NCBI GenBank assembly: GCA_014871385.1
Contig: CM026422.1
Coordinates: 20,450,177-20,514,176, forward strand
Source: Ceratodon purpureus
Taxonomy: Eukaryota > Streptophyta > Bryopsida > Pseudoditrichales > Ditrichaceae
DNA: 64,000 nt
Reading direction: 5' to 3'
In this document: positions 1 through 64,000 of the stretch, piece after piece
How the letters are laid out: every line of letters begins with the position of its first letter
Position numbering within the stretch: position 1 is the first letter of the stretch
Position numbers and translations under genes: made by a program
The notes under the pieces: generated by a model
Told to the model about the DNA's origin: nothing
The model's database searches: none
Seen by the model: only the letters and a program-made list of their open reading frames with translations

Positions 1-1128
1 TAGGAACACACCACGATTGACCACAAAATGTCCAAAAAATTTAAAAGTGTAAATAAGCACCACTGCTTGCCTCTATCGTTAATAGAAATTCAAGCTACTT
101 TCCTGCTATTTAGAACTGGAATTTCAAACTTTCACCTGCACTGACTCGGCCTCACACAATTCTATTATATCTTACTAGATATAGATTGATGATTACCGTA
201 CCAAATTCGAATCAGGTGCCCATTAAAATACAATTTAAAAAATGTAGGAACTACATTCAAGATCTTAGCATACGGTAATGATACCACAAGGGATCTTATA
301 AAAACTAGCTAGTACAGCTGTACACCGAGGGAATATCAAGACAACTTCTCCGGAATACTTAACAATGAAGCTCTGTCTAGAAACCAGCTCATCAGCGGAG
401 AAAAGTTCTCTGCTGGACCAAACAATCAAGACCAGTTCAAAGCATGCAAGCAAATACGGATCTCCTTCAAATATCACCTGAAGAAAACAAAGAATAGAAT
501 CCACCTCAAACGAATAAACTATGGAAACAATTGGTGTCAAACATAAAACTCGTAACGACTGCACGGCAAACAATAAACACGGTGAGCACTGTGCGCACGC
601 ACAACTCAAGAGGAGGCACAGCTTGCACCATGATTCCTGCTACCAAGAATAAATTGATAAACAATGAACTTAAAAAAAAAAAAACCGATGATGGCAGACA
701 TAGAAAGCAACAGATGATGCAAAAGCATTAAAGTGGGGATGTTTCCAGTGTGAATGCCTGATAAGTCTACAAAGCCTCCTACTACAGCCCCCTTTTAGGG
801 GCCAGAAGATGTTTGTTAAGTACCTGATGACCAAGAGCGTTTCTAGAAGAATGAGGTAGCCCCTTAGGTCAGTGGTACAGAACGCACCATCAACAAAATC
901 ACTCCCCATAACTATCACCAAATTACCAGCAGGAGAAAAGAATACACTACAATTCAAGTGATCCCAATTTCCACAGAGAAGTGGACACAGATAGGCTGTG
1001 GCGAATCACTCGTGGAACCTATACTACTGGATGTCAGCTGAGACGTAACCAAAGCGTGGACGAGCCTAGAAGTCAATAATTATGATCAACTCCAAAAACT
1101 GAGCCAGGTCATAAAAGCGGGGTCATTT
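1..1128. other. ROP downstream region, no gene seen
   Basis: AT-rich DNA beyond the ROP stop codon. It holds short chance ORFs only, with no recognisable protein. Part of it should be ROP 3' UTR. The end of the transcript cannot be placed from the sequence. Confidence 0.5.
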
Positions 1129-3096
1129 TCACAGAATGACACAGTTCTTTTGTTTCTTTTTCTTCTTTTTCTGCTTGGGTGGCTGGAGGACCACCTTGAT
1201 GGCTGCATCAAAGACTGCTTTCACATTCTGCAATAGAAAGCCGGAAGTCGTGATCAGATGACGATCAAGGCACAGTGAGCAGAAGCCGGATTAACCCCTA
1301 AACGAATTGACAAACGTCAATTGCTGGAAAGTGTTATCTATCATTCTCAAGTTCTAACAACGGGCACAATACATTCCAAGTAGATTTGCAGGAGTAGTCA
1401 GAATGCAGGACACTGCAAAGGTAAACTATCCCGGCACAGGCTCCTAATTCAGCAATTAAAACAATGAGAAGGCATTATATGTGGAAGTTTACGGTCTTAC
1501 CTGCTGAGTCTTTGAACTGCACTCGATGTATGATGCTGCTCCAATAGTCTTCCTGAGCTCCTCACCCTGTACGCAAGAGTTGCCTGACGTCAGATTCTCC
1601 GAAAACCGCTGATGTTTCGGCAGCGTGACAACAGTCACAGCACGTAATCAGACAAGGATTCTGGACTTACAAGCCAGGTCATCATCCGAAAAGAATATTT
1701 AACTGATTGTTGATCGTCAAATGGAGTGCTCCTAGATGGCTAGCAGAGACCTCGTCCTAAGATTGAGATAGTTTAAAACTGGCATCACATAAACCAAGCT
1801 AGGTACTAGCACAAAGATGATAAGTACAGGACGTACTTGGGAGGTTGTTATTGGAGCCGCTCCGGGATGGTCAGCGAAGAATTGCTTGTCGTCTCGAAGA
1901 TCTGCCAATTACCAGACCAACTCTAAGAAACGATTGTGGTACAAGAAATGTTACAAAAACCCGAGGAAGTGTTCACAGCGCACCACGTCCACGTAGCGAC
2001 TGTGTATGGATCACCATGTAATGGAAAAACAAGCTGAATCTCAGAGATAAACTAAGCACGGATTAAAATGAGAACAGGCAGGGAGGCACGCACCTAACTT
2101 CGTTCCAACGAGAATGATTGGCACAGATGGTGCATAATGTCTTAGTTCAGGGATCCACTGCAATGTGAAAGTGTGTGAGAACTTTTGTTATACATCGCAC
2201 TGCTAATTGAGGAACACCGACTTAATCACAATATCGGGCATTTAGTCTACCCGGCACATATTAAGAGGAAGAACGAAGCGATGCGCACCTTCTTTGAGAT
2301 GTTTTCATAACTAGCCTTGCTGATGAGAGAGAATGCTAGAAGAAAAACATCAGCACCCCTGTAACTCAGAGGTCGAAGCCTGTTATAATCCTCTTGACCT
2401 GCATTAAGAAAGAATAAAAATGAGTGCCAGGTATGAAACAAGACTGTTTCAAAACTAAGCTGCAATAAATTGCAAAACGTTAAGCTCCAGGACAAAACCT
2501 GACAGATATGGAAATCTGATAAAATCGAGAGCACGCAACGCACACTGTAATGAACGTCCAGAAATAAAATGCGGACATCCGCACCGACGATAACTCGGTA
2601 ACTGGAAACTTAGAAACATATGTCAGCATATACCACTCCCTCTCACCTGCTGTATCCCATAACCCGAGGTTGACAGTGTTTCCATCGACCACAACATTTG
2701 CGCTGAAGTTGTCAAATACGGTAGGGACGTAATCCTGCGAAGGAAACAGTTGCATACTCAAGACATCATCAAAGGACGGGGCCACAGGAAGCTCGGTTTC
2801 AGCACAGGAGCGTTCTCCGTCGTTACAAGAGACATCTGTATTGCAACCTCTGTAATGGCCCGGAATACTTCACTACATGTTTTTATTTTTAAACATAAAA
2901 GATTCAAACTGAACCTATAAATATTTAAATACGTTTATCTTTCAGCAACTGAAACCTATCCAAAAGGCACACTGGTGCAGAGATAATCGCCGCTTACAGT
3001 AGGAAATGTATTGCTGGTGTACGAAATAAGCATGCACGTCTTCCCGACAGCTCCATCCCCTACAGTTACGCACTTGATAAACCGAGAAGTGCTCAT
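1129..3096 (-). CDS. ROP: ROP (plant Rac/Rho-type) small GTPase
   Basis: Plant Rho-family switch at the plasma membrane, controlling polar growth, actin and microtubules. Seven exons, read from high to low coordinate: 3096-2998, 2734-2647, 2398-2289, 2157-2094, 1901-1837, 1566-1501, 1227-1129. All have GT-AG borders, total 591 nt, giving 196 residues, which is the normal ROP length. Visible motifs: P-loop GDGAVGKT (about residues 13-20), switch [10 protein letters not shown], switch [21 protein letters not shown], guanine-specificity motif GTKLDLRDD, and a polybasic lysine tail ending in CVIL, a geranylgeranylation CaaX box of type I ROPs. The first exon begins [15 protein letters not shown], as in other ROPs, so the start is well supported. 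Nothing is broken. The single uncertainty is which ROP orthologue it is. Confidence 0.97.
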
Positions 3097-3457
3097 GGCT
3101 GCGTCCCTGACCGCCTACTGCTCCTCAGCCACAGTCCTCCTACAATCAGGCTCTAGCCTCCCTTGCTATCACGCATTTCATGTATGGCGTAACATGGCAG
3201 TAGATCTCAAGTAATGCCTGCTATTCCTCCAGTCCACTACCAAACCCCAGCCTCCACCTCCACACACTAACTCACATCCCCCTCACAAACGGCATCACCA
3301 AAGCGCACCGCAACGCTTCCACTCCGGATCTCCCCCCAAGATCTACCCTAACAAAACCTCCTCAAAACTCCACCAAAACTCCCGCAACAATTTCCAACCC
3401 CGCACCAGCTGCCTTGTCCATTTATCTCACCGAAATATTCACCCCAGCACCACAAAA

Positions 3458-3502
3458 CTCTCTCCCTCTCTCTCTCTCTCTCCCTCTATCTCTCCCTCTC
3501 TC
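3458..3502. repeat. CT/GA microsatellite upstream of ROP
   Basis: Pyrimidine-rich (CT)n tract interrupted by CCCT and ATCT. It lies 362-406 bp upstream of the ROP start codon and reads as GA repeat on the ROP sense strand. GA-rich tracts are common in plant promoters and 5' leaders. A regulatory role is only inferred. Confidence 0.7.
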
Positions 3503-3559
3503 CGCCGCACTGCACTGTTCTCCACACCACTCGAGTCTACTCGACTCGACTCCACTCAA

Positions 3560-4180
3560 CTCCACTCCCGCAAACGCCGACCGCGACAACCGACCAGGAC
3601 GAAACGAGAGACGGAGAACGGGAGCGAGACTAAACGGTTGGAGGCGGTTGAGAGATCATTGTAGAGAGACGAGCGCGGGGGTGACGATGGAGCGAGGAGG
3701 GGTGGGAGGGCGGAGGGTGAGGTGATGCGGTGACAGTGGCGAGGCGGAGAAGCTCCAGATCTGCGGACGACGCCCTGGCAGCGAACAACAAGCGCGACTC
3801 GGCTTCGCCTTCCCCTCAGGAATCCGTCTCGCTCCCTCTCGGTCCCAGCCAGGGCCCAACCCAGGGGCGGACCAGGGCTCGAGGTCCCGAAGCCGGGTCC
3901 CGTCCTGGCTTGGCAGTGCGGCACCCTCAGTTTTGGCCGCATTCTCCGAGGGAGGGGCCCCTGTTTTGGCTGCCTCCCCCGGGTGCGGCCGGGCCCGGTT
4001 TCTCCCCGGTCCGGCCCGGCCCGGGCTGCCTAACGGCCCCTCCATTCTGGGCGCTGCTTTTGAATCCGGAAAGCAGTGCATTTACTTTCCGGGGAGAGGG
4101 GAGGGTCCTTCTTCTGTCATGTACCTCATTCCGTCATTTAGCAGCCGAATTCCACCAGCTTGTGATAGTTCCTTTGGATG
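3560..4180. promoter_or_regulatory. GC-rich probable promoter/5' leader of ROP
   Basis: A sharp GC- and CpG-rich block in an otherwise AT-rich spacer, upstream of the ROP ATG on the minus strand. The long ORFs crossing it in several frames on both strands are low-complexity (Pro/Arg/Gly/Ser) and overlap each other, as expected of GC-rich non-coding DNA. Most likely the ROP promoter and an untranslated first exon. No precise start site can be given. Confidence 0.4.
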
Positions 4181-5117
4181 ATAGGATTAGTGAGATGAAC
4201 GGTGTAATAGTGATCAGTCAATGTGATATGTGAAAATATTGAACACGTTGATTTTTGTCAATGTTTGATTTGAATGGAGGGATTCTTTTTTCGGTTTGCA
4301 TCAATAATGGATTTCTTAGTATCGATTTCCACAACATTGATAAATGGATAGATTTTGAAAATATAGATGCAACATCTCTATGTTTCTGGAGCTTTCAAGT
4401 GATAATAGATATCGGAATTTATATTAGCTTAAATTAAGATACAAAAAAAATGTATAGTACATGCATGTAAAAATAACTCTTCTTTTGTCTAGAAATAATT
4501 CTGTCAATAAAATATCTTATGGAAAATTCAAATTTAATACTTTATCAAGTGTTATATTAAGTTATAGACAACTACATATTGCGTTTATTCAAGGGCAACA
4601 ACAAAGACTACTCTCCAATGGTCCACTTTGGGATGCGCTCAACTCCGTGAGCATGTCGTCTGATGACGCATTGAAGGCAATCTAAGCATCCAAAGTAAGA
4701 TCTTCAAATAGGTTTGACGTTGTATATCTTTGGTAATGAATGAAGCTGCCAATGGTAAATAGTAAATTTGTTCTCAGACTAAATAGTAATTGGCTTTGTG
4801 TCGAGAGATTCATTACTAAATGCAAATAAAATATCATTCCTTTAACCTCTAAAGGTCTTTGAGACCACATTGTAGTCGCAGCACTTTTAGGAACGTTGTT
4901 TTAAGCTCCAAATTTTTTGAATTTATTTGAAATTATTACTGTACATAGCTTTTATGGTTAGCTTTCCAATGGTGCAAATATAGAAGCATTTGGAATTATG
5001 ATGCAAAAACTGTGGATTTTAGAAGAATTTGCTCTAAATTTTGGGCAGCCACTAGCTAATCAAAATCTCTTATTTTTTATCCAAGTTGCGCTCCATTTAC
5101 AAGGGCAGTAAGTAATA
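4181..5117. other. AT-rich spacer
   Basis: No gene or recognisable repeat. Short ORFs here have no family features. Confidence 0.5.
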
Positions 5118-5489
5118 CTCCCTCTATTTTGAAAAGAAATCGTGGTTTCCTTTTGGGGCATGATTAAGTACAGTGTCTACAATCAGAATGCAACAACTGC
5201 CATTAAGAGAATGCACCAAAATTCCCTGGACTGGTGTCACTTCCTCGTTTGAATTCGTGGTGTCACCTCGTTTGAATTTCTGGTGTCACCTCATTGTTTG
5301 AATTCCTGACACCTCCTCGTTTGAATTCTTGATATCACTTCCTTGTTTGAATTCTTGACACCTCCTTATTTGAATTTTTGATGTCACCTCCTCATTTGAA
5401 TTCCTGATGTAACCTCCTCGTTTGAATTCTTGACAGATGACTTACCTGGTAATAATGAAAACCATGGTTTCTTTGTGAAACAGAGGGAG
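5118..5489. mobile_element. Stowaway-like MITE (Tc1/mariner type)
   Basis: 372-bp element with terminal inverted repeats starting CTCCCTCT (left 5118-5150) and ending AGAGGGAG (right, to 5489). About 25 of 33 positions match between the two arms. Both ends are flanked by TA (5116-5117 and 5490-5491), the target duplication of Tc1/mariner elements. CTCCCTC ends with TA duplication are the hallmark of Stowaway MITEs. No coding capacity. Its interior is largely a minisatellite (next feature). Confidence 0.8.
5225..5436. repeat. ~28-bp minisatellite inside the MITE
   Basis: Seven to eight degenerate copies of a unit built on CCTCGTTTGAATTC followed by TTGATGTCAC or TGACAC. Spacing is uneven (about 24-30 bp). 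It fills the centre of the Stowaway-like element. Confidence 0.85.
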
Positions 5490-6261
5490 TAAGACGTAAT
5501 TTCAAAAGGTGGATACTTGCAAAATAATGGGCCCAATATTTTTACATCCATATACATTGATGACATTTTTCATCAAATAGATAACTTTCATCTAACTAAC
5601 ACTTTCCATGTAAAGGGATTGTCTTCATTGCTAATTTTTTTGATCAAAATAACAGCTATTATTCATAAGTCAGTTCCCATCCAAAATAATTTTTTCATCC
5701 ACAAAAATGATACATCCAATCTTTATTTCCATCTGTATTTAACAAATTTCAGCCAATATCTATGGCGTGGCAGGGGGTCCATCCACAAGACCTCTATTAC
5801 CAAAAGTGTCTGTCAATATTAAAGAAAAACATACAATTTATACTTCAGAAGATTCCAAGAATTATAGTTTTACTGCAATTGCATTGGAATTGTTTTTGAT
5901 ACTTTCTCTCATTGACCTTAATATATCTACCGTTTGGATCTCCAATTGAGCATGTTTAGATTATCCTTTTGGTGGTTTTAATTTTGGAGAATATAAGCTA
6001 ATTTTAGTACACCCTCTATCACAAAATCAAGGATTCTTCCCCCTTTCCAAGCCCATATGAGGCTTAAACTTGGTAAGTTCCTATCTTACTTTCACACCTC
6101 CAGGAATTGATGACCCTTCATGCATCAAATGTGTTTTCAATGTATACTTGTTGGGCATCAAAACTTAGGTCTACACTTGGAAAAGTATCAAAAAAACTTA
6201 TACTGTAACTTCAAATCTTATAATCTCGCAATATGTATGGTGGATTGTGCTCAATTTTAGC
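5490..6261. other. AT-rich spacer
   Basis: No coding or structural signal that I can support. Confidence 0.5.
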
Positions 6262-7204
6262 TTAACCCCTAAAGTTCCTTGACCATGTTTCACCAAAAAA
6301 TGCTCCAAAACTGCCATCTCCAATGTAAAAAACATGAATGACTAAAAAATCAATTTTTCTAATTATAACCGTCATATCTTCAACTAGATTATTGTAATAG
6401 ACGGCTCAAAAATTTCAACATAATCGAACATAATTGACCGTAGAAATTAGAAGATTATAGCAATTGAAATTTGAAAACAAACTTTTTTGACAAGATTTTT
6501 GACTAGGTTGACACACTCTAACTTTTTTTTTCTTAGGTTTTTTGCATTATGGATTTTGGGGATTCTGGTGCATGTCAAAAAAGACTAAGTAAGGTACTCT
6601 TATAAAAAAAATATACCAAAAAGTCAAGTGTAGCATGTTGAAAACAATATTTTTATTAAGTTGAACACATGAGAGTGCTAAATCTTATTTCTTTCCTAGA
6701 AATTCTACTATTCAATAAAGTCTGAATCCAAACGGTCAAAGTAAAGATTGATGTCCATATTTTCACTGAAAAAAGAAAAAACTAAAATAAAACTTTTTCT
6801 AACTGCTATGAAGGAAAGAAGAAGTTTTTTTAGTACACTGCCCGAATTGGTGAGAAAACTTTAATATTTTTTGGAGTGAACATTATGCACTCAAAGTTGT
6901 CTTTTTTTTGGAAACATCAAAGATGACATCATGAAGTATTTATAGAAATATTTTCAAAGTTAATTCATGTATTTAGCATGGCTGCCCGAATTGCCCATCG
7001 AGCAGCTTTTTCCACTTCGCGTACCATAACTATTTTTATAGATGTTACCATAACAATTGGAAAAAAATTAGATTCCCTCAAAGTTCTTGTTATGACCTAC
7101 ATTCACAAAAAGTTTTCAAAAAATCTTAACTTTAACTGAAGTCACAGTCACATGCCCGAAATCTAAAAAAGCCCATTCTAGGACAATTGTCCTTTAGGGG
7201 TTAA
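6262..7204. mobile_element. possible piggyBac-like MITE
   Basis: Perfect 13-bp inverted ends: TTAACCCCTAAAG at 6262-6274 and CTTTAGGGGTTAA at 7192-7204. piggyBac-type elements duplicate TTAA and often begin with CCC, so the ends read as TTAA plus a 9-bp TIR of CCCCTAAAG, about 935 bp apart. The interior has no ORF. The arms are short, so chance or a different superfamily remains possible. Confidence 0.4.
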
Positions 7205-7444
7205 ACCTCATGAGATAAGTTAGGTACAAGATCCTACAATTTAATACTTAATTTGATGTTTAATTTTAGAAAAAATAGGTTACTATCAATAGGGATATGT
7301 TTTTGGCAGTTTTGGCTTTCAAAACACCAATAACCTTGAGGGGTTAAATTCTCAAGTGTGTCTTCCATTCGAGCCACTGTATTTGCAATGTCTAAATAGT
7401 AGATCATCATTGAAACCCGGTTTTTTGTCTGCTATTTTAAGTGT

Positions 7445-7932
7445 TGAACCTAATGACGTATGACTAAAGTAAGTCATAGTTGTTTGTAATGACTAGGTCC
7501 TCCACTACGACCACATACATAATAGCAACAAGGTGACTACGACGGGTCATGTGAAGTTCTTACTTCATCCGATATTATGACTAGAATTAGTCAATTACTT
7601 TTTGTACTCAAACTAAAATATGATTAGTGATCTCAAAAACATGACTGAAGGCTATTAAAGTAGTAGTAATATCTCCATTGGACCGCCACAATTAATACAA
7701 CTCGAATTAAATACAACTCGCCATAGTCATATTCCACATTAACCAAGAATATCACTACAGGTTACATTCTACGTGGACAATATTTTGAGCCAAAATATGA
7801 CTCAACAGAGTCACATCCCACGTGAGCAAAAAATAAGACTAATAGTCAAATTTCATGTGGAGGTTGCCACATGAGCAAAAATATGATCAAAAAGAGTCAC
7901 ATTCTACGTCATCTCAAAATGTGACTACACAA
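7445..7932. mobile_element. CACTA-like subterminal repeat debris
   Basis: About a dozen TGACT/AGTCA motifs in roughly 490 bp on both strands, where about one is expected by chance. Several lie in the context GAGTCACAT or TGACTA, like the subterminal arrays of the intact CACTA element at 34543. A CACTACGACC motif lies at 7503. No matching second end or target duplication was found, so this is probably a relic. Confidence 0.45.
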
Positions 7933-9166
7933 TGTAGCTTTGGTCCATACCTTTGTCCTATGGGCATTGGATTGGGGGTGGATCGAACAGACACTTAATT
8001 CACTTCGGTCTTCTCCGGAGACCGTAGTTTTTTCTCTCTCTCACTACACATAGTCATATACTATGCAGGATTTTTCTTTTTCATTTGCCTAGGAGGTCAA
8101 TGTAAGTTGCAATCTCCAAGGCTGGTCAATGCTGACGTGGCGCTTAGATTCCTCCTGTGTATACCATGGAAGCGTATTTATTTATATCACCGTATGTCCG
8201 AAGCGACTAGTCGATAATGACTCTGCCTTGTCCATTGCGCGTCACATTCTGAAGTCTCATTGCAGTCACATTTTCTGATTTTCTAATTGCGCATAATGAT
8301 GAAGGCTAATCACAAAAAGGGCAATTTCTTGTAATGTTAAGAAGTTTTGAGAAATAGACATTGATTGAATTTGAAATGAATATGTTGTATCATGGGATAG
8401 CATTGAGTCGGAGGTTTGATTCCAAAGTAAAATCATCTGATTTGAGGAATTTTGTGAGGCATTGAAGATCCATTTGCCATCGAGACAAATCACATGTCAG
8501 AGAAAATGAGGGGCTGGTGATAAATCAATTCACATGTTGATTACCTCCCATTACTTACACATAAAGTTGCAACAAAATAAATAAATAAATAAATAAAATT
8601 ACTGGTTTGAATTTTCACTGTTTCAGAACTCCTGTTGTAGTTTGATTGCCTCCCATACATAGATATAAAATTACAAAAAATAGTTTGAACTTTTCACTGT
8701 TACAAGACTGTGGACAAGACCAAGGTTGACTTGGGTACTAAAAAGTTTTCGTGTCATTATGGTACATTTTGCTCAAGAGATATGTGAAAAATACAATACA
8801 GGGTCAAGGAATTACAACATTCTCTCGCTTCATTGCAAACATCATTTGGTTCCCCCACAGTCCACACATCCAATTTTTGTACATTCCACCTTGCTCAGAA
8901 CTTGCCTTCCTCTTCCCTTTTGAAATTATTTTTCACACCTGAATATGATAAATCTAGATTAGAGTGTCTTTGGGTTTTAACCTCTAAATATGGCAATAAT
9001 CTACAGTCCAATAACATGATGATATTATTTTTATTTTTGCTAGATTTTGGAAAAGATAATTCTAAAAACTATATCTTGGTTATTGAAAATTAATGGTCAA
9101 ATTTGGTTAAAACCAATGTGAAAATCCCACCCTTTAAGTTGGATATAATGTCTTAATGTTCCAAGT
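7933..9166. other. AT-rich spacer
   Basis: No gene recognised. A short (AAAT)n run lies near 8577-8597. Confidence 0.5.
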
Positions 9167-9387
9167 GAGCGTTGATTGGGTATAATCTACGACGAGACAA
9201 GAAATGTGGTCTCAAGGTCTATCAATTTTTGGTGGAAAACAAATTTCCTCAATTAAATCCATTTCATCCATTCATTAGAGCGTTGATTGGGTATAATCTA
9301 CGACGAGACAAGAAATGTGGTCTCGAGGTCTATCAATTTTTGGTGGAAAACAAATTTCCTCAATTAAATCCATTTCATCCATTCATT
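9167..9387 (+). repeat. 111-bp tandem duplication, in frame
   Basis: Two adjacent copies (9167-9277 and 9278-9387) that differ at very few positions; the one I see changes AAG to GAG. The unit is exactly 37 codons and an ORF (9172-9405) runs through both copies, repeating YNLRRDKKCGL and VYQFLVENKFPQLNPFHPF. The peptide belongs to no family I recognise. The near identity points to a recent event. No evidence that it is expressed. Confidence 0.85.
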
Positions 9388-10828
9388 AATGGCCTAGATG
9401 ATTGAAAGGCTTTCAATAGAGGACAACATACTTCTACACTACCAACCTATGTCGTATGGACTCAGGTTTAGTGATGAACAACAAACATATTATTCATTCA
9501 CCTCGGTCTTTTTTCAAGACCAAAGTTTTTGTTCTCACCAAACTTTTGTTAATATTATCTAAAGATTATTTTTTGATTACGTTTTTTTCATAATACATGG
9601 AAGCAAGTTGTCCACATTGGTGTGGGTGCATAGTAGATTTCTATAATCTCATCTTATTCCTTGAAAACATCCGGAAGAATAGCGTACTCTAATCAGATTA
9701 TGATGGCATGTTCTGAAATATAATTTCCAACATATGTTTCATTCATATTGGTCTTTCTTCCTATCATTAATGACAATAATATGATTTAATCATCAATTAT
9801 TAAAATACTTCTATATGTGCATGTTCAACATTATTGTATTAAAATTTCAAAATTGGATTAAAATCTGTAGATTGTGCAACTTCCTTCCCTTGAGAGGCAT
9901 AAATTGTAGATGTTTGTGCAACAATCTAGTTTTATGAGCTTTCACAATGGCTTTAAAAATCTACAATATGATTGAAATTCTATTTTTGATTTCTTTGTTT
10001 AAAATTATTCTATTTTTGTCTTTATAGTTTGTTTTTTGTTTTTGGAAGCAAATAATGACCTTATTCCACTACAACGAGCCAAAACAAAAACACCATCTCA
10101 CAACTAGGTGGCTTGAAGTCCACTAGCAAATACCACCTTACCTTACGTCACCTGTTAGTCTTTATAGTTTTTTTATTATGCGGTATTTGATACGGCGTCA
10201 ATGCATTATCATTCTATAAGAATTTATAAATTCATCCAATAAAAGTATCAATATTTACATTTATTCTATCAAGGCATATATTCAAATATATAGTAATAGC
10301 TTCCAAGTAGTTTATGTTATTATAGCATTGTTTTTTCTCTTATGTTCTTATGAATTTGTTTTACTTGCAAACATTATTTAGCTAAAAATAGACATGAATG
10401 CACATTCAGATGTACGTACTATGAAAATGTACAAAAAAACAATAAATTTGTCATAATGTGCCAAAGTTGTTTTTACATTCACTACATTAGTTTTTGTTTT
10501 AAATTTAAATTTTCTTAAAAATTGTATACATACAAAGATTTGTATTTCATTTTGAGATTTTCAACATTATTAAAATAAATTATGAATGTAGTATGCAAAG
10601 ATATACATAAATATACATAATGTTGATTTGTCAATAAATTCCATAATAAATAAATTAAATCATTTCAGAGCACATATAAAATAATCCCTTTTGTAGTAAA
10701 AAAGGTTGCATGTTTTACAAAAACACATAAATCATGTTTCATACAAGGTTTATTGTAGAATTATTGCATCACAAACAAATGGATAGATGGACACGATATT
10801 TTTATAATATAGATTTTAATAAAATATG
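9388..10828. other. AT-rich spacer
   Basis: Very AT-rich, no ORF of note. A CACTACAACGAGCC motif at 10067 resembles a CACTA end but has no partner (see rejected items). Confidence 0.5.
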
Positions 10829-10836
10829 ATATAATA

Positions 10837-10876
<40 letters not shown>
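10829..10876. repeat. (TA)n microsatellite
   Basis: A run of more than 20 TA dinucleotides inside AT-rich spacer. Confidence 0.9.
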
Positions 10877-10879
<3 letters not shown>

Positions 10880-10881
<2 letters not shown>

Positions 10882-13800
10882 ATAATTTCTATGTTATTAT
10901 ATTTCTACATCTATTTAGCTTGAGGCGCCTACATTTCCTTTAGACACTTCAATTTTAAAATGCTCTTCCATCAATCAATTTCAAAATGATGGCCTTTATT
11001 TGATATTCATTGTACTTGGATCAAAACAAATTTTGAGAGATTATTGATTATGCATTTAGACATGGACAAATAATTTGTTCACTGAGACAATTTTTCCTTA
11101 TAATGATGACAATCATTCTAGAAAGCACTGCACCGACAAAGATTTTACAGTCATAGATAACACACAATAATTATCCTCACTGATCTCTTTGAGTTTTTAA
11201 ATAAACATCGAATTTTTCAAATATATTATTAATGTTTACTTCAAATAGTTGCTAATCATGAAAAATTGGAGTTCTCTCCATGTTCAATGCATAAAATCTT
11301 GGTGGTCCCCAAATCCAATGAAAAATATTCTACCATCATTGGTTTTTAGAAATTTGATGTTTGACATCTTAAAGAACTCCAAGTTCTTATCTATAAGATA
11401 TAGAGAGACCACCTAGCTCTTTTATGTTTATTGACAATCAAGAATGAACTAATAAATGTAATTTTGATTTATATTCATGGTATCTAAGTTAAATGTCAAA
11501 CACCTTTTTCAAATAATCCTATTGCATTCTTACATAGAGATTAAAAGTCATAATTTAAAATCATAAATTAAAAACACATAATATTTTTTAAAATTATAGG
11601 AGTAGTCATTTGTTTGGACAAGAAAATGGTACGTTGAATTCCTATAAAAAACAATATAAAGATAATTGATTCAATGATTAATCATATATTTTAGAAGAAA
11701 AATTCTTTAGATTACATTAAAAGAAATATTGTCCTCAATCGAATAGAAATTTGTTAAAAAATTAATCTAATTAAAAAAATCCACGTGAAACACACATATA
11801 TATATATATATATTTATATAATTAAAATAAATTAAAAATATCTTTTGCTAAGTGAACTTCTTATGCTTGAATATTTTTGTTTGTTTTTTTTTTTTTTTTA
11901 TAACTTTAACATTTTAGTTCCTCAAATAAAATATATGTATAAACGATGGTCTTTTGATTAAATTAAAAATCAAGGACCCATTTTGGGCTCAAGGGGGTTA
12001 TGGGTTTTGGGGTAGGACAAATTCACCCCATTAGACGTCCAGTGAAGGTGATGGAGATAACACCTTCACTATCTCTTTTCATGGGACCATCATAACTTTA
12101 TCATGTTCAATGGCACTTACTACCTTCACTACTTCACTTATAGTCTAATCTTATAAATTACATAATAAAGTTATAATTTATGTGGAGAGCACTGATTAAA
12201 TTATAATTTTCACTTTGGCACATCATTAGCAGTTGTAAGTGCCTCTATCAGGCCTTGGTCAAAGTTCTAGCAAGTGAGGGAGTTATGCAATTTGGCTGCC
12301 ATTTGTGAACTTCATGAAAAAAGTTTACTTTGTGTCAAAAATATTGGATGGCTGTGAGGTGCCATATTTCATCACGAGTTATGGAGTTCAATGATTAACT
12401 TATCCACTGCGCAAGGACCTTTTTGCAACACCTAATTGAAAATCTAATAATTGGCTGCTACCGGTATCATTACTATATAATACTATGTGCAATTTATTTT
12501 GTTTGAAAATCCAACATTGAAAGTATTGAAAAAAAGAAAAGTATTGTGATGTTTCTAAAAATAACATTGATTACCTCCTAAAAATTCTTCAGTGTGTTCC
12601 GCCAAAAACACTCTTAAAAACTACCCTTCGAAGTGCATGGAGAAAAAATGAAAACAAACTGATTGTCCTACCATTTCAACCACTTGATCTCTAAGTAGAT
12701 TGCCAAAAACAAGTTGTATAATGGTTTATTATTTTGACCGCAAACTAGAAGAATTTTGAACTTAAAAGTGAAGTTTTCACACCCTACAATGCATGGTCAA
12801 CAAATTTTGATACGTCATAAATTGAAATCCTAGCATTGTGGTCCGGAATGACCTTAAATTACCAGATGATGGACTTGGGTACCTTCGGTTGTTGCCGGGG
12901 TGCTAGGAGGTTGGCGGTTGCGAAAAGTAATCCGTATGTCATCAAAAATCAAAAAACAAAATTTTTTTTAAAAAGATTTTTAAATTTTTAAAATTTTTAA
13001 ATTTTTAAAAAGATTTTAATTTTTTTTTAAAAAAGATTTTAATTTTTTTTTTAAAAAAATTAAAATTTAATTTAATTTTTTTTTAATTTAAAAAAAATCT
13101 GGCATTGAGAAAATTTGAGATATTTCAACGTGATAAAGGTGTGTAACCATTTCAAAAATCATCATACAAGGATGAAGGTTCTAAACATTGTCATATACAA
13201 TTTAGTGTTTTTGCGTGCCAAATATATAATTTATGGTGTAGAATATAAATTCTACTAATATTTCAAAGGGTCTCATTATCCATTATGCTTACATGTCCAC
13301 AACTTTCTACATATAAAAATAGCCAAAAAAATCCAAAACCAATATTTTCAATTATTATGCATTCATAGACTTTAAAATAACAAAGAGGAAAATATGTATA
13401 AGTTTCTTACTATAAAGGATGTACTTATGTGATAAAAATTTATTTTTTCTATTAGTCATTATTAAAATTTAATGTATTTAGTTCCAAAATCAACATCAGA
13501 TATATATAGTACAATATGCAATCAATATCAAACATAGTTGTATAGATGATGATTAGCCTTTTAATGTACGTGAAAGTTAATTTTTGTTGTCATATTAAAT
13601 TGTTCTTTTTTAATTTTGAATTTATATTTTGAAGTATTTTTCTTTACCAAACTCTTGAAAGTAGAAAACATGTATATATTCTGGTTTTCAAATTTGATAC
13701 ATTGAAAGTGTCATTAATTATTGCACAAATAGTCTAATTGAGTTTGTATTTTTATTTTTATTTTATATAATAATGAGTGCATGTATTAAATAAATGTCTA

Positions 13801-14924
13801 CTTTAGATAATTTTCTATTAAATTAATAAATATCCTTTATTTTGTAAGATCATAGTTAAATTTGGAAGGATTAACAATGAGATATTCGATACATCATAGA
13901 TACGATAAATATGTTTATAATTCACTTTTAAATTCGTTTTTATGCTTTAATATGTCTATTAATTAAAAAGATGTGATTGATGGTTTGATAAAAACAAACA
14001 TCTCATGGATATGATTGTTTGGAACTTATACAATTCAAATATATCTAATATTTAAAAAATTACACCTTTATTTACCCTCTTCTTGAAATGTTGAACCTTG
14101 GAAAATCTCAATCCATAATAATTATCAGATGTGAAATTTCAACAGAATATAGTTACAGTTCAGATGCTAAAAGCCTATTTACTAATGTTTATGTTATACT
14201 CACATCAATGTGTTTTTGGTGTGATTTTTGTTTCGTACAAGAATATGTGAGTGTATAGTTTTCCAACTATATGAATTAGTATGAATGTTTTTTTTTTTTT
14301 TTATTTTTTTTTTTTATTTTTTTTTTTTTTTATAATCAAGTAATGAATATTTAAACAAAACAGCAAATTTATTTCTTAAATATTATGTTGTAAACCACTC
14401 AATTAATTTATCTATACAGTATTTTTTTTACATAGCATATTTTCCAACTTAAATACTTGAAAAAAAGAATTCGCAGATCTTGTATCAACAATTGACCTCT
14501 ATGAGAAGCATACTAATGTAACACCATGTAGTGAGTTTGTTCTTAAATAACTCCAAATATAAAAAATAAAAATAAAAATAAATATGAAGACAAAAAAATG
14601 AAAATAGAATAAATTAAATTTTGCAATAATTTGTTATTTCTTAGCCATTAAGGTCCTTTTTATTGATTCTATGTTAAAAAATAAAAATTGAGAAATCTAA
14701 TTTTTTACAGACAAACCTTAATTAATCAAAAAAAGATAAATATTTGTTTGCAGAGGACCAAACCTGCTATGGTGTTGCGACATGCAAATTTTGAATTCCT
14801 ATGAATTAATAAAAACGGTCAATCAAATTATTAGCTTCAAATTTGTTACAATACCTACAACGCAATGGACTTCACAAACAAACACCTCATTCCCTACAGC
14901 CAAATCTCTTCTTTATTCTTCCAC
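10880..14924. other. AT-rich spacer with low-complexity tracts
   Basis: No gene. Notable tracts: T/A-only low complexity at about 12958-13100, a short (TA)n at about 11797-11813, and T runs interrupted by single A at 14289-14331, which may be tails of old retroposons in reverse orientation. Confidence 0.5.
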
Positions 14925-15631
14925 TTAACCCTTTAACGCGCTGGCATCCAGATTCTGGACACTGGATGAAATCCAGCAGCACCATTTCTATAGAAATTTG
15001 ATTTTTTTCATCCATTTTTTTTATTTTTATTTTTTTTTCAATTTTTGTGCTAGATGTTTATCATTTGTACTGTATGGATCTTCAAAATAAGATCTTGTAG
15101 TTTTTTGAAAATCCATAAAAGTAGTTTTATGTCAAGTTTCATTCTTAGTTCAAAAAGTGAGATCTCAGATATGATTTTCGTAGTGTAGGTTATTTTCATT
15201 TCATAACAATATTTAAAAAAAAAAAAAATTGAGTTAATTTTGGATTTTTAATTGAATTTCAAGAGAAAAACTTGCAAAACTATTTTAAAAATTATTAATA
15301 ATGAATATGATGAATCCAGCCGTAAAGATCTTATCTTCACATTGACATTCACAACTTTGCCTTGTACATCAAGTCAATTTTCGTGATTCATCAACCATTT
15401 TATATCAAAATTTTGAAAACGGTGTTGAATCCGGACCTTAAAACCGGTACTCCTCCACTCACTTCCGAAGTTACCTCCCCATTTCTAACTTCGGAGTGAA
15501 AATATCTTGAACTACTGCTCTGATTGCTTGAGAGCTCCGAGAGAGGTGGAGAGGCCTCGCAGGAATAGGGTTCCAAATGGTGAGAGTCTATCACCGCCTT
15601 ATATACCCGGACACCCGGTTTAAAGCGTTAA
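14925..15631. mobile_element. weak candidate TTAA-flanked element
   Basis: TTAACCCTTTAA at 14925 and, inverted at the other end, TTAACGCTTTAA (15620-15631) match at 11 of 12 positions. A small palindrome lies just inside the left end (CATCCAG...CTGGATG, about 14943-14970). No transposase. This is suggestive of a piggyBac-like MITE but the arms are short and imperfect. Confidence 0.25.
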
Positions 15632-18304
15632 CTTACACAACTTACTGAAAATTCCATTTTTTCTCTACACAAGTTACATTTTGGTTTTGGCAGGGAGATT
15701 TCGGAGGGAGTGCGTGGGGTTGGCCAAGATTTGGAGCCAACAAATCTGGTTGGTTCGGAGCCTAACTTATCGCCAGAAACAAAGACGCCGATCTGATCCA
15801 GAATTATTTGGGACATTAGAGAGTGCCATGTCAGCATGGAGCTGGTTAAGTTGGATGGTTATTTGGGGAAGATCTGGGCTCATAACTTAAGTGGGGACCT
15901 CCGTTCCCATTGCATCGCATTGGTTCCCAACTACCAATTATAAAATGTAAATTAAATTTTAAATGTGAATTTAAGTTATGGGGGTTGCACAACCTGGTCA
16001 TTCCGGATGCTTAGGAAGGGGGCAAATTAAGGCTAATTTGGGGCTAGTTAATTGCTTATAATTTCCTTCATCCAGCGAGAGCCCCTGTTTATCGACCAAT
16101 ATTACTGTACCAACTGATTTGTAAGCAGTGCCTGATTTGGCAAATTACACCTTGGAAACTCCAAACTAAAGTCCCCCCTGGTGCTGCCATGTGGCATTAC
16201 GGATTCCCATTTGAATGTGTCTACCATTTTGTTCCTGCTTATCTTTGCACTAGTAAATAAGGGGTTTAACTGAGACAATTTTGAGACATGAGAGTGTCTA
16301 AAATATGATTATGAAAATCTATCAAAACATCTTGTTAAGATTAAATAATGTCTTAATACATGTTCTAATCCCTAATAGACAATTGTCTTATAATGGATTT
16401 TTTGAGTTTTTGGGTAGGTTTCAATGATGTCAATTTTGAATGTGATTTTTGGAAGATTTTTTTAGATATTATAGGAAATTGCAAGAGCTTGGCCGATATG
16501 ATATTCAATTTTTATATGAGAGAAAAATTTGGTGCCTAAAGTAATTTTTTCTATCCATTGAGCAATTCCAAAAAATTTGCCACTTTTGGAATTTTTATAC
16601 AAGTGATTGATGTGATTTTCTTTGATATTGTAAAATTTAAAATAATAATAAAAAAAAATTAAAAAAAAGGATAAAAATTACGGTATAAAAAAATCATTTC
16701 ATGAGAGTCAAAATTATCTTACCATTTTTGGTTGTGATTCAAAAAACAATTCTTTATCAAATCAAAGATAGGATTTCTGAAAATTTAATTAATTTTTTTA
16801 TTTTGTACTTCCAATTTGAGAATAGTCATATGCATTTGTTTTTGATGTATGGATTTTTTTCTATAACAATATAGGTTACCAAAAAAATAAGAAGAGTATT
16901 AGAAATAAAATGATACCATGTTCTTTTCACAATGCTACATGTTTTAGTTACATCTAAAATTTGGTGCACAAATAACCAACATCTTGTATGTCATATTACT
17001 ATAAAACCTCCAACCTATGTAGTGCAAAACATTTATACAAAAAGAAGTCAAAATCTAATGATCTTGTTTAAAAATATATATAAACTGATGTTTGCTTAAT
17101 TAAAACTCTATTTTCTTCCAATCTATGTAGTTCAATTTTGTGAGATTTTTTTTGTGTTTGGTCTTCTAGTAATCCTCAAGAAGATCTTATAGTAGCAGAT
17201 GCAAAACAAATGTTTTTTTTTGGTTTTTTCGCTTTTTGCTGTATAAAATGATACGTTTGAAGTATTTTTGGTGAGATTTGATCAAGGAACTCTAGAGGGC
17301 CATCAACTCCATCATTTATTAGTGTTGTATCACCACTAATGCTAATATTACGGACTTTCCCTTGTATGGATGTGTGTCTTGAAAAAATGTGTGAGTAAAT
17401 GGTAGATTTTTTATAAGGGGATCAAGGATTGGTCATTTTCTATATTTTACAATGTGTTTATAAATTGAAATATTGATGGACTGTAGCAATATGATTGTTA
17501 GACATTTATTTATTGATAAAATTGACCTCTTGGATTCCACTCAAAAGTCCAACTTCTAGTGACAATATGGCAACACTTTCGTGAATTTTGGTGCCAAGAA
17601 TTTAGGTTTTAGATGAAACCTTGGGTTGGATGCTAATAGAAATCTAAACTACACTAAGAACTTTACCAACTTTTAGGTTGAAATGTGTATTTGAAGATTG
17701 AAAAGTGATGGAACAAGCAAACATTTTATTCAGGCCGATTTCCCATGGAGACTGTAGTTTTTCTACCTCTTTCTCTTATTCTTGAAGATTGAACATGTAA
17801 ACAAAAGGTAGGGAAGGAAATTTAGAGGAACTTGCAAGAATGTTCCAATAAAATGTTTTCTGATTATTGTTTACTAGTTCATACACCTTGCATGATCAAA
17901 ATTTTCAAATACCTACAAATATCTGAGTATTTAGCTCATAGTTCAGGTGCAGGAGAATTTGGATTTCGAGCATATGGTGAAGTCCTGACTACACCTATCC
18001 TTGACACTGGCATGGTCCAAGAATACAACAATTTGACACTTGAGGAACTTACCTACAGTATGCTCTTGGATACCAGTTAACTTGGAGTCCCTGAGAAGAA
18101 AAGAGAAAGTCCATGAGCCTCCACCAACCATCCACATAACTTAAAGCTTTGGCCATTACTGTACATGTGCTGGTCCCGAAGCCAGCAAGGGCGAGAAGTT
18201 GACATTCTCTCCGCGCAACTTCTGTAACAACATGTGGGCCTCTAGAATATGTGCATAACAAAGATATCCACCTCCTCACTCTCTACCTTACATGTGTAAA
18301 CCTG
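15632..18304. other. spacer, no gene recognised
   Basis: The segment 15640-15890 is less AT-rich and has overlapping ORFs on both strands without family features. The remainder is AT-rich. Nothing firm can be supported. Confidence 0.45.
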
Positions 18305-18726
18305 GATGCATTATTCCTTGCCGTCTAGCTTGTTAACACCACAATGCTCTGGCAACAGAATGGATTTTGAGACTTGAGAACAGACAGTCATTAGATAAAT
18401 CTACCCAATGTTGGTGTCACATGATTGGGCTTGAAAATTGTTCACCAAATTCTTTTGATAATTTCAGAGGTGACATATCCCAGGCTGGCAACTACAACAA
18501 CAGGGCCTTTCCTTGATGTATTATTCCTTGACATCTTGTTAACACCACCACTCCTGCAACAAAATGGGTTTTGAAACTTGAGCACAGACAGTGAGTCATT
18601 GATTAGTTTTGCCAATTAAATGTCGGTGCCACGTGACTGGGCTTGAAAATTGTTCAACAAATTTTTTGTTTGATAACTTAGGAGGTAACATATCCCAGGC
18701 TGGCAACTACAATAACAGAGCCTTTC
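18305..18726. repeat. ~210-bp diverged tandem duplication
   Basis: Copy 1 at 18305-18512 and copy 2 at 18515-18726 share blocks such as GGGCTTGAAAATTGTTCA and CATATCCCAGGCTGGCAACT, with small indels and substitutions. It is an old local duplication in non-coding DNA. No protein is shared between the copies in a conserved frame. Confidence 0.85.
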
Positions 18727-21700
18727 AAAGCGCTGGACAGACAGAAGGGGCAACACAGCATAACTTAGCCGAGAGACATGGTCCTCTTCACATCCCGCGT
18801 CACATCTCCACCTCTTTGCAATGCCTAACTTGCGGAAGACGGGTACATGTCCTTGTTGCTGGTGGACACTTATGAGCCAAGGCTTCGTTTGTTTCACTCA
18901 AGATTGGAATCAGTCTTGTCACTGATGGGTGCCAAGGTCGTTCAGAACCGCTTTTTCTGTTCAATCTTGTTCATAAGACCTGCGTGGCCTACTCTCACAC
19001 CATAGTTAGGCCGGTGAATTTCCCTGTGATCGCGGCTTTTGGTCTTCTTGGAGGTGGCAGTACTCTTGTTGAGGAGATTTGTAGGTTAAGATCATTTCAA
19101 TTGTTGACAGCAAGGGATGCGGTTTTGTCTGCGATAATGTGAATGTCTTCTAAGAAATTCATTGAGATATTTCTTTGTTAGCTCTAACCAGGCAGTGTAC
19201 ATGTTGTTGATAGACACCAAGGGACAAAATGAATCAAGCCCCCACCGGGAGTGACCACAAACAGTCTGAAAGAAACCAACACAGAAGTGGAAATAAGGAA
19301 AGTGGAGAGGCCGGGAAAGATCAACAGGTAACTTATTATCAGATGAGGCTCCGAAAAAAGGTTCTGATTACTTCCTGTGTGCTAGTTATGTATATGTACT
19401 ACCATTACCCCATATCTGTACTTACATGATATACACGTGACACATGGTAGAGTAGAAGCCCAAGAGTATTGCATTCAACAGAAGAGTAAGCATTAAATCA
19501 CCCTTGTGATCAACCTTACTTTCCAAGAGAGCGAACTGAGGGCCTCTTTAAACTAGAGATTGTGTCCAACGAACCTGAAATTCTAAAATTTTGAATTGGC
19601 TCATTTATCCACATGTGTCTAACATTTCCTTACAGTACAAGAAATCAGTACAAGAAATAATTAAAAATGACCACAAGGTTTGAGGTCCCTTTAAATTACC
19701 AAATTTGATGTTCTGAATAATATTTCATGGTTTTCAGAAATTTGTGAAGAGAAAGCTTTGGAAGGAACCCTTGAAACAAAACTACGTAATGAAGAAGTTG
19801 AAATTATTGTTTTTAAGTTTTTGGCTCCAATTTTTTTGAAGATCAACTGATTCAACGAGGTTGAGTTCAAATCCGTTGACCATACTTCATTTGAGCATCG
19901 ATTTTGAAAGTTGAAGTCCATAATTTCAAAACACTATGTTTCAAAAACGGTTTCCAATGCTTATTGCTGCCAAACTGCAATTTGAGTTTTTTTTTTTAAT
20001 TATTTTGTTTTATAGTTAGTTATAAAAATTACACTTTTGAGCTTGAAATGGTTTAATTCTTTAAAATTTGTAGTTAAACTCACCTTTAATTTTTTTATTT
20101 CATATCATTTTGATAGAGTTGTCTTAAAATAAAATAAGAACTTTAGTTTTTGTAAGATACCATGAAATTTGCTTTATTATGTTATCATTTTTTACTTGAG
20201 ATCGTTGAAAAGCATAGGAGAGCTTCGTGGTCATTCCATGGTCATCACTCCATGTTCAATTTATAAAGGCTTAGTGGTCTCTCTACCACCAAGCTCGTCC
20301 ATGATAATTAGGTATTAAAGTGAGCAAATAAGATAATTTTTGATTGACATTCATGGGACTTTAGTCGAAAATTGAGTGCTTTTACGAATAACTCTAATGT
20401 CACATTTTCTTCATAGGTAAAGTGTATTTGGCTTGGTACTATTCGGATTTTAAGTATGGTTTAAAATAAGATGAAACTTTTAGAAATGATTTTTGAATTT
20501 CCTTAATCACAATTTTTTTATTGTTGTTGATTTTTTTTAATTTTTTTTTGAATTACTAAGATTCTTCTTGGTTTCTTGGTCAAGATCTCTAGTGAAAGGA
20601 GGGCCTACTATGACATGATCGTTTCAAAGACAAAGAGATGTAGCTGTAGAAGCATAGTTTAGAAATTAATGACCATCTTCTGGACATATTAGTTACCATA
20701 CAAAACATCCTAGAACTCGAATTTAGGTGCCTCTCCATGTACGCATTATCTTTTAGAAAGTTATTCTTAAAAAAAAATGAATTGTTGAGTTTAAAGTTTA
20801 AAAAGTGAACCAAAGTTACGCAAATATTCATCAAAGAATTGCAATACGTACAGGTCAATAAAATGATGCATATGCTCTCTAAAAAATAATTTAGACCACA
20901 TGTCCACCTATAGAAAGTGGAAATAGCCTCTTTCATTTAAAACCCAATTTTTTTGAATGCTCTGCATCTCTTTCGGCTTTCTCTTATTTTCTCTTTTTTA
21001 TCAGATGTAAGTCAAACCACTTCTGACATACTCTCCGGAACAACTCGACTTTTGCACAACTACATGAACCCATCTCTCATTTAACACAGAAGGAAAAAGT
21101 TGTCTTACAGTTGATAAAGAACAATACATATAATCAAACATCAAATAAAATTATGTTTTCAGAACCAAGATGATAAATTTGAGGTAAAACTTTGCTTGAA
21201 AATATAAAACAAGACTTGAAATTTGAATGTTTTTTATATCTAGATAATACAAAATAATAGTAAATCCAAGTGATTTGGAAATATACTTATTTAAAAAAAT
21301 AAAAACTATAAAGTGTTGAAATAATTTCTTGTATTACAATGAAACCACATATTAATCTAATTTGTAGTAGATTTACAAATTATTAAGACTTTTCTATGGA
21401 TACGTTTTTTGAAGTTTCAAAATTGCAAAAGCTTTTCATGATCTTGTACATTCAAGCACCTTCTAATGATGTTGAACAATCTACAACAATATTCTTAGTA
21501 CATGGTAATAATAAAATGATGTTTTCTGATTTTAAAAATATGATTAAATTGTGGCTTTGGACCTCAAGTTTGATTTTATTCCGTTTTCATTTAAAAGCAC
21601 TTCTAATTATAATATTATTGTTTTGATTTTTTTGAAACAAATATTCGTTTACCTAATGCTCAATGTATGTAATTCATGTGATACTACTTCTTATGAATGC

Positions 21701-22560
21701 TTAAAGAAGTCAAAAAATTATACTCCAGAACGCTTTTGATATAAAATGTACTTATAACTAACATTCAATTATTAAAGAGAGGCCATAACTTCCTCGTTGA
21801 TATCTCTATATTCAAACTCATACAAAATTTGGAAATGGAGGCAAAATTTAAACCTGGATGAAAGACGTCACTACCAAAAGCAACCTTACGTAAGGCCAAG
21901 GTGTTAACTTACTATACTTTAGACATGGTAGTCCTTACACCATACATAGTTTAACCTCTGAATGAACTATTTTAATTAGAAACCTGTGTTGTCATTGTGT
22001 AATAACAATTTTTTACCAAAAATGTTTACCTAGTACTCATTGAAAATTTGGGTTGTCTCCATATTCTCTCAAATCAATCTTATTTTGACTCAATCATGCA
22101 ATTTTTTTATACATTGCGATGATGTGACACACAATAAATGCACTATCATTTTCCACAACTTTCATCTGTCCCTGTTGTAATAGAGACATCAGAGTCCACG
22201 GAGAGAACTACATTTTCAAGCACCAAAGAGAATTTTGTCCAACAAGAAACTCACACATCAGTTACTGGTCTTTAATAAGGACATTAGAATGCACAAAGTT
22301 CTAACTACATCTTCCAGCACCAAAGAGAATTTTGCACAAACAAGAAACTCACACATCAGTTATTAATCACTAATTATCAAAACATCCATTCTCAGAAAGA
22401 TAAAACAGTGCTACATCTTTGAATTTTTATCCGGTGGACTTAGATTTAGATGTGAAACAATCATACATCTAATTCACAACTCACAACTACGTCCAAACAC
22501 CGCAATTTCTCTCCTAGTCTCATGCATTATACCGCTCTTCATATCCCTCCTTCTCCATTA
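18727..22560. other. spacer, no gene recognised
   Basis: Mixed then strongly AT-rich DNA with only chance ORFs. Two related stretches near 22200-22260 and 22290-22350 share CACCAAAGAGAATTTTG and AAGAAACTCACACATCAGTTA, a short local duplication. Confidence 0.5.
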
Positions 22561-22760
22561 TTCAGCGTCACCACCTTACCAAGTCCTCCTCATCCAACAC
22601 CCCCTCCTCATGTGAAGAACACACCTCCCTTCAAACCAAGAACGATCAAATTTCCAAAATCTACATCCTCCCCAACTTGACAATACTCCGAAACCTAGAT
22701 CCACGAAACCCCAACGGCACAACCCCGATCCCCCGATCCCCCGATTCCACCCAGAACACG

Positions 22761-22860
22761 TCTCCCCGCCGCCCCCAAACCCCAAACCCACGCCAACCCC
22801 CCCAAACCCACGCCAACCCCCCCAAACCCACGCCAACCCCCCTAAACCCGCCCCCATCAC
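22761..22860. repeat. 20-bp C-rich tandem repeat
   Basis: Three exact adjacent copies of a 20-bp unit (CCCAAACCCACGCCAACCCC) at 22781-22840, with partial copies on either side. The complementary strand is G-rich with many GGG/GGGG runs, so G-quadruplex folding is possible. It lies about 650 bp upstream of the eIF1 start. Confidence 0.9.
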
Positions 22861-22899
22861 CCCATACCCGACCCAACCCCTCCTCTGCACGTGCCACAT

Positions 22900-23066
22900 C
22901 CTAACCGAACCTATACCGAACCTATACCGAACCAATCCCGAACCTAACCGAACCAATCCCATCCCACTCCTAACCTGTCCCCAAACCTCACCCACTGACG
23001 CGCCTCGGACCGACCCAGATCCCGTCCCCGTCCCCGTCCCTGCCCCGTCCCCGCCCCGGCCCGTCC
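22900..23066. repeat. CCGAACCTATA and GTCCCC short repeats
   Basis: Short degenerate repeats: AACCTATACCGAACC units at about 22909-22965, and GTCCCC/GCCCC units at about 23025-23066. They continue the C-rich tract towards eIF1. They produce a misleading glycine-rich ORF on the minus strand. Confidence 0.8.
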
Positions 23067-23495
23067 CTAAAGTAAATATCACTGCAATATCTTGACAGGA
23101 CATAGATCTAGATACGATCATGTAGGTAGTGAGTAGATAGTGGTGGTTTTAGGGAGTGACGGGGAAATGTTCCGAGGATGGTGCTGAGGAGGAAGGCGAG
23201 CGCAGGCAGTGGCTTGAAGTGCGCAGCCTCGCTCAGCTTTCTCTTCATTGTTTCTCAGCTCTCTCTCTCTCTCGCTCTCGTCCGCTGCTCGCATCCGTCC
23301 TGCGCATCGAGGCTCATCTGCTGCTCTGTTTCTTCGGCTTTTGCTCTCCTGCTCAGATTCGTTGGTGGGTTGTGCTCCGTTTTCCGTTTCGCGCTCTCGT
23401 TAGGGTGCGCTCTGGGATCAGGGTTTCGCCCGAGTTTCGCCACGCTCGCCAAAATTACAGATCCGGGGCAGAAGCAGTCCGGCACGTCGGGGTTC

Positions 23496-24567
23496 ATGTT
23501 GGAGTTGTCGGACACGGAGATTCCGGCCTCTTTTGGTACGTTGTTGGTTTTGTTTCTTCGGTTTCTGTATGGTGGTTGATGGGTTGTGTGTGCTGGGGTT
23601 TGTCGTAGATGGGGTTAGACATGGCGGCGGTGGATTTTCTTTCTTTTGCTTGTGTCGTGCGTGTTCTTAGATGCCGGAGTTTGGTTATTCAGGGGTTTGT
23701 ATGTTTTGTATGGTTTGCGTTTTTTGTTGGGTTGGGGTTTGATGGATGAAGTAGCTTTTGATATTGAAAGAATTAAGTAGTTTACACGTGGTTGGTGGAT
23801 GCCACATGTGCGTGTGTGGGTATATGTTACATGTGTACGTTGTCTGCAGGGTTTGGATGTGTTGTATGTGTTCTTATTGTCTACCCTAGCTTTTGATGTA
23901 TGTAGATTGTGGTTTTGATAAAGGGTTTGATGGTTGTTTGATGTGCAGATCCATTCGCCGAGGCGAATGTTGAGGATAGCGGGGTAGGCTCGAAAGGAAG
24001 TGGCTATGTGCATGTCAGGGTGCAGCAGAGGAATGGACGAAAGAGCTTGACGACCGTTCAAGGGCTGAAGAAGGAGTTCAACTACAACAAGATTCTCAAG
24101 GATCTGAAGAAGGAGTTCTGTTGCAACGGTGTTGTTGTGCAAGATCCCGAACTGGGTCAGGTCATCCAGCTCCAGGGTGACCAGCGGAAGAATGTCTCGA
24201 ATTTCCTCGTTCAGGTATTGTAACTGTCGGATGGTAGAGATGCCTTGCCAGACGTGTCAGGATTCAGCTCCAGGTCATGTAATCCAGGAGAGAACCTCTT
24301 ACTCTGATGTGGGTTTTATTCTGATCTACTGGTTTATAAATTGTTAGGTTTTTTTGTCTAGAAGACGGGTTTGTTGTATATCTTTTCTGTTGTACTTTCA
24401 GTTTGGTTTTGTTATTGATTCACTGAAAGTTCCACTGATGTTGCGATTTCATAATTGTCTGTACAGCTTTCTTAATAGTCCGAGTTCATAACTAATTGTA
24501 ATTCTCGAATTTTTGTCTGCAGGCTGGAATTGTGAAGAAGGACCTCATCAAGATTCACGGGTTTTAG
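23496..24567 (+). CDS. eIF1: translation initiation factor eIF1 (SUI1)
   Basis: Binds the 40S subunit and guards start-codon selection in the 43S pre-initiation complex. Three exons: 23496-23535, 23949-24214, 24523-24567, all GT-AG, 351 nt in total, 116 residues; plant eIF1 is about 113. The protein reads SFDPFAEANVEDSG, then the SUI1 core VRVQQRNGRKSLTTVQGL, KKEFCCNGVVVQD and QVIQLQGDQRKNV, and ends DLIKIHGF, the usual plant terminus. The chosen ATG gives MLELSDTEIPASF, aligned with the normal family start. The frame stays open upstream to an ATG at 23178, which would add 106 residues absent from the family, so that stretch is more likely 5' leader. Confidence 0.96.
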
Positions 24568-26907
24568 GCCAGCGGCTCCAGTATTATGCGGTGGCTGGGT
24601 TGACTTTCGGATATAAATGCCTGGGAGGGCACCGCCGTGGTTGTAGTGTGACGTTTTTCTATATGGGAGGGTGATGAAGATCCCTGTAGGGTGTAGACAA
24701 TCGTGGTAGAGAACTGGGGTACATCGGATAGTCTTCATGATTGCTCATTCTTGTGGGTATGCTTTGGTGTGTAGTGAAGCTGGGCGGGTAGTGAGTGTGG
24801 GGTTCGGTACTATGAACCGAGAACAATGGTGTTTTGTCCCTATTATGAATCTATTTATCGGTTACTGTTAAATTGTTTGTCCTACTGTTTCTTGCCTTGG
24901 GTATGATGGTTTTGTGTCCCCAAGGCAAGTGTGGTATTGGTTGAATCCCTCTGGAGCATCTAATGACAATGAACCTACTCGTCGCAACGATTTAAATGTT
25001 TAATGATGTCTACTATCTGATGTATCCGTCTCTTGTACACGTCATCCAAAAGGTTCAGAAGATGATCAACTTTTCACTGCGGTTTTTTTACTGAATTCTA
25101 GTATATCCACATCTGCTGGTTTCCTCTATACTTGCATTTATCGCCTTGAGGTTTCGTTCGTCCCAAAGTGGGTGTACTTGGAGGTATGTTGGCCGTCTCT
25201 GTGTTAGTTCGTAACTAGGATTCTTCTCAGTCACGAGAAAGGCACTTGTCGGAAGAAGTTCTGTATTCCTAGGGATTATGAATGCCTTTTCGAAGATAGA
25301 TTATTTTGAGCATCACCTTGTTACATTCTCCAGAGTTGTACCTGTTAACAACTAACAATTATGTATGATACGCTTGCAGACAACTTGTTGAAGGATAATT
25401 CGTTTCGTGTATCCTCCCACCTAGGCTAGATTCAAGAGATTAATAGTAGATTCTATTTTATCACACGTAATCAACTTACTTATGTATTGATCCACTTGGA
25501 AGGAAAGGGGTCATGCAAAATCTGCTGAAATGATTGGAGTGGTTGAATCATACTTTTGAATGTGGAGAAGTGCAATACAAGTTGACTATAATCCTGTGTC
25601 CATAGCACCTTCTATGCGTGACACATGCTAATGTTCGGGACATGTAGTGCTTGCTGCCTGGTAATTGACCGCCCAACTTGCAATGTACTAGACTTGTCCC
25701 CACATGAATGCCACTCAAAGAAAGAAGAACAACTGCTGATTTGTACAGAAAGTAGGCTTTATGTGCACTTCTAAAAAGCCCCTTGTTGTACAATACATAA
25801 AGCATTATTGTGATGTGAATGTTGTATCATCCATATCATGTCAATGTTATTCTTTATTCTTAAAAACAAAAATACATTCCAAGTTAGGAATAAATAGACA
25901 ATTTCATTAAAGCATAGGTAGCATTCCCCTTGGCAGTGGCCACTTCCTTGTTCCAAGAAACTTTATAGCCATCCTATATCTGTCTCCTCAAGTAAAATAC
26001 TAGTTGCAAGCAACCTTCAAGGTCTTTTATATTTACATTACAATAATTAACATTTCTTTTGAAAATAATTGATTCCATACACAATTTTGAGAGCTGAAAA
26101 TTGGATATGGTCTCATTTCAACGATGATTGCTAACTTTTTTATTTTAGATAGAACTTAAGACTTTTAAATTGTACATTATTTTGAGTCAATAATCATCGA
26201 GTAACAATTAATAAGGAAATAAAACCAAATTTTGAAATAGTACTTGTATGTCCGAATTACTAAGAATTGAAAAATATGCATAGTTTACTTAAAAATAATC
26301 AAACATGGTACAATATAGAGTGGTAATATGCTTGAACTAGTGTTGAAATGTTAGTGATATTGACGGTTGAAATATGAATTATTACACATTTTATTTTGTC
26401 ATCATACACAATGAGTAGTTCCATAAACATCAAAGTTACCCTCTAGACATTTACCTTCATTAAAATCATCTTTAAAGTTACATTGTATTTTAAAAAATAC
26501 CAAAAAAATATTTAAAAATAGTTGGGAGGTTGGAAGAATTTGATGGTCTTATTATATTTGGTGTGTTTGAGTTTATTGGTTGCTTATCTTAAACAAACTA
26601 GTTTTGCACTCGTTTCATCCTTTGAAAACTAGATTTCTTTGAGTGTAAAGACTATCAAGCTTTTATACATTGAACATAAAGAGGCCACTCAATTCTTCCA
26701 TCCATATTTAATACTAGCGATTCAATACTTTTTACCGGCGGTTGTATATTTATTATATTAAGGGGTATTTGAAAATAAATACGATACACTGAATTGTAAA
26801 TAAAATAAAAATAAATGTGTATATAAATACATAAGAAATAATTATATTTTAAATTATTGTAAGATATACAAAGATTTACATGTATATTGTATTCTTATTA
26901 TAAAACA
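24568..26907. other. eIF1 3' side and AT-rich spacer
   Basis: The first few hundred bases are likely eIF1 3' UTR. Beyond about 25 kb only chance ORFs are seen. Confidence 0.5.
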
Positions 26908-26935
26908 ACTAGTGGGACCCGTGCCGTTGAGCACG
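26908..26935 (-). mobile_element. possible Helitron 3' terminus
   Basis: Read on the minus strand: a 5-bp stem hairpin (CGTGC, loop, GCACG; 26920-26935), seven bases, then CTAG followed by T (26912-26908). A GC hairpin just before CTRR with insertion before T is the 3' signature of Helitrons. The element would extend to higher coordinates. Its 5' TC end was not located, and no Rep/helicase is visible. Confidence 0.4.
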
Positions 26936-27345
26936 TTGTCATTAGATTAATACTAAGGACTTTTAGAAACTCCAAATAATTTTATTAAAAAAAATTTAAA
27001 ATTAAATATGAAGTATATTATATCCATTCCTCTGTTATGGATTTTGAATTCACGTCGACAGTACTGGTTTATTGTACATGGTTGTCTTTGTTGAATCCCA
27101 TGAACATATACTGCATGGTGTATATACCCTAGTGAACTTAATTACAGGTTCATGTCTATAATGTTGGCTTACAAGACTGTGTTCAGTTAGCAGTCTAACA
27201 AATCGTTTTACCTTAGGTCACCAGAAGTGTGTGCAAGCACAATTGACTTACCTCTAGAATGAAGAGGCTTCCTTCCTTTCTGCAACTGAGTCAATTGTGC
27301 CCACATTTCCCCCAAATTCTTTTCAATCATGACCAATAACTTAGG

Positions 27346-27561
27346 TTACCGAATTTTAGTCTCTAAGTGTCTGGCTACACTTGGAAAGTCGTAGCGTGGA
27401 GGCGGATCAGGTAGCACTGCAAGAATGTGTCGCCTTCTTTCTCCATCAAACCGTTCGCAACTGCACCCTGCGCGCCACCACTGCCGGCACATGCTAAAGG
27501 TGTGAGTTGTCTCCTCGACGGATTCCGGCGTGGAACCGTCGAGTGAGACATCCATGCTCAT
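27346..27561 (-). other. unrecognised 71-codon ORF
   Basis: Less AT-rich than its surroundings, with a composition (CRQWWRAGCSC, then ILAVLPDPPPRY) that looks like real or formerly real coding sequence. I recognise no family. It lies on the same strand as, and inside the expected body of, the possible Helitron ending at 26908, so a captured gene fragment is conceivable. No splice structure supported. Confidence 0.25.
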
Positions 27562-28613
27562 TTGTATAATAGATTTAAAATGAGCTAGTAAGATTAGGTC
27601 TAATCAAAACTTGTGGTATCTAAGTCAAATTGGATTCCTTTACAAATTACTCTATTATCTTATACACTTCAACTTCTTCTTCACAATTTCACTAAAGTTT
27701 AAATTAATAAAAAATAGATAAAAGATCTTGCAAGAGGCAGCAATTGCTATCTGTTGCTGTAATGTTTTTTGACTGTTGAACTTCAACCTACAAGACTTGC
27801 TTGTACAATTGGGTACAAGATGAATAGAAATTATAGCCTCCTTTTATATTGAAACAAAGTTTGTCCATATGACGTCAAAAAAATTTGTGAGATTAATTAG
27901 CTATTATTTAGAAGCAACATTTCTACTCTATTAGTCTAAATTTATGAGCTTTTGTGGTTAGATTTTGTAAATTAATTGTCAATGCAGCGACTTGATTTAT
28001 GAAGAATTTATTTTTTGTGCTGATAAAGCTCCATCAACATGGCATCGTTCCACTATGCGTTATAAAATTTTGTTGCATTTCAAACATGTATTGTCAATGG
28101 CCTTCCATGTATTTCTTGGGAACTCATCCGATTGATTTGAATGAATCTCGACTTGCTTCTCCACAATATTTAGGCTTCAATTGTCTTACTCTTTATGTTC
28201 ATCAATTTTTTTTTTCTATTGTTTTTAATTGCATGCCTCGTTCAACACAATCAATAAATTATTTATGCATTCTTATGTCTTAGCAAATTTTCTCTTACTA
28301 CTCTATGTTTGTAGCTTTGTGGTGTAAACAATCTTCCAAACGTAGGGGCTTATACTCTCCAACCATGCAAGTTCATGTTGGAGCCCTAATCAATGTGGAA
28401 TTATTGCCAATCTCCAATTGATTTTGCAATTGTAAATCTCACAGTCGCTATTATCTACATTGCCAATATTGATTGAAGCGTGTTGGCCTTTTCCACAGTA
28501 CCAATTCACTTTTTCCCATCTGTTGGTTTGAGTTTCGGATGCTTGATTATCCTCATGAGCTCACACTCATGAATGATGGTGCTCTAGTTCATGGTGGCGA
28601 ACTTACATAACGG

Positions 28614-28659
28614 TGGAGGATATTAAAAACTTAAATTGGAGGATATTAAAAACTTAAAT
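28614..28659. repeat. 23-bp perfect duplication
   Basis: Two adjacent copies of GGAGGATATTAAAAACTTAA plus ATT in a region (27600-29000) otherwise without a recognisable gene. Confidence 0.85.
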
Positions 28660-29061
28660 TGGCCTTCAAACTCAAAAGATTTCAATTTCGAGAGAGCTTA
28701 GGGAAATAGTAAAAGATCTACTGGCATCGGTTCTTGCAGATTTGAGTTCAATTTTTTAGAATTTGCTATTTGCTCGTACTGGACCAAAATCAATTAGGCG
28801 TTTTGGCGTTAGATCTGATACATATAAATCATCTTCATAATCATCGAGAATTTGCAAGAGTTCTTCAATCAAAATGTCATCTTGAGGGAATTAGTAAGCA
28901 ACGCTGGGCAGTGGGCAATCAAAGTAATACTCCAACTGCTTCTGTCCCATACTCCTTCACCTTGCAACTCAATGCTGTCTGGTCTTAATATTGTTCCACG
29001 GGGCCTCGCCAGCTGAACTTTCTAGAGTAGGAAAACATAATGGGTAAGGAACACTATCTTC

Positions 29062-33278
<4,217 letters not shown>

Positions 33279-33429
33279 GGCGATCGAGCTTGGGCGAAAC
33301 AGGAGTAAAACCAAACTTCACAAATGGTGGCTATGGCGATGCAGAGCTTGCAACACAGTCAATGAAGAGAGCTTCCCACACACACTCCCACGCACTACTC
33401 CTCTGATACCTATGCGGTACCCTGTACAT

Positions 33430-33600
33430 ACTAGTGTAAGGCACTGATGATATCTGGTTTATGTTGGTTTGATGTCTATGTAATACCCAGTTTGATACCT
33501 CTGCGTTACCGATTTGATACTGGTGCGAGGAACGTATGATATCTGGTTATTGTCGGTATGATGTCTAGTTGATACCCGAGTGATACTGGGTGATACTGCA
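33430..33600. repeat. degenerate ~80-bp direct repeat
   Basis: Two diverged copies, about 33432-33510 and 33514-33590, both with GATGATATCTGGTT or TATGATATCTGGTT, then TATGATGTCTA or TTGATGTCTA and GATACC. It lies in the UBA5 upstream spacer (33279-34327), which otherwise shows no gene. Confidence 0.6.
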
Positions 33601-34884
33601 GTGAGAGTTGTGTGGGGTTGTTGGGGGAGGAGAGGAGTCTTTGTTGTGGGGAGGTATACGGTTATGTGTATACGGTTTGGGTATATGGAGGGGGATACGG
33701 TGGTCGTGTGATGTGATGACTTTGGTGGTATGTGAAGTTCAATTAATGGGATCGTGGGTTGTCTGTTGGAAGATGTGGGAAGACTGGGTTCTGGTTGGTG
33801 TGGAGAGTTGTGGAGAGTGGCCGGATCGGCATTAAGGTAGGCACATCCATATCCGTGACTGTTTCCATGGGCGTGACCTAGTTTAGTATTCATCAGCGTG
33901 GCTTTCAGTCCCATGACCGGCAACTTCCATAAAACGACGGTAATAGGGTTGTAAAGTAATGAGATAAAGTGCCCATGCGTGTGGAAATGGATGTACTCGT
34001 CCACGGTTTATATGTCATGATATTTTCATTGCACGAAATAATTAAGTGATTCAGAAGTTGGTTACTAGAAAGTTATCCACTGGTTTAAGGGGTAATGAAC
34101 ACAATTAAAGATGCAGTCTTCTCGGATTTTCTCATTCGTGGAGACAGATATGGGGACCAGGTTGGCGGTTATGAGAGATTATATACACTTTCTTATTAAC
34201 AGGCAATGACGGCGTTAGAAGCATGTTCCCTGTATAAGACGATTGCCTAGCCATTGAGGGCTGCGAAAGTTTGTGGTTGAATTTTTGTTTCGAAGTTGAG
34301 TTGAGAGTGAGTTTTCTACATGTGATCATGGGGTCTGAAGGGGTAGAGAGGGAGTCCTACTGTGGAGGAAGCGAGCCATGGGCACCTGAACTACAGGCTT
34401 ATGGAATTCCGGAGGAAGGTGGTTGGTCCCAATCTGAAGATTGCTACATTGAATCACAAGAGAGTCATGAAAATGTAGAGAGAGTTGCACGTCCTGTTGC
34501 GTTACATGCAGGTGCGTGGAGAAGAACAGGGACATCGGGCAACACTACAACAAATCCAGCCCAATGTGACTAGATGTAAACCGGCCCATGTGACCGCCTA
34601 GTCACATCAGTCATTAGTTCAGTCAAACATCGGTCATAATAGGGTCCAGTCATGGACTAGTCACGGACTAGTCATATATCCAGTCATTTTTTTGAGGACC
34701 TGGGTGGGAACGTCTTTGGGAACGAGCCATATGTTCCCCTGCGATGTTCCCATACTCATGCATTGAGTGCTTACTATCTGCAGTCATACTAACATAGTCA
34801 TATGGTATTGGTCATAGATTCTTGTATGACTCCGTTGCGTAATGGATGTCATTAGAGTGACTGCATGTAGTCCTAAAGTCTTTA

Positions 34885-35940
34885 AACTTACTAATCTCAC
34901 TCATGGATTTCAATGAAATGACTAGACAAAATCTTCTACTTGTGGGGCCCTAATTGATAAGTGCTGTGAAATTGGAGTACGTCCATAATCTTCATTTGCA
35001 CGTACATAGTAGAAAAGTAGTTTCACATAATTAGAATCACTAGATATTTAGAATTCAACTGTAAAAAATGAATACGTATTTGAATGAAAGTCACCAAATA
35101 TTATGACTCCACTCTCTCTAGCTTCCTACTGCTTTCCAGATGCATGAAAATTGCTTGTACTAATAATCATGCTATAAATTTCCTTCGCTTACAATTGAAC
35201 CATTATTAGTTGCCTTCCTATATTACTTTGAGGTGTTGAGCTAATTGCCAACATAATGTAGTCGTTATGACTGTCATGTAGATAGTTTCCTTTACTTATA
35301 TTGGTCATTGGTTTCTGTATGACTGAGTGTTGTAATAAAGTTGATTTGGGTGACCATATGTAGTCATGTAGTCTTTATTTAAATTTGGAATAATCTTTAT
35401 ATAAATATGTCTAAGATATTTTTCAATTTGTAAAAGAATTAGTAGTAGATTATGTAAATCAAGAACTGAAGAACATTTGGAATTTCCTTAATGAGTTCAA
35501 GGTACTTGCACTCCAACTATGTTTTAGGTGAATCTGAGGATTTCAAATTCATTTCATTACTATAAGCATGCATTATCTGTTGGTTTAGATATTATGTTTT
35601 TTTAATTAATTACGTTTGATAGTTAAACGTAAAATAAACATATGGTCGACGAATAGTAGTTACATACTTTTAATTTGTAGAATGTACTACCTTCTCATAG
35701 TCCTTTTTAAATGACTGTTAGTAGTTTGACCTTGTATAATAATTTATTATTGTTCTTATATTTATGGAATGACATATTACTAATTGGACTAGCACAAATT
35801 ATATAAAATAAAACCTCTATCTAAAGGTTTAGGGTTCCAAATTCAATTTCCCATTTGAAGATCATGACATAACTAGCACTTTGATTCATAATACATATAA
35901 CCAGTATGTAGGCCCACCCAAAACTAACCATATAAAAACT
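34885..35940. other. AT-rich left arm of the CACTA element
   Basis: Between the left subterminal array and the captured gene block. No coding signal. Scattered GTCAT motifs continue to about 35370. Confidence 0.6.
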
Positions 35941-35949
35941 AACTTACAA

Positions 35950-36300
35950 TAGTTGCGAAGTCAGCTCACACACCCAGCGCATCGCGGCACCTCCCTGCAG
36001 ATCTCCGTCTCCGCCATCGCCACCGATCGCGCCACCTTGCGATTGGGGTCGGAGTGCTTTCGTCACCATGGTATGCTCCCGTTTCCGCTCCTCTTCGTGG
36101 CGTCTCTTTCCGTGGAGTATTACGGAAGTTCGACTTCTCTGTCGTTAGGGTTTGGGGTTTTGTCCGGGGTTCTATGTCGATGCTCTGTGTTTTTGGCTTC
36201 AGCTCCGGGCGTTTTTGCGGTGTTGCATGCATGGTGGTTGTGCTCTTTTGGGTTTGACGGGTGGGTCGCAGCAGTGATGCATCAAGTACAGCCAGTGCTT
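35950..36300 (+). other. possible captured 5' leader
   Basis: GC-richer block at the start of the captured region. An ATG at 36068 is followed directly by a donor-like GTATG at 36071. This resembles the end of a plant first exon and the start of an intron. No protein can be recognised. A 25-bp duplication (ACCATCGACTACATCT) follows at about 36337-36385. Confidence 0.3.
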
Positions 36301-36428
36301 CAGAAGATTGGACAATTGATTTTACTCAGACGGCAGAACCATCGACTACATCTCTGAGTGGAACCATCGACTACATCTGTGAGTGGAACTACAATGTTAT
36401 GCTAATGCTATCATCTTGTGATGTACAG

Positions 36429-36517
36429 ATTTGTGATATGGTAGCAATTGCACGCCTTATCAATGCCACACTTGTAATCCCAGAATTAGATCAGGGCTCT
36501 TTTTGGCAAGACTCCAG
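36429..36517 (+). pseudogene. captured O-fucosyltransferase exon
   Basis: A single 89-nt exon bordered by TGTACAG and GTGAGA. It encodes [20 protein letters not shown] and then DQGSFWQDS, the conserved N-terminal motif of plant GT106-family protein O-fucosyltransferases. The next exon expected in the family is absent; SEC16 sequence follows about 100 bp later. It lies inside the CACTA element, so it is a transduplicated fragment and not a working gene. Confidence 0.85.
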
Positions 36518-36623
36518 GTGAGATGCAAGCTAATTTTATACTCAGAGACTCGGTACACGTATGAAGTAACCGGAGTGAAGAGGGATGCGGTGGTCGTGAC
36601 TGACGGTTTGTTTACTGTTATAG

Positions 36624-38111
36624 GTAGCAGCCGCGCATTTGTGTTATCTAGTTGCGGATGCGAATTTAGAGCCCTACTCTGGAAACGCAAGACTGTGTCT
36701 GATTGGTGCGGATCATGTGAAGAATCCGCGGACATTTGTGACAGCGGAAGCTATTCAGGTGGGCAGGCTTACTTTTGGGGATTGTTCGATTTAGTGCATA
36801 TGTGTGGGTGGTGTATTCCCGGTCCGGATGCACACCGACCTTGGGCCTGGTATTCTTTATTGGCAGCGATGTGTCCAGACATCTCGAGGATGACGAATGT
36901 TTGTGTGGTCTGTTGTTACCGTTGTTGGTCCTCCCCTCGAGGGCAGACCTCAGCGAGGACGAGGTGCGAAGTGAGATTTTGGCGATAGAGATTGCGATGG
37001 GCGATTTTGGTATGTACTAGTGTGCGTGCAGCGGGAGAGGTCAGAGGGTTGTGTGGGTGAGTTTTCTGACTCTTGTAGTTTGTGTTGATCAGAGGACGGA
37101 GATTTATGAGTATGCGAAAGTGTTGGGCAACCCTCAGAGCATTCTCCTATCGTTTCAACCGTACAAGCTGGTGTATGCTGAGATGCTGGTGGAGTGCGGA
37201 AATACAAGAGATGCACTCAAGTACGTGGCAGTGTGATCATGATTTGTGTGCTGCCTTGCGAGACTTTTGCCGCTGAACGAGAGTATTTCTCAGCGGCAAG
37301 AGTCGATGGAGGAGGGGAAAGTGTAGAATGCCATGAATGTGATGTGCAGTAAGATGAGCGGATTCATTAGCCTGTGATTTAAATCTGACATGAATTGTAG
37401 AGTTTCTGATCGTTCCCTCTTTATCATGTGGTTGGATGAACAGATACTGTAAAACAGTGCTGCAAACGTTGAAGTCGGCAATGCGGAGTCCTGAGGTAGA
37501 GGTTTGTAAGGCGCTCGCGACAAGTCTGGAAGAGAGGATCCGTTCGCACATGCAGGTGCGTTTAAGCATATGTGGACTCCCTTGTTAATCTGCTTGTCGC
37601 ATTTTGCATTTGCATGTGTGTCGACCAGGTGGGAATGGTGTGAGTGGTCGCGTTGGTTTTCTTTTCTGTACCTGCTCAGGTCCTTGGTTTGTTTCAAGGT
37701 TTCAGTGACAAATCGGACCATGTTGAATCTGTCGTACTTGAATGATTTGGAGCGTTTCTCTTGAGGGTATTCGTACGAGCTTTCCGGACAGATGGAATCC
37801 GACGAGAGACTTAGTACGAGGGTTTCATGGGGTGTAGATTGCTGTTGTGGCAAGGAATGTTAGGAAGTGGCCGTTTTGCTTGGCAAGCCATCATGTTTGA
37901 CGGTGATTGGGGTTTTGTGTCGGCAGGACGGGTCCGGATCAAAGTTGGCACCTGGGAAGTTGGTGAACAAGATCAAGGGCACGATGGACTGGGGCATCTC
38001 GAAGTTGATTGGAGGCCCTCTTCCAAGTGCTCCAGCGGCAGATTTGTGGTCCTGCTCCGTGGTCCTGCTCGCAGCCAGTCGGAGCCGGACTTTGGCAGGA
38101 ATGCGAAGCAG
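36624..38111 (+). pseudogene. captured SEC16 fragment with introns
   Basis: SEC16 organises COPII export sites on the ER. Four consecutive exons of its conserved central region are present: 36624-36758 (AAHLCYLVADANLEPYSG, LCLIGADH), 37093-37220 (RTEIYEYAKVLGNPQSILL, FQPYKLVYAEML), 37444-37555 (YCKTVLQTLKS, SLEERIRSHMQ) and 37927-38111 (SKLAPGKLVNKIKG, ISKLIGGPLPS). The first three join in frame for 125 codons with canonical splice borders and no stop. Introns are retained, so the capture was from genomic DNA and not from a cDNA. The N-terminal two thirds of SEC16 are missing. Weaker exon-like pieces continue to about 38990 but I cannot assign them. Confidence 0.9.
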
Positions 38112-39001
38112 GTACTGTTTGGACTGGGGAACTTTTGATTCTTTGCTGGAGGGAAGTCTGGAGTGCATGATGTTTGTGCTTGCATGGTTGTGTTTTGATG
38201 AGTCGTGCTGATAAACATGCATCGGAAAAATGTTGTTAGGGAGAGGCAGACGGGCATGCGGGGTTATCTCCAAGGGCAGCTGGATTACGCCTGGCGGGAC
38301 TTGGTCGGTTGGGCTCCAACCTTCTGCAGAGGGCCAGCGGGCTGTGGGGCTCCAACAAGAAAGAGGTGCGAAAGCAGTGTTTGTATGTGTCTTGAATGTT
38401 GGTATGGTTGTTTGAAGTCGCAGGAGTGGGTGGTCCCGGGTGCAATTTTGGGTGGTTCTGGAAGTAGATCTCGTAACAGGGCGCAGAGCGAGTTGATTGT
38501 AATGCATGAGCATGGGGAAGCCAGAACCGCAGCGAAATTGCTGTGGGTAAGAATGCCTTGATTTGCTGAAGGTGTGGTCATGGGGAGTGGATTATCTGAA
38601 CGAGAGGTGTGTGGTTGTATGATGGGCCAGGCGAAGTTGGGGGACGCAAATAAATTTTATTACGACGCCAATAGTTTCAGAACTCACCTCTTCTGCTATA
38701 ACCCATGACAGTGAAGGTTCACATTTGAATCCCTGCAGTAAACATGTAGAACTTGACTTCCTGTGAAAGTCTGTTTTGTTGCTTCAGGTCAGCTGAGCAG
38801 GTGCTACCTTTTCTGCTGGAACATCATACAATCAGACAAGAGTTTTCTGTACCCGCCCATCCCATTTTGCTTAAACTTACGACCTTAACATGCGTTGCTG
38901 CAGGATGTTGAGATTGAGAAGATCCGGACAGCAAGTCGAGTTGTGAACTTCACCAACACCGTCATCACAATGACTTCAAACGTAGGAGAGATAGTGACAT
39001 C

Positions 39002-39082
39002 AATCTAGATCTTATGTAGATTAGGTGTACAATCTAGATTTGATGTAGATTAGATGTAGATTAGATGTACAATCTAGATATG
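39002..39082. repeat. AATCTAGAT/GTAGATTAG repeats
   Basis: About three degenerate copies of a unit around ACAATCTAGATTTGATGTAG, just inside the right arm of the CACTA element and outside the captured gene block. Confidence 0.8.
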
Positions 39083-39249
39083 TTGTAGATTATGAAATGT
39101 AAAAATGTAAATTTAAAAATATATTTAATCTAATTCCACATCTTTCGAATCAACATGTACTCCTAGATTACACCACATCTATAAATTGTATCCCTAGATT
39201 CATCACATCTACTGAATCAACCATATATTCTTAGATTCCATCGTGTCTG

Positions 39250-39395
39250 TAGAGTCATATATGGTTGACTATCCTTAGTCAGCTATACCGTATTGGTGAC
39301 TGAAGAGTCATATATGGTTGACTATACTTTGTCACCTATACCATATTGGTGACTAAGTATAGTTAACAATATATGACTCTATAGAGTCAGATTTT
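39250..39395. repeat. 53-bp subterminal repeats of the CACTA element
   Basis: Two direct copies (from 39251 and 39304) beginning AGAGTCATATATGGTTGACT and containing TATTGGTGACT, followed by an inverted partial copy (ATATATGACTCTATAGAGTC). They are part of the AGTCA-rich right subterminal zone. Confidence 0.85.
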
Positions 39396-42243
39396 CCCAA
39401 GTCCCAGAGCAGGTCCCTAGTCGAGGTCCCAAAACACCATGGGAACGCAGTATCGGGAACAAAAACAGGCCGATGTGACCGCTAGTCAGATTGTCCGGAG
39501 CGACTGGTTCAAAATGACTGGAAACAGTATAAGTCACATTTTGGTTTATGCCCTATTACAGTCATAAAACCCAGTCACATTGGGCTGGATTTGTTGTAGT
39601 GCAATTTGGTGGGTGGGCGAAGGAGCGGATTTGCACGAGAGGCAAATGCATCTGAAAGGAGCAGGTGCGGGCAAGGCTTTGCATCACTGCTGCCGCCTAT
39701 ACCAGGTACGTTACAATATCCATCAGTTACCGATCGAGTTTCAATTCATTAACTGTGAGATGGCTCTGTAGAGATGCTCCGAAGCAGAGATGAGCAGGTG
39801 GCAAATCAACTCCAGCCGATCCCGGTGACTGCAGTATCATCGATAATGTATCTCGGTTAACGATGGCAGTAGGGGTAGAAGTTAATCTCAGCCTATGTAC
39901 GTCATTAGTAATTACTTGCATGCTAGATCAGACATGGAAGAATAATTTTTGGATTCCATGTAAAACTTCACTTACACAGTCAATGTGCCTGCAGGATTCG
40001 GCACTGCAGGTGCGACGCTTCATCGGCCAGCGACCCGCGCTGCTAGCGTCTACGGAGTCACACCGAGGGCGCAGGCTGGAACTGGCCAGCAGCCGCTTGC
40101 CGAAGACGTAGCAGCAGGCGCTGGATTTGCACGAGGCTCACACGTCGACGAGGTACCTACAGTGCCACCGGACAGTCAGCGATCAGCATTTGGAGTGCCA
40201 AGCGGGCATGCAAGCAGATCTCGAAAACGCACACGCCTATGGACGGACAGTCAGCTCGAAGCAGCTATTGCGGCAATTGACGCAGGAAACAGAATTTCTA
40301 CTGTTGCAAGGGACTTCGACATACCAGCTTCGTCACTCAGGGACCACATCAATGGAAGAACTCTGCAGCGGAAAAAGGGTCGGCAAGGTGTCTTAACTGT
40401 GGAAGAAGAAACCGCTTTGGTCCATTGGATTCTTGATATGCAGGACCATGCTCATCCAATATCAGTCATGGAGTTAAAAAGCAAAGTCACCGAAATTACA
40501 CAGGAGCGTTGGACGCCCTTCAGGGACGGTATACCTGGACGTGGGTGGCTTAAGTGGTTTAGACATCGTCATCCAGAGTTGACGCTCAGATCTGCACATG
40601 GTTTAGAAGAGGGACGGGCAAGAGCTCTGAATCCTAGTAATGTTGCCTCATTCTACAAAAACCTTGAAGAAGCATACGACCGCTACAGATATCCTGCCGC
40701 CTATATCTGGAATGCAGACGAATCAGGGGCACAAGCAGGCAAGAACGGAGGGGGGACTCTGGTCTTTGCTCGACGAGGCACTAGATCTGTCCACACAACA
40801 GTGCCAAACAGCAGAGAACATTTAACGGTCTTGTCATGCGTGAACGCAGCAGGTGAGCACATTCCAAATTTTTATATTTTCAAAGGCAAACGTAAACAAC
40901 GGAATTATATAGCTAGATGTGAACCTAAGGCATGCATGGCTATGCAACCGAACGGCTGGATGACAGCATTCTTGTTTTCAGCCTGGATCTCACACTTCAT
41001 AGAGATTGTCAAAGAAAGGTACGGAATATCAGAGAGCAATAGGCACCTTCTTATCTTAGACGGTCACGGATCACATGTCACACTTGAGGTGGTGCAGAAG
41101 GCTAAGCATGAAGGCCTCGACATCATCACATTGCCTAGCCATACAAGCCATAGGTTGCAACCTCTTGATGTTAGTATCTTCAAACCTTTCAAAGTAGCAT
41201 TTCGACAATACCGGGATAAGTGGACTATCCAAAACAAAGGTCGTGGAGCTCAAAAAGAAGAGCTGGCAGAGTGGGTATCACTAGGGTTACGAAAAGCACT
41301 CACACCTGAAAAAATTGTGAAAGGATTTGCCGCCACAGGGATATGGCCCCTACGCCCCACAGCCATGGACAGTCACATGCAACCCAGCGAATGCTTCGCA
41401 GAGCCTCTGGAAGAAGGCGACGATGATTCAGGATTTGACTCCGACTTGCAAGTCAACGAACAGGCCCAGTCGAGGTCTTATCAGATTCAGCCCGGCGTAT
41501 CAGGCACTGCCGAGGGCGCAGGCACCGCCTAGGGCGTATCAGGCACCGCAGGTGCATGCAGGTTGTATCACCACGGCACTGCAGGCCAAGCCGAGCCAAG
41601 CTACCTGCATGGCGATGAAACCCAAGAGATAGGCCACAGTGAGATGGGCGGGTTGCTCGATGTGGCAGGAACTGAAACGAATGCGGCACAATGCAGTGAG
41701 ATGGGCGAGGGTGAGCAGGTGATACCTGAGACGCAGCCACCAACACAATATTTTGTGCAATCAGAGAGTGACAATTCCACAGAATTCGGTGAAGACACAG
41801 AGTCTGAAGGAGAGGCACCGCCAAGTATCGAGCCACGAAATCTTTTCCCACTACCGCACCTGCAACGATCCAGAAGAACTCGAGCACAAGGTGAGCCACT
41901 TATTGATTATTCAAAGTCGATTCTCATGACCTCCGAAGAATATATAGCTGCAATGAAAGAGAAGGTAGCTAAAAGAGAAGCTGTGGCAAAAGAGCGAGAG
42001 GCACGCAAGAACCAAGCAGAGCAGAAAAAAATTCAACGTGAGGAGTCCAAAGCAAGGAAAGAAGCTGAGAAGGCACGGAAAGAAGCGGAGAGGGTCTTAC
42101 GACGCATCCAAGCAGAGCGGAAGAAGGCGGACAGGGAGCGTGAGAGGGCAAGGCGAGCTGCTGAGCAAGCTCGGAAGCGGCAGGAAGCGGAGGCGAGAAA
42201 GCGCAGCAGAGTCGACGGTGGTCCAACCATTCCGAGCTACTGA

Positions 42244-45200
42244 AGGTGAGCTGGTTAAGAGGAGTGCGGGGCGAGGAGCGGGAAGTAGGGAAATCGGCGC
42301 GGGAGGGAGGCTTGAGGCTGGCAACGGTCAGTGGCCGAGGCGGGAGACTCGTGATCAGTAGAGTTGGTGTCGGCTTGGCGCGGGCCAGGCAGGCATCGCT
42401 CATAGGGACCATTGCTGTCTCGTATGGGCCCAGCTCCTTTTGCTTTTTAGAGCTCCCACCCACTGATGCCCATGCGTTTCTTGACGGTTTTTAGTACACA
42501 CACTATTACCCATGCATGTAGCAGAGGACTATTTCACACTTTCTCTGACGCAGATTTAGAGTTGATGTAGTTTGGAATTTTGAACCACTCCAACACGTTT
42601 TGTAGTTGTGTATTTAACTTTTTTGGGGACTACCTAGATTGGTATAGTGATACTTAAATTCCAGTAAAAGCTACATGTCCACTCACTTTTAGAGGCTGCT
42701 ACAGACAACCATGGATTTATGTTGAAATCGCACTTTGAAAATTTCCAGTGATTACATGCTTGTGAGTGAAGCTTCCAAACTTATATCAATATTTTTCATT
42801 TCTTTTTGCTAATCCAACAATATTACTTTCATTCTTGAAAAGTCACTTTCACTACCCTAAAATTCTTATTTCTGTGGTTATGGGTGCTGCTACCTTAGAT
42901 GGATTGATGCAGTACGCTGCCAGCCCTTTTTTTTTCATTTTTCATGAAGTGCTGAAGTGGCGATATAAAATGTTATAGAAGTGCTGCATATTTCAACATT
43001 CATCCACATATTGGATAGAAAATATCACATTAGAAGATATCACATATTAATAATTTTATATTCATTCATAATCTGGCTATTTCATTCAAGATATTATTTT
43101 AGTTTAAAGTTTTTTGGCAACAAACTTTATGGTTTTTGGCCATTTTTTAGCCAAACTATTTTTTTCTAGTGCAATATGGCTTTTTTCGCCCAAAAAAAAA
43201 GGGCTGGTCGCTGTAGAGGTTTGGAGTAGAACTAGAGTGGGTGTCCAAGTTAAAGAGCATTGATTCATTATTGTACCTTTCGGTAAAGGATTATTAGGGG
43301 GGGTTTAGTTGGTCAAAGAGTTTGACGTATTCACACCACATATTATAATACCTCTAAAATTATATGTCGTAAGGCAACAAGGAATAAAATGAAGAAACTA
43401 TTTAACTTCTCAGAAGAAATTATCTCAAAGTACTTTAAACCTCATTTTAATCTTAGAAAATATTCATTCTTCATGTCATTAAATGCAAATTGTTTATCAC
43501 GTGTTAATTGAATAGAACAACCAATTGTTTACACCACCCTATTAATAATGATATATTCAATTTAGAGTAAATTATTTTTGCAAAGACCATTGATTTGTTA
43601 TATTTCTGCAAGTTTGTGGAATTTAAAACTTCAAATAAAGAATCAATAAAGAACCTTAATTAGAGTGACATGAAGAAAATGGGTAGAAATGAAGATATCA
43701 TTGAAAACGGAAGCATGTCTTAAATAAAAAAGACATTTCTTCTTTTTTCCAAAATTATATTTAAAGAAGATAAGCGTGTATAAGCACCTTCTCTATATTA
43801 CATTATGGACATTGTATAGTATATAAATTTATTTATTTTTAAATTTTTATAACTTAAAAAATAGCCATATTGTCTTATCATAATGTGATATGAATTACAA
43901 GTATAATTGAAAAATTCTTAACCCTTATCATATAGTATGATCAAGGTTTATTTGGAAAGTTAATTGAATGACTACAAAGTTTCAATATCCTTTCATATTA
44001 AAAGAATAAACCATAACAATGCCATGCTTACTTGTATTAAACTTAATAAAGTATATGTTGTCTTGTTACATTTTTCCACTTATTACCATCATTTTCATGT
44101 ACAAAAAAATAAAAATAAAAATAAAAAATAAAATATTCTTGCCTTAAACATTTGGAGTATTTAACTTATACATTTTTAGATATCATTGGAGTTAAAGTAA
44201 GGTTTTTACTTGAAATTTCAACACAAAAGAAGCGTCTTGATAAAAATAGAATTGTTGAGCGGATATTACATGAATGTACATAAAAGACTTAGTCTGTAGG
44301 CAAATGTATAAAAAGATTATATTTAAAAAATAATAATTTATAAGGAATAAAAAAAATCCGCACTCTACTTCTTTTTCATTGTTGACAATGATGGGGAGAT
44401 AGGAATGCTAGAAGTTTGTTTTGTTATAGGAACCTTTCTAAGAATGTGGAAAACTACATAAAAAACTATCACCATCTTTTAGGTGACAGTAAGCTCAAGT
44501 TGGTGGTTGAATTTGTTCCACAAGTCAAGACCTTACTCTTAGTGAATGATCACAATAGAAGACATTGTGAATGCTACTTCTCTTTAACTAGTCCGTTTAA
44601 TAAATTATTCTAAAATCCTGTTAAGCCACAAAGTATTTACATCAATGAGCCTTAAAAGTAACATGTCAAACATTGATAAGTGACGCTTTTACAATGTCCT
44701 TTACACATGTAATGGAGATGACAATAATCATATGATAATAATATATATTTTAAGAATCAACATACAAATAAAATACAACAAACATGTAAATATATATCTC
44801 ACATAATAAACACATTCCATGATCAATACTTAATTATAACAATCAATGTACTCTACATTCACCACTAACAACCTTGCGATTTTCAAAGCTTTATTCAAGA
44901 AGACCTTATTTTCCAAACTCACGCCCTATAAAAAGACTATTTCCAATATCTAGACTTTCAACTCTTCGAAAAAATCACGAAAATTTCAAAACATGATTCT
45001 GTGATATTTGAATCTGCAGCAGTGATAGGGAAAGATTGGGCCCCTATGGCCGCGGACTGTCTTCCTCCCTGAATGAGGCTCCCCTGTTTGCAGAAGTAAT
45101 GCCATACTCCTGCTGGCGATGGCGTCCCAGGAGACCTCTTAGGTTTCCATTGCCGAATGCGAGGTTGCCATGCGCTCATAGCTGACACGATCCGTGTCTC

Positions 45201-45385
45201 TTCCGGGCTTTGGCGGGATGCAATGGCGTTGCTGATGGAGCGTCTCTCGGATGGGAGTCTGCAGTGGACGATACATGGAATGGCGCTGCATTGAAGGCGT
45301 GGAGCTTTTGCGGGGGGTGTTTCGGAGACCATTGAGTGCTGCATTGTGCGGGTGCGCGATCGCGTTGGATTGCTAGGTTTTTGGC
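42244..45385. other. spacer between transposase gene and TON1
   Basis: 42244-42500 is GC-rich and probably the 3' side of the transposase gene. 42500-44950 is strongly AT-rich without coding signal. 44950-45385 is GC-richer and probably the TON1 promoter and leader. Confidence 0.5.
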
Positions 45386-45502
45386 TTGTTTTTAATCATT
45401 GGAGGCTTACCGCGGGGATTCGGTAGCCTGGTGAGGTGTTGGCATCGGGGCGTGGGGGTTGCTGAGGGCTGTGAGGAGGCGTGTCGTGTGCGAGGGGCAG
45501 CC

Positions 45503-48500
45503 ATGGACGACTATATGCGGGAGATGGTCGACCTCAAGACGCTGGTGACCAAAACCCTGGAGAAGCGGGGCGTGCTCGCCAGAATTCGAGTATGTCTGTT
45601 TCCTTGACCTATTTGTGCCAGTCCGCCGGAACAATTTTATAAGAAATGTTGCAATGCCGCATTCGACTTAAGAAATTCTGCAGTGTTTTAGGAAGGTTTA
45701 GGTCCCTAGGAGTATTTTATTAGCTGTGATGTGCGTTACAGCTAGTATACGCAAAACCGCATTGTATTGTAAAGTTGCCATTTTCGTGTTGCGCTCATTT
45801 TTCATGAACAGCAGCAATGGCCATATTTCCTCTCTTAAAATGTTACTGGGATATTGCCTGGAGAATCGGTATACTATGAATGGCAAGCCTTAACCAGATG
45901 GGATACATCCTGTACGTGAAGCATGAAGCTAGGGATTCAGATGGCTACTTTCATGCATTTACTGCTATGACGAGGGTGCACCCTTCATCTTGAGACTGAT
46001 ATTGCAATTAGACTCCTTCAAATGGCTGCCCGAGATGCCGCACCAGGAAATTATCGGGTGAAAGGACTAGCAAGTGATCTTAAGCAAATGACATGGAGGG
46101 ATTTTCACTTGAAGCAACCGGTGACAATGCTGGCATGTCTGGTCGCAACGTACAGGGCAGAACCCGACCCTAACACCCCGTCCGATCGAATAAAAGCACA
46201 GAAGGGATATTCAGCCCGACTGTGTACTGATTCTGGGGGACTGACAAGCTATTCGTAGTTGGGGTACAGTTCGTTTCGATGTGCTGACGTATGTTCCAAT
46301 GGATGCAGGCGGAGCTGCGCGCCAATGTCTTCCAGGCCATGGAAGAGCAAGACCATGAAGCAGAAAGCAATGGCTCGACGACATTTTCGATACTTGGAAC
46401 ATGCAACGAGCGGGCGAAGAAACTGCATACGTCCTCATCAGGCATGTTACATGATTCATTACGATGGCCTTAGTATGAGCATATCATTCCACAACACTCG
46501 TTTCACTCCTTGGTCTGAGGCCGGTTGTCGTGCGCCTAGTCGTTGTTATGTCAGTATTGATACTGGGACTGTGTATGGTGGTACAGATCATGTGGTTGTT
46601 TTGCTTGTTGCGAGTGGACTAATTCTGAGGGCGTGGTGGCGTTGATCGCCGCGGCGTTTTCTGTTGTGCGCGCACTGTTTGGTGGAGCCTATCTGATTGC
46701 CTGTTTATGATGAGCAGGCAAGTTGCTGATGGCATTGGTGTGCGAGTATATGGAGTGGTGCGAGTTGGATCACACGCTGAAGGTTTACATGCCGGAGCTG
46801 AACCAGGTATTTTCGTTGTCGACTGGCCGAAGAGGTTGCGGTAGGCGTGGGTTGAACATGCTGGAGTGTCGTTAGTGGGTCTCTTTCGTTTGCTGACAAA
46901 TCGCTCCCTTGGTGTACAGCCCAGGGCGTACAACAGAGCCGAACTAGTGGACATTCTGGGACTGGGTGGTGAGGCGAAGGCAGAGAGTCAGGATTCTCGG
47001 CCTCTGCTGCTGAGCATGGTGGAGTCTTTTCTGAATGAGGTAGGTGGAGCAGTTGGCGGTAGCGACTGTCTGCACAATGATTCGTTTCTGTATAGAAATG
47101 CGGTCATTTATCTTGGACGTGGAGGGGAGGTCCGTCTGAGCATGTGCGATGTTGGTGCAAGTTGTACTCGTCAGCCGCGGGTGTGGCCGAGGCTAATGCT
47201 GCGCGCAATGAATGTGTTGTCACTGTTAGTATGAAGGATTTCTACGAGGGAATTAGCTCTTCGAAACGTGATGGGGTTCTTCATCGGAAGTTTTCTACAC
47301 TATCGCTTACTTGGTGCCGATCCGAGTCATCGTCAGACTGTGAAGTGCTAATCGCAGGCGTAGAGGATAGATGTACGTGAGACGGGAGTTGAGGTATACT
47401 AGTTATCGGTGACGCTTTGGCAGGAGCGAGAGTAAGATCTTGGGTTCATTCGTCTCTCAAGTCATCAGCAGGCACGCTGGGGACTTTGGTGACCGAATTG
47501 AGCACTTTGTGATGTGTGCAGAAGAAGGACGGGTCAGTGACTGGAACTCCCGCACAATCCAAACAGTCACGACATGGGGCAGCAGGGGGGCCGAGGCAGT
47601 TTAGCGGGAACTCTTCCGGCGCTGTGGACCCTTCCGAAGCTGTGGAGGCACGTGTGTCGATGTCCAGGTACGATGACCGACCGAGTCTGTTTTAATAGGC
47701 TGCGTGTAGTGTCGTGGATTTCGTTTTCACAAACGTGTAGTCTCTTGCATTGATGGGTGGAGGGCGGTAGTGAACTGACATGCAGTGAGTTTGATTTATT
47801 GCAGCAAGAAGTCATCGGAAAAGCCCGTGGGAGGCTCGCATGATGGCTCATTTCAAGGCCGCCCTGAGGCAGAGCCAGTTGTAAGTCCCAGTTTTCTGTG
47901 CCCTGGATCTGTCACTGTGGAGCTTGTAGACGTCGACGGCATGTTTTTGGGTACATTGTGGTGCACATTTGGTTTGTTGTGATCTGTTGGTCCAATTTCT
48001 GCCGAGTCTTAAGTCCTGTTCTCTGCAGTTATAAGAAGGGTGCTGTGGCATGGACTAGTGGAACGGTCGCTGGTAGCGTGAGCTCCGTGAAGGGCTTCAC
48101 TACCGCGATCTTGAGACATGTCTGGAAATGATTCTAGAGTGTGTATGGGGCCTAGCAATGCCGTAGTGAATTGCTCTGTCTGTCTTTTCGGCTTTGTTGG
48201 CAGGTCCGAATCTGTAGTGTACGTGCTATGAACACGCCGGTAGTGGTTTGCCTGCGCACGGATTGTAAATCTGGCCAAAGCCTTGTTGGGGTATTCGTTC
48301 ACTCGAACAGCGGGCCGAGAGGTTGTGTAGGATTCTGTTTGACAGGCTGTCTCTTCACAATGGATCGTGGAGGCGCTCGTGACATTCATGTGGGGTTTGT
48401 TGAGGCCGAGTCTGAAAGGAATGAATTCCCGCCTCACATTGGGTTGTGATGCAATGCAGGGGGTTGCGAATGATGGGACGATGAGCCCAAGGGTTTCCGA

Positions 48501-50306
48501 TGACAGTCAGAAGCTGTATGAGAAGTCGTCGAATCGGGCCCAGGCACTGTTAGGTGACTTGCCACAGCATAGGCGGAGCAGCGGGTACGTGATTGCTTGA
48601 TGAGTTGAGATTGGGGTGGTACCAGAATCAGGTGTTTGTAGATGTCTCCGGATGTTTGTTTGAGGTTCCAAACGCTTTGTCGTTTTTGGTTGGCCTTACT
48701 GTTTTTGGTGCCTGGCAGGCTGCCAGGATTTAGTGGTATGTCACGGTCGGGTCTGAATACAAGAGGAAGCAACAACGGTTCGGCAAATGATCAACAGACC
48801 GGTGAGTGTGAGGCTCTGAGAGGGACTTTGCTTGGGGGTTCGGGGATCAGATATCGATGATGTAAAGTTTGGTTGGTTTGCAGGTTGTACTTGTGTGGTG
48901 TTCTTATGTAGCGAGCGTTTGTCTGATGTTAGTGACAGGGTGAAAACGTTGTACTGTTGGTGCAGTTGTGGGAGGTGTGGATGGCGGAGGATCGTATCCA
49001 AGAGGAGGCAGAGATAGGGACAATGATGGTAAGAGAAGAGAATACTCGTGGAGCGAGGAAGATGAGCCTCACGGCGGGAGTTCCGTGAACAGGAAGAACG
49101 AAGGTGGCTGGAGGGATCAGGATTATGACAATGTGTACTCAAACCCAGCAGCGCGTGCGGAGAAAGGGGACGGGAAGGGTCAAGTAGGTGAAGAGAGCTC
49201 GAGGTGAGTGTTGAGGGTACAGAGCCACATCGCGTTCGCGATTTTCGTAGTGCACGAAGTAGTGAAGAGGTCGTTTACTTGAACTTACCGGTTCACTCGT
49301 TTGGTGGCAGTCAAGCTAGAAGGGCCTCGTCTATGGAGAACTCGAGCAAGGCTCTGAGCAACCTTCATTTGGGTGAGTTGATCCGAGCCCCATGCCTGAT
49401 GGAAAAGTGCGAACAGGTTGTAGGGCAGTAGGTGGAGGATGTTGATGGCCTAGTTTGGGTCATGTTGCGCCCTCCAAAGGTAGGCGCAAGTGGTTTTGCG
49501 AACGTGTAGGCGTCTGGAGGCCTGTCCGTTTGGCTCGAACTGCGGTTGCTTGACCGACTCATGTTAGAGAAGTCTGCAAGCAGTTGGAGTCATGTCGCAG
49601 AGGGTCGATGGTGATGGATGGTGTCGTTGGGTAGCGTTGCGAGGAATGTTTTGCATGAACGTGGTGATTGTTGGCGAACGAGGGGATGGTTTTAATTAAC
49701 TCCGTTTGTGATCCAGCAGACGACGATAGCGCATCTGAGTTTGGCGGGCATCAGAGCTCTGGATCTAGGGGGACGCCGACAGGCCAACAATGGCAAGGAG
49801 CCCCGAGAGAGAATAGTGCGGCGGCAGCCAGGTGCGGTGGCAGTTTTCGACCTTTTCCTACGTAGTAGGCTGTTGTGTGGACATTGATGCAAAGGGGACA
49901 CGATTGGGCACATGTTACCGTGGTTAGGAAGGATGTTTCTTTGGTTGGCGTGTCGATGAGCACGCGGGTGATACTCACAGAGGGCGTCATTGCTCCCACT
50001 GGCTGGCGTCTGGGATGACGTGCAGTTGATGCATTGGCAGATGATGTTTTGTGGCAAGGATGTTGGGAGAAGCATCACGTTGATTGCCAAGCCGACAACA
50101 AGCGTTGGTAGATAACGTTGGCAGTACAGGTTGTGTCGTGATCTGGATGTGGCATGGTGACCAGGCAATGGAATGTATTGGCACGGTGCATGAGACATGA
50201 AATGTGAGACGTGTGTGTGTTTTGTGCAATGTGCAGCGCGGGGAGCAAGAAACAAGCTTCGGCGTACTTCTACAGCGACAGCGAAGAAGAAAATGCTCCA
50301 GAGTAA
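45503..50306 (+). CDS. TON1: TONNEAU1 (TON1/FOP-like) LisH protein
   Basis: Component of the TTP complex at the cell cortex, needed for cortical microtubule order and the preprophase band. Twelve exons: 45503-45589, 46309-46441, 46718-46806, 46920-47039, 47522-47667, 47805-47880, 48460-48584, 48719-48801, 48966-49203, 49311-49372, 49720-49831, 50237-50306; 1,341 nt, 446 residues, no stop. The start MDDYMREMVDLKTLVTKTL and LGTCNERAKKLHTSSSG are diagnostic. Exon 3 carries the LisH-like segment LLMALVCEYMEWCELDHTL (about residues 75-95). The tail is acidic and low-complexity (Gly/Ser/Arg-rich), ending YFYSDSEEENAPE. Arabidopsis TON1 is about 260 residues, so this copy is extended by nearly 190. 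Intron 2 has a GC donor (CAG|GCATGT). Exons 1-4 are secure; borders in the tail are inferred from phase and splice sites. Confidence 0.92.
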
Positions 50307-51385
50307 ACCTCTCCTGAATTTGACGCCTCCTGTAGTAGGTCGTTAACTTAGAGGTGTTCGTTAGGGGGCTGTAGCTGAAACGATGGCACCGCCACTGCGT
50401 GGATGGAGTGCGCACAGTGCCATGTATCTGTCGGCTGGTATGATTGCGTGCCCCAGGAGCCAACACTTCGATATACATGTCATGGTGGATAGGTAGCAGT
50501 GGTGGTTTCGCGCGTCTTATTAATTCCATTCTGGACGATTGGGTGTGTATGCGTGTACATACACTGAGGACATTTGGGGAGTGTAGCGTGACTCACTTGT
50601 GTTTGGAAGATGTGCATGGTTGTGGACAGAATCCCGGATGAGCGGTTCGAGTTCTGATGAATATGTGAAGATTGTACTTGGGCAAGATGGCTCTTTTCTG
50701 TTGGCGTCGTGTGGAATTAGCTGTTTTGCAGGGACTCAGAGGAGAGAAGTGGAGCCTGGAATGGATGTTGTGGGGTTGCGGTTGTAAACGAGAAAGTACT
50801 AGTTCTGGATCCTGGTAGCTGGGTGATGGTATGATTGAGTCTCTCTGGGCCGTCGAAGTTTTTGAGATGGTGTTTTTCTTGTTTCCACACAAATCAGCAT
50901 GACAGAAGCGACTCGGGTTTACTGTCTGGGTTTTGGTGCCTACTGTTTACCTCTACCGTATACTAGGCCATGTACTTGGCTTAGGTAGGCGCTGGCTTGT
51001 ATGCAAGCTGCAGGGAGTCCTGGAAAATTTCTGGTCTGATTTCATGATTTACGAGAAGCTGGGAGTACTATTTGATTTGGGTGCTTTCGGAAAGTTTTTG
51101 TCGAGGAACCTTTTGTTACGAGTGAGTTCTGGAATCAGGTCTGAACACTTCGATTTTAACGTACATGTTCTGCTACTTAGACAGTGCAAATGTAGGTGTT
51201 GACCAGAAATTTGACAACTCGTATATTCAATTGAGCACTTAAGTTTATGAGGATGCATATGTATGTGCAATCCAGAAACAACTTAATAATAAACAACAGG
51301 AGTTGCTTCGACGCCTTCGCAACAGATCGAAAGTCAATGTAACCAAAATTTTATTCCATTGCTAGTGGAGACTATGCTTTAACCA
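50307..51385. other. spacer downstream of TON1
   Basis: Chance ORFs only. The beginning is probably TON1 3' UTR. Confidence 0.5.
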
Positions 51386-51389
51386 CTTG

Positions 51390-52240
51390 CTATCCACCCT
51401 GGTCTACTTCTAATTTCCCACTCGCCTATGAGGGAAAATGTCTGCTGCAAAGGCTAGGCTGCATCGATCTTGGAAGGGATGTTCCATTTATCGTCGGAAT
51501 GCTTGGGCGGTGATCCCACATCAAGGCCACCATCGATGTTGAATCCAGGCGGCATCGGCACCAGCACTGGCACGACCTGCGCTGGGGCCGGTGGTGGCGG
51601 TGGTGGAATATTGGCTTGAAAACGATCTCCGTTACCTTGTGCCGCCATTGGGTTTGAACGAACTAACACAAGTTACTCACACGCGTTAGTAAACTTGGGA
51701 CCATCGTAATATGCCTGAATCCATGTATTCACCACCCTACTCTTCATAATACGTACTGATGGCTCAACATCTTCTACCAAGTGCTGAAACCAAGTGCCAT
51801 ACCATCCTTCTCAACAAATTTGATTAGCAACGACCAGAAATCATGAAACGGGACCCGAAGGGCAAGAAGCTGCAACACCGCATCTGAAATTCTAAACAAT
51901 CTTCGTGATTCTGAAATCAAAAACCTGCAACACTAACCGAACTTGAAAGTACACATTCGCCAGAAAGAAGAAATGACATAAAAGAAACATCATCCCTCCC
52001 GGAACGAGGAACCTATGATCGACACTCCAGCAGCTAAAGAAAGCACTACCTCAGAGAACCAAAGAAATAAAACGAAACGAGGAACAAGTCATTGACCAGA
52101 CACTATCATTGAACAACTTCAACAATTGGTCACCCAGAAGATGCAAACACCGCCTCATACAAGCGAAATAGTACATTGGTATGAGAAGACTTCCTATGGC
52201 ATGAGTAGCTGGACTTAAATATAAAGTGGTCTAAGAGCAA
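51390..52240 (-). pseudogene. gene fragment of unknown family, copy A
   Basis: The last exon (51669-51454) encodes a proline-rich segment (QANIPPPPPPAPAQVVPV) followed by a conserved C-terminus, FNIDGGLDVGSPPK and SKIDAA. Upstream coding-like stretches, on different frames, read VPFHDFWSLLIKFVEKDG (about 51850) and RIMKSRVVNTWIQAYYDG (about 51730), with stops and frame changes between them. I do not recognise the family. A second copy lies at about 57250-58215 on the opposite strand. Similarity extends through non-coding sequence on both sides of the last exon, so the two share a genomic origin. Confidence 0.6.
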
Positions 52241-53500
52241 GTGAATCCTAGGAGCCGGGAGCCGGGACTCGGGAGCCTGTGAAGTCGACAGGCTGAGAGC
52301 GATATCTAGATGAACTTACAGTAGTTCACACCGGTGCATGTTTGCAAGAGCCAGCTTCTAAACTTCTCATGACACCGAACCCAAATAGAAGGTGGGCGTC
52401 GCAAGAGTAATTGGATACGGTACTAGCATGGTGATGGCTACCATACCGAACTTTGTCCTGACGTAAGTAACAAGCCTCACGGAGCCAATCGGCAGACATC
52501 CGATTTCCAAAACTCGTCACCAATAAACTTCGACGATCACAATATCAACAACAATATTTGTCAAACAGTTATCACAACCAATCATGCAACAGCTATTCCA
52601 AGTCACAGCAAGGCCACCGTTATTGTCCGAGGAGGAAAAATGATGACAGCACCTCTTCATGGACAAAAGAGAAAAAAAGGAAATGTTGCAGAAGAATTGG
52701 TCACAAGAATTTCGACGCACGTTCGAAAGATGAACAATGAACCAGAGGGTCAGAAGATCAGCTAATATGAAGCAAAGGTGTGGATGACCCTGCCCAGCAC
52801 ATGTGATCGAGGATAAACTGCGACAGTTTGAACGCGAACTTGAAGGCGTAAGACAAGTGAGAATTACTACTAAAACTTTCAACAGTCTAGAAGTAAGTAG
52901 AGTCGCTTACAGAAGGGGAAGCGAGGAGAGCTACCGCAACGGCGTGGTGTCGTTGTGGAGAAAATGCGAGAGTCCCAGTGCCAAAGCCACTCAGCTAAGT
53001 AGTTGGCAATGAAGGACTTATAGGGGTGAGAGGAACTATTTATGAGTTGCCGAATTCGAAGTACACCATCTGACACATGATGAAACATCGGCAGGTTTCA
53101 GAAGTGTCACAAGTATCAGAAGTTTCAGAAGTGTCACCTGCTGTATCGGGAACCCCCGGCCATGGCTGTCCAAGCCTGGAAGTACATATGAGTCGACTCT
53201 TATGTTCACAAGAGTGACATGCATTGGGGTGGGGTTCCCGATGCAGCATTCTACCCGCAGCAGGCACCCGCGTTGACGATAATGATCACACTGATCAATC
53301 TTGGCCGATGGTTGTACATTTGTGGCCGATGGTTGTACATCTTGGCCGATGGTCTCACGAGTTTTCGTGCAAGCAGCCCATGCATGCAATCAGTGACTGG
53401 TGGGACGGCGCTGATGGTAACTATACTTACTTGCTAGTACTATTATTATTATTAATTCTAGAACTCTGGAAAGTTGGAAACTGGAAACTGGGCACCGCCG
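52241..53500. other. spacer with short direct repeats
   Basis: No gene recognised. Short repeats include GGGAGCCGGGA (about 52256), CAGAAGTGTCAC/CAGAAGTTT at 53098-53140 and three copies of TTGGCCGATGGT (53298-53354). Confidence 0.5.
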
Positions 53501-53509
53501 TTCATAGAT

Positions 53510-55095
53510 GAATTACTTAGGTTGCAGTGTGTAACTACTTAGGTTGCGAAGTAAGTAAGAAGTTGGCTCGGAGGGTCGCCCGCAATCCCAACTTAGCAGG
53601 TTTGCCCGTTTTTTGGGGCTGTGTGTGGGGGATGTGTGTGTGAGTTGGGCGTGCATATTTGTGGTATCGACTGCTGGAATGCTGGAATGGCGATGATGAG
53701 GAGCTAGTAAGTGGAAACTGTAACCTGGACGTGGAGAATCTAGTGTGTGAATGTGTGTGGGAGAGGGGGATGGTGGCAGTGGTATGCGGTGGAGGGATGG
53801 TGTGAGTGAGTGAGCCCGGTGATGGAGGAGGGCGGTGCGCTTGCGGAGGAGTGGGTTTGATTGATTGACGGAGGGAGGGAGTAGTGAGTGGGAGTCGGAC
53901 TGGCGAATTATCTCATCTTGAGCGTCATCTTGCAGGTTGTTTACGTGAGAGTGCGGTGGCTGGTTGCTTCCATTGGTAGTACTGCTGCTAACGATGGGAG
54001 CTTTCTCGCCGTCGTCGGTCCCGGCGAAGAACGACTGGTAGAAGTCCGGCGCTGCTGGGGCAGCCGACTGGATCATCGATGCCAGAGAACCGCGCTGCGG
54101 TTGAACCACCTGCATGCTCCTGTGCGTGGGTCCGTGATTAGTGGACACGAGAATGACATTGCGGTATCGTCCAGCATTGGCTCGAATCGGAACTCAGGAA
54201 GCAGAGGCTCTTCGCCGACCATGTGTGGATTCGACCAGAAGTCGTCCACGCAATTGACGATCGCGTCCCGGTCCTCCATGCTGCCGTAGCTCAGGCTATC
54301 AGTGCTGAGGTAGTGATCGGACAGCTGGGGCCGGGGTTGAGTAAACCAACTTCGACTCGGAGTAAGCACCACCACCAACTGGACCACCACCACCGAGGAG
54401 ATGGTCCGAGTTCGTGGAGTCCTTGCTTCCGGAGTCGGAGGGGCGCGAAGGAAAGACCGTAACCGGTGATCCTTCGCAAAAACTTGGAGTACTGCATGAG
54501 CCACTGGTAATGGACTCAAACGATGGGTTGCGCACGAGGCTCCCCGGGGCCAAGGTGTTGGCTCGCCCAGGTTGCGCCGCAGCGGCGGTAGCAGAAGCTT
54601 GGCTCTGCGCCATCAGGTAGCTGCTCACGAAGGAAAGACCGTCACCGGTGATCCTTCGCAAAAACTTGGAGTACTGCATGAGCCACTGGTAATGGACTCA
54701 AACGATGGGTTGCGCGCGAGGCTCCCCGGGGCCAAGGTGTTGGCTCGCCCAGGTTGCGCCGCAGCGGCGGTAGCTGCTCGCGAACGATGTCAGAATGCCG
54801 TCATTCTCCGTAGTAACGGATTCGGGAACTGCGATTGCGTTCAACCGAACTCCTCCTCCTCCACTCCCTTGCGACTGCTCACCATTCTGCAGCCCCTTGG
54901 AGTACCCTCCCCCCACCACTACACCCCCTCCCCCATGCTGCTGCTGGTGGTGGCTCGTCCACGTCGGGATCTCCCCACTCCAGCACCGTAGAACAACCCG
55001 CTCCTCTGCCCAGCATCGCCATCTCTCACACTCCACTCCTGCAACCTCCCCGACGCTTGCCGATGGGAAATAGCACTGATTTATAATGAAAAATA
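53510..55095 (-). pseudogene. degenerate serine/glycine-rich gene remnant
   Basis: Several coding-like stretches on the minus strand do not share a frame: TTENDGILTSFASSY (about 54790), LVRNPSFESITSGSCSTPSF and SDSGSKDSTNSDHLLGGGG (54545-54380), then SMEDRDAIVNCVDDFW and GEEPLLPEFRFEPMLDDT (54281-54160), then AAPDFYQSFFAGTDDGEKAP (about 54035). Frameshifts separate the second and third. Composition resembles the disordered N-terminal half of a plant transcription regulator, but no DNA-binding domain is seen and I cannot name the family. It also contains a tandem duplication (next feature). Confidence 0.5.
54446..54774. repeat. 182-bp tandem duplication
   Basis: Copy 1 from 54446 and copy 2 from 54628 share 147 bp with only a few differences (for example GTAACCGG versus GTCACCGG). 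It repeats coding-like sequence of the degenerate gene and so duplicates the peptide LVRNPSFESITSGSCSTPSF. 182 is not a multiple of three, so the duplication shifts frame. Confidence 0.9.
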
Positions 55096-56300
55096 TGAGA
55101 AAGGCCATTAGTAGTAGAAGTAGAGGGACGGGCTGCCCTTTGGTTGCCTGCCCGGGCGGCCCTGCCCGCGATGCAGGACCCGCCGAGGGCCGGGTATTGC
55201 GCCTCGGGTTTCAGACCGGTTTGGGTTCGGAGTAGCTTCGTTTCGGAAGCGGCGTCCGCTGACCTGACGCTGATTCTGTGACGCTGCCGCGGGGGATGAC
55301 GCTACCGCGCGGCTGCGGTTGTGGGGTTGTAGGGTTGTAGGGTTGGGTTATGGGTGGGCCGCTTGGTGAATCAATGAGGATGTTGTGGGCTGATATTTCT
55401 GGCTTTGGGGGACCTTTGGGTTTTGGTGATGGCTCCCTCTCTCCATGCTCTCATGATGTGATTCTCGGGACTGGATCATGGACGCGGGGTGGGTTTGAGA
55501 CGGCCATTGCTTTAGATTTTCATCGTGATGGTGTACTCTATGGAGCTCTGGGTTTGTGGTACTACTTTGTTTTTTTGTATAATTAAACTAAAATTTAGCC
55601 TTCTTATTAAAATTTTGAATTGCAACAAAACACAAAATTACCTAGGAATACCATTATTTTTTATATCACCATATTGTTCCTCATTATGACTTCTACTTTC
55701 TACCAAAAATTTGGATCCATAGAAGCATTTGCGTACTATATATGATTTTTTTTTAACAAAGGCCCAAAAGTAAGCAAATTAGCTCTATTTCATAAACCGT
55801 TCATTTCTAACATACCAGATTTTGCCCAAAAATGCTTTATGTCCAAGCAGTGGTACATGCCAAATTTCATGGTCAACATCATGTTGTAGTGAGTACATGG
55901 CATTATTGTTATAGGGTATTGTACATCACTTTGTAGTCCACATAGCGCATGTCTTATATGTATAAATATTTTATGTATTTCCAAAATTTTACGTTTTGAT
56001 CATAGGTATATTGATAGTTGCACAACTCCAAACTAAAATTTTATTTTTATGGACGATGTGTGGAGTGATTCCTCACATCTAAATGTCAGGATTCAACCTC
56101 CAACTCTATACGGCATGTGTGTTATTATCATTTTGGACACCCCTGTGAACAGAATACGGTCGCGTGGGTCACAAAGGATCTTATCAAAACTAGTCTGCCA
56201 CAGTGATTGTTTTGTGCCACCACTGCCAGGTTCTCTTGTGCAGGTTCCATGCCCGGCGCTGGCCTCGATGCACGCCCGGTGACCTGCAAGTTTGGATGTG
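55096..56300. other. spacer, no gene recognised
   Basis: 55096-55580 is GC-rich, possibly the promoter side of the degenerate gene. The rest is AT-rich, with chance ORFs. Confidence 0.45.
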
Positions 56301-56539
56301 CCTTGCAGCGTTTTGAGGAAAATGGACGAAGCTGTCCACCAATACTGTATATGATTCATTTTCTATCACCTGCGCCACCGTATACGGTTATACGTATGAA
56401 AGTACTCAGTCCGATGGGTCTCTTGGCCGGCCACGGGACGTGATTATGTGTGGTTATATTTCGGTTGAGGACGGGCTTAGGTGGGCGATACGTGCAAAGC
56501 CTACGCCTAGGCTGGCACTTGGCCGTAGGTACTAGGGTA

Positions 56540-56609
56540 GCAAATTTGCATCCCAGGCAAATTTGCATTCCAGGCAAATTTGCATCCCAGGCAAATTTGC
56601 ATCCCAGGC
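56540..56609. repeat. 18-bp palindrome-containing minisatellite
   Basis: Four adjacent copies of GCAAATTTGCATCCCAGG (one with ATTCCAGG). Each copy contains the 10-bp palindrome GCAAATTTGC. It lies just inside the left arm of the long-TIR element. Confidence 0.95.
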
Positions 56610-57249
56610 GCTTGTCTCGATGCAGCCCTGATGGACTGTTTGTCTTGATGCAGCTGCACTCGTCGGGAATGTTCTGTAAATGGAATGCATTTTTGCCTTC
56701 TTCCGAAATTCTCCCAAAAGCAAGCGTCGTCGGAAATTTGATATATTGGTCTAGGTGGGTCCTTTCCAGAATATGCCAGCCTCATTGAAAAAACGGAGAA
56801 AGTTGGAACTTTTACCGAGGGATGTTATGAGTTGCTTGCTTTGTTTAGAAATTCAGAGAAGCTGGGAGTCATGTAGCTCGGAGATATATGTTTTAACGAA
56901 ATCGACCACATGTCTACAGTGACTTCCAAACAATGAAGTTCTGAAATCGTTTCACAATTTTTTTTTAAATCTACTTTTGAGAAATCCAACTGTATGATCT
57001 TGTTCAGAAACATCTAATTAGTCTGTCTGCCAAATTTTATCAATTTTGACCGTACAGATCTTGAGATATATTCAGTCAAAGTTCTAATTTCTATAAAAAC
57101 TTTCAGGCAGATCAACAGTGAAGGGGTCGATTTCGACTCTCTAGGGGTAAGATGATTATTAATTTACGTCCTGAATACCATCATCATTCTTGTCTCATCA
57201 TCATCATTATTCTTATCTCATCATCATCATTTTTCTGGAGCTTTGCAAT

Positions 57250-58215
57250 CCGGTAACAGCGCAATTAGTACGAGGTTGCAATTCCGCTAATTTGTGTTAG
57301 GCGGGGGATTGATTATCTTATGGATGGCCTACTATTTAAGTTGTTCAGTGATAGTGTCTGGTCATTGTTTTGTTTCGCTTTGATCGTTGAATCTCTTTGG
57401 TTCTCTGAGGGGTACTTGCTTCTTTCGCTGAAGAGTGTCGATCATTGGTTCCTCGTTCTGGTAGAGGACGGCGTTTAGTTTTTGACATTATTTTCTTCTC
57501 TGTTGAATGTGTACATTTAAACTCGTTTCTCCTGTTTTCAGTTGTGTTTTGAGGTTATATATTGTTGTTGGTTCGTTGGTGTGTTGCAGGTATTTTGATT
57601 TCAGAAGCAACGAGTTTGTTTGGATTTGAAATGCGGTGTTGTTTGCCCTTTTTTCCCGTCTTATGTTTTTCTGGTCTTCGACAGTCTTATCTGTCGGGTG
57701 GGATCTTGGTCTGGCATTTGGTTTCAGCACTTGGTAACAGATGTTAAGTCATGAGTATTGCAAGCAGTAGTGTAATGAATAGATGGGTTGAAGCACGTCC
57801 CAAGTTTGATTATGCGTGTAAATAAGTACTTGTGTTAGTTACTTTGGTCGCACTGAGTTTTGCAGTTCACTCATGATGAATGGTTTTTGTAGCAGATGAG
57901 AGCGTCCACTTAATCAAGCCAATTCGACGTACCAGTTGACAAGATCGAGACTGTTCAAGCCAATGGCAGTACCAGGTAATGGAGCTGGTTTTCAAGCCAA
58001 TGCTCCACCACCGCCTCCACCGGCCCCAGCGGCGCAGGTGGTACCAGTGGCGGTGCCGATGCCGCAAATTCCACCAGTATTCGACATCGATGGTGGCCTT
58101 GCTGTTGGTTCCCCGCCCAAGCGTTCCAACGATAAATGGAACTTCCATTCCAAGATCGATGCAGCCTAGCCTTTGGAGCAGATAGTTTTCCTCTGCATAG
58201 GCGAGTGGGAATAAA
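57250..58215 (+). pseudogene. gene fragment of unknown family, copy B
   Basis: Sister of copy A at 51390-52240, opposite strand. The last exon-like ORF (57936-58169) encodes QANAPPPPPPAPAAQVVPV, then FDIDGGLAVGSPPK and SKIDAA at the end. Upstream and downstream non-coding sequence also aligns with copy A (for example CCAAGTTTGATTATGCGTGT, and AGGCGAGTGGGAA after the stop). The upstream coding stretches are more decayed than in copy A. It lies inside the long-TIR element, so it is probably captured. Confidence 0.6.
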
Positions 58216-59386
58216 TTAGACGGCCTGCGCTGATTGCAAATTGCCAAGGAGACTCCACTTAGAAACGGATTGATATATTACCATGTTTAACGTCCGTTTT
58301 GGTGGTTCCATGTTTCATAATGCACATACTTAACTCGGTTTAAATTATTTGGTCGAACTGTGAGATATATCATATTTCTCCTTTGCATTTGCATAGGCAT
58401 TCTCATCAATTAATGTGCTCAGTAATATATATAAAATCTATTTCTGCTCGACATCTACATTTGGAAAGAAACACAAGAACTCCTGTCCCTTTTTAAAGCG
58501 GTCAACATGAACTAAGTGTCAGTTTGTCCATGTATTTATGTCCAAAGTACTACCAAGCGTACAAGATTACTACCATTCCAGAGGGAGGAAGACACTGTAA
58601 ACACTCGACATTAGAATATACTAAAAATTATACATCGTATTTTGTAATTAGGATATGATTGCATTTTTTTGGGAGGGTATGACGCCCAGCAATGAGCTCA
58701 AATCTGCTGGACTACATTTCTACAATCAGAATTGCACGACATATCATCACATAAGGAGTAAAACAGAGTCCATAATGCGATCTACCATGTATTGTAATCC
58801 TAAGGACTGCGCCTACGAACATATCCTAAGTATACGGCACCACATGCGGTACTGGCAGGCAGAAAGCACAGCGAAAAGCGTCGTCTGAAACAGTATTTTC
58901 CTCCTTCCCATCCTGATCAACTGAAACATAGTCACGTCCCCTGGCCGACCAAGAGACCCATCCGACTGAGTACTTCCAAGCTACCAGTTATACGTGTAAC
59001 CGTATATACGCTGGTGCAGATCATATAAAATTAATCAAATACAGTGTTTGTGGACAGCTTCTTCCTCAAAACGCTGCAAGGATGCAGGAGGCCCGGGGAG
59101 AAGGAGGTAGACTAGTTAGAGCACAGTAAAGGCGCTGTGTCGGGTCTTGAGTCTGGTGTCTGTCCTCGGCCAGGCCACTCGTGGCTGGCTCTGCCTTGTA
59201 CTCTGTTTTCTTTGCAATGAATTCCGTTCATTTCTTTTCCAACAAAATTAAAAGTACGCCGCCAACAGAATAAAATAATACATGCTGGTGAGATCTCCGC
59301 CTTCAACTCTCAAAACTTCGGCGACCAGCACCGAGTCACGGCTTTCTACACATAGAGCATGCAGACGGATCATGGTTTCAGTGGGG

Positions 59387-59550
59387 CCAAGTTAATGACA
59401 CTCTGGACAGTTTCATTAACTTGGGGCTGGGGTTGGGGTTGGGGACATGGAGGATGGGGCTAGATCACTGCATGGACTCATGGAGCTAGGACTGAGGCTT
59501 GAGGCCTAGGGCCTAGGGCTCTTCAACCCCAAGTTAATGAAACTGTCCAG
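59387..59550. repeat. hairpin-forming CCAAGTTAATGA repeats
   Basis: CCAAGTTAATGA...TCATTAACTTGG at 59387-59424 forms an imperfect 38-bp palindrome. A third copy, CCAAGTTAATGAAACTGTCCAG (two short pieces joined at 59529-59550), is inverted relative to the second. The G-rich arm of the larger inverted repeat lies between them. Confidence 0.8.
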
Positions 59551-60886
59551 ATGTGTGTAGCATAATGTTTGACATTTCATTTGATTTATAAATTTTGAAT
59601 GATATTTTTGTGTTGTATTAAGCCACTGTATTTAAGAAAATTTAATTTTGTTTTAGAAATTATATTTTATGTTTTATTTAGTTCTTGATTGCAACTTAAT
59701 GATCTTAATTAATAACTCAATATTTTAAAGACAAAAACATGGTCATTAGTTATGTTGTATTTTAATTTTGACATGCTTAAAATGTATAATAAGGTATGGC
59801 TTCCAAATTGTTTACATAATTTAACCTTCAGGTTACAAGCCACGTTATTAACCCGTAAAAGACAATTTACATCCTTGCGGTTTTTTTAGAATCTAGACAA
59901 GTAATTGTTATTTCAATTTAAATCAAGATTTTTTGAAACTTTTTGTGAATATTTGCTGTAACAAGAATTTTGAGGCTTTTTTTCTTTTTCTTTCACAAGA
60001 CATGTAAAAAAATAGTTATGTTATGAAAAAATTTATTCGGTGGGCAATTCTGATAAAAAAATTATACAACTTTAGATAAATGAAATCAGTATTATATATA
60101 AGGAAATATTCTAAATTACAATATATACATTAAATAAGGTGGATTTTAAAATTTGATGCTATAAGTAATGTTTATTTTATAATGTATTGGCAATGCAATT
60201 TTAATAACTTGTCTTAACTTGCAAAATATATTAACTTGTTTAGTGGCATAAAACTTGTTTATGAATCTAAAAGCAGTTACAAGGAATAATTAATTCAGAT
60301 GTGATTATTTCAAATTCTCTAATTTTTTAATTTTATTCCAAAATTTTATTTGAATATTTGGAGACAAGATTGTTACATCAAATTTAGAGACATTTTTGTA
60401 TAGTTAAGGATTATTTAAATTAAGAATTATATAGTAGTATGCATATACTTTTAGAAATTAGATACACTAAGACCAGTGCTAGGATTTTCAAAGTTTGTAG
60501 TTTTGATGTTGCTAATGTGACTAATCATCAAAACAAAGGCTGAACAAAGTTGAAAAATACATTGTTCACAAGTCAAATGTATGGTAAACTTTAATGTAAA
60601 CATTGAATGAATCTTCAATTGATAAACTTTGAATCTTCCAACAATGTAATTTTCACTAGCTTATTTCCTTTAATCTTGCTCCCAAAATGAAATCATAGAA
60701 ACCTTTATTTTCAACGCAAAATACAACACTAATGAAATGAAGATACGAACAAAAACATCATTCAAAACTTAAAATCAAATGAAATGTCAAACATACGATC
60801 ACAATATGCTACACACATTAGAACAACAACAATATGAACAAAGGAGTAAGGTATAAAGATATTTTGATACGTGATTTATAATTTAG

Positions 60887-60927
<41 letters not shown>

Positions 60928-61065
60928 TTATTTTATTTTTTATTTTTTTATTTTTTTTTAAAACCATGGGGTTGGAGAGCCCTAGGTCCTAGGCCTCAAG
61001 CCTCAGTCCTAGCTCCATGCAGTGATGCACCCGTGCCTAGCCCCATCCTCCATGTCCCCAACCCC
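59435..61065. mobile_element. ~97-bp inverted repeat around an AT-rich core
   Basis: Left arm 59435-59530 (GGGGTTGGGGACATGGAGGA to GGGCTCTTCAACCCC) and right arm 60968-61065 are near-identical inverted copies, differing by a few bases and short indels. The 1.4 kb between them is strongly AT-rich, contains (TA)n at 60889-60921 and has no ORF. This looks like an uncharacterised foldback-type element or a palindromic rearrangement. No target duplication was seen. Confidence 0.6.
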
Positions 61066-62470
61066 ATGCCAAACCCTTCCCTCCATGCTTCCTCCAAGTC
61101 CCAGCTAGAGACACCTCCCCTTGGGAGCAAGTCCCTTCACAAGAATAATTTACTGCTGTAGCTTGAGAGAGGGACCCGGACCCCACGCAGCTGACCCACG
61201 CAGCTGACCCCACCCTGAGGAGCCTCAACGGCCTAGATCATGGGGCGAAGATCTACGGTCCATAATGTCCTAGCTAGTCCTCGATTTCGAGCCTGGCTAG
61301 TGACGAGGCTGGCTAGTGACGAGGCTTTCCTCTGCCTCTGCTTGTGGACAATCCTCACCCTCGTCTTAAAGACGAGGTTCCCCACCCAAGGCTCCCATTG
61401 TAGGGGGCAAATATTGATTTTTTGATAATTTTTTTTTTAAAATAAAAAAATAATTAAATTGTCTAAAATTAATTTAGTGATCCCCCTAGGCTAATTTAGT
61501 TCCATTAAAATTTTAAAAATCCTAAAAAAAGATTGCACGCCTGGGGGATAGCACGATAAAGTGAACCACAAAGTACAAAATGTGATCACTAAGAAGTAAA
61601 TATGAAGTGTGCTGTTTTTTAAAGCTTAAAGCTAATTTTGAGCATTTTGGTGTAGTTTTTGAGCATTTTAGTCATTTTCTAGGGTGTCATAAGGTATCTT
61701 ACGTGCATCTTCATAAAAAGAACATCTTGAATTGAAACTAAATTTGACGGTTGACCACTAGTTTTAAATCATGAAAATGAACTTTTCCAAAGCCTTGATT
61801 TCTTCATTTGGTGCCTTCTATTGTCTTTAGAGGATGTTTTTTTCAATTTAAAAAACAATGTTTGGTGAAAAAAAACGCACAAAAAGTACCGCAGAAGTGA
61901 CCGTCTTAAAAATCATCCTTGCGGTACTTTTGGAACCCTAAACCAATCAATGAGTATATAAATTGACTATTTTAGAATACCTCTTAAACATATAGAGGGC
62001 ACCACTTAATTAAAAGTGATTTTTTGATAGTTTTTGATTCTTTTATAGTTACTTTTTCAAATGAGTGCATTTACTTTGCTTGGATTTAAAGCCTTCATAC
62101 AATAACTTTAAAGTGTCTACTTTGCACGAAACTTTTCCAAGTTGTAGAAAAACAAGTTGAGAATTCATATTAGCAAAAAAATTTGACTTCAATTACATCT
62201 TTCCATCACTTTTGTGCAATTTTTCCAAAAGAGATAAAAGTTCATAAAACTGGCAAATAGCTAAGCACTTTTGTGGTCCACTTTGTTGTGCTTCTCCCCG
62301 CCTTTCAAAAATAGAATTAGGGAAGAAAGAAGAAGAGGGAGAAGAAGGAGGAGGGCCTGCCTTGTCATTAAGACGAATGCGAGGTTTATAGTCATGGCAA
62401 ACTGGAGAAAATTGTTGTGCGTAACACGAGACATCATAATCTATATACTAAGAAAAGGTCGCCCATAGAT
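61066..62470. other. spacer with small duplications
   Basis: Small direct repeats ACGCAGCTGACCC (61184-61210) and CTGGCTAGTGACGAGG (61292-61324). No gene recognised. The remainder is AT-rich. Confidence 0.5.
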
Positions 62471-62497
62471 TATGTCTGGAATAGTATCTGAAGTCTC

Positions 62498-63674
62498 ATG
62501 GGCCGTGGGCTCAATCATGGTAACTTATATCTTGCACCATCGGAAGAAATACTTCAAAAAAATACACAACCAATTACACTATACAAAGTCAAAGCACACG
62601 CTAATATTGACGGCAATCGAAAAGCGGATAAATTAGCAAAAATAGGGGTAGACCAAGCACATAGAAATGCCAAACATCCATACGAACATGCCCATGCCAC
62701 TCAGTACTACCACCAAAAAGACGAATGACTATCCATGATAGATGCTCCAGACAAAGGACCAGTTAGAGTTCTAAAAAAATAAATTAAAAAAGTTCATAAA
62801 GAAAACAATTTAGAAATCATGGCCATACAAACCTCCAATATATGCAAATGGACAGAAAATGTGGATATAGACAATGAACTTTCTAATGAACTTTGGAAAA
62901 ATCCAGTTATCACAGACAAACAAAAATCGTGCCTTATCAAATTCTGTACGAAAACTTACCTGGGCTATGCTAGAAAACAATTGTTTTCGGAAGACAAAGA
63001 TTTATGTTTATCACATGCCCCATTTGCAGTTCATACAAACCGGATACATGGTTACATGTACTACTCACATATCAACAACATATACATTACTTTGCGTTAA
63101 AAAACACAACAAAGTAGTTTAGGAAATTAGAAAATTACTAATCTCATCGGAAAAATCTCCTTGTTTTATTCTCATGAATGTTGGTACCTTCAATGATAAA
63201 CCTTAAGAAACACCATTCCTAATTGGGTACTTCCTTGCACATGCGGAGCGCAAAGATGTCATTGTAATTCAAGATTTAGACCAGACATTCTCTGTGTCAA
63301 AGGTTTACCATACCAAAGCGATCCTTCGACAAAAATAGATCCCAATTTTACCATACAATTTATTGAATTCACATATTGCAATGACCGATTCTTCCGAGAA
63401 ACACTTAAAGGAAATACAAACCATTAATCGCCAGTATAGTTCCTAGAGGATGGAAAGTCGACCCCCTTATTGTCATTATAGCAGGCGGCAGAGCCACTAC
63501 ACACATCCCATCAATGAAACTACTTGAAGCCAATTTTGAAATGCCTATGCCTATCATTAAAAATGCCTTTAAAAACATAAATACTATTGCAATACGATAT
63601 GCCATGTCTATCCTCCTCCACAAAAGAAAAATAGAAAACCACCAACCACTACCCGTAACATTAGACCCTCCGTA
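62498..63674 (+). pseudogene. non-LTR retrotransposon C-terminal remnant (RNase H and downstream)
   Basis: The first frame contains LYKVKAHANIDGNRKADKLA, the C-terminal active-site motif of RNase H (VKAH, then ADKLAK). Further on, in shifted frames with stops, come NPVITDKQKSCLIKF and KTYLGYARKQLF (about 62900), then CTCGAQRCHCNSRFRPDIL and FIEFTYCNDRF (about 63230-63390), and THIPSMKLLEANFEMP (about 63500) running to TLDPP and a stop near 63674. Order RNase H, Cys/His cluster, RPD...E motif suggests a LINE with a C-terminal restriction-like endonuclease, but that assignment is inferred. The reverse transcriptase is not in the window. At least three frame changes make it inactive. Confidence 0.65.
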
Positions 63675-64000
63675 GTCAAAACCTTAAAATAAAATAAAAC
63701 AAAATTATTTTTTTAGTAGCTAGAGATAATTTATTTAATGTTAGGAACGGGTGGAATGTCTCTTGTCACGCATGGTGGGCTGTTGATTGGCACAACTCAT
63801 TTCGTGCTTGCGATTGCTCACTCAGTAATACCAAGCCACTTCATCCCCCACATCTGCTCAAACGAGTCCATTAAGGTTCAAATTTGGACCAATTATATGA
63901 GACAAACGCTCATCGCCAACCAACAATGAGCTTGTGGCTTGGTGGCCAAATTCGTATTAAAATTTAATTTAAACGCTCAATTTTCTGGTTTTTTTTACTG
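63675..64000. other. sequence beyond the retroelement tail
   Basis: AT-rich start, then unrecognised sequence to the window edge. No feature supported. Confidence 0.5.

Follow-up and report, generated by a model that had tools for sequence, protein, structure and literature searches.

Within the 64-kb window (the whole stretch of DNA analysed), a pogo/Fot-like transposase gene on the + strand (34328–42243) appears to be interrupted by a 5059-bp element at positions 34543–39601. The element is bounded by terminal inverted repeats, which an inverted-repeat search and end matching placed at 34543–34571 (left, + strand, CACTACAACAAATCCAGCCCAATGTGACT) and 39573–39601 (right, - strand, same sequence as the left). 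These ends start with CACTACAA, are identical at 29 of 29 positions, and open with the CACTA motif of the CACTA superfamily (CACTACAACAAA...). When the 64 kb was searched for the end sequence with up to three mismatches, the two matches were the element's own ends, against an expectation of 0.00 from 100 shuffles, and no second CACTA copy with the same ends was present within the window. A search of IMG/VR gave 0 matches, as would be anticipated for that collection. The trinucleotide CAA stands at both borders (34540–34542 and 39602–39604), forming a 3-bp target-site duplication of the kind found in the CACTA superfamily. Subterminal arrays, another feature of the superfamily, were detected at both ends: the motif AGTCA/TGACT was counted 13 times in the leftmost 400 bp (34543–34942) and 14 times in the rightmost 400 bp (39202–39601), compared with first-order Markov means of 1.43 and 1.35, respectively, and none of 2000 simulations reached either count. 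With the window divided into 159 bins of 400 bp, the top two counts fell at the element's ends, and the cargo contained 5 copies versus 7.88 expected. Sparser copies run on past the left zone to about 35380, and the right zone contains a 53-bp tandem repeat (39243–39354) and a long hairpin (39246–39300 and 39331–39385). The perfect 29-bp ends, the duplicated CAA, and the AGTCA-rich zones had all been proposed in an earlier sequence-only reading of this DNA, and each was borne out by these searches.

The interrupted gene consists of a first exon split by the element (34328–34542 and 39605–39705), an intron, and a second exon (39995–42243), with one in-frame stop at 41530–41532. Pfam identified DDE_1 (2.9e-24) and HTH_Tnp_Tc5 (1.1e-08), with HTH_psq (0.0033) under the Pfam cut-off, and the catalytic triad is D-113-D-35-D (DD35D). 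This combination agrees with the Fot/Fot-like group of the pogo superfamily, which is marked by DD35D with HTH_Tnp_Tc5 and/or HTH_psq, but it is not specific to Fot, because the quoted spacing ranges of Tigger and Lemi include 35 as well. After removal of the element and one CAA, the empty site (junction CAA-TTTGG) contained an open frame of 150 codons spanning the join, with an in-phase splice into the transposase exon. A second frame was also open across the join, and joins slid by multiples of 3 remained open as well; the test therefore checks the phase, not the exact base, and we regard it as only moderate evidence. No inverted ends of 20 nt or more bracketed the target gene, and the best TA-flanked pair in the ranges tried matched at 15/20, which is unconvincing. 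There is almost no likelihood that the whole structure is an assembly error or a group of ordinary pseudogenes lying between inverted repeats by chance: we found nothing in its favor, and it is opposed by the perfect 29-bp ends with their 0.00 expectation, the exact duplication, the restriction of the subterminal arrays to the two ends, the in-phase empty site, and the absence of N bases from the window.

A six-frame Pfam scan of the interior (34801–39302) detected only TPR_Sec16 and O-FucT, both on the + strand, and a sub-threshold DUF2963 (0.087); the three - frames gave nothing in Pfam at E up to 1, and the scan revealed no recognisable transposase domain within the element. The O-fucosyltransferase piece is a single 89-nt exon flanked by AG and GT (36429–36517, + strand), which matched PF10250 with an E-value of 9.5e-10 (8.6e-08 in the six-frame scan) and had no match in the PDB at E up to 1. 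A repeat search located a 25-bp tandem duplication of 2.2 copies upstream of it (36336–36389), and the interval 36258–36400, considered as an additional exon, was rejected, as it matched no Pfam family. Downstream, a chimeric 'intron' (36518–36623, + strand) begins at the donor site of O-FucT and ends at the acceptor of SEC16, and a capture breakpoint lies inside it.

The SEC16 fragment (36624–38667, + strand) comprises six exons (36624–36758, 37093–37220, 37444–37555, 37927–38111, 38240–38365, and 38631–38667), the last of which is cut off by a capture breakpoint. An O-FucT exon and SEC16 exons on one strand had been recognised in the earlier reading, and the Pfam results agree with this; in the case of SEC16, PF12931 (TPR_Sec16) supports exons 1–4 (E = 1.6e-30), whereas exons 5 and 6 had no Pfam match and were assigned by frame continuity and by what we take to be the tails of plant SEC16 proteins. 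All five introns separating these exons have GT-AG ends (10/10 splice sites), a count that is partly circular, since the exon bounds were chosen by eye on canonical splice sites. The retention of all five GT-AG introns indicates that capture took place at the DNA level. A 13-bp tandem duplication (38046–38070), detected by the repeat search and from the reading frame, shifts the SEC16 frame and is its only disablement; the frame is otherwise open, with no stops over 240 codons. This single disablement and the lack of stops suggest a copy that is young or slowly decaying, and the no-stop bound predicts a divergence of less than about 9% for SEC16. Two further stretches were considered as additional exons: the intron at 36759–37092 matched only CcmB (0.057), under the Pfam cut-off and taken as a chance match, and 38433–38547 was rejected, having no Pfam family.

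Two donors, as originally proposed, stand as a minimum, and a fragment at 38937–38987 (+ strand; RVVNFTNTVITMTSNVG) probably derives from a third, a Clp/Hsp100 ATPase gene; its match is weak and under the Pfam cut-off, and a reversed-sequence control gave 0 matches. The 5' end of a fourth donor gene possibly lies at 35957–36070 (+ strand), where a candidate 5'UTR and start codon with a GT donor directly after it (CACCATG|gtatgc) were picked out by eye; Pfam found nothing in this stretch. The start-exon-like stretch, together with the shared + orientation of all recognised pieces and their usable splice sites, would fit a working chimeric gene, in which a promoter and start exon, both captured, give rise to a spliced O-FucT/SEC16 transcript encoding a useful fusion protein, and in the soybean element Tgm-Express1 exons are truly spliced into transcripts (PMC1947982). 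We nevertheless consider such a gene highly improbable, because the ATG joined to the O-FucT and SEC16 exons gives a frame of 31 codons that ends at a stop immediately downstream of the O-FucT exon, and the 13-bp duplication breaks the SEC16 frame. The shared orientation of several donors would likewise be compatible with a history in which the pieces were gathered earlier in a Helitron or Pack-MULE and then taken up by a CACTA element in one step; this is decidedly unlikely, given that the inverted-repeat search revealed no further long inverted repeat bounding the cargo. Remnants of the element's ends were not found inside the cargo either, the only similarity being between subterminal sequences (among them 34806–34884 versus 35299–35377, 72% over 79 nt), and a two-element capture route has no visible mark here because no second CACTA end lies inside the cargo. 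New in this analysis are the landing site, apparently in a DD35D pogo-type transposase gene, and Clp/Hsp100 as a probable third donor; these and the SEC16 frameshift were absent from the sequence-only reading.

The element is very probably a Pack-CACTA, a non-autonomous DNA transposon belonging to the CACTA (En/Spm) superfamily, carrying captured pieces of cellular genes and inserted in a pogo/Fot-like gene. The Pack-CACTA assignment made earlier is upheld by the ends, the 3-bp duplication, the subterminal repeats, the lack of its own transposase, and the carriage of host-gene coding DNA as exon–intron pieces in one orientation. The inverted repeats and AGTCA-rich arrays would serve as binding sites for a transposase made elsewhere, with TnpA/TnpD-like proteins presumably moving the element in trans. 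Its interior would have been exchanged for genomic pieces, namely the O-FucT exon, a SEC16 stretch of about 2 kb that includes introns, probably the Clp/Hsp100 scrap, and possibly the 5' end of the fourth gene. The pieces were presumably captured first, followed by a cut-and-paste move into the first exon of the transposase gene, which would have duplicated CAA and, if the exon was really used, truncated the target gene product. Consistent with its intact cis ends, the element may still be mobilisable. A bolder proposal, which we consider unlikely, is that it is an exon-shuffling cassette that carries along a promoter, 5'UTR, and start exon obtained by capture, making O-FucT/SEC16/Clp chimeric RNAs at any landing site and splicing those exons into the host gene, the target being a pogo gene of the Fot-like type in a plant lineage from which Lemi is the sole family reported.

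The Pack-CACTA element is a further example of an already known plant exon-shuffling kind and introduces no new principle; it shows exon capture in a compact and legible form, with intact ends, introns in place, and little decay, and its landing inside another gene is datable. No literature combining three of the four terms SEC16, O-fucosyltransferase, CACTA, and Pack-TYPE was found, and among the matches listed for CACTA gene capture in mosses, lycophytes, and bryophytes, no title was on the subject. Tgm-Express1 (PMC1947982) is also a CACTA-superfamily element of similar size (5.7 kb versus 5.06 kb) that contains exon- and intron-bearing pieces of several unrelated host genes and is inserted in a gene. 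It differs in having five donors, all other genes (versus two firm and three or four likely), in its location in an F3H intron, where the present element apparently occupies a transposase-type gene's exon, and in its demonstrated transcripts, the present element being known from sequence alone. The Pack-CACTA elements of Arabidopsis and maize are likewise described (PMC8903248) as non-autonomous, with CACTACAA ends, a target-site duplication, and captured coding DNA, and multi-locus capture is described there, in maize chiefly for Pack-CACTA. Those elements were identified as clusters of multiple copies whose sources are known, whereas this one is a single copy in a 64-kb window. The Tpn1 family of Japanese morning glory (PMC5105172) is similar in its 28-bp ends, 3-bp duplications, subterminal repeats, and non-autonomous members with the interior replaced by host genes, but it apparently has a different end sequence and comprises hundreds of copies, including transposase-bearing members. 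Siblings of the present element that carry other cargo, if there are any, could reveal the order of a two-step capture.

The putative Pack-CACTA element is 5059 bp long (34543-39601), and its borders were as the sequence-only reading had described them: the terminal inverted repeat spans 29 bp with zero mismatches, and CAA directly adjoins each end on the outside. With up to three mismatches allowed, the 29-bp end sequence occurred only twice in the 64-kb window, at the two element termini, and not once in 100 shuffles. The subterminal zones, already described as AGTCA-rich, contained 13 AGTCA/TGACT motifs in the first 400 bp and 14 in the last 400 bp, against first-order Markov means of 1.43 and 1.35, respectively (observed counts reached in 0/2000), whereas the cargo contained 5 for 7.88 expected. 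The right zone also carries a 53-bp tandem repeat and a strong hairpin. Together with the ends, CAA, and motifs, these represent the cis-acting features of a CACTA (En/Spm) element, in which the subterminal repeats are described as bound by TnpA and the inverted ends by TnpD (PMC5105172). The left part of the element contains a direct repeat (34806-34884 and 35299-35377; 72% over 79 nt) that may stem from an old duplication of the subterminal array.

When the element was removed in silico together with one CAA, 34542 was joined to 39605, and one frame spanning the junction stayed open over 150 codons. This frame runs from an ATG at 34328 to a CAG/GTACGT donor at 39705, and the following exon (acceptor at 39995) extends it without a phase shift into a frame that matches DDE_1 (2.9e-24) and HTH_Tnp_Tc5 (1.1e-08). 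The resulting nearly whole pogo-type transposase gene (34328-34542, 39605-39705, and 39995-42243, + strand; DD35D) reads through 854 codons with a single in-frame stop at codon 618 (41530-41532); with the element present, the frame stops after 81 codons. When the join was slid to 13 positions, the frame stayed open in the 5 cases that preserved phase and met stops in the other 8, and a second frame across the join is open for 76 codons. Because the phase-keeping slid joins and the second frame also stay open, the empty site argues with moderate strength for insertion of a CACTA element into exon 1 of a transposase-type gene. In this gene, the spacing of the catalytic residues (D-113-D-35-D), the HTH_Tnp_Tc5 domain, and a sub-threshold HTH_psq match fit a published description of Fot/Fot-like pogo elements (PMC7386202), an assignment that is not singled out, because a spacing of 35 also falls within the Tigger and Lemi ranges given there. 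The same description names only the Lemi family for land plants (PMC7386202), and the position of the gene in a tree is therefore of interest. Inverted ends of a pogo-type element were looked for around the gene and not found.

A six-frame Pfam scan of the element interior (34801-39302, E up to 1) placed TPR_Sec16 and O-fucosyltransferase (O-FucT) domains on the + strand, in agreement with the cargo proposed earlier. The three - frames gave no match at this threshold, no CACTA transposase domain was detected in the six frames, and one sub-threshold DUF2963 match (0.087) was obtained. The O-FucT piece is a single exon with splice sites (36429-36517, + strand; 9.5e-10), followed by a 106-bp chimeric intron (36518-36623, + strand) that begins at the O-FucT donor and ends at the SEC16 acceptor. 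The SEC16 piece comprises six exons totaling 723 nt (36624-38667, + strand), exons 1-4 recognized with Pfam and exons 5-6 by frame continuity. TPR_Sec16 was matched by residues 2-155 of the 164-residue peptide from exons 1-4 (1.6e-30). No Pfam family matched the peptide from the end of exon 4 and exons 5 and 6, which is provisionally assigned to SEC16, because the stop-free frame continues and the tail resembles plant SEC16 tails. The five introns have GT or AG at all 10 of their splice sites, the bounds having been picked by eye on such sites, and the retention of introns in place indicates that DNA was captured, not spliced RNA. Exons 1-4 share a single open frame until 38046, where a 13-bp tandem duplication begins (second copy 12/13 identical); downstream of it, the SEC16-like frame is shifted and then continues to the end. 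The piece has 0 stops in 240 codons and, with 32.0 × divergence stops expected under equal substitution rates, its unconstrained divergence has a 95% bound of about 0.094, which is rough and not a date.

Of the two donors originally proposed, both stood, and a third donor gene is probably, not firmly, represented at 38937-38987, where the frame reads RVVNFTNTVITMTSNVG. In a PDB search at E up to 10, a 21-residue query from this segment matched 27 distinct sequences, of which 26 carry the names ClpB, ClpC, Clp subunit, or Hsp101/Hsp104 and the other (8xon_S) was deposited under another name; the reversed peptide, as a control, had no PDB match. This Clp/Hsp-like donor is graded as probable only, because the best E-value was weak (0.027) and the Pfam AAA_2 score (13.3 bits) was below the cut-off of 27. 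By eye, the GC-rich segment 35957-36070, ending in CACCATG/gtatgc, resembles a 5'UTR with a start codon, directly after which comes an intron donor. Joining this ATG to the O-FucT exon and then to SEC16 gave 31 codons before a stop, so a fusion protein from such plain splicing is unlikely.

A CACTA transposase encoded at another site most likely acts in trans to move the element. In one described capture route, two adjacent insertions fuse and take in the intervening DNA (PMC13317346, PMC8903248); no leftover element end was found within the cargo, an absence that neither proves nor excludes this route. In build, the element is very close to soybean Tgm-Express1 as described, a 5.7-kb element with five host-gene fragments containing exons and introns, which are spliced into transcripts of the gene harboring it (PMC1947982). 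Host-gene capture is also reported for Tpn1-family elements (PMC5105172), and in maize, Pack-CACTA elements frequently contain sequence from multiple loci (PMC8903248). Given these precedents, the element is a new example of an already known kind; a literature search for its gene combination found no paper. Both the element and the kinds of gene present point to a plant host.

Elsewhere, Pfam scans (E up to 0.01) covered 1-9902, 18001-27902, and 44901-52402 on the + strand and 1-9902, 18101-33302, 44901-50902, and 51001-58002 on the - strand. An AGTCA/TGACT cluster at 7440-8337 (400-bp bins 7201 and 7601, ranking third and fourth of 159) ends in ...TTTCTTGTAATG at 8336, which is CATTACAAGAAA on the - strand; it is perhaps the decayed end of another CACTA family, and a search for its partner end found none. 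An inverted duplication (51430-51654 and 57957-58193; complementarity of 87% in stretches of 126 and 75 nt), with additional pieces at 51754-51804/57707-57757 and 52076-52142/57315-57381, forms a large imperfect palindrome, which had no Pfam match in the - frames scanned. The 182-bp unit at 54446-54774 (1.8 copies, 98%) is a recent tandem duplication, and a 111-bp unit is present in two copies at 9167-9388 (99%). A ThiF-fold gene, presumably UBA5-like (31418-33278, - strand; 5e-17 and 9.7e-05 for two of its exons), starts upstream of the interrupted transposase gene and runs away from it. Matches to SUI1 (24002-24214, + strand; 3.8e-23), a Ras/Rab-type GTPase with several exons (2995-3075, - strand; 2.8e-07), and a LisH motif (46732-46800, + strand; 1.2e-06) indicate that the window is gene-bearing host DNA.
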